From NCBI GenBank assembly GCA_024998685.1, contig JACOEH010000033.1, forward strand, positions 1 through 52,979: DNA of 52,979 nt. The letters run 5' to 3'. Each line of letters begins with the position of its first letter. Positions within the stretch are counted from its first letter, which is position 1. This document shows positions 1 through 52,979 of the stretch, piece by piece. Source of the DNA: Nitrospira sp. Its GTDB lineage: Bacteria > Nitrospirota > Nitrospiria > Nitrospirales > Nitrospiraceae. A program made the position numbers and the translations under genes. The notes under the pieces were generated by a model that was not told the origin of the DNA, made no database searches, and was given only the letters and a program-made list of their open reading frames with translations.

Positions 1-71
1 GATTCGAACCTTGGAAGACATAAGCCAGCAGATTTACAGTCTGCCCCCTTTGGCCACTTGGGTACCTGCCC
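1..71 (-). tRNA. tRNA-Tyr (GTA anticodon), truncated at its 3' end by the window edge
   Basis: Read on the minus strand from 71, the sequence has a 7-nt acceptor arm half, TA at positions 8-9, a D-arm, an anticodon stem closing a CTGTAAA loop (anticodon GTA, complement of 35-37), an extended variable arm and the conserved GGTTCGAATC of the T-arm. The long variable arm plus GTA anticodon is the bacterial class II tRNA-Tyr pattern. The 3' half of the T-stem and the acceptor strand lie outside the window. The stretch 72-306 shows no gene I can support. Confidence 0.93.
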
Positions 72-306
72 GCGATGTTTCATTGTCCTACATCCGAACC
101 AAATTGCAGCACAAGTATGAGGACGCTCAACAAAGACAAGTGGGCCTACCCGTGCACAGCTTTCTTCCTCAATCCTTAAAGAGATTGACTCGTTGAAGTG
201 CTCGGACAGGCTAGATTACGAAATGCTGGATTCTATTGATGAACTTACGTCATGTCAAGAGGAGAATTCGACCCAGGCATTTTTTTGATTTCCTTCTCTC
301 GGTGGT

Positions 307-1188
307 CTAACAGACAGATACCCAGGATGATTCAAATGAAGCCTCGAGCCGTTCAATAAAATCATGCTGAAAACCGAGGATGTGTTTCATTAAAACACCA
401 GCTTCCTTCAACGTCAACTGCGATGACTTGGCCAAATATCTCTTCCGAGTGAGGCGCCGTTCGTCAGGATCTTCAGGGACGTAGTATCCACGGAGATCAC
501 CTTTCTCGAATGCCACCTTGAGTCGCCGTACCCATTGATGAGACTGTCGCTGATCCTGAAACATGGATTTCCCGGTCTTGTGCTGCACTTCAAGCTGATT
601 CCAGATCGCCCAGCCGATAAAGACCGCCCATGTTTCATTCAGCGCTTCCCACGACTCTGCCTGGGTCAAATAGCGTGATTCCGTCTCATCCATTCGCTGA
701 ACAATCGGTGCAATTTTCACTTCCCCGTATCGACAGGCTTGCTGCTTTTTGGCAAAGCTCAGCAGCTCTTCTGAACCGTGCCCGGCCTCGGCGGAGTGCT
801 CTTCAACGACCTGCAGGTAATCCATATAGGCATGAAACAGCTCGTGATAAAGCACTTCTAATTCCTTGTGCGTCATCTTGCCAAGCGGTTTAAGGGTCCT
901 TCCCGCGGCATTAAAAGACAACGAACGGTTAAGAATCATCCGATGCTCGTCAGGATGGTACTCAGCGGCGTAGGTCCGAAGATCATCGAACTCGAACTGA
1001 ATAAAGTCCGGAGGGAATGCCTTCAGAAATTTCGTCGGCAACTGTAAGCGCGCCGCGTCATGAAGGAGGCTCATCCATGTGCGATCCGTACTGCCCGCTT
1101 CAGTCTGCGATATGGCAGCCGCCTCGGCAAAGAAGATCGGCATCACCCAACACGACAACAGGACCAATCGAATAGTGCGATGATTCAT
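307..1188 (-). CDS. Secreted/exported protein with HExxH zincin-like motif
   Basis: Hypothetical protein of 293 aa. I chose the ATG at 1188 because it is followed directly by a signal-peptide-like segment (basic NHRTIR, then hydrophobic LVLLSCWVMPIFFAEAAA). The longer reading from 1284 buries this and overlaps the upstream helicase gene. Residues about 115-119 read HELFH, a HExxH motif, in the context VLYHELFHAYMDY, so a zinc-dependent peptidase or a peptidase-derived fold is plausible. A possible third ligand lies in the EEHS stretch about 15 residues later. The gene follows the helicase by about 50 bp on the same strand and may be cotranscribed. I do not recognise a named family. The peptidase role is inference from the motif alone. 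Confidence 0.72.
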   Translation of the reverse strand: MNHRTIRLVLLSCWVMPIFFAEAAAISQTEAGSTDRTWMSLLHDAARLQLPTKFLKAFPPDFIQFEFDDLRTYAAEYHPDEHRMILNRSLSFNAAGRTLKPLGKMTHKELEVLYHELFHAYMDYLQVVEEHSAEAGHGSEELLSFAKKQQACRYGEVKIAPIVQRMDETESRYLTQAESWEALNETWAVFIGWAIWNQLEVQHKTGKSMFQDQRQSHQWVRRLKVAFEKGDLRGYYVPEDPDERRLTRKRYLAKSSQLTLKEAGVLMKHILGFQHDFIERLEASFESSWVSVC

Positions 1189-1240
1189 ACGCACGGAAAG
1201 AGCATCGATGGACAGCGATACGGCGATAGGGAATGACGAT

Positions 1241-3277
1241 CTATAAATAGGGGTCTCTCGCCATTCCCCAGTCTTCACGCTCACCTTCCTCGATCAGTGC
1301 AAGCGTGTCGAGAAGGTCCGAGGACACATGATCCAGAAATCGTGAGGGCTTCGAAAGCAACATCCCGCTGGTTTTGTCGTACACGTTGATGGGGTATGTC
1401 AAAAACAAATGCCGCTTGGCTCGCGTGACGGCCACGTAAAAAAGCCGCCGTTCTTCCTCCAATTCGTCATCGGTGAGAAAGGAATAGGCCGACGGAAACC
1501 GGCCGTCGACCACCCAGATGACAAACACACACTGCCACTCCAATCCCTTCGCGGAATGGATCGTCGAGAGCACCAATCGCTCATCATCACGATCGAACGT
1601 TTCCACGCCCACGGCGCTCCCATCAGGCGGCTCCAGCGCCAAATCAGCAAGAAACTCGTCAATACCCTCATAGCCCTCGGCAATCGTGTGGAGGTGATCG
1701 AGATCTCTCGTGCGCTTCGGGTAATCGTCGTATTGTTCCTTGAGAAGCGGAAGGTAGTACTCATAGATATGAGTGACCTGTTCGGCGGGCTGTCGACCAT
1801 CCGATCTAGCCAGACTCTCCAACGTATCGGCCAAGTTCTTGAGCCCTTGCCCGGAACGGCCGCTTACCCCGCGCAGCACGTCGAATGGTCGTTCGGATTT
1901 CACGATCGCGGTGAGTAAGTCCTGGGCTTTCTTCGGCCCCACCCCTTCTACCAACAGCAACACGCGATGCCAGCTGACCGTATCAAGAGGGTTCGCGACG
2001 ACCCGCACATGTGCCAGCAGATCCTTAACGTGGGCCGTCTCAATAAACTTCACCCCGCCTCGCTTGATAAAGGGCAGGCCCTTGCGGGAGAGCTCGATTT
2101 CCAGGTCAAAAGAATGGAAACTTGAGCGGAACAGCACCGCCACTTCACTGAGCGGCACGCCTTCTTCGCGAAGCTCAAGAATCTTCTGCGCGATGAATCG
2201 CGATTGCGCATTTTCTCCCGCCGCTTCTACCAATGCAGGCAACGGTCCATCGATCTTTCTCGTAAAAAGGCGCTTCGTATATTTCTCGGCTGCTTCCTCG
2301 ATAATGCAGTTGGCCAGATTCAAAATCGGTTGGGTGCTGCGATAGTTTTCTTCGAGCTTATAGACCGTCGTGCCGGGGAACAATATGGGGAACTCTATGA
2401 TGTTCTTAAAGGTCGCGCCCCGGAACGCATAGATCGACTGCGAATCGTCCCCCACCACCATCACGTTCTGATGCGCCGCCGCCAATTGCCGGATGACTTC
2501 AGCCTGCAACCGATTCGTGTCTTGATACTCATCGACGAGGATATAGCGATACTGACGGGAGATGTTCGCGCGGGCCGCTTCGTCAAGCAACAGCAATTGC
2601 CGCAGCATCACCAGCAGGTCGTCGTAGTCCAAGAGTTGCTTGTGGCGCTTCGCTGCTTGATAGGCTTTTTGCAGCCGCCCGAGATCTTCCGAATGATCCG
2701 CAAAGTGACTGAACTCTTCCAGAATGATCTCGTCGAGATTGCGCAGTGTGTTCTCGCTCTTGCTGAGCATTTCCATGATCGTCCCCTTGCGGGGAAATCG
2801 CTTGTCCTTTTCATTGAGCCCCAGCTGCGACCGCACCAGCGCGATGAGATCCTCCGCATCGCCGCGATCCAGAATCGTGAATCCAGGCTCGATGCCGATC
2901 GACCGGCCATATCGGCGCAACAGGAGATTCGCCACCGAGTGGAACGTCCCGCCACAAACCCGATGACTACTCATCCCGATCAGATCGCCGGCCCGCTCCA
3001 ACATTTCCTGAGCGGACTTCCGGGTAAAGGTGAGTAAAAGAATATTCGAGGGATCCACGCCGGAGTCGATCAGATAGGCCACGCGATAGACCAGCGTGCG
3101 GGTTTTGCCGCTCCCCGCCCCTGCAATAACCAACGAAGGGCCCTTACCCGCCGTCACGGCGGCCAGTTGCTGGGGATTCAGCGCTGCCGCATAGTTGAGG
3201 GACAACTTGCGCGGAGCAGCTTCCTCCGAAGGCCGTTTCAGCACGTAGGTTTTAGCTTCTCGTTCCATGGAACTCAT
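1241..3277 (-). CDS. UvrD/PcrA/Rep-type ATP-dependent DNA helicase
   Basis: Superfamily 1A 3'-5' DNA helicase of about 678 aa, expected to unwind DNA in repair or replication restart. Motifs run in family order: Q-motif LNPQQLAAVTAG, Walker A AGAGSGKTRT, Ia LLLTFTRKSA, motif II VDEYQDTN, motif III GDDSQSIYAFRGA, motif IV LEENYRSTQ, motif V STIHSAKGLEW and motif VI FYVAVTRAKRHL. It is somewhat shorter than E. coli UvrD and lacks a long C-terminal extension, closer to the PcrA/Rep size range. The start is uncertain: a TTG at 3286 and ATGs at 3277 and 3268 are in frame, none with a strong Shine-Dalgarno. The family call is secure, but which paralogue (UvrD, Rep or PcrA) cannot be settled from sequence alone. 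Confidence 0.95.
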   Translation of the reverse strand: MSSMEREAKTYVLKRPSEEAAPRKLSLNYAAALNPQQLAAVTAGKGPSLVIAGAGSGKTRTLVYRVAYLIDSGVDPSNILLLTFTRKSAQEMLERAGDLIGMSSHRVCGGTFHSVANLLLRRYGRSIGIEPGFTILDRGDAEDLIALVRSQLGLNEKDKRFPRKGTIMEMLSKSENTLRNLDEIILEEFSHFADHSEDLGRLQKAYQAAKRHKQLLDYDDLLVMLRQLLLLDEAARANISRQYRYILVDEYQDTNRLQAEVIRQLAAAHQNVMVVGDDSQSIYAFRGATFKNIIEFPILFPGTTVYKLEENYRSTQPILNLANCIIEEAAEKYTKRLFTRKIDGPLPALVEAAGENAQSRFIAQKILELREEGVPLSEVAVLFRSSFHSFDLEIELSRKGLPFIKRGGVKFIETAHVKDLLAHVRVVANPLDTVSWHRVLLLVEGVGPKKAQDLLTAIVKSERPFDVLRGVSGRSGQGLKNLADTLESLARSDGRQPAEQVTHIYEYYLPLLKEQYDDYPKRTRDLDHLHTIAEGYEGIDEFLADLALEPPDGSAVGVETFDRDDERLVLSTIHSAKGLEWQCVFVIWVVDGRFPSAYSFLTDDELEEERRLFYVAVTRAKRHLFLTYPINVYDKTSGMLLSKPSRFLDHVSSDLLDTLALIEEGEREDWGMARDPYL

Positions 3278-3331
3278 CAAAGGCAAATAAATTTGATAAG
3301 CAGCAAGGCATCAGACCGTCGAAGTCTCCTG

Positions 3332-3685
3332 CTATCCCTTGGGGCGAACGCGAATGCGGCCACGAGTCACCACCATCACTGCACCAGACTCCAATTCACT
3401 TCGATAGTGATTCAGAACTTCTTGCATTGCTGTGACTTGTTCTGAAACAGACAACTCGAGGAAGCGAATGATACCAGAATGAGGGCGACGCTGGACAGCA
3501 ACCAACTCCCCAAAATCCTTATCTTCTGTGATGACCATACTGCCGTCTTCATGCGCCATGGCTAATACGACTTCATCCGAAGCGCGAGGGTCGACTTCAC
3601 TCACAAGTCGAACATCGTGACCAAGCTCAACCAAAAGACGCCGAAGCGAGCGAGAAGAACAGCAGACATCAAGAAGAAACTTCAT
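3332..3685 (-). CDS. DUF5615 PIN-like protein, probable toxin of a DUF433/DUF5615 module
   Basis: Small 117-aa protein beginning MKFLLDVCCSSRSL, with a central VITEDKDFGEL segment. The early Asp and the T-x-D-x-DF motif are the acidic positions expected of the DUF5615 family, whose fold is PIN/Mut7-C-like and which commonly pairs with DUF433 antitoxins. Members are presumed RNases. Its ATG overlaps the stop of the upstream DUF433 gene by 4 bp (ATGA), which indicates translational coupling. The two likely form a VapBC-like type II module. Toxicity is inferred from family and gene arrangement, not seen. Confidence 0.85.
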   Translation of the reverse strand: MKFLLDVCCSSRSLRRLLVELGHDVRLVSEVDPRASDEVVLAMAHEDGSMVITEDKDFGELVAVQRRPHSGIIRFLELSVSEQVTAMQEVLNHYRSELESGAVMVVTRGRIRVRPKG

Positions 3686-3936
3686 GCAGATTTGGTGAGA
3701 GGAATACGATCATACACATGCTCACCACTCAGCAGACGATGGACAAAGAGGAGACAGGCCTGAATATCATCCCGCTCTAAGAAAGGGTACTCCTTTAAAA
3801 TCGTTTCCGGCGTTTCTCCAGCAGCCAACATGCCGAGGACGTGTTCGACGGCAATGCGCATGCCGCGAATAATCGGCTTACCGCCAAAGATTTGTGGGTT
3901 CACCACAATCCGCTCTAGTAACTGCTGTTCGTTCAT
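3682..3936 (-). CDS. DUF433 protein, probable antitoxin
   Basis: 84-aa protein with the DUF433 signature IVVNPQIFGGKPIIRGMRI followed by a helix-turn-helix-like stretch (VEHVLGMLAAGETPETILKEYP). DUF433 proteins are small, winged-helix-like and usually sit directly upstream of DUF5615 toxin-like genes, as here (4-bp overlap). The frame stays open upstream to 4122, but that extension would overlap the DUF4112 gene by over 100 bp. The ATG at 3936 gives a protein of usual family size, although its Shine-Dalgarno is weak. Autoregulation of the pair is expected for the family but no operator was identified. Confidence 0.8.
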   Translation of the reverse strand: MNEQQLLERIVVNPQIFGGKPIIRGMRIAVEHVLGMLAAGETPETILKEYPFLERDDIQACLLFVHRLLSGEHVYDRIPLTKSA

Positions 3937-4013
3937 ATACTTCAACTCTGAAAGGTTGAGATCAGCGATAACTGTACGCTGCTCGACATCAAATGACAAG
4001 CGAGTGAGGGGCG

Positions 4014-4553
4014 TTATGACGATACCATCACCCACAGCCTGTAAAGCAACCAAACGACGAAGGCGATGGCGAGAAGTAGGGTCGCCACCGTCCCTCCGAT
4101 AATGCCGCTTACATAGAACCAATCAACAGCAGTCTCACGATCCGGCCTCATGGCGGCCTCGCGAAGCAATGCCGCATTTCTCGTGTGACTCCGAAACCAA
4201 ACTGAGAAGAGATCACCAAAAATTGGGATCGCGCCAATCGTCCCATTGATCAGCAGATTGAGGCTCATGCGAGCCACCACAATGCGGGGAAGTTGCAAGC
4301 GCGTCGCCAACCCGAGAATAATCGTGCCGATGAGATTGGCCAGAACATCGCCGATCCCAGGGATGAGACCGAGCAGCGGGTCCAAGCCGATGTACCACGA
4401 CGTGCCGGGAATCCTGACCGTCGTATCCATTATCTTGGCAAGCATGTCTGCAATCGTGAGCAAATGCTCACGCGCCTCGTCTCGTGGCAAGACCTCAATG
4501 GGCGATGTAGGTTGACGATGAGAGGCCGAGGTGGGCTGGTGGGGTGCCTTCAT
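4014..4553 (-). CDS. DUF4112 domain membrane protein
   Basis: About 179 aa. The ATG at 4553 is preceded by AGGAG at a good distance; a GTG at 4580 would add nine residues. The central part carries the DUF4112 pattern (DPLLGLIPGIGDVLANLIG, then LINGTIGAIPIFGDLF, repeated IPxxGD elements), and the C-terminus has a strong transmembrane segment (GGTVATLLLAIAFVVWLL). The function of the family is unknown. It lies directly upstream of the DUF433/DUF5615 pair on the same strand and may share a transcript, but nothing else links it to them. Confidence 0.85.
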   Translation of the reverse strand: MKAPHQPTSASHRQPTSPIEVLPRDEAREHLLTIADMLAKIMDTTVRIPGTSWYIGLDPLLGLIPGIGDVLANLIGTIILGLATRLQLPRIVVARMSLNLLINGTIGAIPIFGDLFSVWFRSHTRNAALLREAAMRPDRETAVDWFYVSGIIGGTVATLLLAIAFVVWLLYRLWVMVSS

Positions 4554-5481
4554 CAGACTCCTGTCACTGTACCAGATCACCGATCAAGAAATGCGGAGTC
4601 GAAGGCAGCCATCATACCCACCGCGCGATTGCAAGGCTAACAAATCCATCGCTGGCCCATCTTCTTAAGCCGGACGAGAAGAAGTCACCTTCTTGCATGA
4701 TCAGCCCAGTGGTGGCGATAGCGGCACAAAGCCTTTACGTCGTTGTTGTACTTGACCAAGAAATATCTATATGTAAAATTTCACTATTATCCATCCTGGC
4801 AAGACATTCATGCCCAAACTCATACTTAGAATAGCGGAGTTCAGTGAATTGCTGGCCCGCATGCAAACGCTACAAGCTCGAAAGGGCGTGGAGGCTGCGT
4901 TCAACGCCTCTCCAGAGAAATTGGGGCGCGCCGCGGTCGCGGCCGCCCAAAAGCCTCGCCCAAAGACCCTTCAACCGGCCGAGCACCGAAACTAAAACCG
5001 GTGCTGCACATGGAGCATGGCAGAATTCTCGGCCCGCCGGACCTGGCCTCCACGCCGAACTGGGCCAAACCGATCGTCGCCGCCTCGCTCAAGCTACACC
5101 GCCCGTAAATCCGCCAGAACTGAGCCTACTTACACATTCCCCACCTTGAACGCGCATACGACCGGTTCAGCAATCGAACATTTTCCGGGGCGACATGAGC
5201 AGTGCGAAACCTAACACAGAAGGTATAGGGATCAGCGTCTGGGCTGGTCCTCTACCCAGGCGGTGTCAGCAGATCGGCTATACTAGTCAACAGGACCCTG
5301 CGCGAATTCTTGTTGACACCATCGCGAAGAATTGGACCGGCGCGTACTTCCCGACAGATCACTGATGGACGCTCAGTAGTACATATCAATCCTGGGAGAA
5401 GTTTTGGCCCGCACCAGGTAGGACCCCCGCTGAGCTTCGAGTGCGCCAGGTCAAAGTTTGAAAAGAAAATGGAGTTTACCT
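4554..5481. other. Gene-poor stretch with possible gene remnant
   Basis: Over 900 bp without a convincing gene. A 61-codon ORF at 4810-4995 (+) and an overlapping open stretch in another frame at about 4845-5119 both look protein-like in part. The second encodes GRGRPKASPKDP, which resembles an AT-hook, followed by HMEHGRILGPPDLAS, but has no start codon. One explanation is a small DNA-binding protein broken by a frameshift near 4920. The rest (5120-5470) shows nothing recognisable apart from the leader of the next gene. Confidence 0.35.
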
Positions 5482-6936
5482 ATGCCACATCGAGTCTGGA
5501 GACCGACTTGCCAATGTCAGCCAGGCGTTATCACGAGAGGGACCCTACTTTGCTCTAACTGCAACATGCCAGGTGAGCCCGATGGTTGGTCGTTAAGTAT
5601 GATCGAGTCAATGGGCCGATACCAGCTGTTCTACGGATTGTCGCCGATCGGGCCGCATCGGAAATTGGCCGATCGGCTCTTTGATAAAATCGTCTCGACG
5701 TGTGAGTCCTGTCGAGGACGAGGCCTGCGTGATTCCACGACAATGGCGGATCGGTATGAGGGCTGCCCCGCCTGTCGGGGACTCGGCCGCATCTTCACAG
5801 CGCCAGAGTCCGTCATCGAGTCTGTGAGACAGCAAGTGCTTGCTGGGTATCCAAATGCCGCAGCGGATCGGAGCGACGGATTCATCTCGGCCACGCCGAC
5901 TAAGAAGTCGGCTCCCCCAGTCAGGAACCAAGCTGGATTAGGAAATAGAGTCCTGCAGGCCTTATCCGAAAGACTGCAGATAGACGAGGAATGGTCTATT
6001 CGCGGGCCGTGTGGGTTCACCTGGTGGGCACATCATCTCGCGCAGCGGGTGTGGATCGAACAAGTATCCGAAGATCGTGATTCTCCTGTAGTGCAGGTGC
6101 AGGCCGAAACGGCACTCCTCTGCCAGGTGCCGGACACGATGGCGAATCGGGCGCGTCTGAACCTCTCAAACAAGGCGGCAAGCCTCAATACCTATCGCTT
6201 TGATCCTCAGACCGGTCGGCTGACGCTTCGGTGTTGCGCCTATGTTACGCCCGAGACGGAGGGATGGCTCACCTCATTCTTGTCTGCCGCCATTGCCATT
6301 CAGGTTGCGGACGCACATATCAAAGGACAATCCGAATTCGCCCGGCTATTCGATGCCGAAGTCGATGTTTCCTCCCATCCGTCCTCCGGACGTCGGGAGG
6401 TCATGGACGACATGCTCAACGTGATAGAGGAGATGTTCGCACCGATGGGGCGGAGACCGTCTCCTTTCACCGAAGCCGATTTCGAATCACTGACGCACAT
6501 TTCGCTCGATGGCTTAGTCCTAACCAACGCTGATTCGAAAGGGGTGACCACAGAATTCCGCTTCAATGACGAGAAACCTGGACTGTTCTCGAGTGGCACG
6601 GCGCTGTGCGAAATTATTCCCACGAGCCATCCCCAACTTGGGAACGGTGTCCTTTGGAAGCTCACGCTTCCGCTTTATTGCACTGAGCGCGAGGCGATCG
6701 ACAAAGCCATCGAGCTCAACCTGGCAGAATACGACTACCCGATATGGCCCTATTTTTATGGATTCGGAGCCTGGTGTAGCGATCAGCGACTCAGAGCCGT
6801 CGCGTACATCATGTTTATGCCGGCGGCCGTCTATAAGCCAGGAATTTTGGTACCGTTCTTCTTGAGTATGCGTGCGAGAACGGAATGGGCCAAGCTCTAC
6901 CTGGCTGGTGCGCATGAACGACACGGAACGGCCTGA
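5482..6936 (+). CDS. Unknown protein with DnaJ-type zinc-finger motifs
   Basis: 484 aa. The ATG at 5482 was chosen because GGAG sits 7 nt upstream (5471-5474); a TTG at 5458 is the longer alternative. The N-terminus holds paired cysteines (about C10/C12 and C24/C27, the latter as LCSNC) and then two CxxCxGxG motifs, CESCRGRG near 74-81 and CPACRGLG near 95-102, like half of the DnaJ cysteine-rich domain. The remaining roughly 350 residues contain no motif I recognise; they look like a folded alpha/beta protein, with a C-terminal region vaguely reminiscent of YbjN or secretion-chaperone folds (weak inference). No J-domain (HPD) is present, so it is not DnaJ. It is isolated between a gene-poor region and an oppositely oriented defence-like helicase. 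Confidence 0.75.
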   Translation: MPHRVWRPTCQCQPGVITRGTLLCSNCNMPGEPDGWSLSMIESMGRYQLFYGLSPIGPHRKLADRLFDKIVSTCESCRGRGLRDSTTMADRYEGCPACRGLGRIFTAPESVIESVRQQVLAGYPNAAADRSDGFISATPTKKSAPPVRNQAGLGNRVLQALSERLQIDEEWSIRGPCGFTWWAHHLAQRVWIEQVSEDRDSPVVQVQAETALLCQVPDTMANRARLNLSNKAASLNTYRFDPQTGRLTLRCCAYVTPETEGWLTSFLSAAIAIQVADAHIKGQSEFARLFDAEVDVSSHPSSGRREVMDDMLNVIEEMFAPMGRRPSPFTEADFESLTHISLDGLVLTNADSKGVTTEFRFNDEKPGLFSSGTALCEIIPTSHPQLGNGVLWKLTLPLYCTEREAIDKAIELNLAEYDYPIWPYFYGFGAWCSDQRLRAVAYIMFMPAAVYKPGILVPFFLSMRARTEWAKLYLAGAHERHGTA

Positions 6937-7091
6937 ATTCCTTGCACGATGTACCGGCAGATTATGTGAGAACCGCTATGAGGTTGTAAAACCCTTACGG
7001 CACACATGCACACGCGCCCGCTATCAACCTCGTTTCTTGATTTGAGTTGGTCCTGACACACACACGAAATGGTTTAGGATTCGAGCCCTGC

Positions 7092-10000
7092 TCATCTTCT
7101 ACGCGACGCTTTTCTCTTCTTTTCCTGAACACCTTGTAGGGATCTTCTTCCTTGCTGATCTCTTTTTGGATCACGCTCCTCTCTAGAGAGCCCGTTGCGA
7201 AATCTTTCTCGCTCTGCCCTTATCATGCTGATTGACCAATCACATTTGGTATCAGCCTGACTATTCTCGCAATAGAAATATGGGCCATATCTTCCATCGG
7301 CATAAACAGTTCGCGAACCACAACGTTCACATCGAGGGTTCTCGGGTTGTGTGACTTGACCAGCAGCTTTCTCGCCTGAATAGCGTCGTTTGGCCATCGA
7401 TGCAGCAAGAGCTTGAGCCAAGCCAGCATTAACCAAGCGCGTCATACTCTCTTCTGTTATATGGGCATGGCTGAGCGTATTTAGTGAACCATGCCAAACA
7501 ATTTCATTGTCTATCAACACAACCTTCTGATGAATCCTTGACCTGCAGTCGACCACACAGCCAATCCCTTCCAAAGCATCTAACGCTTGTTTGCCAGCAG
7601 ATGGTGGTATGCTGCCGTTCAAATACGGAGATCGGGTCACACAGCGAACTTTCACTCCCTCAGCAATCTTCATACGGAATAGTTCTCCATATTCTGCAAC
7701 CCTCCGAGGTGTCACAAAACCAGAAAAAATGACAACCCCTTTCTTGGCTTTGATGAAGTCCTCTCTAATAGCCGCATCGAAATTCTTCTCGTCAAATATA
7801 CCGAGTGACTCCGCTTGAACATCAAGCTTCAAATTCCCCAAGAGTCCCTTAAGATCGTTTTGTATTGGGCGCAATTCCAGCAAGGTTTTGCCAGAGATAA
7901 CCCGACCCTTCACCTGCATGTCATAGAGGATGGAACGTAATAGCGATGTGCTTGGCAGATGCTTATCAAGATGAGTTAGATTTGCAATCACAACAAGATG
8001 AGACTGTGCCCTGCTAACTGCAACATTAAGCAGTCTCGCGCCAATATGTGTCGGCGGCACCCCATGCACGAATTGACCAACGGTCCATGCTCCTCCATGA
8101 CTTTCAGGGATTTCCAAGACCATCATTTGACTTTCGTCACCTTGGTAACGATGAACCGTTCCGGCAGTAACTTGCTCGTTGAGGCCTTCACCTTCGAGTA
8201 GTTTTTTGATTAGCTTCGCTTGCGCTGCATAAGGGGTACAGATTCCGAGACGTTTTTTGCCTCCATTTATGTATCCAGATCTATTGAGATGCCATGCTAG
8301 ATTCCTAGCCAACAGAGCATGCATCAAATTGAATCGTGAACGGAAAGCCGTAACGCTTTCAAAAGGCCAAAGATCGGAGGTGTCGATGATGGTAAGCGTA
8401 CCGTTGAACGGTTCAGGTGGAGAAATATTCGGCGATTGTGGATTAACAACTTCTGTCTGGAGCTTGCCATCGTACATGGGACCAGAAATCAGATCGCAGA
8501 TGGCGGAATTCATTCTGTATTGAATGCTAAGCTGGACCGTCCCCTCATCATTCTCGTGATTCTCAAGGACGTCGTGCCCCAAGACATCGAAAACTGCTTC
8601 TTGTTCTGTTGGGACTATCGGTGGTAGCTGACGAGGATCCCCGCATACCACAACTCGTTCACGTGAAAATCCCGAGATAAACCAAATTATGGGTGGAATT
8701 ATCATTGAGACTTCATCTATCAACACCAGGTCAAACTGACCAAACTCTTTAGAGGACAAATAAGTCTTGGTACACGTAGCCCCAATGACCTTCGCCCCTC
8801 TCATAATCGAGGCGCTAAGTTCAGCAATCTTCGTCTCAATTTCTCTAAGTTCCTTAATCAACGACCCACGAAGTTTTTCTGCTTCTGCAATCTCTTTTTG
8901 AGCAGCATTTCGATCACACGTCCTCAGCGTTGTATTCAGCTGGTCGTAGTCGCGTTGGGTCGTAACCTGCCTTTCCTTGATTTCTTCTAGCAACGCCCTT
9001 ACCTCAACAAGCGAGCTCCATTGTTTTTCTTTGACACCCTTAACTTCTGCAATGTTTCGGGTAATTTCATCAATGCTTCGCTGGAACAATCCGAAGCGAG
9101 ACCTTTGCCGTTTTTTCATTTCTTCAGCTAGATCGCCTAACCTCTTTTCAAGACGATTGCTGTCATCTACTACCTTTTGATGTTGTTTGCGCTTTGCTTC
9201 TTCCTGCTTTGATAAATCTCGAATTTGACTTGTGACCGCATCAAGTTTCGCAAACCATTCAAACACTTGCCTCGCCTTTACCGTCTTCGCGTCAACCTCA
9301 CTGATACTTTCCTGTATAACTCGCTTTCGCTGTTCCAACTCATGCGATAGCCTTGAGATAATGCCTTCTATGCTGACATAATAAGCGTATTTTTCCTGCA
9401 AAAGATCATCCGCAATTCGCCCAACACGGACGACACGTCCCTCTTCCATAGCCATGTGGGTAGACCCAAGCTCGTCGCAGACCTTAAGTAACAATTGATC
9501 TAGCGCCTTGTTAGTGTTTGAGCAAATCAGCAATCGCTTATTTGCCTCCAGCGCAGAACGAACGATGGCGGCAAGAGTCGTTGTCTTTCCGCTACCTGGT
9601 GGACCCCAGATCCGAGTCACTGAAGCGCACAACGCTCTGTGCAAGGCCTGTAGCTGCTTTGCCTTGAGACGATTAGAAAGCGAATGTGAAGGAATTGCAT
9701 CGGGGTTTGGAGGTAGATCCGCACGACCTACGACTGCATCAGAAAAAGACCGGTTAACGGCAATTTCTCCCCCTTTTGTTTTCTCAAGTTTTTCCTTGAG
9801 TGCCTCCAGCAACGCGATCGCATCTATCAACAGAACGGCTCGGTGAATCAGTGAACCATGATCTCCGGAGATCGCCAGGAGCAATTTCCCAGCGCTTATA
9901 GATACGATTGATCCGTCCACTCTTTGTCCTTGTATCTCCACAGAAACTTGAGCGTCTTCAAATAATTCGGCCTCATCTGCAAAAGGAAATGCGTACAGAG

Positions 10001-10592
10001 CCTCTCCTTGTGGAAAATCTACTCGTGCACCGTTCTCAAGCTCATAGCGTGTCTGTCCGGAACCCGTTTTTTTGATATCGGTGATTAGGGCACCAAGCGC
10101 GGCTATGTATATATCAACAATATCGGCGTTTTTTGAAAGACCGAGGCTAAGATCTCTAGACTTTTCTCGTTCATACGGCCCAGGAAGCCCACCTGTTCCG
10201 GGAGGCCGGATTTTGGTGAAGGCTGGCGGTAGTTGAAGATCATCGGGAATTCTTATGTACTCATCCTCACGTTCCAAGGTTCTACTAGCGGTTGAAGTAG
10301 CTCCCTCGATAACATCATCGTAGTTGTCATTCAAAGCTTGGTTGAGGTCGGCATCTGCATCAAGCTGATCTTGGGCAGGCATACGAGTCTCAGGTGCGGG
10401 CAAGACGGACAATGAAGATCCATCACAACCTTTCAACTTCGTCCTTACCCTTTCAAGAAGCCTTTTGGCCTTGTTTGTACTCCTGTGAATTAGTTCGTCT
10501 CTAAGTTTCATTAGAATCTCGACGGATTCTCCCTTTTCAACAAAAAGATCTTCAAGTTCCTGGTACGAGTAATTAAAGAACGGACGCGACAT
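7092..10592 (-). CDS. UPF1-like SF1 helicase fused to a PLD-like nuclease domain and zinc ribbon (Mokosh type II-like defence protein)
   Basis: 1166-aa multidomain protein. Residues 1-300 are an accessory region. Walker A GPPGSGKT is at 330-337. A long coiled coil spans about 415-600. Motif II LIDEVS is at 624-629, then motif III GDPRQLPP, motif IV QYRMN, motif V HRYQGDESQ and motif VI AVSRAQSH. This is the COG1112 / DNA2-NAM7-UPF1 pattern. A phospholipase-D-like domain follows with the HxK core IHQKVVLIDN (His about 1021) and downstream HGSLN. A zinc ribbon (Cys about 1088, 1091, 1108, 1117) and a basic tail close the protein. Established knowledge: in type II Mokosh one gene fuses a COG1112 helicase with a PLD domain and gives anti-phage defence. 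The gene stands alone and is visibly more AT-rich than its neighbours, which suggests transfer. The domain calls are strong; the Mokosh assignment is inference. Confidence 0.88.
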   Translation of the reverse strand: MSRPFFNYSYQELEDLFVEKGESVEILMKLRDELIHRSTNKAKRLLERVRTKLKGCDGSSLSVLPAPETRMPAQDQLDADADLNQALNDNYDDVIEGATSTASRTLEREDEYIRIPDDLQLPPAFTKIRPPGTGGLPGPYEREKSRDLSLGLSKNADIVDIYIAALGALITDIKKTGSGQTRYELENGARVDFPQGEALYAFPFADEAELFEDAQVSVEIQGQRVDGSIVSISAGKLLLAISGDHGSLIHRAVLLIDAIALLEALKEKLEKTKGGEIAVNRSFSDAVVGRADLPPNPDAIPSHSLSNRLKAKQLQALHRALCASVTRIWGPPGSGKTTTLAAIVRSALEANKRLLICSNTNKALDQLLLKVCDELGSTHMAMEEGRVVRVGRIADDLLQEKYAYYVSIEGIISRLSHELEQRKRVIQESISEVDAKTVKARQVFEWFAKLDAVTSQIRDLSKQEEAKRKQHQKVVDDSNRLEKRLGDLAEEMKKRQRSRFGLFQRSIDEITRNIAEVKGVKEKQWSSLVEVRALLEEIKERQVTTQRDYDQLNTTLRTCDRNAAQKEIAEAEKLRGSLIKELREIETKIAELSASIMRGAKVIGATCTKTYLSSKEFGQFDLVLIDEVSMIIPPIIWFISGFSRERVVVCGDPRQLPPIVPTEQEAVFDVLGHDVLENHENDEGTVQLSIQYRMNSAICDLISGPMYDGKLQTEVVNPQSPNISPPEPFNGTLTIIDTSDLWPFESVTAFRSRFNLMHALLARNLAWHLNRSGYINGGKKRLGICTPYAAQAKLIKKLLEGEGLNEQVTAGTVHRYQGDESQMMVLEIPESHGGAWTVGQFVHGVPPTHIGARLLNVAVSRAQSHLVVIANLTHLDKHLPSTSLLRSILYDMQVKGRVISGKTLLELRPIQNDLKGLLGNLKLDVQAESLGIFDEKNFDAAIREDFIKAKKGVVIFSGFVTPRRVAEYGELFRMKIAEGVKVRCVTRSPYLNGSIPPSAGKQALDALEGIGCVVDCRSRIHQKVVLIDNEIVWHGSLNTLSHAHITEESMTRLVNAGLAQALAASMAKRRYSGEKAAGQVTQPENPRCERCGSRTVYADGRYGPYFYCENSQADTKCDWSISMIRAERERFRNGLSREERDPKRDQQGRRSLQGVQEKKRKASRRR

Positions 10593-10802
10593 AGCCTATC
10601 TCTCCTAAGAAATTCTAGGACCAAAGGATTCTCATTGTAGTCAACAGGACAAGCACTCCTGAAGATTCATAGTTTCCAGCAGAGCAAATAGCTTCAATCG
10701 AATCGTATCTTCAGTACATAGAACCGACAAGGAATACTGAATTCGCCTCTTTGCTCCTCGCGCAAGTCTCCGTTATAATCCTCGTTGCTCTTGAGCAAAC
10801 CC

Positions 10803-11639
10803 ATGACCACTGCCAATACTCAATATACTGAACGACTCCGTCAGTTGGCCGAACTGATGCTCGCCGTGTCGGGCGAATCGGTCACGATGATGAAGCGCAA
10901 TGCGCCGCAGCAGGCGATGAAGCTCAAGCGCCAGGATGAATGGAGCGTCTATCTGGAATTTCTCAAGATCATGTTCAATCTCACGGACCGGCTGGTGGCC
11001 TTGCACGTCCCGTTAAAAGACCAGATGGCATTCATGAACGGATTGGAAGACGCCGTGACGCAACAGTTGACGCGCGTGCTGGAGCCGGCGTTCGGGAACA
11101 ACGCGGATCAGATGGAAATCGTGTTGACGATCGGCACGACCGTGGCGGCAAGCCGACAGGCCTATGAGAGTTATAAATTCTTGATCTCCGAAGACTCCAA
11201 GACCAAGAATGAGATGTTCCGAGACTTCGGTGACAAAGTCGCCGAAACCCTCGGTGCTCCCGGCAACGCGCAGCTCAGTTCAGCGGCGATGCTCTGTGCG
11301 GATGCCGTCGTGCCGGCACTCAGCGCGGTCCTGCAAGGACAGGCTCCTCCCTCTCTTGACGCGTTGGAGAGTGCGCCCGCGTCCGTCACGAACGTCGCCG
11401 AACAAGAGAAAACGACCGGCCAGGAGATCAAGCTCGTCAGCTTGATGTCGAGCGTGTCGGGCGAAGAAGTGGAGACCCGTTGGGGCCTCCACCCACGGTT
11501 CCGTGAGGACCTCACTCCCTCCGAACTCCAACAACTCACCAAACTCCTAAATCGGGTCGCAAAAATCCTTGGCGAACGGTATGCCGCCGTGGCATTCTCC
11601 AAAGACTGGGCCTCGTGGCATAAGGCAGGGCATGCCTGA
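10803..11639 (+). CDS. Conserved hypothetical protein upstream of glucan phosphorylase
   Basis: 278 aa from the ATG at 10803; a TTG at 10785 is the alternative start and neither has a strong Shine-Dalgarno. There is no signal peptide or membrane segment. The N-terminal two thirds are helical (TERLRQLAELMLAVSG, DEWSVYLEFLKIMFNLTDRL), then a low-complexity Ala/Pro/Ser linker around 180-205, and a short C-terminal helical part (FREDLTPSELQQLTKLLNR). It lies about 65 bp upstream of the glucan phosphorylase on the same strand and could be cotranscribed. I do not recognise the family and see no catalytic motif. Confidence 0.75.
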   Translation: MTTANTQYTERLRQLAELMLAVSGESVTMMKRNAPQQAMKLKRQDEWSVYLEFLKIMFNLTDRLVALHVPLKDQMAFMNGLEDAVTQQLTRVLEPAFGNNADQMEIVLTIGTTVAASRQAYESYKFLISEDSKTKNEMFRDFGDKVAETLGAPGNAQLSSAAMLCADAVVPALSAVLQGQAPPSLDALESAPASVTNVAEQEKTTGQEIKLVSLMSSVSGEEVETRWGLHPRFREDLTPSELQQLTKLLNRVAKILGERYAAVAFSKDWASWHKAGHA

Positions 11640-11703
11640 TCCCGGCCTGTGATCGTCCGTCAGTGCCGATACCGATTGCGTGATCTTGACCAAAGGAGTG
11701 TTT

Positions 11704-13854
11704 GTGGATTCTCCTAATGTTGTGAACAGTTCTCTCCCGCAGAACCTCAACCGCCTGCCCGAGCTGGCGCAAAATCTCTGGTGGAGTTGGACGTTGGAAG
11801 CGCGCCAGCTGTTCGAAGTCGTGGACCCGACCTTGTGGTTTCTCACGAACCACAATCCGGTCAAACTTTTGTCTGATGTCAAACCGGACCGGTTGGCGCA
11901 TTTGGCCGAAGACCCGTCGTTCCTCCGGCAATACTCGGCGGTATTCCGCCTATTCGATGAGTATCTGGCCAATAAGAAGAGTTGGGCCGGAACGCACCAT
12001 GCCGATTTGACGAAGACCACCATTGCCTACTTCTCGGCAGAATTCGGATTGCATGCTTCCGTGCCGATTTATAGCGGCGGTCTCGGAATCTTGGCCGGAG
12101 ACCACTGTAAAGAAGCAAGCGACCTCGGCTTGCCGCTCGTCGGCATTGGATTCATGTACCCGCAAGGGTATTTCCGCCAGCGGATCACGCCGGAAGGTTG
12201 GCAAGAGGCGGCCTATGCCCCTTTCAACCGAGACGAATCTCCGGTTCATCCGGCCCTGACTCCGTCGGGAGAACCGTGCCGGTTTGCCGTTGAAATGGGC
12301 AGCCGTCATGTGATCGCGGCCGTCTGGAGAGTGCTGGTGGGACGGATCCCGCTCTTTCTCATCGATACGGATGTGCCGGAAAATAGCCCGGAGGACCGTG
12401 CTCTCTCCGCCCGTCTCTACGGCGGGGATCAAGAAATGCGGCTCTGTCAGGAAATTTTGCTGGGCATCGGCGGCGTGCGCATGTTGCGATCGCTCGGCAT
12501 CTCGCCGTCGGTCTGGCATGCCAACGAAGGTCATTCGGCCTTCCTCACTTTGGAGCGGGTGCGGGAGTTTGTTCAAAAGGGTTCGTCCCATGCGGAAGCC
12601 AGCGAGCTGGTCCGTCAGAGCACCGTCTTCACGACGCACACGCCCGTGCCGGCCGGACACGATGTCTTTCCACACTATCTGATGGATCGATATTTTTCAG
12701 GGTACTGGGAACAACTGAGCCTCTCGCGCGATGAATTTCTCCGTCTCGGTGAAACTCCAGAATCGAGCGGACAGGGTTTCAACATGACCGCGCTGGTCAT
12801 GCGCCTATCCGCCCACGTCAACGGAGTCAGCCGCGAACATGGCCGTGTGACTCGCGAGATGTGGCAGCACTTCTGGCCGGGGTTGCCGACCGACCAAATT
12901 CCCATCCGCAGTGTGACCAACGGCATTCATGCGCCGACGTGGGTCTCGCCGGAACTGCACCATCTGTACAGCAAGTCGCTCAGCCCGACCTGGACCCACA
13001 CCTGCGATGATCCGGCCATGTGGCAGCGAGTGATGGATGTCCCCGATCATGAGCTGTGGGCCGTTCGACAAACGATGAAGCGGAAACTGATGGGGTTTAT
13101 TCGTGAACGAGCCAGGGCCGGCTGGATGCACGGCCACCTGCAGCCCTCTCAAGTCCTCACGCGCGGCACTCTCTTGGATCCCGAGGCTTTGACCATTGGG
13201 TTCGCCCGGCGGTTCGCGACGTACAAACGGGCCACCTTGCTCTTCCGAGACCTGGACCGGCTGAAAGCGCTCCTCCAAGACCGATGGCGGCCGGTCCAAC
13301 TCATCTTCGCCGGCAAGGCTCACCCCGCCGATGAGCCTGGTCGATACTTCATTCACGAGGTGCTGAACTTTTGTCATGATCACAAACTGGGCGGCCGCAT
13401 CGCCTTCCTTGAAGATTACGAGATGCATATGGCGAAGTATCTCGTCCAGGGCGTCGACATTTGGTTGAACACCCCTCGTTTCCCGATGGAAGCCAGCGGC
13501 ACCAGCGGCATGAAAGCCGCCCTGAACGGCGTGTTGAACCTCAGCGTCCTCGATGGATGGTGGGTTGAAGGCTATAACGGAGCCAATGGGTGGGGCATCC
13601 AACCGCTGAGCGAACAGGCCGATGCGCAGGCCCAAGATCATCATGATGCCGAACAACTCTATCGCGTGCTGGAACAAGAAGTCGTGCCGCTGTTCTATCA
13701 GCATGATCGTGACGGGATTCCCCGGGGCTGGCTCCAAATGGTGAAAGAATGTATCCGTACCATCGCGCCCCAGTTCTGCACCACGCGCATGCTGAAGGAC
13801 TACGTCAGCCTGCTGTACCGCCCCGCCACGGTGCGGCTCCCGACGACATGGTGA
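11704..13854 (+). CDS. glgP: Alpha-glucan (maltodextrin/glycogen) phosphorylase
   Basis: PLP-dependent phosphorylase of about 717 aa that releases glucose-1-phosphate from alpha-1,4-glucans. It is the short bacterial/archaeal type (TIGR02094-like). The N-terminus LPELAQNLWWSWTLEAR, the central YFSAEFGLHASVPIYSGGLG, WHANEGHSAF, the RFATYKRA element and the PLP-site segment EASGTSGMKAALNG with its Schiff-base lysine all fit. I chose GTG 11704 because AAGGAG (11694-11698 region) ends 5 nt before it; a GTG at 11680 is in frame but lacks a ribosome site. The cytosolic role is storage-glycogen mobilisation. The stop codon abuts the dispersed repeat that begins at 13854. Confidence 0.96.
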   Translation: MDSPNVVNSSLPQNLNRLPELAQNLWWSWTLEARQLFEVVDPTLWFLTNHNPVKLLSDVKPDRLAHLAEDPSFLRQYSAVFRLFDEYLANKKSWAGTHHADLTKTTIAYFSAEFGLHASVPIYSGGLGILAGDHCKEASDLGLPLVGIGFMYPQGYFRQRITPEGWQEAAYAPFNRDESPVHPALTPSGEPCRFAVEMGSRHVIAAVWRVLVGRIPLFLIDTDVPENSPEDRALSARLYGGDQEMRLCQEILLGIGGVRMLRSLGISPSVWHANEGHSAFLTLERVREFVQKGSSHAEASELVRQSTVFTTHTPVPAGHDVFPHYLMDRYFSGYWEQLSLSRDEFLRLGETPESSGQGFNMTALVMRLSAHVNGVSREHGRVTREMWQHFWPGLPTDQIPIRSVTNGIHAPTWVSPELHHLYSKSLSPTWTHTCDDPAMWQRVMDVPDHELWAVRQTMKRKLMGFIRERARAGWMHGHLQPSQVLTRGTLLDPEALTIGFARRFATYKRATLLFRDLDRLKALLQDRWRPVQLIFAGKAHPADEPGRYFIHEVLNFCHDHKLGGRIAFLEDYEMHMAKYLVQGVDIWLNTPRFPMEASGTSGMKAALNGVLNLSVLDGWWVEGYNGANGWGIQPLSEQADAQAQDHHDAEQLYRVLEQEVVPLFYQHDRDGIPRGWLQMVKECIRTIAPQFCTTRMLKDYVSLLYRPATVRLPTTW

Positions 13855-13976
13855 GGATGTTGCAAAAGCCCTCCAGCGGCGTTCTCGTCTCGCTCAAGGC
13901 CTCAACGTACCAACCGCGTACGCCTCGGCCTTTCGCTCACTGCGGCCTTGCTGGACGAGCTTTTTCAGCATCCTCG
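13854..13976 (+). repeat. Dispersed ~122-bp repeat with inverted ends, copy 1
   Basis: The element begins at the stop codon of the glucan phosphorylase with AGGATGTTGCAAAAG and ends with the near-inverse CTTTTTCAGCATCCT. Between them is a central hairpin core CGTAC-N6-GTACG. It aligns over its length with 23207-23328 in the opposite orientation, including the shared segments CTGCGGCCTTGCTGGAC and TCAACGTACC. There is no ORF. It looks like a MITE or large REP-type element. Confidence 0.85.
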
Positions 13977-14053
13977 CGATCATCATCCAGACCCTTTCAT
14001 GCTTGTGAGGTCGCCTCACGATTACCCAATTGCCAGAGTCTTGCAACAGTCAT

Positions 14054-15463
14054 ATGGTAACTCGGTTCGATGCGGCGGGTCGCCGTGTGATACGCGACCC
14101 GGCCTCCAATCCGGCTACAAGAGCGCGTGTCATCGTCGCGCTCATTCTGACTCTCACCACAGTTCCTCTCTTCACCGCATCCGCTGAAACTCCGTCCGCA
14201 GTCGAATCGAAAGCCGCAGCCCTCTTCAAGGCCGGTGACTACCCTGCAGTAACGGCTCTCTACCGAGATCTTCCACCGGATGCGGCACCTTCGAACGCAT
14301 TTCTCCGTCTTTCCTTGCTGAGCTATGTCCGCCTGGGACGAACGGACGAAGCCTTGGCCATCTATGCGAAATTGATCCAGCCGGGGCGGCCGCATGATGT
14401 GTCGCTTCTCCGCCCGTTGGCGCTCGGAATGATCACGAGCCACGTTCGAGATCGAAAAGAGCATGTTCGCATTGCGGCCTACTCGGCCCTCGCGGAATTG
14501 GGACTGCCGGAGACCGCCGCGATTTTAGAGGATGGTTTGCTCGATTCCTCCGTCGTGGTACGAGCACGAGCCGCTGAGGCGATTGGAAAAGCCGGACTCG
14601 CGCTGAAATCCGGCGCCTTGCGTCGCGCGTTGCGGGATGAGATGCCGACTGTCCGCATCGCCGCCATGACCGCGCTCGGAGAAGCGCATGCCGCCGACGT
14701 CCAACAACGATTGCTCGACGTCGCGCGCACAGAAGACGGACCTGAAGCTATTTTTGCGTATGCCGCCTTGTTTAAGCTGGGACGATCCGAGAAGCTTGTC
14801 GACATTACCAGCGCAGCCACCTTACCGGACGCGGAGACGAGGATGGCCGCGCTGGGGGTATTGGGCCGCCTCAAACGTCCGGCAAGCCTGGCAGTCCTTG
14901 CCCAAGCTGTGTATGATCCCGATCCATCGGTGCGCGCGTTCGCTGCCGGAGCACTGGGAGAATTCGGGTCCCCGGGCGGCGTGGCTCCGCTGACACATGC
15001 AATCGGAGACGAGATGGCGATGGTGCGCGGCATGGCCGCGGCCAGTCTCGGAAAGCTCGGTATCAAGGAAAACCGGCCCTTGCTGTCGGCGCTCACCAGA
15101 GATCCGAATCTTCATGTCCGTGCCAGCGCCGCAGAAGGATTGATTCGCCTCGGCGATACCTCCGCCATCACGCTGGCAACCGAGCTGGCTCGGCATTCCG
15201 ACCCGTCCATTCGCGGTGCAGCGGCGCAGGCCTTGAGTGCCTCCGCCGATAAGGAGGCCCTGGCGGTGCTCCAAACTCTCTTGCAGGATCAGCAGCCGCT
15301 TCCTCGCATGATGGCCGCCAAGGGATTGCGGAAAAGCAGCGATGGTGCCATCCCCATTTTGGTGAAGGGTTTGCAAGACTCGGATGAAGCTGTGCGTATC
15401 GCAACGGCCAACAGTCTGCTCCAACAGCTGACTCGATTGAGTTCGTCGAAACGTCGTCGCTAA
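14054..15463 (+). CDS. Exported HEAT-repeat protein
   Basis: 469 aa from the ATG at 14054 (a TTG at 14030 is the longer option). A signal peptide or anchor is seen at RVIVALILTLTTVPLFTASA, with a likely cleavage after ASA. After it comes a short TPR-like stretch (AALFKAGDYPAVTALYRDLP, TDEALAIYAKL), then about nine HEAT / PBS-lyase-type repeats with the recurring pattern VRxxAAxALGxLG (for example VRAFAAGALGEFG, VRGMAAASLGKLG, IRGAAAQALSASA). Such solenoids act as protein-binding scaffolds. Export suggests a periplasmic or membrane-attached role. Twelve bp separate it from the next gene, so they are probably cotranscribed. The specific partner is unknown. Confidence 0.88.
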   Translation: MVTRFDAAGRRVIRDPASNPATRARVIVALILTLTTVPLFTASAETPSAVESKAAALFKAGDYPAVTALYRDLPPDAAPSNAFLRLSLLSYVRLGRTDEALAIYAKLIQPGRPHDVSLLRPLALGMITSHVRDRKEHVRIAAYSALAELGLPETAAILEDGLLDSSVVVRARAAEAIGKAGLALKSGALRRALRDEMPTVRIAAMTALGEAHAADVQQRLLDVARTEDGPEAIFAYAALFKLGRSEKLVDITSAATLPDAETRMAALGVLGRLKRPASLAVLAQAVYDPDPSVRAFAAGALGEFGSPGGVAPLTHAIGDEMAMVRGMAAASLGKLGIKENRPLLSALTRDPNLHVRASAAEGLIRLGDTSAITLATELARHSDPSIRGAAAQALSASADKEALAVLQTLLQDQQPLPRMMAAKGLRKSSDGAIPILVKGLQDSDEAVRIATANSLLQQLTRLSSSKRRR

Positions 15464-15475
15464 ACAAGGAGCTCG

Positions 15476-15931
15476 ATGGCTAAATTTCTCGTTGTTGTGG
15501 TGTTGCTCGGCGGGGCATTCGGAGCGGGCTACTATCTCGGACAGCGGCCCGTCGGGACGCTGCAGCGAACCGTCGCGGAACTGCAACAGTCGTTGAAGGA
15601 TATGTCCAGAAACGTGTTGGACACGACGCTCGGCATCGAACGCGATCTCCGTCGGCGTCAGGGTCTCGTGGAGGCCAAATCCCGTTTAGTCCAGGCGAAG
15701 GCTCACTTCGCCGACCGCAATTTCGGTGACGCAGCCAAAGAATTGGGCGCGGCGGTCGAGGCCGTGGAAACCATCACCAAAGGAGCCAAGCCCGATAATT
15801 CAAGCAACGCTTTCCGGGACTTGGCCGGATCGTTGCGAGAGGTGAAGTCGGAAATTGCGACGGGGAAACCGGTGACGTTGAAAAAGTTGGACGAGCTTCA
15901 GCAAAGGATGGATCAGCTGCTGAATAAATGA
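15476..15931 (+). CDS. Small membrane-anchored coiled-coil protein
   Basis: 151 aa. The ATG at 15476 is preceded by AAGGAG. One N-terminal transmembrane helix (FLVVVVLLGGAFGAGYYLG, glycine-rich) is followed by a charged helical region with heptad character (TLQRTVAELQQSLKDM, GIERDLRRRQGLVEAK) and a C-terminal helix (LKKLDELQQRMDQLLNK). It follows the HEAT-repeat gene by 12 bp, so a shared complex at the membrane is plausible. No named family was recognised. Confidence 0.82.
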   Translation: MAKFLVVVVLLGGAFGAGYYLGQRPVGTLQRTVAELQQSLKDMSRNVLDTTLGIERDLRRRQGLVEAKSRLVQAKAHFADRNFGDAAKELGAAVEAVETITKGAKPDNSSNAFRDLAGSLREVKSEIATGKPVTLKKLDELQQRMDQLLNK

Positions 15932-15932
15932 C

Positions 15933-16763
15933 TCAGGCGTTGGCCGGTTGAGAGATCGGTTGTTTTTTCCACTTCGCCAGAATTCGCTCCACCCGCATCT
16001 TCACGACCATATCGGGATCTTTGAGCAACGGCTTGATCGCCTCGCGACCACGCTCGTCGCCGATCGATTCCAACGCGGCGGCGGCCAGTAAGCGCGTTTC
16101 CCAGTCCTTATCACCGACCATCGCAATGAGCGGATCAATGGCGCCGTTGCCTTTGATTTTGCCCAAGGCGCGAACCGCACGCTTGCGGACATTTTCATCT
16201 TTATCACGAAGGGTTTCGATCAGCTTTTCGACGGACGGTTCACCCAGCGCGGCCAAGGCATCGATGGCATCATCTTTGAACTCGTCGTTCCGAAGCTGAA
16301 GAATCAGGGGATCGAGCACCCGCTCGTCACGAATTTTCCCGAGCGCCGCGATGGCGTATTTACGAACTTCCCAGTCACGGAGCAGTTTGAGGAGGGTCTC
16401 GACGGCGGGAGAACCCACTTGCCCCAGTCCTTCGATCGCGACTTCTCGGACCTGCCAATCACCGTCGCGCAATGCGCGGGCCAATGGTTCGACACAGCGC
16501 TCGTCCCCCATCTCGCCCAGGGTAATGATGGCTTCGCGGCGGACGACCCAGTCGGGATCACTCAACAGATCGATCTGGATGTCGATTTCATCCTTTATCT
16601 GCTCTTCGTCGAGCGCGACAGTGTCCTGGCCGACCGCTGATGCGTCGGCGGAGTCAGAATCAACCTGCGTCTGATCGACCATAGGATCGGCGACGGGCTC
16701 ATCATCGGCTTGTCGGCTGAGAGGGCTGCTGCCTTGGGAGAAATGTTTCGGGTCTTGTTCCAT
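15933..16763 (-). CDS. Cytoplasmic HEAT-repeat protein
   Basis: 276 aa from the ATG at 16763; a TTG at 16799 would extend it by 12 residues. An acidic, low-complexity N-terminus (about 1-75, rich in D/E/Q/S) is followed by about six HEAT / PBS-lyase-type repeats, for example VVRREAIITLGEMGDE, VREVAIEGLGQVG, VRKYAIAALGKIRDE and VRKRAVRALGKIKG. No signal peptide is visible. It converges tail-to-tail with the preceding exported HEAT gene cluster (one base between stops). It is likely a protein-interaction scaffold; substrate or partner unknown. Confidence 0.88.
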   Translation of the reverse strand: MEQDPKHFSQGSSPLSRQADDEPVADPMVDQTQVDSDSADASAVGQDTVALDEEQIKDEIDIQIDLLSDPDWVVRREAIITLGEMGDERCVEPLARALRDGDWQVREVAIEGLGQVGSPAVETLLKLLRDWEVRKYAIAALGKIRDERVLDPLILQLRNDEFKDDAIDALAALGEPSVEKLIETLRDKDENVRKRAVRALGKIKGNGAIDPLIAMVGDKDWETRLLAAAALESIGDERGREAIKPLLKDPDMVVKMRVERILAKWKKQPISQPANA

Positions 16764-16799
16764 GGGATCAGTATCTGACTCGACTATGACGTTGAACAA

Positions 16800-17015
16800 C
16801 TACGCCGACACAGGAGTAGCAGCCGCGCCCGTGCTTCCAGCCGCTCGTTTCTTCCGCTGCGCGAGGGCCCGCCGTTTCCGCTGTTCTCTCTTCAACCGTT
16901 TCCGCAATGACCGGAGTGCGGCGTCTCCCTCCGGATTGCCGTGGTTGGTCAATTTTGCGGCGACCTTCTTCTTCAACCTCGCTTCATCCGGTTCCGCTGC
17001 GCGCTTCTTGGCCAT
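16800..17015 (-). CDS. Small highly basic protein
   Basis: 71 aa, ATG at 17015 with GGGGAGG about 10 nt upstream. It is very rich in Lys, Arg and Ala (LRKRLKREQRKRRALAQRKK), with an Ala/Thr-rich tail. The composition suits nucleic-acid or ribosome binding, but no motif identifies it. It lies immediately upstream of the cytoplasmic HEAT-repeat gene on the same strand and is probably in the same transcript. Confidence 0.7.
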   Translation of the reverse strand: MAKKRAAEPDEARLKKKVAAKLTNHGNPEGDAALRSLRKRLKREQRKRRALAQRKKRAAGSTGAAATPVSA

Positions 17016-17201
17016 TGATTCATGCCTCCCCTTCGATACACTCCGTATTGTCGGCTGCCGATAAGAAAGATGCAGTCTAGTGGAGAGCTTTGCATACTGT
17101 CAACCTCGATAGAATCAGCGCGGTCGTCATGCTCCGCTGACATACAGGGCCCGCCAGGAAAGCGGGCCGGGAGGCCGCTCGATGTCATCAGCAAGATGAA
17201 A

Positions 17202-17837
17202 TTAGTTGAGGACCAACGACGGGACCGGAGTACCGGCCGGATGAGCCACCGCAAGCATGGCAAGGGCCCAGCGATTCCGCCTTGCAATCCAGAGGTCGCC
17301 GGGGAAGTTTCGCGCCGGAGAGGCCATCCCGGAAGACGTCCGATCGGTCTGCTTCCCCGTATCGGCAAGAAGTGAAGCAGCTCGGTCTGAGAATTCTTCC
17401 GACAGCAACATCAGCTCCGGGCGTCGTTCGCCGACAATCTCAATCTGCACATGCGTCAACCCTCCATGCTTCATGCCCAACCGGACGGCAGCACCATGGG
17501 AAAGGTCGAGGATTCGGCCCTTTTCATAGGGACCTCTGTCGGTAATCCGCACATAGAGATGTTTCCCATTCGTCAAATTGACGACACGCACAACACTGCC
17601 GAGCGGTATGGTTCGATGAGCAGCCGTCAGCGCTTCCATATCGAACAGCTCGCCGTTCGCCGCTTGCCGGCCATGAAACGGTTCGCCATACCACGAAGCG
17701 ACGCCTCGATCTTTGATCCCCACATCCAGTTGCCCATCCCCTTTAGGAACCCAAGAACAGGCCCCCAACGACAGGCACAGGATTATGGCCGAGGATGTGG
17801 ACGATAAGAGCCGACTGTGATGATGCTCAGTGTACAT
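17202..17837 (-). CDS. rlpA: RlpA-like septal ring lipoprotein (DPBB domain)
   Basis: 211 aa from the ATG at 17837 (GGGAGG about 11 nt upstream; the open frame to 17918 would hide the signal peptide). A lipoprotein signal ends LCLSLGACSW, with Cys as the predicted lipidated residue. The double-psi beta-barrel follows: GVASWYGEPFHGRQAANGE, then TAAHRTIPLGSVVRV, VRITDRGPY, RILDLSHGAA. The RGPY/D core matches RlpA, which in Pseudomonas is a lytic transglycosylase acting on naked glycans at the septum. No SPOR domain is visible, so septal targeting is uncertain. It should sit in the outer or inner membrane facing the periplasm. The region 17016-17201 holds no gene. Confidence 0.92.
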   Translation of the reverse strand: MYTEHHHSRLLSSTSSAIILCLSLGACSWVPKGDGQLDVGIKDRGVASWYGEPFHGRQAANGELFDMEALTAAHRTIPLGSVVRVVNLTNGKHLYVRITDRGPYEKGRILDLSHGAAVRLGMKHGGLTHVQIEIVGERRPELMLLSEEFSDRAASLLADTGKQTDRTSSGMASPARNFPGDLWIARRNRWALAMLAVAHPAGTPVPSLVLN

Positions 17838-18234
17838 GTTGGGTACCGCGCCTCCCTCTGATGTCAACGATGGGATCTCCGGTCGATCCAGGGTATGAAA
17901 GGCATGGGACTTCGACAATACCGACCGGCGTACCGGTTCCCCTACCTCCGTATGGATTCATCCGTTCCGTGATCGAGAGTGTGACCGCATGGAACATGTA
18001 AAGGATAGGCTTCCTCGGGATTTCTATATAAAGGAGCCGGGACTTAAATTCAACACCTGTCGGTCGGCTGGAGCCTGCAACGAGGAGTAGGCCTTCTTCA
18101 CAGCGCGTTCCTTCACGGAGATGATCTGTTCATCCGAGTGACCCGCGTCATTGACGAGCGATCACGCTCCCGGCATCGTGTAGACGATCCATCCTGCTTG
18201 ATACTCACCCTCTATATTGACTGCCTCGGACGGA
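17838..18234. promoter_or_regulatory. Divergent intergenic region between rlpA-like gene and ABC operon
   Basis: About 400 bp without a gene, lying between two divergent genes. It must hold promoters for both the RlpA-like gene and the ABC export operon. I could not assign individual -35/-10 boxes with confidence. Confidence 0.4.
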
Positions 18235-19311
18235 ATGAGTAAGATCCGCGATCAAGCGACATGGTGTAGCTTCGAGAGCGGTACCGCTCCATTTTCCGCG
18301 ATTGTTCGCACCGATATCACATTCGTGATCGACGTTCAAAACATTACCAAGCGATATGGCCATCATACGGCTATCGATCGCGTCACCTTCTCGGTGGCCA
18401 AGGGAGAGGTGTTGGCATTCCTCGGGCCCAACGGCGCCGGCAAAACAACCACCATGCGGATTTTGACCTGTTTCATGCCGGCGACAGAAGGCACGGCGCG
18501 AGTGGCGGGTTTTGATTGCACCGAGCAGCCATTGGAGGTGAAGCGGCAGATCGGCTACTTGCCGGAAACTCCGCCGGTCTACCAAGAACTCACGGTGACG
18601 GAATATCTGACCTTTGTCGGCCGGCTCCGCGGGATCACGGGACCGAAACTCTCGTCGGCGCTCGACCAATCTATCGGACGCCTTGAGTTGGGCTCCGTCC
18701 GCTATCGGCTGATCGGCAACCTTTCACGCGGTTATCGTCAGCGCGTGGGGCTGGCGCAAGCGCTGTTACACGATCCTTCAGTATTGATCCTCGACGAGCC
18801 GACGGTGGGTCTTGATCCCAAGCAGATCATTGAAATCCGAGAACTCATCAAGAGCCTGGCCGGCTCACATTCCGTGATTCTCAGCACTCATATTCTGCCG
18901 GAGGCGACTGCGGTCTGCCAACGGGTGGTCATCATCAACAAAGGCCGCATCGTCGCGGAAGATACCCCTGAGCAGTTGTCGGCTCGATTGCGTCAATCGG
19001 AGAAAATTTCGATAACCCTCAAGACCTGCCCGGCGGACTGTGAGATGAAGCTTCGCGCGATTCCCGGCGTTCTCAATGTTCTTTCCGGGCAGACGGGAGG
19101 AAGTTTCCTCATCGAATGCGAGCTGGGCCGCGATCTACGCGACGAGATCGCGCGTGTCGCCGTGTTGAACCAGTGGGGATTGCTTGAGCTTCGCACCGTG
19201 TCTATGACGTTGGAAGACGTCTTTCTCCAGCTCACCCGCCACGAGGACCACTTCTCCGAGCCGGCTGAGACCATGGTCGGCATGGCCTCCACTCAAAGGA
19301 CGGACGCGTAG
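18235..19311 (+). CDS. ABC transporter ATP-binding protein (ABC-2 / GldA type)
   Basis: ATPase subunit of an ABC-2-type exporter, about 358 aa. Walker A GPNGAGKTT, Q-loop region GYLPETPPVY, signature LSRGYRQRVGLAQAL, Walker B LILDEPTVGLD and a switch His in LSTHILPEA are all intact. The C-terminal roughly 100 residues are the regulatory extension typical of GldA/NatA-like ATPases. Starts are ambiguous: ATG 18235, with a purine-rich GGACGGA just ahead; TTG 18217; and GTG 18325, which would begin exactly at the ATPase domain (VIDVQNITKRYG). It is the first gene of a four-gene operon with a permease, a GldG-like protein and a DUF4340 protein. Confidence 0.94.
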   Translation: MSKIRDQATWCSFESGTAPFSAIVRTDITFVIDVQNITKRYGHHTAIDRVTFSVAKGEVLAFLGPNGAGKTTTMRILTCFMPATEGTARVAGFDCTEQPLEVKRQIGYLPETPPVYQELTVTEYLTFVGRLRGITGPKLSSALDQSIGRLELGSVRYRLIGNLSRGYRQRVGLAQALLHDPSVLILDEPTVGLDPKQIIEIRELIKSLAGSHSVILSTHILPEATAVCQRVVIINKGRIVAEDTPEQLSARLRQSEKISITLKTCPADCEMKLRAIPGVLNVLSGQTGGSFLIECELGRDLRDEIARVAVLNQWGLLELRTVSMTLEDVFLQLTRHEDHFSEPAETMVGMASTQRTDA

Positions 19312-19318
19312 AATCATT

Positions 19319-20089
19319 ATGACTCCGGTGCAGGCCATCATCGCCAAGGAATTGCGGGGCTATTTCGTCTCCCCAATTGTCTATGTGGTCGGCGCGGTCT
19401 TTCTCTTGATCTTCGGGCTGCTCTCCTACCTCTACGTCGGTTTCGCCGGGGCGCAAGCCATCCAACTGATGCAGATGCAAGGAGGCATGGCCCAGATCAA
19501 CTTGAACGATCTGGTTTTCCGGAATCTCTTCTCGAGCATGCGGATCGTCCTCGTGATTATTCTGCCCATCCTGACCATGCGGTTGTTTGCGGAAGAGCGC
19601 AAACTGCGCACCTTCGAGTTCTTAATGACCTCGCCGATCAGGATCAATGAAATCGTCGTCGGCAAATTCATCAGCGTGTTCTTGATCTATCTCGGTCTCG
19701 TAGCACTAACCATATTGGTCCCGACGGTGCTGATGCTCTTCAGCGATTTCGATTGGAATCCCATCTGGACCGGCTATTTGGGAATGGTGCTGCTGGGGGC
19801 CTTGTTTCTTTCCGTGGGCGTGTTTGCCTCGGCGCTCACGGAAAACCAAATCGTCGCCGCCTTTATCAGCTTCGGTATGCTCCTGACCATCTGGCTGATC
19901 GCCGGATTGGGAAACCTTTTCGGAGATACCACCGCAGGCCGCGTCATCTCGTATGTTTCATATATGGAACACTATGATCGCCTGCTGCGGGGACTGATCG
20001 ACACGAGCGACCTCGTGTACTTCGGAAGCGGATTGGCGCTTATGCTGTTCCTCACGCATCGCGTCGTGGAGTCCACACGCTGGAAATGA
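19319..20089 (+). CDS. ABC-2 type transporter permease (GldF-like)
   Basis: 256 aa, six hydrophobic helices. An N-terminal amphipathic stretch IIAKELRGYFVSPIVYV is followed by membrane segments such as VVGAVFLLIFGLLSYLYVG, IVLVIILPILTMRLF, FLIYLGLVALTILVPTVLM and AAFISFGMLLTIWLIAG. The element ERKLRTFEFLMTSPI between helices 2 and 3 is typical of ABC-2/GldF permeases. It starts 8 bp after the ATPase gene, and its stop overlaps the next start by 4 bp, so the genes are coupled. It is the inner-membrane channel of the exporter. Confidence 0.93.
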   Translation: MTPVQAIIAKELRGYFVSPIVYVVGAVFLLIFGLLSYLYVGFAGAQAIQLMQMQGGMAQINLNDLVFRNLFSSMRIVLVIILPILTMRLFAEERKLRTFEFLMTSPIRINEIVVGKFISVFLIYLGLVALTILVPTVLMLFSDFDWNPIWTGYLGMVLLGALFLSVGVFASALTENQIVAAFISFGMLLTIWLIAGLGNLFGDTTAGRVISYVSYMEHYDRLLRGLIDTSDLVYFGSGLALMLFLTHRVVESTRWK

Positions 20090-21609
20090 ACCTCAAGTCC
20101 TTTCCTCTCGGCATTTTCGGGGTCGCGCTCGGCATCGGCGGCATGATTGCCTACACCCTTCGACCCGACTGGCTGTGGGTCGTCACGATCGCGGAAGGAC
20201 TGGCTCTGTTCTGCTTGGCGCTGTTCTTCGTCCTCCATTTTGAAACCGTCAAGGCATTCTCCAACCGGCGGTCGACCAGGATGGGATTGAACAGCTTTCT
20301 GATGATCGCGCTCTTTTCCGGCATCTTGATCATCGTGAACTTTCTGGCTTCCCGACATTCGATACGTTGGGACCTCTCCGAAAATCAGAATTTCACCCTT
20401 GCCCCCCAAACTCATCGGGTTCTCCGATCCTTGCCGCACGACGTGAAGATCACGGTCTTCACGAGGGAAAAGGACCCGGGCTATCAACCATACAAAGAAC
20501 GATTGGAGAGTTATCGGCAAGCCTCTACCAAGCTCAACGTCGAATTCATCGATCCGGAAAAACAGCCGAAGATCGCCCAAAGCTATGGGATCTTCCGAAC
20601 CGATACCGCGATTTTCGAGAGCAACGGCCAGACCATCCGCGTGACCTCACCATCGGAAGTGGAGCTGACCGGCGCCTTGATTCGCATTTCCAAGGATGCC
20701 AAGAAGCGCATTATCTTCGTCGAAGGCCATGGCGAGTTGAGTGTGGAAGATAAAGATCGCAATGGCCTCTCCATCGCCAAGGAAGCTTTGACTCGGCAAG
20801 GCTATGACGTCGGCACCGTCTCGCTCTTAAAAGAATCCGCCGTGCCGGACAATACGTCGGTGCTGGTATTGGCCGGACCTCGCCGCTCCGTGACGAAGGA
20901 AGAACAGGAACGGATTAAGGCGTATGTCGAAAAGGGCGGCCATCTTTTGGTCTTGGCTGATCCCGACACTCAGACAGGCCTGGAGCCGATGCTGGCCCAT
21001 TGGGGGCTTGGCCTCGGTCCGGGAGTGTTGGTTGATTTACAAGATCGGTTGGCGCAGGGAGACCTCACCGCGCTGTTGGTTCGGACGTTTACCGAGCATG
21101 AGATCACGCAGGACCTGACCTCTGCCGTGCTCTTGCCGCTTTCACGACATGTCACATTCGACGAGCAGGTCGGGAAAGATTGGGATTTTGTGCCGCTGGC
21201 CCGCACCTCCCCGAACAGCTGGGCTGAAACGAACATGCAAGGCCGGGTCGTGAGCCTCAGTGAAAAGGAAGACATAAAAGGACCGCTTCCCATGGCTGCC
21301 GCGCTGGCGCCGAAGCAGGCTCCGGAAGAAGGCAAACCGCGACCCGCCATCGTGGTGATCGGGAATTCGACCTTCGCGTCCAACGCCTTTTTCAACTTCC
21401 CCGGCAACAGCGACTTCTTTCTCCATACGACCGGTTGGCTGGCCGAGGAACGGGACTTGATTTCCATCGCGCCGAAAGAGCCAGCATTGAGACCCTTCAC
21501 ACCCAACCCCACCCAGGAACGGGCGTTGATTTACATACAGGTCGTGTTCCTTCCACTCGCGACGTTACTCACCGGGATCATCGTGTGGAGAAAACGCCGA
21601 CGTCTTTAG
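20086..21609 (+). CDS. GldG-family ABC auxiliary protein
   Basis: 507 aa. Two or three hydrophobic helices occur near the N-terminus (about 5-25, 26-50 and 65-85), followed by a large extracytoplasmic domain of the ABC-type uncharacterised transport (GldG) family: WDLSENQNFTLAPQTHRVL, then VKITVFTREKDPGYQPYKE and IIFVEGHGELSV. A C-terminal transmembrane helix (YIQVVFLPLATLLTGIIVW) precedes a basic KRRR end. In Bacteroidetes, GldA-GldF-GldG form a transporter needed for gliding. Outside that phylum the same trio is widespread with an unknown substrate. It is coupled to the permease by ATGA overlap. Confidence 0.92.
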   Translation: MNLKSFPLGIFGVALGIGGMIAYTLRPDWLWVVTIAEGLALFCLALFFVLHFETVKAFSNRRSTRMGLNSFLMIALFSGILIIVNFLASRHSIRWDLSENQNFTLAPQTHRVLRSLPHDVKITVFTREKDPGYQPYKERLESYRQASTKLNVEFIDPEKQPKIAQSYGIFRTDTAIFESNGQTIRVTSPSEVELTGALIRISKDAKKRIIFVEGHGELSVEDKDRNGLSIAKEALTRQGYDVGTVSLLKESAVPDNTSVLVLAGPRRSVTKEEQERIKAYVEKGGHLLVLADPDTQTGLEPMLAHWGLGLGPGVLVDLQDRLAQGDLTALLVRTFTEHEITQDLTSAVLLPLSRHVTFDEQVGKDWDFVPLARTSPNSWAETNMQGRVVSLSEKEDIKGPLPMAAALAPKQAPEEGKPRPAIVVIGNSTFASNAFFNFPGNSDFFLHTTGWLAEERDLISIAPKEPALRPFTPNPTQERALIYIQVVFLPLATLLTGIIVWRKRRRL

Positions 21610-21612
21610 CCT

Positions 21613-22995
21613 ATGACCCGATACTGGCCGACTCTGCTCATGTGTATTGTGTTGGCTGCTCTAGGTGGCTATCTCTATCTTGTAGAGCTTCCCGCCGAGC
21701 AGCGTGAGGAGAAACAGGACAGCGAGCAGAAACACATCCTGCCTTTCCCTGAAACCGGGATTACAGGCCTTTCGATCACCACCGCTCAAGGACCCGTCGA
21801 ATTCAAGCTGACGGAACCGGGTAAATGGTCTATCGTGGCTCCGCTTCAAACGGACGCCGATACTCGTGAAGTACAGGCGCTTATTCGAGCGCTCGTGACA
21901 GGAGCCGTCACCAGGACCGTCGATGAGCAGGCCACACAGCTCGCGCCATTCGGCCTGGAACAGCCGGTGACGACGCTCACTGTAACGGCCGGAACGCAAC
22001 AAGAGACGATTTCCATCGGCGACAGCGGTCCTCTTTCCAATACCCTCTATGTCCTTCGTGCATCGGACCGGCGCGTCTTGCTGACCAACTTAGCGCCGAA
22101 GGACTTTATCAATAAGTCGTTGATGACATTCCGCCGCAAAGAGCTCTTGCGGTTTGTACAGAATGATGTCGAACGCGTCCGCCTGACTTATCCGACGACC
22201 GAAATCGTGCTCTATAACATGGCGAAAGATAAGCCCAGGCCTTCATGGAAGATCCGCTACCCGATCGAAGCCGAAGCAGACCAGAACGAGGTCCGCTCGT
22301 TGATGTTTCGGTTGGAAGATCTGAAGGCGCTCGGCATCATCGATCCCGGTCCTCAACGAGACACCATCGCCAAGACCCTGGCGACCCCAAAAGTGAAAGT
22401 CACGCTGCATACCGCGGCCGGTGACCAATCCGTTCGGCTGTATCAGCCGGACCCTCAGAGCGGAGAAGCCATCGCGGAGACCGCCGCCGACGCCCCGCTC
22501 TATCGCATCAACCCCGCGATAATCAAAGACCTCACGAAAGAACTCTTCAACCTCCAGGACAAGCGACTGCTCGGCCTCGACTCCACCGACATCGCCATGT
22601 TGTCGGTGAAGACGAGAGAGCATCAGTATGTCTTGATCCACCAGACCGGCCAGTGGGTGCTCGAAGACCGGCCCACCGAGAAAGTGAGCCAAGAAGCGGC
22701 GGATCTCTTTGTCAGTCGGGTCGCGAATCTTCCGGCCGAAGAACGCGTCATGAAACAATCCGCGCCGCTCGCCCCCTACGGGCTGTTGGCTCCTGCTGCA
22801 GAATTTGTTGCGACCGGCAAGGACGGCAAGACCACAGGAAAACTGACCCTCGGCAACCAGGCAGGCAATCTGCTCTATGCCACGGGCCAACGTCTGCAAG
22901 GTGTGTTTCAGGTCCGCCCCGATCTCCTCACCCAGGTTCCGTCCAAGGCCGATCTCCTCGCCAAGTCGCAAGAAAAAGCCCCGGCAGGACACTGA
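21613..22995 (+). CDS. DUF4340 domain-containing protein
   Basis: 460 aa with an N-terminal membrane anchor (YWPTLLMCIVLAALGGYLYL) and a long extracytoplasmic part holding repeated DUF4340-type units (EFKLTEPGKWSIVAPLQTDA, and again near 330 YVLIHQTGQWVLEDRP). It begins 3 bp after the GldG-like gene, the standard place for DUF4340 proteins, which almost always accompany ABC-2/GldG operons. The family has no assigned activity. A role as a periplasmic accessory of the exporter is inferred. Confidence 0.92.
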   Translation: MTRYWPTLLMCIVLAALGGYLYLVELPAEQREEKQDSEQKHILPFPETGITGLSITTAQGPVEFKLTEPGKWSIVAPLQTDADTREVQALIRALVTGAVTRTVDEQATQLAPFGLEQPVTTLTVTAGTQQETISIGDSGPLSNTLYVLRASDRRVLLTNLAPKDFINKSLMTFRRKELLRFVQNDVERVRLTYPTTEIVLYNMAKDKPRPSWKIRYPIEAEADQNEVRSLMFRLEDLKALGIIDPGPQRDTIAKTLATPKVKVTLHTAAGDQSVRLYQPDPQSGEAIAETAADAPLYRINPAIIKDLTKELFNLQDKRLLGLDSTDIAMLSVKTREHQYVLIHQTGQWVLEDRPTEKVSQEAADLFVSRVANLPAEERVMKQSAPLAPYGLLAPAAEFVATGKDGKTTGKLTLGNQAGNLLYATGQRLQGVFQVRPDLLTQVPSKADLLAKSQEKAPAGH

Positions 22996-23206
22996 TCCTC
23001 AGCATCTCCTCTTAATCCTGCCTCAGACCGATGATGCCGAACGGCCGACGTTGCTCTGCTCAGAGCTCCATTCAAAGCACTTCCAAACCACGGTTGCAAA
23101 ACCCTCCTTCAATTCTCGATCCGAGCTTAGCAGGCTTCAGAAAAACTCGATTGATGACAACAACATGCCTGGAATGTTTCGTACGGCGCGAATGCCAGAG
23201 TAACCC

Positions 23207-23328
23207 CAGGATGCTCAAAATGGCTGTCCAGCAAGGCCGCAGCGAGCGAAGGGGCGAGGCGTACGCTTCGGTACGTTGAGCCTCTGAGCGATGGGAGAAC
23301 GCAGCTGGCAGACTTTTTCAGCATCCTG
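23207..23328 (-). repeat. Dispersed ~122-bp repeat with inverted ends, copy 2
   Basis: Inverted orientation relative to the copy at 13854. Its ends read CAGGATGCTCAAAA and TTTTTCAGCATCCTG, near-perfect inverse complements. The core CGTACGCTTCGGTACG forms a perfect 5-bp stem. The element lies between the ABC operon and the lipoprotein array. Confidence 0.85.
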
Positions 23329-23378
23329 TTAGACCCACCCGGAATGTGGGGCCAACCTTCTCAGCGACTGCTTGCCCT

Positions 23379-23421
23379 TACGCAGGTAGGGATAGACCGA
23401 TCGAGCACCCTCTCGTAGGAT
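23379..23421 (+). promoter_or_regulatory. Candidate promoter with shared 24-bp element, lipoprotein 1
   Basis: The 24-bp element 23379-23402 (core GCAGGTAGGGATAGACCGAT) is followed 13 bp later by a -10-like TAGGAT (23416-23421). The same element and spacing recur upstream of lipoproteins 2 and 4. It overlaps where a -35 box would be, as expected for an activator site. Confidence 0.5.
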
Positions 23422-23487
23422 CGGCATCCACGCTTAGGGTTCATAAGAATAACCGGTTCTTCACTCCTCACATCAGAAAGTGACCGG

Positions 23488-25134
23488 ATGTATATGAGAT
23501 GGAATCGTATCTGCCTTGGACAACGGTTCATCACCGTCCTTCTCCTTGCCATCGGCTTGAGCTCCTACGGTTGCAAGGACTCCATATCGATTTCAGAAGA
23601 CGTACAAGTACCTCTCGCGAGCTTAACGGTCACTCCCGGCACACTTCAGCCAGGGTTTTTCAGCAATACCACCAACTATACGTTCAATGCGCCGACATCT
23701 GCTGACAAAGTGACCGTGACGGCCATCCCTAGGGACAACACAGCAACGGTAACGATCAATAATGCCGTAACCACTCACCTGTCCGTACCCCTCGGTGCAC
23801 CGGGATCGACCACCACAATCACCATCGCCTTGTCGTCATCGACCGGCACGGAAAGCACCTACACCGTCACGGTTACAAGATTGCTCTCGAGCGACAACAA
23901 TCTGTCGGCCTTGAGCGTGACCCAAGGCACCTTGAAACCCAGCCCCTTCGATGCGAACACGCTGGACTACACGGTGGATGTTCAGACTGGTGTCCCCTCC
24001 GTAACCGTCACCGCCACCAAGTCGGACGCGAATGCCACGATGCTGATCGGGTCTGTCACTGTCCCGGCAGGAACAAATCCAGGACAAGCACCCATTACAC
24101 TCAGCGCCCCCGGGACAACTACGCCTGTATCGATCGAAGTGACCGCTCCAAATGGCAGCAAGAAGACCTATAACCTTTCCATAAAACGACTCTCAGGAGA
24201 CATCAATCTATCGGCGTTGAGCGTGACCGCAAACTCCTTGGCTCATCCCGTCGATCTCAACACCCCACCGCCCTACACGGTAAATGTGGCCACGGATGTC
24301 ATCAGCGTGGATGTCTCAGCCACTAAATCCGATCCGAATGCCGTGATGGCTATCGGTAGCGTAACAGTCCCAGCAGGAACAGCATCCGGTTCAGCGCCCA
24401 ACATTCCGCTCGGGGCGCCAGGGTCAGACACACCTATATCAATCATTGTGACCGCTCAGAATGGGGTCGACAGCAAAACCTACACTGTCACGGTGCATCG
24501 CGCGACATCAGACGACAGCAACCTGTCTGCGTTGAGTGTGACCGCAAACTCCTTGGCTCATCCCGTCGATCTCAACACCCCACCGCTTTACACGGTAAAT
24601 GTGGCCACGGATGTCATCAGCGTGGATGTCTCAGCCACTAAATCCGATCCGAATGCCGTGATGGCTATCGGTAGCGTAACAGTCCCAGCAGGAACAGCAT
24701 CCGGTTCAGCGCCCAACATTCCGCTCGGGGCGCCAGGGTCAGACACACCTATATCAATCATTGTGACCGCTCAGAATGGGGTCGACAGCAAAACCTACAC
24801 TGTCACGGTGCATCGCGCGACATCAGACGACAGCAACCTGTCTGCGTTGAGTGTGGCACCGGGCTCCTTGGACCCCAGTCCCTTTGATCCGAGCCAGGTT
24901 AACTACACAGTGAATGTTGACAATAGCGTCAATAGCGTAGTGCTCACCGCAACGAAGTCCGATCCTCAAGCCACGATGTCTGCCTTGGGTTCGGTGATCG
25001 CGGCGCCAGGTGTCCCAGACGGTCAGGTATCGGTCACCTTGCTCGGAGCAACCACAGAGGTGGTCATCACTGTGATTGCCCAGGATATGACTAGTGAAAC
25101 CCGCTACACCATCACCGTAAACCAGGCGCCATAG
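23488..25134 (+). CDS. Cadherin-like beta-sandwich repeat lipoprotein 1
   Basis: 548 aa. A signal peptide ends with a lipobox-like SSYGC (Cys29) followed by the motif KDSISIS shared with its paralogues. Then five repeats of about 90-105 aa of the cadherin-like beta-sandwich type (PF12733-like pattern: LSALSVTxGTLxP, YTVNV, VTATKSDPNA, KTYTVTVxR). Repeats 3 and 4 are encoded by a 315-bp tandem duplication differing at two bases. The last repeat has the special form MSALGSVIAAPG, seen also at the end of lipoproteins 3, 4 and 5. Likely an extracellular or outer-membrane surface protein for adhesion or carbohydrate/protein binding; this is inference. Starts at 23488 and 23494 are both possible. 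Confidence 0.88.
   Translation: MYMRWNRICLGQRFITVLLLAIGLSSYGCKDSISISEDVQVPLASLTVTPGTLQPGFFSNTTNYTFNAPTSADKVTVTAIPRDNTATVTINNAVTTHLSVPLGAPGSTTTITIALSSSTGTESTYTVTVTRLLSSDNNLSALSVTQGTLKPSPFDANTLDYTVDVQTGVPSVTVTATKSDANATMLIGSVTVPAGTNPGQAPITLSAPGTTTPVSIEVTAPNGSKKTYNLSIKRLSGDINLSALSVTANSLAHPVDLNTPPPYTVNVATDVISVDVSATKSDPNAVMAIGSVTVPAGTASGSAPNIPLGAPGSDTPISIIVTAQNGVDSKTYTVTVHRATSDDSNLSALSVTANSLAHPVDLNTPPLYTVNVATDVISVDVSATKSDPNAVMAIGSVTVPAGTASGSAPNIPLGAPGSDTPISIIVTAQNGVDSKTYTVTVHRATSDDSNLSALSVAPGSLDPSPFDPSQVNYTVNVDNSVNSVVLTATKSDPQATMSALGSVIAAPGVPDGQVSVTLLGATTEVVITVIAQDMTSETRYTITVNQAP
24226..24855 (+). repeat. Tandem 315-bp duplication inside lipoprotein 1
   Basis: 24226-24540 and 24541-24855 are direct repeats, 105 codons each. 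Reading them side by side I find only two differences, adjacent bases in CCGCCCTAC versus CCGCTTTAC. The unit equals exactly one beta-sandwich domain plus linker, so the frame is kept. Such identity implies very recent duplication or gene conversion. Confidence 0.95.
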
Positions 25135-25282
25135 ATTGATGTAAATCGTTCTGCTCATCTATGTCCTTACGCCCAACTATCCAAGCGACAACACCCTGAC
25201 CATTGCCCCGCTCATATTCCCCGTCTGACCCGTCTCGAACCAGAGCCTTGATCTCACTAGGGAAGATCGGTTATAGATACGC

Positions 25283-25340
25283 CCCCTACTTTACCTATAC
25301 ACAAGTAGGGGTGGACCAATCTTTAGGTATTTCGTAATAT
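25283..25340 (+). promoter_or_regulatory. Palindrome plus shared promoter element, lipoprotein 2
   Basis: A perfect 9-bp inverted repeat CCCCTACTT (25283-25291) / AAGTAGGGG (25303-25311), 11-bp spacer, overlaps the shared 24-bp element (25298-25321). A -10-like TAATAT follows at 25335-25340. The ATG of lipoprotein 2 is at 25413. It could be an operator for a dimeric regulator or an RNA hairpin; as it lies upstream of the -10 box, DNA binding is more likely. Confidence 0.5.
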
Positions 25341-25412
25341 CCGCTCCTTCGTTGAGGTTCACCATCATGATGGACCCGACACTTCACGCCTCTGAAGAAA
25401 GAGACTAATCCC

Positions 25413-28223
25413 ATGGTAATGCGTACCGTGACCGTCGTGAGACAGTACCTCGCTGCCGTCTTTCTCATCGTAATCGGCTTGATGGCCCCTGGCTGCGGCG
25501 ACACAGCGTCGGTTAACCAGGGGGCGCAGCTTGCTAGTCTGACGGTCACCCCTGGAACACTCTCACCGACCTTTAGCGGTGGCACGACCCAATACAATGT
25601 CCAGCTTAACAGCAATGTCCAAAGTGTGACCGTCACTGCTCAGCCTGCCGTGGGGGGAGATACCGTCACTATCAATGGTCAGAACACGACGAGCAGCGTG
25701 ATTACTCTGGGCGCGGCGGGAACGACCACTCCGGTGAACATCGTCGTATCGGGATCGGGCGCGAATCCGGGAGGCTACACAGTGCATTTCGTTCGAGCCG
25801 GCTTAGCAGGTAACAATTCGTTACAGAGCCTGGCCGTTTCGCCCGGAACTCCGCCCATCGCATTCAATGAGAACACACTCAACTACACAGTCGATGTTGC
25901 CAACAATGTCGGAAGTATCACGGTAACCCCTACCCTTTCCGACACGGCTGCGACGATGACGGTGAACGGGCAACCCACGAACTCCGGACAGGCTCAGACC
26001 ATCACCCTCGGACCTGCAGGCCAACCCACGAATATCCCGATTGTCGTAACGGCCCAAAACGGAAATCCAAAAACATACCAGGTGACGGTGAGCCGTGGGG
26101 TATCAGGCAATAACAACTTGCAGAGTTTGGGTATTTCGCCGGGAGGCACGCTCACCCCGGCCTTCAGCGCCGACACAGTTGGCTATACGGTCAATGTCGG
26201 AAGCAATGTGAGTAGCATGACGGTGACCGCAGCCCCTCAGGATGGCACTGCGAGCCTGACAATCACGAGCCCGACAACCAATGGGCAGGGATCCAGTCCA
26301 CGTTCCATCACCCTTGAACCTGCAGGATCAAGCACACCGGTCTTTATAGTCGTGACTGCACAGAACGGCACTCAGAAAACCTACACCGTGGGTGTCAATC
26401 GCGCCGCCCTCGGCGGGAATAATAACCTGTCGGCCTTGACCGTGTCGCCTGGGACGTTAGCTCCCACATTCAATGCCAATACTCTCACCTATTCAGTCGA
26501 TGTCGCCAACAACGTCGAAAGCATCTCGGTCACGCCAACACGTCAGAATTCTACTGCAACGATCGCCGTGAATGGGCAAGCGGCGACTTCTGGGCAGGCT
26601 CGCACGATTCCCCTCAATCCTGCCGGACAAAGTACCAACATCACAATCGTCGTGACGGCACAAAACAGCAGTACCAAGCCCTACACCGTGACTGTGAGCC
26701 GGGGAATATCAGGCAATAATAACTTGCGGAGCCTAACCGTCTCACCGGGAACGTTAACACCGGCCTTCAACGCAGGCATACTCGCTTACACAGTGAATGT
26801 AGCAAGCACTATAACCAGCGTGACAGTAAGGCCAACCTTGGCAGATGTCACTGCGGGCATGACCGTGAATGGGCAAGCTACTAATTCCGGACAGGCCCAC
26901 ACCATTACATTGAATGAGGCTGGTTCGAACACTTTTGTCAATATCCTGGTGACCGCGCAGAACGGCACTCAGCGAACATACTCCGTGAATGTCACTCGTA
27001 CAGCCCTCGGCGGGAATAACAATCTGTCGACGTTGACCGTATCACCAGGTACCTTGGACTCTGCCTTCAGTGCGAACGATCTGAATTACACAGTGAATGT
27101 GGGAAGCGATGTGACCAGCGTGAATGTCTCTGCAACGAAGGCCGACCAGAATGCCGTGATGTCCGAGGATGTAACAGCCGCGGCAGGAACAGCAACCGGT
27201 CAGGCGACCATTCAACTCGGCGGGCCTGGAACAACCACGCCTGTGTTGATCAGCGTCACTGCTCCGAATGGAAACTCAAAGACGTACCGCATCAACGTGG
27301 TCAAAGCAGCGCTCGCGAGTAACAATAACTTGTCGGCATTGAGCGTGACACCCGGCACTTTAACTCCACGATTTGCGGCAGGAACGTTAGATTACTCGGT
27401 TAACGTAGGGACCGACGTCGACAGCGTGACCGTCACCGCCACCAAGGCTGATTCAAACGCAGTGATATCGGGCGATCTGCCCACTCAAGGCCAAGCGACC
27501 ATCCAACTTGACGGACCAGGTACTAGTAAGGCTGTGTCGATCATCGTCACAGCGCCTTCAGGAGCCCAAAAGACCTACACCATTACCGTCAACCGTGCAG
27601 CACCCGCGAGCAACAATAATCTGTCGGCATTGAGCGTGACACCCGGCCCCTTGTCCCCTGCCTTTGCCGCAGACACACTGGGCTACACAGTCAACGTCGC
27701 GAGCGACGTCACGAGCGTCGCCATCTCCGCGACTAAGGCGGACTCGAATGCGGTGATTTCAGGGGATGTCCCTAATAGCGGTCAGGCGAACATTACGCTC
27801 TCTGAGGCTACCACACCTGTATCTATTATCGTCACTGCGCCTAGTGGAGCTTCAAAGACCTACAGCATCGACGTTATCCGAGCAGCACCATTGGCGCCGC
27901 CGGCGCCGATAAGCGCGCCGGATTTGATCCCCCAGGATGACTCCGGATTCCTCCCCGGCCAGGATTCCGACAACATCACCAATGTCAACACACCAAGATT
28001 CAGAATATCCCAGCCAGGCTCGGGAGAAACTCCGAACCTCTATGTGGATGGTGTCAAAGTTGATTCGACTTTCAATCGAGGAGCCAACACCCTGAAGCCA
28101 ACGTCTGCGTTGAGTGACGGACAACACACGATTACCAGTACGGTGACCAATGCTGGAGGTGAGTCTCCACAGAGTCCACCCTTGCCTGTGACCATCGACA
28201 CTGTAGCCCCGGGATTCCCATAG
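25413..28223 (+). CDS. Cadherin-like beta-sandwich repeat lipoprotein 2 with C-terminal Bap-type Ig-like domain
   Basis: 936 aa, the largest of the array. Signal peptide with lipobox-like MAPGC (Cys28), then GDTASVN. Eight cadherin-like beta-sandwich repeats of 85-95 aa follow (each opening LxxLxVSPGTLxPAF and closing YTVTVxR). The last roughly 110 residues differ: SAPDLIPQDDSGFLPGQDS, NITNVNTPRF, LYVDGVKV, LSDGQHTITSTVTNAGG, VTIDTVAP, which is the pattern of bacterial Ig-like repeats in Bap/RTX-type adhesins. In those proteins the TIDTVAP element joins one Ig unit to the next; here the reading frame ends right after it. It is probably surface-exposed and adhesive (inference). Confidence 0.88.
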   Translation: MVMRTVTVVRQYLAAVFLIVIGLMAPGCGDTASVNQGAQLASLTVTPGTLSPTFSGGTTQYNVQLNSNVQSVTVTAQPAVGGDTVTINGQNTTSSVITLGAAGTTTPVNIVVSGSGANPGGYTVHFVRAGLAGNNSLQSLAVSPGTPPIAFNENTLNYTVDVANNVGSITVTPTLSDTAATMTVNGQPTNSGQAQTITLGPAGQPTNIPIVVTAQNGNPKTYQVTVSRGVSGNNNLQSLGISPGGTLTPAFSADTVGYTVNVGSNVSSMTVTAAPQDGTASLTITSPTTNGQGSSPRSITLEPAGSSTPVFIVVTAQNGTQKTYTVGVNRAALGGNNNLSALTVSPGTLAPTFNANTLTYSVDVANNVESISVTPTRQNSTATIAVNGQAATSGQARTIPLNPAGQSTNITIVVTAQNSSTKPYTVTVSRGISGNNNLRSLTVSPGTLTPAFNAGILAYTVNVASTITSVTVRPTLADVTAGMTVNGQATNSGQAHTITLNEAGSNTFVNILVTAQNGTQRTYSVNVTRTALGGNNNLSTLTVSPGTLDSAFSANDLNYTVNVGSDVTSVNVSATKADQNAVMSEDVTAAAGTATGQATIQLGGPGTTTPVLISVTAPNGNSKTYRINVVKAALASNNNLSALSVTPGTLTPRFAAGTLDYSVNVGTDVDSVTVTATKADSNAVISGDLPTQGQATIQLDGPGTSKAVSIIVTAPSGAQKTYTITVNRAAPASNNNLSALSVTPGPLSPAFAADTLGYTVNVASDVTSVAISATKADSNAVISGDVPNSGQANITLSEATTPVSIIVTAPSGASKTYSIDVIRAAPLAPPAPISAPDLIPQDDSGFLPGQDSDNITNVNTPRFRISQPGSGETPNLYVDGVKVDSTFNRGANTLKPTSALSDGQHTITSTVTNAGGESPQSPPLPVTIDTVAPGFP

Positions 28224-28464
28224 TCCCAGGGATGATAGAGGCGGGCATGCCGCCGGCTGTGTCCGTTTTGAACTACACGCACATCGGCTCACCACGTTTC
28301 GATTCGACGTCTTGACCTCCCCGGTAGGATTGGCTATACCTTTAATCCCTGCTTCGGCCATGTAGAGACAGGACCCTCTCGTCGTCTCCATACCTCGCGA
28401 TTGGGTTCGCCAATACAAACAGGCTCATCGCTCCTTGTATCGAACGACCAGGAACGGCACCACC

Positions 28465-30078
28465 ATGAAACATGTTCGACCCATCGCCGGCCCTTTTTGG
28501 TCCGCCGTTCTTGTCGTTGCGATCGGTGTGAGTTCATACGGCTGCAAGGACAGCGCGTCGATCTCGGACGCGCCGATCGCACCGCTCTCCAGCTTGACGA
28601 TCACTCCGGGATCGCTTCAACCGTCATTTTCCACTAATACCACCAGCTATACAGCGGATGTGGCAGCGACAGTGACGACCGTCACCGTAACGGCCGGCCC
28701 CAAAGACAGCACAACGACCATGACGATCAACGGGGTCAACACAGGACCGGGGCAGCCGCGCATTATCTCGCTTAATCAGTCCGGACCAACCACGGACATC
28801 ACGATTGTCTTGACGGGGCAGACCGGGAATCAGAGCACTTACGACATTGTCGTCCGTAAAGTCGACAACAACCTCTCGGCGTTGACCATCACTCCAGGCC
28901 AATTGGTTCCGGCTTTTACTCCAAGCACGCTCGCGTACGGAGTAGACGTGGCCAGTGGCGTCACCAGTGTGAGCCTCTCCGCGACCAAGGTCGATCCCAA
29001 TGCCGTGATGTCCGGAGCGGTGACCGCCGGGCCAGGACTTACAACAGGGCAAGCGACCATTCCACTGAATGGGCCAGGGACAGCCACAGATGTGTCGATC
29101 ACGGTGGCCGTCCCGAATAGCGACGCAAAGACCTATACCATCACCGTGCACCGCGCAGCGCTCTCGAGCAACAATAATTTGTCGACCTTGATCGTGACAC
29201 CGGGCAGCCTTTCTCCAGCCTTCGATTCAAACCAGCTGACTTACACGGTGGACGTCGGCAGCGGCATCACCAGCGTGGACGTGACCGCAACCAAAGCCGA
29301 TCCGGACGCCGTGATCTCAGGCGATGTGCCCAATCAAGGACGAGCGACCATCCCACTTGACGGGCCGGGGACCAACAAGGTCGTTTCGGTCACTGTGACA
29401 GCGCCGAATGGCAACTCCAAAACGTATCGCATCACGGTGAACCGCGCAGCGCTCTCCAAGGACAACAATCTCTCGGCATTGAGCGTGACGTCGGGGACCT
29501 TGACTCCTGCCTTTTCTGCAGGAACCCAAGCTTACACCGTAGACGTTGCCACCGCTGTGACCGCCGTGACGGTCACAGCGACGAAATCCGACCCGAACGC
29601 TGTGATGTCCATCGGCAGTGTGACGGTGGCAGCAGGGACGGCAACCGGACAGGCAACCATCACACTGATGGGGCCAGGAACGACCACCTCCGAGTCGATT
29701 ACCGTCACTGCCCCCGATGGAACGCCAAAGACCTACACAATCGGCGTGAACCGGGCAGCCCCTTCAACTGACAACAATCTCTCTAAGTTGACCGTGAGCG
29801 CGGGTTCCTTAGTTCCCGCCTTTGCCTCTGGCACACCGAACTATAGTGTGGACGTGTCTGCGGCCAGCGACACAATAACCGTCAGTGCGACCAAGTCCGA
29901 TCCGAATGCCGTGATGTCTGCGTCCGGTTCGGTGATCGCTGCTGCAGGAATCCAGGAAGGCCAAGTGACCGTCCCACTGGGACTCGGAATGAGCACACCT
30001 GTGGCAATTACTATCACCGCACAGGATGGAATCAGCACAAAGGTCTACACCCTTACCGTGAATCGACCGGCCCGCTAA
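28465..30078 (+). CDS. Cadherin-like beta-sandwich repeat lipoprotein 3
   Basis: 537 aa from the ATG at 28465 (AGGA about 10 nt upstream); the frame is open to 28435 but that start splits the signal peptide badly. Lipobox-like SSYGC (Cys27), then KDSASIS. Five cadherin-like beta-sandwich repeats (openings LSSLTITPGSL, LSALTITPGQL, LSTLIVTPGSL, LSALSVTSGTL, LSKLTVSAGSL). The final one is the capping form with MSASGSVIAAAG. Its leader shares the GGACCCTCTCG segment with lipoproteins 1 and 5 but lacks the 24-bp element. Confidence 0.87.
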   Translation: MKHVRPIAGPFWSAVLVVAIGVSSYGCKDSASISDAPIAPLSSLTITPGSLQPSFSTNTTSYTADVAATVTTVTVTAGPKDSTTTMTINGVNTGPGQPRIISLNQSGPTTDITIVLTGQTGNQSTYDIVVRKVDNNLSALTITPGQLVPAFTPSTLAYGVDVASGVTSVSLSATKVDPNAVMSGAVTAGPGLTTGQATIPLNGPGTATDVSITVAVPNSDAKTYTITVHRAALSSNNNLSTLIVTPGSLSPAFDSNQLTYTVDVGSGITSVDVTATKADPDAVISGDVPNQGRATIPLDGPGTNKVVSVTVTAPNGNSKTYRITVNRAALSKDNNLSALSVTSGTLTPAFSAGTQAYTVDVATAVTAVTVTATKSDPNAVMSIGSVTVAAGTATGQATITLMGPGTTTSESITVTAPDGTPKTYTIGVNRAAPSTDNNLSKLTVSAGSLVPAFASGTPNYSVDVSAASDTITVSATKSDPNAVMSASGSVIAAAGIQEGQVTVPLGLGMSTPVAITITAQDGISTKVYTLTVNRPAR

Positions 30079-30146
30079 AATCCTGAATCATCCTCCCGTT
30101 TCAAGGTCCAACTGAGGATCAAGCTTGCGCATATCCTGCTAGCTTA

Positions 30147-30190
30147 TACGCAAGTAGGGATAGACCGATCAGGAAGCCCTTTTGTAATAT
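30147..30190 (+). promoter_or_regulatory. Candidate promoter with shared 24-bp element, lipoprotein 4
   Basis: Element 30147-30170 (core GCAAGTAGGGATAGACCGAT, nearly identical to that of lipoprotein 1) and a -10-like TAATAT at 30185-30190, 95 bp between element and ATG. The phrase TTGTAATATCCGC is shared almost exactly with the leader of lipoprotein 2. Confidence 0.5.
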
Positions 30191-30265
30191 CCGCCCCGAC
30201 CCTTATGGTTCACGGGTGGCTGGACCCAACAGGATATCCAGCAAGAGAACATAGTTGGATCCAGC

Positions 30266-31276
30266 ATGAAACGCTTCTTCACCGTCCCTGCACGATATGT
30301 GACCATCACTCTTCTCTTTGGAACCGCCGGCCTGGGTGTCGATGGCTGCAAGGACACAGCGTCGATTGATCCAGGGCCTCAACTCGCCGGCCTCTCGGTC
30401 TCCGGCGCATCACTCCAACCTCCGTTCAGCAGCGAAACGACCGTCTACAGCGCTGATCTCCCCGGCAACACTCCGGATGTAACGATCTCGGCGACGAAGT
30501 CTGATCCGAATGACGTATTGTCCGGGGCGGTAACCGCCCCGGCAGGGCAAGCCACGGGTCAAACCACGATTCCGTCCCCCGGACCAGGATCAACCAAAGA
30601 TGTCTCACTGACGGTCACTTCCTCCGATGGGAAAGCGAAGATCTATACCATTACCCTCCGGGGGATATCGCTTGGCGGGGACAATAGCCTCAAGAGTTTG
30701 ACCGTGTCACCGGGTACCTTGACTCCCGCCTTTTCTGCAGGCACTCAGGTCTACACTGTGAACGTGGCCACCGCTGTCGCCGACATAACCGTCTCGGCCA
30801 CCAAGTCCGACCCCAATGCCGTGATATCGGGTGATGTGCCGAACGAAGGACGAGCGACTCTCAAACTCGACGGGCCGGGGACAACCAAGATTGTATCGAT
30901 GATCGTCACTGCACCGAATGGTACCTCGAAGACTTACACCATTACCGTCAAACGAGCGGCGCCTTCAAGCGACGATGATGTGTCCGACTTGACCGTGAGC
31001 CCAGGTTCCTTGGATCCTGATTTTGCTTCGGGAATCCTGAACTACACGGTCGATGTTGCCAATGACGTAGACAGCGTGATCATCTCAGCAACGAAGTCCG
31101 ACTCGAATGCCGAGATGTCCGCGTTGGGTACAGTGATCGCCGCGGCAGGGACGCAGACAGGACAGGTATCCGTCCCATTGAGAGGAAGACGCACCGGAGT
31201 GGACATCACCGTAACCGCACAGGATAGAATGAGCACAAAGACTTACACCATCACCGTAACCCGATCTCGTCGGTAG
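30266..31276 (+). CDS. Cadherin-like beta-sandwich repeat lipoprotein 4
   Basis: 336 aa. Signal peptide MKRFFTVPARYVTITLLFG, then Cys28 in GVDGCKDTASID. Three cadherin-like beta-sandwich repeats (openings LAGLSVSGASL, LKSLTVSPGTL, VSDLTVSPGSL). The third is the capping form with MSALGTVIAAAG and ends in a basic SRR. It is the most diverged at its first repeat. Role as for the paralogues: surface lipoprotein, ligand unknown. Confidence 0.87.
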   Translation: MKRFFTVPARYVTITLLFGTAGLGVDGCKDTASIDPGPQLAGLSVSGASLQPPFSSETTVYSADLPGNTPDVTISATKSDPNDVLSGAVTAPAGQATGQTTIPSPGPGSTKDVSLTVTSSDGKAKIYTITLRGISLGGDNSLKSLTVSPGTLTPAFSAGTQVYTVNVATAVADITVSATKSDPNAVISGDVPNEGRATLKLDGPGTTKIVSMIVTAPNGTSKTYTITVKRAAPSSDDDVSDLTVSPGSLDPDFASGILNYTVDVANDVDSVIISATKSDSNAEMSALGTVIAAAGTQTGQVSVPLRGRRTGVDITVTAQDRMSTKTYTITVTRSRR

Positions 31277-31625
31277 ACAGCGCCGAACTTCGGAGCTAGA
31301 GCTAATACCAGTCTTCCTTGGCTTACCGATATCCATGGTTCTTGCGATTCATCATGCTGACATTTCCACACATTGAGGCAACTCATCCCCGCAGTGAGTA
31401 GACGATCCGCGAGACAATGGCTTACCGGTCAACGAAGGTGATTCCCTCTCGTATCATGAGTGCCTTCATATCTCCCGATGCGATCTGTTGACCCACCTGG
31501 TTGAATCGGTTATAGAATGACCGCTGCTCGGCCTCGTGAAAGTCCTGACAGCCAGATTTTGAACCCTCTCGTAGTCTCGACGCCTCGAGCTTGGGTTTAT
31601 CAGAAGAGCCGGACAATTCATTTTC
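31277..31625. other. Intergenic leader of lipoprotein 5
   Basis: About 350 bp with no gene. Near 31563-31580 it repeats the ACCCTCTCGTAG segment found in the leaders of lipoproteins 1 and 3. The 24-bp element of lipoproteins 1, 2 and 4 is not recognisable here. Confidence 0.45.
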
Positions 31626-31655
31626 ATGTATCAAGAGACGGTGACCTGCTTCATC

Positions 31656-32642
31656 ATGAGACATGTGGTCTCCGCGGCTGGAACATATCTGGGTGCTCTC
31701 CTTCTGGTCATGGTCGGCTTGGGTTCCTCCGGCTGCAAAGACACCGCCTCGATCTCGGAGGGGCCACAGGTGCGGCTCGCCAGCTTGGCGATCAGCCCTG
31801 GGGCGTTGTCGCCGGCTTTTTCACCTGCTACTACCAACTATACGGTGAATGTACCGGCAACGACTACGACCGTCACTGTGACAGCCGCTCCTGAAGACAG
31901 CACCGCACACGTAGCGATTACTGGAGGTGCGACCCAAAGCCTTCCAGGACCGGGATCGAGTAAAGACATTCCGATCGTCGTGACGGCACAGAGCGGAAGT
32001 CAGAGTACGTATATCGTTACCGTCAACAAAGCGGCATTGGCCGCCGACAATAATTTGAGCGCATTGACTGTGACCCCCGGCGCTTTATCTCCCGCTTTTG
32101 CTTCAGGGATTCAGAACTACACGGTGGATGTGGCGACCACTGTCACCAGCGTGAGCGTCTCCGCGACCAAGTCTGATCCGAATGCCGTGCTATCCGGTGA
32201 TGTGCCCAACGAAGGTCAAGCGATGATCCCGCTCGGTGGGCCGGGAACGAGCAAGGACGTGTTGATTACCGTCACGGCACAGAATGGAATCGCAAAGACC
32301 TACCGCATCACCATCAAACGGGCGGCACCCATGGACAACAATAATCTGTCTGCACTAAGCGTGACAGCAGGCAGCTTGTCTCCGCCGTTTGCCCAAGGGA
32401 CCGTGAATTATTCAGTGGAGGTTCCCGCCAGTGTCGACGAAATAATCGTCACCGCGACCAAGTCCGATCCGAACGCCGTGATGTCCGCGTCTGGGTCTGT
32501 GATCGCCGCATCGGGGGTCGCGTCTGGTCAAACGACCGCCTTACCGGGGCTGGGAACCATCACACCTGTCGCGATTATCGTGATCGCACCGGATGGAAGC
32601 CCAAAGACGTATACAATAAACGTGTTCCGGCTGCCCCGCTAG
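31656..32642 (+). CDS. Cadherin-like beta-sandwich repeat lipoprotein 5
   Basis: 328 aa from the ATG at 31656, which places the lipobox-like Cys at 27 as in the paralogues (GSSGCKDTASIS); an upstream ATG at 31626 is in frame. Three cadherin-like beta-sandwich repeats (LASLAISPGAL, LSALTVTPGAL, LSALSVTAGSL), the last being the capping form with MSASGSVIAASG and ending FRLPR. It is the last of five tandem paralogues and converges on the two-component pair on the other strand. Confidence 0.87.
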   Translation: MRHVVSAAGTYLGALLLVMVGLGSSGCKDTASISEGPQVRLASLAISPGALSPAFSPATTNYTVNVPATTTTVTVTAAPEDSTAHVAITGGATQSLPGPGSSKDIPIVVTAQSGSQSTYIVTVNKAALAADNNLSALTVTPGALSPAFASGIQNYTVDVATTVTSVSVSATKSDPNAVLSGDVPNEGQAMIPLGGPGTSKDVLITVTAQNGIAKTYRITIKRAAPMDNNNLSALSVTAGSLSPPFAQGTVNYSVEVPASVDEIIVTATKSDPNAVMSASGSVIAASGVASGQTTALPGLGTITPVAIIVIAPDGSPKTYTINVFRLPR

Positions 32643-32734
32643 CAGGCTTCAAGTGCGCCGGCGACGCTCTCGCGGCATGGCAAGCGGTACTTGTCCGATG
32701 CCGGAACGGCAGACTTGTCGCGACAGCCTCCCTC

Positions 32735-33406
32735 CTACCGCATCGGATCCAACTCGATCAGGCCTTTGCGGATGGCGAGAATGGCCGCTTGCGTGCGATC
32801 GTAGACTTGCAGCTTGTGGAAGATGTTCCGGACGTGGTTCTTCACCGTCTTTTCGCTCAAATCGAGACTGTTGGCGATCTCTTTGTTGGTTTTCCCGTCG
32901 GCAACCAGTCGCAAGACCGTAATCTCTCGTTCGGTCAGATCATGCTCGGCCCAAGCCGGCTTCTTGCCTTTCTTTTGAGCCATCAAGGAGAATTCCGCCA
33001 AGATTTTACTGGCGACGGACGGATGGATCAGCGATTCACCCCGATAGATGGCGCGAATGGCCGCCACGATCTGAGACGATTCCGAGTCTTTCAAGAGATA
33101 CCCGGTCGCTCCCGCGCGGACAAGATCAAAGATGTACTGTTGTTCCTCGTACATAGTCAACGCGACGATCCCAATGTGTGGAAACTCGCGCTTGATTTGT
33201 CTCGTCGCCTCGACGCCGCCCATCCGCGGCATGCTGACATCCATGAGAATCACATCGGGCAGCAGCGAGCGGGCTTTCTCCACCGCTTCCATCCCGTCTT
33301 GCGCTTCGCCGAGGACATGAATATCTTCCTTGGTCTTGAGAATGGCGGCCAAGCCCTCCCGAACCACTCGATGGTCGTCGGCGATCAGAACCTTAATTTT
33401 CTCCAT
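32735..33406 (-). CDS. NarL/LuxR-family response regulator
   Basis: 223 aa. The ATG at 33406 has GGAGGAGAG just upstream; the open frame to 33589 lies inside the kinase gene and is a shadow. Receiver domain with acidic pocket IADDH, phosphorylatable Asp56 in ILMDVSMP, Thr in VALTMYEE and Lys in YLLKDS. A linker, then a GerE/LuxR helix-turn-helix: LTEREITVLRLVADGKTNK, EIANSLDLSEKTVKNHVRNI. It binds DNA when phosphorylated. Its start overlaps the kinase stop by 14 bp, so kinase and regulator are translationally coupled. The targets are unknown; the adjacent lipoprotein promoters are an obvious candidate (inference). Confidence 0.96.
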   Translation of the reverse strand: MEKIKVLIADDHRVVREGLAAILKTKEDIHVLGEAQDGMEAVEKARSLLPDVILMDVSMPRMGGVEATRQIKREFPHIGIVALTMYEEQQYIFDLVRAGATGYLLKDSESSQIVAAIRAIYRGESLIHPSVASKILAEFSLMAQKKGKKPAWAEHDLTEREITVLRLVADGKTNKEIANSLDLSEKTVKNHVRNIFHKLQVYDRTQAAILAIRKGLIELDPMR

Positions 33407-34499
33407 TCCCTCTCTCCTCCTTGTGACCCAACGGCACCTCGACGATGATTTTCGTGCCTTTCCCCGGTTTGGATTGGACATGCCCTTCCCCGCCCACCAA
33501 GCGGGCTCGTTCCAAGATACCCTTGATGCCGAAATGATCCCACTTTTCCGGATCACGCAGAACGGTTTCCAGATCGAAGCCGATTCCATTATCGGAAATA
33601 GTCACGCGCAACAGATCCATATCGATGTCCAACTTGATGGAGACTCGGTCGGCTTTGGCATGTTTTTCAACGTTGCTCAAGGCTTCCTGAATGATTCGAA
33701 ACAAAAAGATCTTCGTCCGTGGGAAGAGAATCTGTTCATCCCCCGTCACCGAAAACTTCGTGGCAATGTGAGTTTGGGTCTGATACGACTTGAAATAATT
33801 CGTGAGGGCTGGAATCAATTCCATCTTGTCGTAGTGCAGGGGGCGTAGATTGAAGATCACTTGGCGGGCTTCCTGAATGGCCAGCTTCAGTTGGGCCTTG
33901 CTCTCCTTGAGGGTCGCTAAACCGGCTCGCGGGTTCTTTCGAATAAGTTGCTGGCAGAGATCCAGCTTGAAGTTCACGCCCGCCAAGCTCTGCACGAATC
34001 CGTCGTGGATCTCGCAGGCGATTCTGGTCCGCTCTTCCGTCACTGCCGCGCCGGTCTCTTTGACATACAGTCGATAGAGCGATTGATACTTGTTCAGCGT
34101 CTTCTCGATTTCCGCCGTCGCGCGAATGCGGGCTTCGATCAGCTCCCACATGAACTTGGCGCTGGCGCCGCCGATAATGGTGACACCCATACGATGAAAA
34201 TCTTGAAGGAACTGCCAGACTTCCCCATCACCCGACACATCGATGATCAGGTCGACTCGCTCCATCGCCAACAATTGTCGATAATCGCGTGTAATCGGGA
34301 TGTTGAGCTGTTTGGCCAATCCCAATCCGGGCGCTTTCGGATCAAGCTCGGCGACACCGACGATCTGCACCAATGGATCATTCGCAAAAATCTCCATGAG
34401 CGCAGTGCCCCCACGACCGGCCCCGATAATCGCGACACTCGTCGATCCGGACGTCGGCTGGTTCCGCCGAGCACGCTGTTGGGGAAGCGGCTTATTCAT
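33393..34499 (-). CDS. Cytoplasmic histidine kinase with N-terminal Rossmann-fold domain
   Basis: 368 aa from the ATG at 34499, with AGGAGGT about 9 nt upstream; a TTG at 34538 is the longer option. Residues about 20-125 resemble a dinucleotide-binding Rossmann domain (SVAIIGAGRGGTALMEIF, then VGVAELDP at the end of beta-2, as in homoserine/aspartate dehydrogenase-like proteins). A coiled linker leads to a HisKA_3 dimerisation domain (ERTRIACEIHDGFVQSLAG, His about 165) and a HATPase_c domain (FRIIQEALSNVEKHAKA N-box, ISDNGIGFD G1, GIKGILERARLVGG). No transmembrane segment exists, so it should sense an intracellular signal, perhaps NAD(H) or a metabolite. Confidence 0.93.
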   Translation of the reverse strand: MNKPLPQQRARRNQPTSGSTSVAIIGAGRGGTALMEIFANDPLVQIVGVAELDPKAPGLGLAKQLNIPITRDYRQLLAMERVDLIIDVSGDGEVWQFLQDFHRMGVTIIGGASAKFMWELIEARIRATAEIEKTLNKYQSLYRLYVKETGAAVTEERTRIACEIHDGFVQSLAGVNFKLDLCQQLIRKNPRAGLATLKESKAQLKLAIQEARQVIFNLRPLHYDKMELIPALTNYFKSYQTQTHIATKFSVTGDEQILFPRTKIFLFRIIQEALSNVEKHAKADRVSIKLDIDMDLLRVTISDNGIGFDLETVLRDPEKWDHFGIKGILERARLVGGEGHVQSKPGKGTKIIVEVPLGHKEERGNGEN

Positions 34500-34607
34500 C
34501 GGCCCTGCACCTCCTACACAATTCGTCGGAGTCACCAACGGGCTAACATCGTGCCGGGGATGGGATGTACAAGCCAGGGAAGAAAATGATGGGCCGGGAG
34601 TTGCGTT

Positions 34608-35072
34608 TTAACGTTCGCGACGTTGCTGAGCGAGCGTCTTCAACTCCTCCATAAATTGGTCGATGTCCTTAAATTCCCGGTAGACGGATGCAAACCGGAC
34701 ATAGGCGACCTGGTCCAACTGATGCAGCTCCTTCATGACTTCTTCACCAACGATCCGACTTTCAATCTCCGTCTCGCCCATCTCCTGGATCCGTTTTTCT
34801 ATCCGGTCGGTGACGGCTTCGATGGTACCGATACTGATCGGCCGCTTTTCACAGGCTTTTTTGAGTCCGACAAGAATCTTATTGCGGTCAAACGATTCGC
34901 GGCGACCGTCCTTCTTTACGACAACCGGAAGAATTTCTTCGACCCGCTCATAGGTGGTATAGCGACGTTTACAACCAAGGCATTCCCGGCGGCGGCGAAT
35001 GACTTCGCCTTCCTTGGCCATACGAGAATCGACGACCTTGTCCTCGAGTTCATCGCAGAAGGGACATTTCAC
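34608..35072 (-). CDS. nrdR: Transcriptional repressor NrdR
   Basis: 154 aa, GTG start. The zinc ribbon (CPFC at the N-terminus; [12 protein letters not shown]) and ATP-cone ([21 protein letters not shown]) are in canonical order and length. NrdR senses ATP/dATP and represses ribonucleotide reductase genes through NrdR boxes. Here it is the third gene of rplI-glyA-nrdR, 32 bp after glyA; the glyA-nrdR neighbourhood is widespread in bacteria. Confidence 0.98.
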
Positions 35073-35104
35073 CGGCGGCGACCTGCTCTCTCGCTATCGG
35101 CTGA

Positions 35105-36379
35105 CTAGTAGGGATGAATGATGGGAAACCCGTCGCACAATGCTTTCGCTTGTCCGCGAACTTCTTCCAACACCGACGGTTCTTGTCGGTGTTGGAGGAC
35201 ACGATCGACTAACTCGACGATCCGCTTCATGTCCGGTTCTTTCATCCCGCGCGTGGAGACGATGGGCGATCCCAGGCGGATCCCGCTGGCCACTGCCGGC
35301 GGCTTTTCATCGTATGGGACGGCATTTTTATTGACGATAATACCGGCGGTGTCCAGCGCGGCATCCGCCTCTTTCCCGGTGATCCCCTTGTTCGTGAGGT
35401 TCAGAAGCATCAGGTGCGTATCGGTTCCACCGGAGACGATCTTATAGCCGCGATCAATGAACCCTTGAGCCAAGGCCTTCGCATTGGTCAGGACTTGCTG
35501 CTGGTAGCGCTTGAATCCCGGCGACAAGGCCTCCTTGAAGGCGACCGCTTTGGCCGCGATCACATGCATCAACGGTCCGCCCTGTAGTCCCGGAAATACC
35601 AGCTTGTCGACTCCCTTCGCATACTCGGCTTTACACATCGTGACGCCCCCACGCGGACCGCGAAGCGTCTTGTGAGTCGTCGTCGTGACGAAGTCGGCAT
35701 AGGGAACGGGATTGGGATGAAGCCCCGCCGCGATGAGGCCGGCAATATGCGCGATATCGACTAAGAGATAGGCTCCGACCGATTTAGCAATCTGTTGGAA
35801 ACGAGGGAAATCCAGCACGCGGGCATAGGCACTGGCTCCAACCACGATCATCCGCGGACGGCATTCCTCCGCGACCTTCTGGACGGCATCGTAGTCGATC
35901 GTTTCGGTCCGGCGATCGACGCCATAGGAGAACACACGGAAAAGGATACCGGAGAAATTGACTTTGCTCCCGTGCGTGAGGTGACCGCCTTGGGCAAGGT
36001 CCATTCCCAAAATGGTGTCCCCCGGCTTCAGGACCGACAGATAGGCCGCCATGTTGGCTTGGGAGCCCGAATGCGGTTGCACATTCACGTGTTCGGCACC
36101 GAAAATTTCTTTGCACCGGTGGATCGCCAAATCTTCAACAGCATCGGCATGCTGACATCCGCCGTAGTATCGTTTGCCGGGATACCCTTCCGCATACTTA
36201 TTGGTGAGCAGGGAGCCTTGTGCGGCCAATACCGCAGGACTGGCAAAGTTTTCCGATGCAATCAATAGTAATTTCTCACGCTGACGGACTTCTTCCGCCT
36301 CAATTGCGGCGTACACCTCAGGATCTGTCGCTTTCAGAGCATCCCACGAACCGATTGCATCGCTGACCATTTTCTCCAT
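35105..36379 (-). CDS. glyA: Serine hydroxymethyltransferase
   Basis: 424 aa from the ATG at 36379 (AGGA 8 nt upstream); GTG 36385 is an alternative. PLP enzyme interconverting serine + THF and glycine + 5,10-methylene-THF. Hallmarks: [55 protein letters not shown] and the PLP lysine in [14 protein letters not shown]. It sits 10 bp after rplI and before nrdR. It links to the tdh/kbl genes upstream, which supply glycine from threonine. Confidence 0.98.
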
Positions 36380-36389
36380 ATTCACATTC

Positions 36390-36857
36390 CTACGCTGAAG
36401 GTTCTTCAGGCTCTTGCTTCTTCACCACATGGACGGTCACGGTCGCCGTCACATCCCTCGGCATCTTGATGGAGACAGCCACCGAACCGAGTTCCTTGAT
36501 CGGTTGCGCCAATTGGATCTTTCGTCGATCCACCGTGACACCTTGGGCGGCCAATCCTTCCGCGATGTCCTTGGCGGTGACGGAACCGAACATCTTATCG
36601 TCTTTCCCGACCTGTGCTTCAATCGTGATAGCGACTGCTGATACCTTCTTCGCATAGGACTCAATTTCCAGTTTTTCCTTCTTGGCCTTCTCAGCCGCCG
36701 TTCGTTTGGCATGTTCGAAGGCCTTGATGCTCCGACCGTCGGCTTCGACGGCCTTGCGACGTGGTAACAGATAGTTCCTCGCAAACCCATCGGCGACGTT
36801 GATGAGATCGCCGAGATGCCCGACCCCTTCCAGGGTTTCTTGAAGAATGACTTTCAT
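36390..36857 (-). CDS. rplI: 50S ribosomal protein L9
   Basis: 155 aa; AAGGAG upstream of the ATG. The N-terminal rRNA-binding domain [36 protein letters not shown] is diagnostic. The long connecting helix ([17 protein letters not shown]) and C-terminal domain ([15 protein letters not shown]) follow. It heads the rplI-glyA-nrdR gene run. The usual rpsF-ssb-rpsR neighbours are not in this window. Confidence 0.98.
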
Positions 36858-36942
36858 ACCCCTACTCCTTCACATAATAAAGGAGCAGAGAATACTGAGC
36901 CCACTGCAAAATGTCAATTCAGAGGGGTATCTTTGAGGCCGA

Positions 36943-38133
36943 CTATTGGATGACCCCGAGAGACCGGCCTACCTTTGCGAAGGCCGCCACGGCTTGTTGC
37001 AGCTGGACTGTTGTATGGGCTGCCGACATTTGAGTCCTAATTCGTGCCTGCCCTTGCGGCACTACCGGATAGCTGAATCCGACGACGTAGACTCCTTCTT
37101 TCAGTAACGCCTCCGCCATGGAAGTCGCGAGGGCGGCATCACCCAACATCACGGGAATGATGGGATGTTCGCCAGGGACAAGCCGGAAGCCAAGGCTGGT
37201 CAGTTCAGCCCTGAAGAAGGCGGCATTGGCCCGAAGCTGCTCCCTCAGATGATCCCCCTGTCTCACGAGATCGAGCGCACGCAACGCTCCAGCCGCGATG
37301 GGAGGGGGAAGCGAATTCGAAAAGAGGTAGGGCCGCGATCGTTGACGCAGCAGCTCGATCACCTCGGCCTTGCCTGATGTAAACCCGCCCGTCGCCCCAC
37401 CGAGTGTTTTTCCCAAGGTGCTCGTTACCATCTCGATTCGGTCAGCGACTCCGAAATGAGCCGGCGTCCCCCTGCCCTGAGGACCCTGAACCCCTGTCGC
37501 GTGGCTGTCATCGACCACCACCGCTGCATCGTACCGTTCCGCCAACTCCACGATCCGATCCAGTTTGGCCGGATCGCCATCCATCGAGAAGACCCCGTCG
37601 GTGACAATCAGGCGCAAGCGGCACGCATCGGCTTCTTGAAGTCGGGCTTCGAGCTCCGCCATGTCGGAATGGGCGTATCGGAATCGTTTGGCCTTGCAGA
37701 GCCTGATGCCGTCGATCAGGCTGGCATGGTTCAAGGCATCGCTGATGACGGCATCGCCTTCATCCAGCAACACCTCGAACAGTCCTCCGTTCGCATCGAA
37801 GCAGGAACTGTACAAGATTGTGTCCTCGGTGCCGAGAAACTCGCTGACGGCCTGTTCCAACTGTTTATGCAGATCCTGCGTGCCGCAAATAAACCGCACG
37901 GAGGCCATGCCATAGCCATGTGTTGCCAACCCTTCTTTGGCCGCCCGCACGATGGCCGGATGGTTCGCAAGACCGAGATAGTTATTTGCGCAGAGGTTCA
38001 GAACAGATCCTTGCGCCACCAGGATGTCCGACCCTTGCGGACCCAAAATGCGCCGCTCGGATTTGTAGAGGCCTTTGGCGCGGATGTCTGCGAGTTGGTT
38101 GTCGAGAACCTTTTTGAGGGAATCGTAGGCCAT
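36943..38133 (-). CDS. kbl: Glycine C-acetyltransferase (2-amino-3-ketobutyrate CoA ligase)
   Basis: 396 aa alpha-oxoamine synthase. It cleaves 2-amino-3-oxobutyrate with CoA to glycine and acetyl-CoA, the second step of threonine degradation. Seen: [49 protein letters not shown] and the PLP lysine in [13 protein letters not shown]. The length is typical. It lies downstream of tdh on the same strand with 90 bp between, a repeat-rich spacer with an inverted repeat. Confidence 0.97.
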
Positions 38134-38140
38134 GGTTAGA

Positions 38141-38222
38141 ACAGGCTGAGAGATGAGGACTGGGGGCCGAGTGAGGGCAACCCTGCTGTTCTCTCAGTCC
38201 TCAGTCCTCGCACCTCAGTCCT
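38141..38222. repeat. Imperfect inverted repeat between tdh and kbl
   Basis: The spacer contains CTGAGAGATGAGGACTG (arm near 38146-38162) and, after a short loop, three overlapping CAGTCCTC-type units in inverse orientation (38187-38222). It could form a stem-loop that attenuates or separates transcription between the two genes. No T-tract follows. Confidence 0.45.
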
Positions 38223-38223
38223 G

Positions 38224-39258
38224 CTAAGGAATCAAGACCACCTTTCCGCACTGACCGGACTGGATCAACTCAAACCCGGTGGCAAATTCGTCCAGCGGAA
38301 AGGAATGGGTCACGACCGGTCGAATATCGAGCCCTGCCTTGAAGAGACCGGCCAGCCGGTACCAGGTTCCAAACAAGCGCCGCCCGGTGATCCCATAGAC
38401 ACGGATGCCCTTAAAAATAACTTCATTGGGGAGATCAAAGCAAACAGGACCGGTCGGGATGCCGAACAGGGTGACTCGTCCGCCGTTCTTCACCGCGCGA
38501 AAGGCTTGATGCAACGCTGTGGGATCTCCGGACATTTCCAGTGCGGCATCGACTCCTTCACCGGCGGTCATCTCGAGAATAGCCGCCGCCATCTGATCGG
38601 GTGACTCGGTTCCCGCATTGAGGACATGATCTGCGCCGACCTGCTTCGCCAAACCAAGCCGATAGTCACTGACATCGGACGCGATAATGGTCGCGGCGCC
38701 GGCGGTTCGTGCGACAGCCGCGGCAAATAACCCCGTCGGGCCGCACCCTGTAATCAGCACGGTATGGCCGGTGAGATCTTCAGCGAGGGCGGCATCGACG
38801 GCATTCCCGAGCGGCTCCTGCACACAGGCTAACTCCCGGGGTATTTCTGGAGCTGTGTGCCACAAAACACCTTCAGGCAATGAGACATATTGCGCATAAG
38901 ACCCGTCACGATCGATTCCCAGAATTTTGTAGTTTTTACACACATGCGCCTGCCCGGTGCGGCACTGAAAGCACGCCCCGCAGGTCAGGTGTGATTCGGC
39001 GGCGACGTAATCACCGACCTTAACCAGAGACACTTCCCGACCAATCTCCACAACGTGACCGCACAATTCATGGCCGATGATTCGTGGTGGATGAATCCGC
39101 CGTTGTGCCCATTCGTCCCAACGATAGATATGGACGTCGGTACCACATAACGAGGTGGCGGCCACCTTCACGACCGCATCATGTGGTCCCGGGGTCGGGT
39201 CCGGCCAATCGGTGAGGGTTAACCCCGGTCCCGCAGTCCTTTTGACGAGTGCTTGCAT
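38224..39258 (-). CDS. tdh: L-threonine 3-dehydrogenase
   Basis: 344 aa zinc-dependent medium-chain dehydrogenase oxidising threonine to 2-amino-3-oxobutyrate with NAD. Catalytic zinc site CGTDVHIYRWDEW with GHELCGHVVE, structural zinc cysteines CGACFQCRTGQAHVC, Rossmann GCGPTGLFAAAVA. The WDEWAQ sequence after the catalytic Cys is typical of Tdh rather than other alcohol dehydrogenases. It is paired with kbl downstream. Confidence 0.96.
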   Translation of the reverse strand: MQALVKRTAGPGLTLTDWPDPTPGPHDAVVKVAATSLCGTDVHIYRWDEWAQRRIHPPRIIGHELCGHVVEIGREVSLVKVGDYVAAESHLTCGACFQCRTGQAHVCKNYKILGIDRDGSYAQYVSLPEGVLWHTAPEIPRELACVQEPLGNAVDAALAEDLTGHTVLITGCGPTGLFAAAVARTAGAATIIASDVSDYRLGLAKQVGADHVLNAGTESPDQMAAAILEMTAGEGVDAALEMSGDPTALHQAFRAVKNGGRVTLFGIPTGPVCFDLPNEVIFKGIRVYGITGRRLFGTWYRLAGLFKAGLDIRPVVTHSFPLDEFATGFELIQSGQCGKVVLIP

Positions 39259-39431
39259 GAATCCATTCTATACCAACTCAATCAGTTGATACCCGTGTTT
39301 CGGGAAAAGAAACGGGTTGCACGGCATTCCCGGCGATGGGTAGGATGCCGGTCAAGCCATGGGATCACCCAAGAGTATAAGTATCTGTTCATACAGGCAG
39401 ACCGGGAGAAGCCGAAAGGAAAGGGGATGGT

Positions 39432-40043
39432 ATGAAAAGTCGATCAAACTGGCTGCGGGGAATCGTCATAGCGGGTCTGTTGGGGTCCTTCCCGTTGGAC
39501 GTCGGAGCGGAAACGGCTCGTTGGGACATCGATCCTGACCATTCCGCCATTGAGTTTCGCGTGACTCACATGGTGGTGTCAAAAACGTCGGGGCGCTTCC
39601 TGGACTATCATGGATTTGTCGATTTGGACGCGGACGCAAAAACCTTGAAGACGATTGAAGCCACGATCAAGGCTGAATCGATCAACACGAACCAAGAGAA
39701 ACGCGACACGCATCTACGCAATGCCGACTTCTTGGACGTCAAACAGTTCCCGACGATCATGTACAAAATGAAAACCTATCAGAAAGAGGGAGATACCTAT
39801 AAGGTTGCCGGTAATCTTACCTTGCGCGGCGTGACCAAAGAGGTCACGCTGATCGGCACGCTGAACGGCATCACCCAGGATCCCTGGGGCAATACCCGAG
39901 CGGGATTCACCGCCGAGGGAGCATTGAATCGCAAGGACTTCGGCATGATTTGGAACAAGGCGCTCGACACCGGCGGGTTAGTCGTCGGAGACGAAGTCCA
40001 GATCCATCTGGACATCGAGTGCATCAAGGCGAAGAAGCCATAG
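39432..40043 (+). CDS. YceI-family periplasmic protein
   Basis: 203 aa with signal peptide (WLRGIVIAGLLGSFPLDVGAE, cleavage likely after VGA). YceI lipocalin-like barrel: WDIDPDHSAIEFRVTHMVVS, GRFLDYHGFVDLD, NADFLDVKQFPTIMYK, VAGNLTLRGVTKEVTL. The family binds isoprenoid-type lipids such as polyprenyl or quinone-like molecules in the periplasm. AAGGGGATGGT precedes the ATG. It is divergent from tdh and followed by the alcohol dehydrogenase. Confidence 0.96.
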   Translation: MKSRSNWLRGIVIAGLLGSFPLDVGAETARWDIDPDHSAIEFRVTHMVVSKTSGRFLDYHGFVDLDADAKTLKTIEATIKAESINTNQEKRDTHLRNADFLDVKQFPTIMYKMKTYQKEGDTYKVAGNLTLRGVTKEVTLIGTLNGITQDPWGNTRAGFTAEGALNRKDFGMIWNKALDTGGLVVGDEVQIHLDIECIKAKKP

Positions 40044-40168
40044 AGGGTCGAAACGTTAAAGAGCCTGAACGTTCGAGAGTCAAAAGTGAAGATCTTGAAC
40101 TTTTCGGCTTTTCACCTTTCAACCCCTCTCACCTTCAAACCTTTCGACTTTCAGACGGCAGACATACG
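40044..40168. repeat. Intergenic low-complexity inverted repeat
   Basis: Purine-rich GTCGAAACGTT...GTCAAAAGTGAAG in the first half is loosely complementary to pyrimidine-rich TTTTCACCTTTCAAC...CTTTCGACTTTC in the second. An imperfect long hairpin could act as a terminator or transcript stabiliser. Short direct units of the GAACGTTCGA type resemble intergenic repeats. Confidence 0.4.
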
Positions 40169-41167
40169 ATGAAAGCGATGGTGCTAGACCATACCGATGA
40201 CGTTTCCACCAGTCCTTTGCGGCTTCACGATCGACCGATACCTGTCCCACACGCGGGGCAGGTCCTCGTCAAGATTCGCGTCTGCGGCGTCTGCCGCACG
40301 GATCTCCATGTGGTGGAAGGGGAACTTCCAAATGTCGCACTGCCGTTGATCCCCGGCCATCAAGCAGTGGGGACAGTGGTGGAAGTCGGCGCCAAGGTCT
40401 CAGAGGTCAAGAAAGGAGATCGCGTCGGGATTGCCTGGCTTCAGGGCACATGTGGACGATGCGAATTCTGTACAAGCGGCCGAGAAAACCTCTGTCTACA
40501 AGCTTCATTCACCGGCTATCAGGTCGACGGAGGGTATGCAGAATATGCGGTTGTTCCCGCTCGATTCGCCTATCCTATCCCGTCAATCTTTTCGGACGAA
40601 GAAGCCGCTCCCCTGCTCTGTGCCGGAATTATCGGCTATCGAGCGTTACGGCTCAGCGGTATCAAGCCGGGCCAACGTCTCGGGTTGTACGGATTCGGCG
40701 CATCGGCCCACATCGCGATCCAGATCGCACGCCATTGGGGCTGTCGAGTCTATGTCAGCTCACTCAAGCCGGAGCATCAGGAATTGGCTAGACAACTGGG
40801 AGCGGTCTGGATCGGTAGAGCGATGGAGATGCCGCCGGATAAACTGCATGGGTCGATCATCTTTGCGCCGGCCGGTGAGCTCGTGCCTCCTGCATTGAGA
40901 GCGCTCGACCGAGGCGGCACCGTGGCCCTGGCCGGCATCCACATGTCAGCAATCCCTTCGCTCGACTATGATCGCGACGTGTTCGGGGAACGGGTCATCC
41001 GCAGCGTAACGGCCAATACGAGACAGGACGGAGTCGATCTGTTACGCGAAGCGGCGGCGATTCCTATTACGCCACACACAGTCCGTTTTCCTCTAGAAGA
41101 AGCGAACCGCGCGTTGCAGGAGCTCAAAGCCGGGACCTTCCAGGGGGCAGCGGTCCTCACGATATGA
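40169..41167 (+). CDS. Zinc-dependent alcohol dehydrogenase family protein
   Basis: 332 aa from the ATG at 40169; the frame is open far upstream into yceI but that part is a shadow. Catalytic zinc: CGVCRTDLHVVEG with GHQAVGTVVEVG. Structural zinc: CGRCEFCTSGRENLC. NAD site: GLYGFGASAHIAIQIA. Length and motifs fit the AdhA/YahK-like zinc-binding alcohol dehydrogenases acting on simple or aryl alcohols. The last 40 codons have a degenerate second copy at 41918-42045. Confidence 0.93.
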   Translation: MKAMVLDHTDDVSTSPLRLHDRPIPVPHAGQVLVKIRVCGVCRTDLHVVEGELPNVALPLIPGHQAVGTVVEVGAKVSEVKKGDRVGIAWLQGTCGRCEFCTSGRENLCLQASFTGYQVDGGYAEYAVVPARFAYPIPSIFSDEEAAPLLCAGIIGYRALRLSGIKPGQRLGLYGFGASAHIAIQIARHWGCRVYVSSLKPEHQELARQLGAVWIGRAMEMPPDKLHGSIIFAPAGELVPPALRALDRGGTVALAGIHMSAIPSLDYDRDVFGERVIRSVTANTRQDGVDLLREAAAIPITPHTVRFPLEEANRALQELKAGTFQGAAVLTI

Positions 41168-41321
41168 TCGTGGGTGACTGAATTACTGATACTGCTGGTT
41201 CCTCGTGGGTAGCCACCGCAAGAGCCGACCGGCTAGCGCCCGAGAGACGCACCACTCGCATCATTCAAACAGCTATGGTTGACGGCTTCGGACTCTCTAC
41301 ATCAGGTACTAAATGACCTAT

Positions 41322-41350
41322 TTGACTATTTTAATCTGATTGAGTAGGAT
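41322..41350 (+). promoter_or_regulatory. Candidate sigma-70 promoter of the phd/relE-like module
   Basis: TTGACT (41322-41327), 17-bp spacer and TAGGAT (41345-41350). The antitoxin ATG lies only 6 bp after the -10 box, so a transcript from here would be nearly leaderless. The same TAGGAT contains AGGA, which could instead serve as the Shine-Dalgarno for a promoter further up. Confidence 0.45.
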
Positions 41351-41356
41351 GCATCC

Positions 41357-41629
41357 ATGAAGAAATCGAACACCGTCCAGGCGGAGAGCACGGTGACGGC
41401 GACCAAAGCCAAGGCGAGTTTTTCAGCCGTCTTAGCGAGAGCCGGCTATCAGGGAGAGCGGATCGTGATTAAAAAAGGGGCGCGCCCGACCGCCGTCATT
41501 CTGGGTTATGCTGACTATCAGCGGCTGGTCGATTTAGAAGATCGTTACGAGTCCGCCCTTCTGACGAGAAGCCTCAAGGACGATCGATTTCTGACCCTCG
41601 ATGATGTGACCACGCATCTTGGCCTGTGA
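41357..41629 (+). CDS. Phd/YefM-family antitoxin
   Basis: 90 aa. The N-terminal Phd/YefM DNA-binding fold is seen as VTATKAKASFSAVLARA and ERIVIKKGARPTAVILGYADYQRL, with an acidic, probably disordered toxin-neutralising tail (LKDDRFLTLDDVTTHLGL). Its stop overlaps the toxin start by 4 bp (GTGA). It should repress its own promoter together with the toxin. Confidence 0.92.
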   Translation: MKKSNTVQAESTVTATKAKASFSAVLARAGYQGERIVIKKGARPTAVILGYADYQRLVDLEDRYESALLTRSLKDDRFLTLDDVTTHLGL

Positions 41630-41919
41630 GTTATTCGCTTGAATTCTCAGAGGCCGTCTTCGCGACACTCGAAGATCTGAGACATTCCGATGCCAAACGG
41701 CTCCGCCAGGTCTTCCTCAGAATCCTCAGTCTCCGCCGTGCCCCTCGTCCTTCTGATTCTGAACAACTCGCGCATTTCACCTACCTGGGTTTCACCGGCT
41801 TTCGGGTGACACAGGGAGAATATCGCATCATCTATGCGATCGATGAAAAAGCTAAGGTGGTGAAAGTGGCCAGGGTTCTGCACCGTGACCGGGATTATCG
41901 AGAGCTGGATCGAATTTGA
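41626..41919 (+). CDS. RelE/ParE-family toxin
   Basis: 97 aa, GTG start overlapping the antitoxin stop. RelE/ParE pattern: YSLEFSEAVFATLEDLRHSD, FRVTQGEYRIIYAIDEKAKVVKV, ending in VLHRDRDYREL. The terminal His/Arg/Tyr cluster is common in RelE-type mRNA interferases. The module is complete and looks intact. It is flanked by the alcohol dehydrogenase 3' end and by a decayed copy of the same sequence. Confidence 0.92.
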   Translation: MSYSLEFSEAVFATLEDLRHSDAKRLRQVFLRILSLRRAPRPSDSEQLAHFTYLGFTGFRVTQGEYRIIYAIDEKAKVVKVARVLHRDRDYRELDRI

Positions 41920-42045
41920 TCCGCTGCGTGAAGCAGCAGTGATTCCCATCAAAATCGCATACAATCCGTTTCTCCTTGAACAAGCGAACCGTGCGTGCAC
42001 TACAAGAATTGAAAGCCGGGAAGCTTTCAAGGAGCGGGCAGTGCT
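41918..42045 (+). pseudogene. Decayed duplicate of the alcohol dehydrogenase 3' end
   Basis: Starting exactly at the toxin stop, the translation reads DPLREAAVIPI, then LLEQANRA and, after a small insertion that shifts the frame, LQELKAGKLSRSG. The intact enzyme ends DLLREAAAIPI, PLEEANRA, LQELKAGTFQG (41033-41160). The DNA aligns across the whole stretch. It is a remnant with no start and a frameshift. Confidence 0.85.
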
Positions 42046-42256
42046 ACTCAAGCAAGCGGAAGTGGCGAAACAAGCCTGGCTGGCAGCTGCGCGCGCTGAA
42101 AAAACCTGTTTCCAAACCGCCAGATCCTCCATCCGGCGTGCTGTCAGGCTCGTGCGGCGGCAAGATCCGACCGCCAGCGGTTTCCTGGAAAGGACAAAGG
42201 ACTTAGGGAGTTGCTTGTTTTCTTTACCAGTGGTAGCTCAATAGCTACCGAGGTGA

Positions 42257-42544
42257 ATGATGAGCTTGGTCGGCGTCAAAGAACTCAAAAATCGCCTGAC
42301 GCACTATCTACGTCGAACACAGAAAGGTGAAGAAATCGTCGTAACCGACCGTGGACGGCCGATCGCGCTGCTCCAACAGATCGAGGCCGGAAAGCCCGGG
42401 ACACGCGAGGCTCGTTTGGCGCAACTCGCTGCGCTCGGCAAGATCATTCCACCGACAGGCGTGCCGAGCAAGCGACTTAAGCCACTCGCCTATCGAGGCC
42501 CATCGGTTGGGCGGGCGGTCATCGACGACCGTGATGATCGGTGA
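42257..42544 (+). CDS. vapB: VapB-type (Phd/YefM) antitoxin
   Basis: 95 aa. GAGGTG precedes adjacent ATGs (42257, 42260). VGVKELKNRLTHYLRRTQKG and IVVTDRGRPIALLQQ are the Phd/VapB-type DNA-binding segment. The C-terminal tail (LKPLAYRGPSVGRAVIDDRDDR) is the expected toxin-binding part. It overlaps the PIN toxin by 4 bp (GTGA). The arrangement is a standard vapBC operon. Confidence 0.92.
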   Translation: MMSLVGVKELKNRLTHYLRRTQKGEEIVVTDRGRPIALLQQIEAGKPGTREARLAQLAALGKIIPPTGVPSKRLKPLAYRGPSVGRAVIDDRDDR

Positions 42545-42978
42545 CCATGTACTACTGGGACACCAGCGCACTCGTGCAACAATTCATCCAGGAAGTTGGA
42601 ACAGGCGAAACCCTCGCTCTGCGAGCTGACGCTCCGCCTCATGCCACCGCCACTATCGCCTATACCGAGACCTTTTCAGCTTTTCGCAGGCGCGCTCGGG
42701 AAGCAGCATTGAAAGAACCCCAATACCACGAAGTCGTACGTCGTTTTTTACAGGAATGGCCCGCCTACGTCAGGATCAACTTGGACGAAAGTATCCTTGG
42801 ACGATCCAGAACACTACTCGAACGATACCCTCTCCGCACCCTCCACGCCATTCATCTCGCATCAGCCATCGAGCTACAAAATCAGCTGGACGAACCGTCG
42901 GTTGTTATCTCAGCCGACGCCCAACTCATCAGAGCAGCTACGGCGGAACATCTCGAAATTAAACGTATCCCCTTGTGA
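42541..42978 (+). CDS. vapC: VapC-type PIN-domain toxin with altered acidic site
   Basis: 145 aa (GTG 42541; ATG 42547 also possible). PIN domain ribonuclease family: YYWDTSALVQQF gives the first Asp, AYTETFSAFRR the Glu, VISADAQLIRAA the last Asp. The third acidic position, usually DAxHLA, reads LHAIHLASA here, so His replaces the usual Asp. This may change metal binding or activity. It pairs with the upstream antitoxin. Confidence 0.9.
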   Translation: MTMYYWDTSALVQQFIQEVGTGETLALRADAPPHATATIAYTETFSAFRRRAREAALKEPQYHEVVRRFLQEWPAYVRINLDESILGRSRTLLERYPLRTLHAIHLASAIELQNQLDEPSVVISADAQLIRAATAEHLEIKRIPL

Positions 42979-43063
42979 ACCCATTCGTGCAGACAATACA
43001 ATTCTCTCGGACTGACACCTGTTGATTTGCTCGCCGTGGACGCTAAAGGCCGGAACCTTCTAT

Positions 43064-44377
43064 CTATGACGACAAGACTCCCGCGATACAACCGGTCAGC
43101 AACGTCGTCAAGAATGCGGTCCAGAGTGCATGAAGTCCCAGGAGCGACACATCCTTTGCCCGGTGAGGCACTAATGCGGTGATCCCCCCGACAAAAATTC
43201 CCATACTCGCGACATGAACGAACCCGCACAGCGCGTAGGTCACCGCCGTGAGGGATCGTGGAGAGAGCGGCGGGGGCGATGCCGCTTGCCATGCAGCCAA
43301 TTTGAAATAGGCCGCCACTTCCGTCTCGACAAACCGCGCACCCAGCAAGTCCGCGCCGATCTGCCATTCCTCCGGACGGAGACCGAGAAGAATCGTGAAC
43401 GGCCAGGTCAGCCAGGCCAAGATACGGGTGACCGAGAGGGGAGCTCCTCCGAGTACGGGAAGCTGCGCCAGCGCCAGATCCATCAGGGCTTCCAACCCGA
43501 GAAACACGATCAGCAGCGCCGCAATGCCGGCGGCCATTGTCATGCCCTGCCCCGCCCCATCGATCAAGGCGACGATAAGGTTGGACGGCAGCGGAATGGC
43601 ATCTCCTTCTCTTGAGCCGGACGTCTCGCGCGAGCCGTTGTCGGACGGCACGCCCCCAAGCGTCACAGGCCGGCCGTCTTCAGGAAGCGATAGTTTACTG
43701 ATAAGCACCGCGCAGGGAATTGAAATCACGGAAGCCGAAATCAGATGCCCCGCAATCTGAGGCACAACATGCTGAAGCGCCGAGACATAGATACCCATGA
43801 CGGTGCTGGCCACCGTCGCCATCATGCAGGTGAGCATCATCAACAATTCCGACCGGGTCATGGCTGCCAGGTACGGGCGGACGATCAAACCGGCCTCGAT
43901 GCCGACGAACATATTGGCGGCGCCGGAGAGAGATTCGGCGCCCGATAAGCCCATCGTTCGATAGAAGAGCCGGGCAAACAATCTCACGATCGCTTGCATG
44001 ATGCCCATGTAGTAGAGGCCTGCCATCATGGCGGCAAAGAACACGACGGCTGGGAGCGCTTGCGCAGCCAAAATAAAACCCACCGACACTGTCCCATCCG
44101 GCAGCGTCTGGCCCGGTCCGAGCGCCAGAGGCCCTAAGAGAAAGAGCGTGCCCTTTTGAGAGGCGGTCAGCATGGCCACGACCATATCGTTGATCATTCC
44201 CCATAACCAGCGCGCCCCCGGAAACCAAAAGGACACGATACCGAGCCCCCACGCCAAGACCGCACTGCCGCCGATGGTCGTCCAGTTCAGCCGAGTGCGT
44301 CGTCCCGTTATCCAGGCCAGCGAGGCGATCGTAAAGAATCCGATAAACGCGAGCAGGCGATAGGGCCAGTCCTCCAC
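43064..44377 (-). CDS. NupC-family concentrative nucleoside transporter
   Basis: 437 aa integral membrane protein with about ten hydrophobic helices. CNT hallmarks: LPAVVFFAAMMAGLYYMGI, GLSGAESLSGAANMFVGIEAG, LIVRPYLAAMTRSELLMMLT, STVMGIYVSAL, HLISASVISIPCA. Members import nucleosides with H+ or Na+. A non-conserved loop (GSRETSGSREGDAIPLPS) lies mid-protein. It has the usual family length. No operon partner is evident. 42979-43063 is a short intergenic gap. Confidence 0.95.
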   Translation of the reverse strand: MEDWPYRLLAFIGFFTIASLAWITGRRTRLNWTTIGGSAVLAWGLGIVSFWFPGARWLWGMINDMVVAMLTASQKGTLFLLGPLALGPGQTLPDGTVSVGFILAAQALPAVVFFAAMMAGLYYMGIMQAIVRLFARLFYRTMGLSGAESLSGAANMFVGIEAGLIVRPYLAAMTRSELLMMLTCMMATVASTVMGIYVSALQHVVPQIAGHLISASVISIPCAVLISKLSLPEDGRPVTLGGVPSDNGSRETSGSREGDAIPLPSNLIVALIDGAGQGMTMAAGIAALLIVFLGLEALMDLALAQLPVLGGAPLSVTRILAWLTWPFTILLGLRPEEWQIGADLLGARFVETEVAAYFKLAAWQAASPPPLSPRSLTAVTYALCGFVHVASMGIFVGGITALVPHRAKDVSLLGLHALWTAFLTTLLTGCIAGVLSS

Positions 44378-44608
44378 CGTCGTGTCCTCCCCTGTAATGG
44401 AAACCCGGCGGGAGGCTACGCTGAGAGACGGCAGGCGTCAAGCGAGAACGGACCGGGAGGACCTATAAGCCAAATCTGCATAGGCCAAATCTGATGTCGA
44501 CAGGTTTGGAGGTGGTGAGAGTTCAACGAGAATCCGGTGTTCTGTGCACCCAGGGTGGGATTCCGTTCTCGGATGCTACCAGCGCCGACCCGCGACCGGT
44601 AACCGACA

Positions 44609-45436
44609 CTATCGCTTTCGGCCGAGAATGCTTGACGCCTGCTCGGACACTTCTTTTACCAAGATCCCCATCTTCGGGTGTGACGGCTCCAAATCAACAG
44701 GCCAGCCGTGGTGGCGCAGCCGTTCGCTTGTGGTCGGACCGATTGAAGCGACGGCCAGCTTCCCTAATGCCGCACGAAAGGGCTGCCCCTTTCCATCCTG
44801 CTCCAACACTTGCATGACATGGTCCACCTGCGCAGCGTTGGTGATCAGTATCACATTGACTCGTCCAGCAATGATTTCATCGATTGCATGACGAACTGGG
44901 CTAAGATCTTCAGGCAATGCCCATTTGTAGATCGGAACGGGGAATACCTTGGCCCCTCGCTGCTCCAAGGCTTGCAGCAAATCAGGGTTTGAGATCCCAT
45001 ACTCCTGCACCGCGACACACAATCCCCTCACAGAACGATGCTGATCCAGAGCTGCAACCAGATCGACCCATGTATTCGGTTCCGGCACCATCACGGTTGC
45101 TTGAAGACCAACGGCCTTGAGAGCTGCGACCGGCTTCGGCCCTCGCGCAACGATGACACAATGTTGGAGAGCAGTCACAATCGTCGGCCACGGATAGCGC
45201 GTCTTGAGAAGGTCAAACAAGGTAGTTGTACCAACCCCGGTCATGAAAATGACAAGATCGATGCGGCCAGCCAACAGCTGAGCCCCGAACTGTTGCGCTG
45301 CTGAATTGTCCTTTGGCGGGACTTCGCGAAGGACCGGAGCGATGAGAGGTCGCCCGCCGTAACGCTCGATCAGCCGGGTGATCTCCGTCGCCATCCGGCT
45401 CTCGAACGCAACGACTGTCATGCCGTCGAATGTCAT
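44609..45436 (-). CDS. hemD: Uroporphyrinogen-III synthase-like protein
   Basis: 275 aa from the ATG at 45436 (45421 also possible; neither has a clear Shine-Dalgarno). HemD fold in two lobes: VVAFESRMATEITRLIERYGG, PLIAPVLREVP, VIFMTGVGTTTLFDLL, then VQEYGISNPDLLQALEQRGA, VFPVPIYKWALPED, VILITNAAQVDHVMQVL, ASIGPTTSERLRHHG. It closes hydroxymethylbilane to uroporphyrinogen III if functional. No hemC neighbour is present, so a paralogue with another role (for example a HemD-like domain in heme d1/nitrite metabolism) is possible. Confidence 0.85.
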   Translation of the reverse strand: MTFDGMTVVAFESRMATEITRLIERYGGRPLIAPVLREVPPKDNSAAQQFGAQLLAGRIDLVIFMTGVGTTTLFDLLKTRYPWPTIVTALQHCVIVARGPKPVAALKAVGLQATVMVPEPNTWVDLVAALDQHRSVRGLCVAVQEYGISNPDLLQALEQRGAKVFPVPIYKWALPEDLSPVRHAIDEIIAGRVNVILITNAAQVDHVMQVLEQDGKGQPFRAALGKLAVASIGPTTSERLRHHGWPVDLEPSHPKMGILVKEVSEQASSILGRKR

Positions 45437-45557
45437 GGCTACTGTGATCGTACCATAGCCGTTGAACCTGGAGCAGGAGCTGATTTTCCATTGACGGCTT
45501 GCGGTTAGTCTCCCTACTATGCATATTTTAGTTTGATCAACGAACGAGTTGCTTAGT

Positions 45558-45995
45558 ATGGCGTCTCCACTCCATAGAGGTCTTCGCCATGTGGCCCTGC
45601 GCGTCACCGACCTTCCTCGTTCGCGTCGATTTTACGAGCAATTGCTCGGCATGAAGACGGTGTGGGAACCGGATCAGGACAACGTGTATTTTAGCTCCGG
45701 CATTGATAACTTCGCGCTCCATCAGATCCCAAGAGATGAACTATCCTCTTATCGACCGCTGTCGGCTCAGTTGCTTGATCACCTCGGGGTAATTCTCGAC
45801 AGTCCACAAGCCGTCGATCAGATGTATCGGGAGATCCTGCCGAAAATCGAATCTCTGGGCGGACAAATAGCCAAAGCACCCAAGCAGCACCGTGACGGCA
45901 GTTATTCATTCTATTTTGCCGATCCCGACGGCAATCTGGTCCAGGCTCTGTATGAACCGGCGATCAGCAAGCTGAGGTTCAGCGTCGACTCATGA
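45558..45995 (+). CDS. VOC-superfamily (glyoxalase/dioxygenase-like) protein
   Basis: 145 aa from the ATG at 45558 (TTG 45549 alternative). Two beta-alpha-beta-beta-beta modules: GLRHVALRVTDLPRSRRFYE, LLGMKTVWEP, FALHQIP, then LDHLGVILDSPQAVDQMY, YSFYFADPDGNLVQALYEP. The His and Glu/Asp positions for a metal are plausible. Substrate unknown. The stop overlaps the start of the next gene (ATGA), so the two proteins are made together. Confidence 0.93.
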   Translation: MASPLHRGLRHVALRVTDLPRSRRFYEQLLGMKTVWEPDQDNVYFSSGIDNFALHQIPRDELSSYRPLSAQLLDHLGVILDSPQAVDQMYREILPKIESLGGQIAKAPKQHRDGSYSFYFADPDGNLVQALYEPAISKLRFSVDS

Positions 45996-47623
45996 GCCAG
46001 ACTTGGACCAGCTTTCCCAAAAATCATTACGTGAGTCTCGTCCCCTGGTGTTGGGTGCAGCTGGAGAGTGCGGAACCGCTGGGACCCTTTCCTTTCGTAG
46101 GCGGGGTGGCTTCTGAAGTCGTCGCCGGTCTACACGAAGCTCATAGCCTTCTCTCAAGTGCGATCGATACCGTTATCAGCGATGTCTTTTCAAAACGGGC
46201 ACCGCTCGACGATCCCACTCGCGGGCAACGGTTGGAAGATGCCTATGCAGAACTGGTCAATACACGACCATACCTGCGACAACACATTCGCTGCGGGCGG
46301 CGATCGGATGGGACCTTTCACTGGGAATTCCCGACTGATCCAGCCAAATCCGCCACCGTGACCAACGGTGGTCTCCGCATTTTTCATGCGATCAATCACC
46401 AGGCGATCCCCATCGGATTCAACGGACGACCGCTGGGCCCCATCGCGGGGAAACTGCTCGGTCTGCTCGACGGAACCCATACCGCTGACGATCTCCGTTC
46501 CACGGTATCGGCAATGCCGCGTGATTCGCAGATGCTGCTGACCAAGGTCATGGAATCATTGCACCACTATGGCTGTCTGGCCGCTTCTGCGACGACGTCT
46601 ATCCGGCAACATTGGTACGACATCGTTCAGGATCAGGACACGGTGCACCTCGGACATGCCGCTCTCCTCTACCGACAACGGAACACCGCATTCCTCTTCG
46701 ACCCATGGCTCCTGCCTTGGTTTGCCGAATCGCCGTTGCCGTCGGTTTGGAGCGGACTTTTCCCGAAACCAGCCGCCGTGTTTCTGACTCACGACCACGA
46801 TGATCACGTCGATCCCCGCACCTTGCTCCATTTGCCGAAAGATACACCGATCATCGTGCCCAGTCGTCGGAATCGAACCGGGCTGTTCTTCGACTATCGG
46901 TCGCTTCTTGCGGAACTGGGCTTTGACCGAGTCATCGAGCTGGCCCATGGGGAAACGTGGCCGTTTGAAGGCGGCACCGTCGTGTCCGTCCCCTTCTATG
47001 GGGAGGACCCTTGCGACTTGAATATGCCCAGGAATTGCTACTTGATTTCGGATCGAGGGCACAATGTGCTGATCCATGCGGATAGCGGTCCGACGAACGA
47101 CGGACGGTCCGCTCTCAAGGACCATGTCATTCAGCAATTGGTCGGGCGATACGGACCGATTCCGCTCGTGTTTGCATCACAACAGCAGTTGCTGGAAATC
47201 CGGAGCCATGCCGCTCATGCTTCGCTTTCCCATCCCGGCAAATGGCTGGATGTCGGCGAAAACGGCTATCTCACGAACGCTTATCTCGCCGAAGTGTGCG
47301 CGGCTGCCCACGCACGGATGTTTGTTTCCTATGCCACCGGTGGAGCCGAATGGTACCCCGATCACCTGTCGTTCATGTTCAGCCGCCGCAATCCCGCCAG
47401 AACCGCACTATTAACGGCTCATTGGGAACCACCTGAAAAATTGAAAGATCTTCTGGTTTCACAGGAATGCCGCTATCATCGTGCCCGCGCCTTCGATCTC
47501 TATCGAGCCATGAGCGGGGGAATGATTGAGGTCATTGAAGTAGGAGAGCCCCTCGCACCGCTGACGCTGTATCGGTTGGACCACGGCGATCCGCCGTTCA
47601 TGAAGGCGGGCAAGGGACGATAA
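45992..47623 (+). CDS. Metallo-beta-lactamase-fold hydrolase with N-terminal PqqD-like region
   Basis: 543 aa. The first roughly 120 residues are of unknown fold. About 130-200 resemble a PqqD-type small helical domain (IGFNGRPLGPIAGKLLGLLDG, HTADDLRSTV). From about 205 comes an MBL fold: VHLGHAALLYR, FLFDPWL, the metal motif LTHDHDDHVDP (HxHxDH type), then ISDRGHNVLIHADSGP. It resembles UlaG/NAPE-PLD-like lactonases or phosphodiesterases, but the PqqD-like part suggests action linked to a peptide-derived or modified substrate. It is coupled to the upstream VOC gene by 4-bp overlap. The specific reaction is unknown. Confidence 0.88.
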   Translation: MSQTWTSFPKNHYVSLVPWCWVQLESAEPLGPFPFVGGVASEVVAGLHEAHSLLSSAIDTVISDVFSKRAPLDDPTRGQRLEDAYAELVNTRPYLRQHIRCGRRSDGTFHWEFPTDPAKSATVTNGGLRIFHAINHQAIPIGFNGRPLGPIAGKLLGLLDGTHTADDLRSTVSAMPRDSQMLLTKVMESLHHYGCLAASATTSIRQHWYDIVQDQDTVHLGHAALLYRQRNTAFLFDPWLLPWFAESPLPSVWSGLFPKPAAVFLTHDHDDHVDPRTLLHLPKDTPIIVPSRRNRTGLFFDYRSLLAELGFDRVIELAHGETWPFEGGTVVSVPFYGEDPCDLNMPRNCYLISDRGHNVLIHADSGPTNDGRSALKDHVIQQLVGRYGPIPLVFASQQQLLEIRSHAAHASLSHPGKWLDVGENGYLTNAYLAEVCAAAHARMFVSYATGGAEWYPDHLSFMFSRRNPARTALLTAHWEPPEKLKDLLVSQECRYHRARAFDLYRAMSGGMIEVIEVGEPLAPLTLYRLDHGDPPFMKAGKGR

Positions 47624-47647
47624 ACCATTTTTCGTTGAGGAGCGGTC

Positions 47648-48670
47648 ATGGCCGAAACACAATCGCCGATTCTTGTCACAGGAGCAGCGGGGTTCATCGG
47701 ATTTCATGTGGCCATGCGTCTTTTGGACCGTGGCGATCAGGTGATCGGCCTGGACAATATCAACGACTACTATGATGTGCGATTGAAGCAAGCCCGGCTT
47801 GCCCAATTAACGCCGCACGAACGATTTCGTTTCGTCAAGCTGGATCTCTCCAATCGACAAGAGATGCGGGATTTCTTTGCCGGCGAATCGATACGGCGCG
47901 TGGTCCATCTCGCTGCCCAGGCAGGCGTCCGCTATTCACTGACCAATCCCCACGCTTACACTGAAAGCAATATCGAGGGGTTCCTCAACATTCTGGAAGG
48001 CTGCCGGCTGAGCCGCATCGAGCATTTGGTCTATGCCTCGTCCAGTTCTGTCTATGGGGGGAACACTCATATGCCGTTCTCCACGCATGACAACGTAGAT
48101 CATCCGGTGTCGCTGTATGCCGCCACCAAAAAAGCGAATGAGCTGATGGCTCACTGCTATGCGCATCTGTATCAATTGCCCTGCACAGGTCTTCGATTTT
48201 TTACCGTCTATGGGCCTTGGGGGCGCCCTGACATGGCCCTCTTCATCTTTACCAAAGCCATCTTAGAGGATAAACCGATCGCAGTCTTTAATCAGGGCCA
48301 AATGAAACGCGATTTCACCTATGTGGACGACATCGTCGAGGGGGTCATCCGAACGCTTGATCGCCCCGCAACAGCCGATCCAACATGGTCAGGAGATCGG
48401 CCGACACCGGAAACCAGCTCGGCTCCGGCACGGATCTACAATATCGGCAACCATCGGCCGGTTGAACTGCAGCACTTTATCGAAGTCTTGGAGCGTGCAT
48501 TAGGCAAGAAGGCGGAGAAGAAACTGATGCCGTTGCAACCGGGAGATGTCCCTGCGACGTACGCCGATATCGGCGATCTCACCCGCGATGTCGGATTCAA
48601 GCCGACCACGTCGATCGAAGTGGGTATCCCTCGTTTCGTGAAGTGGTATCGGGAATTCTATAAGGTTTGA
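47648..48670 (+). CDS. UDP-glucuronate 4-epimerase-like NAD-dependent epimerase
   Basis: 340 aa short-chain extended dehydrogenase. [19 protein letters not shown] (Rossmann), [18 protein letters not shown] is typical of UDP-glucuronate epimerases, catalytic [15 protein letters not shown] (YxxxK), then [17 protein letters not shown]. It converts UDP-GlcA to UDP-GalA for surface polysaccharides. GAGGAG precedes the ATG, 24 bp after the MBL gene. Other polysaccharide genes are not nearby. Confidence 0.95.
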
Positions 48671-48686
48671 AAAAAGATCTGAAAAT

Positions 48687-49250
48687 CTAGAAACAACCGA
48701 TGGGCACAAACCCTGTACCAAAGATCCTCGACAGTGCGATATAGCGGGCATTATCGTAAAAAGACTGACTTGGCATCCGCTGAGCACGCCCGGTGACTTC
48801 TCCTCCATAGGAAGGGTCGGATCCGAAGAACATTCCTCCACGGGTTTTCTGCACCAGTTGCATCCATTCCATGTATAACGAGCATACTTCCCCCTGTGCC
48901 GAGCCGGAAGGCGTGTTGCCGGCATACCAGTCACGCGCCCAATCCGGCACTTGACGTCCTCCCGTTCCTGCAGTGCGTTCCTGGTAGGAAGGTACCTCAT
49001 AATGAGGTTCGCCGGTGGCTGAGGTTCGAGGAGCCGTCGGCATATTTTCCAAATCGGGCACAATAGAAAGCGGCTTGAGCACCATGGCTTGGCAGCCGGT
49101 CTTCTCCTTGTTGGTATAGATTAAACTGCCGTCGGCTTGAGGGCATTTCCAGGTCGCATCCGATCCGGTGTCGGCATCTGAGCATGCCGGAACAGCGGAA
49201 AAGATCGCCAATATTGCAGCTAAGAAAGGAACCATCCGCGTCGGCCGCAT
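48687..49250 (-). CDS. Small secreted protein with DUF4124-like N-terminus
   Basis: 187 aa. Signal peptide MVPFLAAILAIFSAVPACS, perhaps lipidated at the Cys of VPAC. WKCPQADGSLIYTN followed by KTGC resembles the DUF4124 beta-hairpin module. The remaining part is Pro/Ser/Gly-rich with two further Cys, and a helical segment (VCSLYMEWMQLVQKT). Function unknown. It converges with the epimerase gene. Confidence 0.8.
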   Translation of the reverse strand: MRPTRMVPFLAAILAIFSAVPACSDADTGSDATWKCPQADGSLIYTNKEKTGCQAMVLKPLSIVPDLENMPTAPRTSATGEPHYEVPSYQERTAGTGGRQVPDWARDWYAGNTPSGSAQGEVCSLYMEWMQLVQKTRGGMFFGSDPSYGGEVTGRAQRMPSQSFYDNARYIALSRIFGTGFVPIGCF

Positions 49251-49666
49251 GGGGCACCTCCAGGTCGTGTGACGAGGGCACTCAGTGCCTAACTACTCAT
49301 GGTCATTCCTGTGGAACTGTGTCCTCACCCTACGCAATACTTTATTCTTTGGTCTATGCCTCTTTAGAGGGGAAATCCTTTTGGGAGCCGGCTTAAAGAC
49401 AATCGGCGATCGCTGATTCTCTCCCGCTTCGTTCTGAATACCACCGCCTTACTCCCTCCCAGGACCGCAATATGATAAACAGGGATTCGGCGCGGATAAC
49501 GTGTCTGCCGACATCTTGCTTTACCTTGTCCCAGCCGGAGACCTCAGGTATCCTCCGTACCTCACCTGTCGGTGACCGATGATCCTGTCCTTACGATGGA
49601 AGATGCCGTCGATGACCTAAGGCGCCATTCGCGGAAGGCATCACGAGGACCGATTGAACACACGAC
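49251..49666. other. Intergenic region before the antiporter gene
   Basis: About 415 bp between divergent genes. I see no ORF, RNA or repeat that can be supported. It must contain the promoters for the secreted protein and the antiporter. Confidence 0.5.
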
Positions 49667-51685
49667 ATGACTGACTACGGCGTACTCAGCAATCTACTCC
49701 TCATTTACACCGTCTCCATCGCTGTCGTGTTTCTGTTCCATCAATTTCGACTCCCGTCTATTGCCGGGTTTCTCGTCGCTGGGGCTTTGATCGGTCCTCA
49801 TGGGCTCAATCTGATTTCTGATATCGCGACGGTGCAAGTGCTGGCGGAAATCGGGATTGTGCTGCTGTTGTTTACCATCGGCATCGAATTCTCGCTGGTG
49901 CAACTGGCCTCGCTTCGTCGGCTGATCTTGATTGCCGCTCCAATTCAAGTCGGAGGAGTCATCGCGATCGCATGGGTCGGCGGCACATTGACAGGATTGC
50001 CGACACCGCAAGCGATCTTTTGGGGGTTTCTGCTCTCGCTCAGCAGTACCGCCATTGTGTTGAAAGCGCTGGCCGCCAGTGGAGACAGCGACTCACCTCA
50101 CGGGCGAGCCACCATCGGGATCTTGATCTTCCAGGACTTGGCCGTCGTTCCTATGATCTTGTTGACGCCCATTCTGGCCAGTGATGGCGAAGGGACGCTC
50201 ACCCCCGTGCTGTTCTCGCTGGTTAAATCGATAGTGGTGGTCGCATGCATTGTCGCAGCCGCGTGGTATGCGGTTCCGAAATTACTCGACCACATCGTTC
50301 GTAGCCGAAGCCGAGAGCTCTTTCTGTTGACCATCATTGTCATGTGTCTCGGCATCGCGTGGTTGACGTCTCTCGGCGGGCTGTCCCTCGCTTTGGGGGC
50401 CTTCATCGCCGGGCTCGTGATTTCCGAATCGGAGTACAGTCATCAAGCCATCGCCGAAGTGTTGCCGTTTCGAGACAGTTTCAATAGCCTGTTTTTTGTC
50501 TCCATCGGCATCCTGATGGATTGGCATATCCTGCTGGAGTATCCGCTCCTCGTGACCGGTGTGTTACTCGTCGTCCTGCTCGTCAAGTTCATCGCCGGAG
50601 CGGGAGCCGTTTTGATGATCTCCGTGCCTCCTCGCTCGGCCGTCATGACGGGAATTGCCCTCGCACAGGTAGGCGAGTTCAGTTTTATCCTGGCACAGGT
50701 CGGCCTGGAGAATAAGCTTTTGTCCGGACCACCATACCAAATCTTTCTGGCGGTCTCGATCTGCTCGATGATCATTACGCCGTTCTTGATGCAGTTATCC
50801 CCGCATCTCGCGCGACGCGTCGAAGTCGTGCAACGGCTGCACCATTGGTTTCCTGGACAAACGGCGGCCCATGTGCTCGAAGCAGAGGGTCGGCATTTAC
50901 GCATCAAAGACCATGTGATTATCGTGGGATATGGGCTCAACGGACGCAATCTGGCCCGTGTATTGGGTGAGACGGAAGTGCCCTATATCGCGTTGGATTT
51001 GGACGGGGATACTGTACGCCGAGAAGCGGCCCACGGTTTGCCGCTCTACTATGGGGATGCCACAAACCCAAACGTATTGAGGCACGTGAAGATCGAAGAT
51101 GCACGGGTCCTGGTCGTTGCGATCTCCGATCCGTTCATGGCCCGCCGAACAGTGCAGGTGGCTCGTGGCTTGAACCAGAACATTCATATCGTGGTTCGGA
51201 CGCGCTATTTGCGCGAGTTGGAGGAATTGCACCAGCTGGGTGTAGACGACGTCGTGCCGGAAGAATTTGAAACGTCGATCGAAATCTTTGCGCTCGTCCT
51301 CCGCACCTACAACATGCCGCAAGATTTCATCATGCAAAAGGCTGAACAGGTTCGCCGCGAAGGATACGCGCTGTTACGACGCAGCGAGCTCCCCGAACTG
51401 GCTCACCACCTTCGCGGTGGCACACTCGCTGATGTCGAAGTGGAGACCTGCCGAATCGAAGACGATTCGCCGGCGGCCGGAAAGACGATCGCCCAACTGG
51501 CGTTGCGGCCACGTATCGGAACATCCATCATCGCCTTGACAAGAAGCGGCGTCACGGAATCCAATCCATCGGAGAAAACGAAACTTCTTGCCGGCGACAT
51601 TGTGGTACTGCTGGGAACGCGCGATCAGATCAGACGAGCCATGGGGTTTATTTTGGCGAATGAGCGCGAAGACCAGCAAGCATGA
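49667..51685 (+). CDS. CPA2-family cation:proton antiporter (KefB/KefC-like) with TrkA-N and TrkA-C domains
   Basis: 672 aa. About twelve transmembrane helices in 1-385 with the Na+/H+ exchanger pattern (LVAGALIGPHGLNLI, IGIVLLLFTIGIEFS, GRATIGILIFQDLAVVP, AFIAGLVISESEYSHQ). Next is a TrkA-N/RCK domain (DHVIIVGYGLNGRNLARVL, binding NAD(H)) and a C-terminal TrkA-C domain (VEVETCRIEDDSPAAGKTI ... LLAGDIVVLLGTRDQI). It exports K+ or Na+ in exchange for H+, gated by nucleotide. The length matches the Kef/YbaL group. Confidence 0.96.
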   Translation: MTDYGVLSNLLLIYTVSIAVVFLFHQFRLPSIAGFLVAGALIGPHGLNLISDIATVQVLAEIGIVLLLFTIGIEFSLVQLASLRRLILIAAPIQVGGVIAIAWVGGTLTGLPTPQAIFWGFLLSLSSTAIVLKALAASGDSDSPHGRATIGILIFQDLAVVPMILLTPILASDGEGTLTPVLFSLVKSIVVVACIVAAAWYAVPKLLDHIVRSRSRELFLLTIIVMCLGIAWLTSLGGLSLALGAFIAGLVISESEYSHQAIAEVLPFRDSFNSLFFVSIGILMDWHILLEYPLLVTGVLLVVLLVKFIAGAGAVLMISVPPRSAVMTGIALAQVGEFSFILAQVGLENKLLSGPPYQIFLAVSICSMIITPFLMQLSPHLARRVEVVQRLHHWFPGQTAAHVLEAEGRHLRIKDHVIIVGYGLNGRNLARVLGETEVPYIALDLDGDTVRREAAHGLPLYYGDATNPNVLRHVKIEDARVLVVAISDPFMARRTVQVARGLNQNIHIVVRTRYLRELEELHQLGVDDVVPEEFETSIEIFALVLRTYNMPQDFIMQKAEQVRREGYALLRRSELPELAHHLRGGTLADVEVETCRIEDDSPAAGKTIAQLALRPRIGTSIIALTRSGVTESNPSEKTKLLAGDIVVLLGTRDQIRRAMGFILANEREDQQA

Positions 51686-51724
51686 CCGCCGGCATCAGCA
51701 GAAACAACAGCCGAATGGGCGAGA

Positions 51725-52807
51725 TCAGCTTCGCCACCGAAGTGTCACCGCTCCCTTGAGAGGATGATCAGGAGACCTGCCTGTTTGGACTGATGCCAGA
51801 TGGGCCGCCTTCAGTTTGTAGTACCATTTCGCCGGCATGTCTGCATCGCCGAGAAACATCGACGTGGGCTTGTGTCGAAGTCCCACCGCAAGATGCTTCA
51901 TGGCCCGCTCATCCTGGCCCAGAAATATTTTCGTCAGCGTACGAAAAATAAAATTGCCGAATGGAAGCCAATGCAACCCGACCCAATAGGCCGAGAAATC
52001 GATGCGACATTCCTCATCGGACACAGGGGTGGCCATCAACCGATTGGCCAACCACGCCCTCCCGCATTGCATGAGTTCCACCCGTTGATTCGGCAGGAAG
52101 AAATCAATCGTGGTGGTCAATGGCCCTCCGTACACCCGTTCCAGCCAATGAAATGGACCGCTGTTCCTGGCCGGTCGGTGGGCAGTCATCCGGAAACCGT
52201 TCGGGATCGGTTCAAAGATCTTCGTCTTCTCATGCATACGCGCGTCACTGCGCCACCAAGAATGAACATAGGGTCCATGTACCGGGTCGATGAGACCGAT
52301 GATGCCGTCGTCTGCGCCACAGGCGTAGGTCAACGAAATGTGGAACGATTGTCGAGGTTCCGATGGAAGCGGCATGCGCGGGACCGGAGGCAACGGATCG
52401 ATGTTCCCTCGTTCATCCGCCAGATACAACCAAATCATGCCGTCCGTTTCTTCAGCTGGATAAGTTGCAATACCGATCTTGTCGGTTTGTAGAGCCCCCT
52501 GTTCGGGAAAGGCAGGAATGCACCGGCAGCGTCCCTTCAAGTCGAACTGCCACCCATGATAAGGACATTCCACTCGTTCACCATCGAACCGGCCGAAGGA
52601 CAGAGGCATACCGCGGTGCGGACAGATATCACGCATCGCCGCGAGTCCACCGACTCGATCACGACAGAGGACAATCGGCAAACCCAACATCTGCAGCCCC
52701 TTCATTGTGCCAGGGCGCAGGGTATGGCTGGGTACGGCGGGGTACCAGAATCCAAAGAGTGGACCGCTCTTGGAAGATGCAACCTCGGGTAATGGCTGTC
52801 CGATCAT
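51725..52807 (-). CDS. Rieske [2Fe-2S] aromatic ring-hydroxylating oxygenase, alpha subunit-like
   Basis: 360 aa. N-terminal Rieske domain with CPHRGMPLSFG and CPYHGWQFD, the two Cys-His pairs binding a 2Fe-2S cluster. The C-terminal half is a mononuclear-iron catalytic domain of the PaO/vanillate-demethylase type; IDPVHGPYVHSWW likely supplies the iron-binding His residues. Substrate unknown; family members act on aromatic rings, sterols or chlorophyll catabolites. No reductase gene is adjacent. Confidence 0.93.
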   Translation of the reverse strand: MIGQPLPEVASSKSGPLFGFWYPAVPSHTLRPGTMKGLQMLGLPIVLCRDRVGGLAAMRDICPHRGMPLSFGRFDGERVECPYHGWQFDLKGRCRCIPAFPEQGALQTDKIGIATYPAEETDGMIWLYLADERGNIDPLPPVPRMPLPSEPRQSFHISLTYACGADDGIIGLIDPVHGPYVHSWWRSDARMHEKTKIFEPIPNGFRMTAHRPARNSGPFHWLERVYGGPLTTTIDFFLPNQRVELMQCGRAWLANRLMATPVSDEECRIDFSAYWVGLHWLPFGNFIFRTLTKIFLGQDERAMKHLAVGLRHKPTSMFLGDADMPAKWYYKLKAAHLASVQTGRSPDHPLKGAVTLRWRS

Positions 52808-52938
52808 GAGTTATTCGACAGGAAGGAAACTCGCGAGACGGGTCTAGCGCAATGAATTCGACTATATCGAGAGAATGTCGATAGGTCAAGTAATGCCGGC
52901 ACAGTTACGTGGTTATCCGGTTCCTGTAATCCCAAAAT

Positions 52939-52979
52939 GATAATGTCCGCTTTCGCCAAGATAGAAATGTCCTCTTTGT
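52939..52979. mobile_element. Possible insertion-sequence end (cut by window edge)
   Basis: Two direct copies of a 15-bp unit, GATAATGTCCGCTTT (52939-52953) and AGAAATGTCCTCTTT (52963-52977), spaced 24 bp apart. Arrays of such AAATGTCC units are the multiple terminal repeats found at the ends of IS21-like and related integrase-type insertion sequences. The transposase genes would lie beyond the edge. Confidence 0.45.

Follow-up and report, generated by a model that had tools for sequence, protein, structure and literature searches.

The window protein described in this study is probably a one-gene, horizontally acquired nuclease directed against invaders, most likely phages, in which a UPF1-like SF1 helicase is fused to a PLD nuclease domain and a zinc ribbon. 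The window is the whole stretch of DNA that was analysed, 52,979 nucleotides of a Nitrospira sp. contig. We consider this function probable because motor, nuclease and zinc finger are fused, the gene was apparently acquired, and the slot that it occupies holds anti-invader genes elsewhere. Helicase-PLD-zinc ribbon proteins apparently form an unnamed family; no paper on such a family was found in the literature searched, and "unnamed" is meant within that scope.

Domain architecture of the window protein

The window gene is an intact ORF with an ATG start on the minus strand (7092-10592) and encodes 1166 aa. The preliminary description had read one ORF here with helicase, PLD domain and zinc ribbon in that order, the ORF is exactly as given there, and the domain order holds. 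The gene and its parts are as follows.

7092..10592, minus strand: helicase-PLD-zinc ribbon gene, whole (ORF, Pfam, PADLOC, AlphaFold)
9680..10592, minus strand: N-terminal region, residues 1-304 (AlphaFold secondary structure, VIA-align)
7875..9668, minus strand: UPF1-like helicase core, residues 309-906, including the coiled-coil stalk 417-599 (AAA_11/AAA_12, IGHMBP2/UPF1 structure matches, motifs)
7395..7790, minus strand: PLD-like nuclease domain, residues 935-1066, catalytic H1021, K1023 and N1038 (PLDc_2, domain model, conservation)
7239..7331, minus strand: C4 zinc ribbon, residues 1088-1118, with C1088, C1091, C1108 and C1117 (family conservation, Zn_ribbon_Top1)

Pfam matches above the gathering cut-off were AAA_11 (residues 309-660, 112 bits), AAA_12 (682-871, 86 bits) and PLDc_2 (948-1066, 30.7 bits, cut-off 27). 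The AlphaFold model of the whole protein, built with 34 sequences, had a mean pLDDT of 83.7 and a pTM of 0.73. The N-terminal region consists of helices (10-56), a disordered stretch (59-121), a helix (158-176) and a beta domain (180-257) that occupies the UPF1-type 1B position. The protein has the full set of parts of a UPF1-like SF1B helicase: RecA1 with 1B and stalk, RecA2, and motifs I-VI, with motif positions at residues 330 (GPPGSGKTT), 356, 622 (containing DEVS), 648, 689, 809 and 854. Residues 150-907 of the model matched IGHMBP2 (Z 29.0, 565 residues, rmsd 4.9) and UPF1 (Z 28.0, 552 residues, rmsd 3.8), and the VIA-align alignment to these two begins at about residue 150. Long coiled-coil helices were modelled at 417-599. 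UPF1-like helicases are known to carry a coiled-coil stalk inserted in RecA1 (PMC11090510). The central coiled coil noticed in the preliminary description is therefore present, not as a separate domain but as the usual RecA1 stalk of these helicases.

The PLD motif IHQKVVLIDNEIVWHGSLN begins at residue 1020, and the protein contains one H-x-K...GSLN motif (residues 1021-1038). The HxK(x)4D(x)6GS motif and the fold, one per chain, are those of the one-HKD PLD nucleases of the Nuc/Zucchini type. When the C-terminal part was modelled separately, the pLDDT was 91.7. The PLD domain model matched Nuc (1byr; Z 13.3, 137 residues, rmsd 2.3), followed by SauUSI (Z 13.1), NucT (13.0), mouse Zucchini (12.3) and BfiI (12.0), and PLD3/PLD4 were also among the matches, PLD3 within Z 12-13. 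Nuc and Zucchini have one HKD per chain and function as dimers, so the single HxK of the window protein is ordinary; MkoC, the type II Mokosh protein, likewise has a single HxK. The earlier remark that only one clear HxK is visible was correct as a count, and the arrangement is not unusual.

The CxxC...C...C pattern at 1088-1117 is the zinc ribbon of the window protein. Among 34 aligned family members, the first and third cysteines were kept in all 34 and all four in 30, and Zn_ribbon_Top1 was matched in 25; many members carry a second ribbon. Because the cysteines are nearly invariant and the Pfam domain is common, the ribbon is typical of the family and not an extra, as had been supposed. 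The PLD site was kept to a similar degree, with K, D, G, S, N and E in 34/34, H in 33/34 and PLDc_2 in 34/34. Conservation of both motifs across these members indicates that they did not arise by chance.

Family spread and relation to type II Mokosh

The family was found by profile search with one genome per species, which gave 80 loci, approximately 40 of them spanning the helicase-PLD length. Single-sequence searches of genome contigs and viral contigs returned no relatives. Members are deeply diverged and span about a dozen phyla, including Nitrospirota, Thermodesulfobacteriota, Verrucomicrobiota, Planctomycetota, Acidobacteriota, Chloroflexota, Bacillota, Gemmatimonadota and Pseudomonadota, and Latescibacterota has relatives of the helicase core. 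Two members in a common chromosomal setting (L056, 3587-6247; L061, 2135-4786) have a PLD domain without the catalytic His, Lys and Asn and have no zinc ribbon. Since these PLD domains lost their catalytic residues, some members may act otherwise, and these two are possibly repurposed. In genome G261 (L015, 5867-6130), the N-terminal linker of the homologue contains a single in-frame TGA, which is either an assembly error or a sign of a broken gene. An internal TGA flagged in G039 was rejected, as the stop is the end of the ORF.

The preliminary description had identified the gene as type II Mokosh. The window protein does have the layout of MkoC, in which a one-HKD PLD comes after a UPF1-like (COG1112-like) helicase in a single chain, as judged by Pfam, the model and colinear hhalign. 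One explanation is therefore that it is a divergent but true MkoC: helicase and PLD would have fused once in a common ancestor, and the zinc ribbon would have been a later gain or loss. Profile-profile alignment of the family with MkoC by hhalign was colinear from RecA2 through the linker to the PLD (416 columns, probability 100, 21% identity), which makes the two remote relatives of like layout.

The scores argue against membership. PADLOC profiles were calibrated with proteins from plasmids, namely MkoC of Vibrio and Agrobacterium and a cyanobacterial MkoA. On the MkoC profile PDLC03924, the true MkoC proteins reached 1414 bits (Vibrio) and 1235 bits (Agrobacterium), covering 4-1135. The window protein reached 139.6 bits, a tenth of the score of true members, in two partial stretches, the best at 856-1104 of 1136, so a full-length match was not obtained. 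This value is near the 103 bits of the true MkoA on the same profile; that MkoA scored 719 bits on its own. The best-scoring PADLOC profile for the window protein was in fact MkoA (177.2 bits), and MkoA also exceeded MkoC at four other family loci. All 34 family members matched MkoC only at the level of the window protein (best E 6e-51). In the reverse direction, MkoC had the lowest score on the family helicase-core profile of the UPF1-like helicases compared (approximately 80-90 bits), against 135-197 bits for MkoA and 330-420 bits for the nearest helicase-only relatives.

The zinc ribbon also separates the two, as no CxxC was found in three MkoC proteins examined. In the helicase tree, MkoC forms a separate long branch outside the clade of the window protein (SH-aLRT 100). 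A constraint joining the family and MkoC in one clade was rejected (p-AU 0.002), a test weakened by long branches and by a constraint that also shuts out Aulosira and the helicase-only rows. A wider clade of MkoC, the family and the nearest helicases was not rejected (p-AU 0.17). With scores, ribbon and tree taken together, we consider it unlikely that the window gene is a true type II Mokosh, and that identification was not retained.

Genomic hotspot and neighbouring genes

The preliminary description had called the gene AT-richer, and the GC profile bears this out. Its GC content is 46.8%, against a mean of 56.1% (sd 2.5) for the genes of the window, and its GC3 is 42.8% against 64.0% (sd 5.8), so that both lie about 3.7 sd below the mean. 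No full-length match was found in 34 other genomes of the same genus, and strong matches occurred in 5 of the 395 genomes of the phylum, the window's own counted. Two congeners carry a related SF1 helicase of approximately 870-900 aa in ICE-like regions, without PLD and with 28% identity. The slot around the gene contains the following features.

4014..4580, minus strand: DUF4112 gene, left border marker of the hotspot (syntenic in the genus)
4834..5144, plus strand: decayed Phd-like antitoxin/zeta-toxin remnant (blastn, 72-86% identity to toxin-antitoxin genes of five congener loci)
5458..6936, plus strand: 492-aa gene with a DnaJ-like zinc motif, in the same slot and convergent (ordinary GC)
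10785..11639, plus strand: 284-aa conserved gene, right border marker of the hotspot (syntenic in the genus)
11680-13854: DUF3417 phosphorylase, beyond the 284-aa marker (syntenic in the genus)

The hotspot is empty in eight congeners, with the markers 160-340 bp apart, and holds 0.8-8.6 kb of different DNA in 13 others. The cargo is an OLD-family nuclease with an Mre11/SMC-like pair in one of the congeners, a type III R-M system with a Fic protein in another and an NB-ARC protein in a third. The commonest cargo is a Phd antitoxin/zeta toxin pair, present in several congeners; it is intact at the same site there and survives in the window as the remnant. The 492-aa gene is the sole other intact gene in the slot. 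It is not a known defence gene, had no significant relative at any other locus fetched, and is probably not a partner of the helicase gene. The guess that this is a horizontally acquired defence gene holds, supported by foreign composition, patchy distribution and the hotspot.

Several other genes were observed in the window. Positions 3332-3685 hold a DUF5615 PIN-like gene. Genes for Phd-like antitoxins lie at 41357-41629 and 42257-42544, and the latter overlaps a PIN-like gene (42541-42978). At 23488-32642 there are five paralogous genes in tandem for putative lipoproteins, which have in common an 'LxxTPGTLxPxF...TTxYT'-like repeat.

The neighbours of relatives were looked at because they were recurrent, and are given here as examples. 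No single neighbour is shared by the majority of family members, and the protein therefore probably acts by itself. At many family loci, no defence gene could be recognised in the vicinity. Two loci have a PDC-S35 TIR protein, a PDC-S09 nucleotidyltransferase and a HEPN-like gene (the HEPN recognised by eye). Type IIG methylases adjoin the family gene at three loci, one of which also has a DpdE-like helicase. A UvrD-PDDEXK helicase-nuclease with a type III methylase was found at L030/L016. WYL-type regulators were found at two loci, and their relatives at two more.

Five relatives (L022, L024, L044, L046 and L047) have lost the PLD-zinc ribbon from the helicase core. They lie in a Gemmatimonadota/Latescibacterota subclade nested within the family, and their core is approximately 44-54% identical to that of the window protein. 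In L046 (754-6411), the core forms a fusion with RQC-HRDC and a full PsyrT (980 bits), and PsyrA (485 bits) comes next. In L022 (8578-15940), the core has an unknown C-terminal domain and is followed by PsyrT (982 bits) and PsyrA (478 bits). Over the relatives' loci, PsyrT scored 980-982 bits and PsyrA 439-485 bits. The arrangement in L046 and L022 is a possible three-part PsyrTA variant. A 'PFGLPLEAGPLxGIxLG' domain forms the helicase C-terminus in L022, L024 and L044 and the N-terminus in L047; in L022 it matched no Pfam family.

Very few carriers of the family were found among viruses or plasmids: the phage and plasmid collections searched gave distant helicases only, plus two Nostocales plasmid relatives. 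Mobility was therefore deduced from the hotspot and from the copy in genome G194, which is flanked by serine recombinases and lies near a transposase-like gene. The setting of that copy, together with the toxin-antitoxin pairs that congeners hold in the window slot, would also suit a factor that serves a mobile element or competes with rival plasmids and ICEs, and is not anti-phage. The window slot has no transfer genes, however, and most of the neighbours that were recognised in other phyla belong to anti-phage systems, which makes such a role quite improbable in our view. UPF1, SEN1, IGHMBP2 and DNA2 are housekeeping helicases, and the preliminary description had allowed for a better match to such a family at the same locus in all relatives; a strong Mokosh match was indeed missing, but no housekeeping helicase was found at that locus in relatives. 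A cellular helicase-nuclease for RNA or DNA processing or repair, which the fold common to UPF1/IGHMBP2 would permit, is very unlikely, because the gene is patchy hotspot cargo of foreign composition, is missing from nearly all close relatives at the same locus, and has defence genes beside some of its relatives.

Proposed function and comparison with known systems

The defence reading of the window gene is thus the likely one. The analysis shows a UPF1-like motor whose ATPase motifs are intact, joined to a nuclease that keeps its catalytic residues and to a conserved zinc ribbon. We infer the anti-phage activity, the dimerisation, the substrate choice and the self/non-self trigger of the window protein. 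The helicase would load onto single-stranded nucleic acid of the invader, either transcripts or ssDNA replication intermediates, and would travel along the strand using ATP, while the zinc ribbon may contribute to the grip on nucleic acid. Like Nuc and Zucchini, two copies would pair through the one-HKD PLD domains and so form a single active site, which would cut the strand. By analogy, the protein may work like type II Mokosh, with helicase and PLD in one chain. Degradation of viral transcripts has been proposed for Mokosh (PMC11291487) and could be a fair model here, with RNA or ssDNA as the possible substrate. Direct cutting seems preferable to a two-part abortive system, as no partner or toxin-antitoxin layout was seen.

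It is conceivable, though we offer it tentatively, that the widespread UPF1-like helicase is a reusable infection sensor that is joined to different effectors, a PLD-zinc ribbon here and PsyrT or the 'PLEAGPL' domain in Latescibacterota/Gemmatimonadota, and that the helicases of Mokosh and CoCoNuT follow this logic in parallel branches. Since the effector is naturally exchanged in these proteins (PLD-zinc ribbon, PsyrT), a possible role of UPF1-like helicases as infection sensors in Mokosh- and CoCoNuT-like immunity can be tested directly. A broad, apparently unnamed family is added to the helicase-PLD defence class, and tools are likely to miss its members or label them Mokosh. The defence hotspot marked in a Nitrospirota genus is a place to seek cargo of unknown function.

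Among known systems, type I Mokosh (MkoA and MkoB) also combines a UPF1-like helicase with a PLD. It differs from the window gene, which has no serine/threonine kinase domain and no separate MkoB gene, no PLD being found among the tested neighbours. The CoCoNuT helicases CnuH and CnuE are likewise UPF1-like with a large coiled-coil insertion, and occur together with, or in fusion with, various nucleases, PLD included (Bell et al. 2024, PMC11090510). CoCoNuT of types II/III has McrB/McrC-type partners (CnuB/CnuC), whereas no McrB/McrC-like gene was found among the tested window neighbours. The PLD of CoCoNuT (type III-C) is a double domain that follows a wHTH. The PLD restriction enzymes SauUSI, BfiI and NgoAVII have a similar nuclease fold (Z 10-13) with other motors or sensor domains; in SauUSI and BfiI the matched PLD part is N-terminal, whereas the PLD of the window protein follows the helicase. 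PsyrTA is linked to the family through some helicases that stand ahead of PsyrT or form one protein with it, PsyrA being the following gene; the window gene stands without PsyrTA and carries its own PLD-zinc ribbon. On sequence grounds, the window gene is 'Mokosh-II-like, separate UPF1-helicase/PLD/zinc-ribbon family', and this label replaces 'Mokosh type II'.
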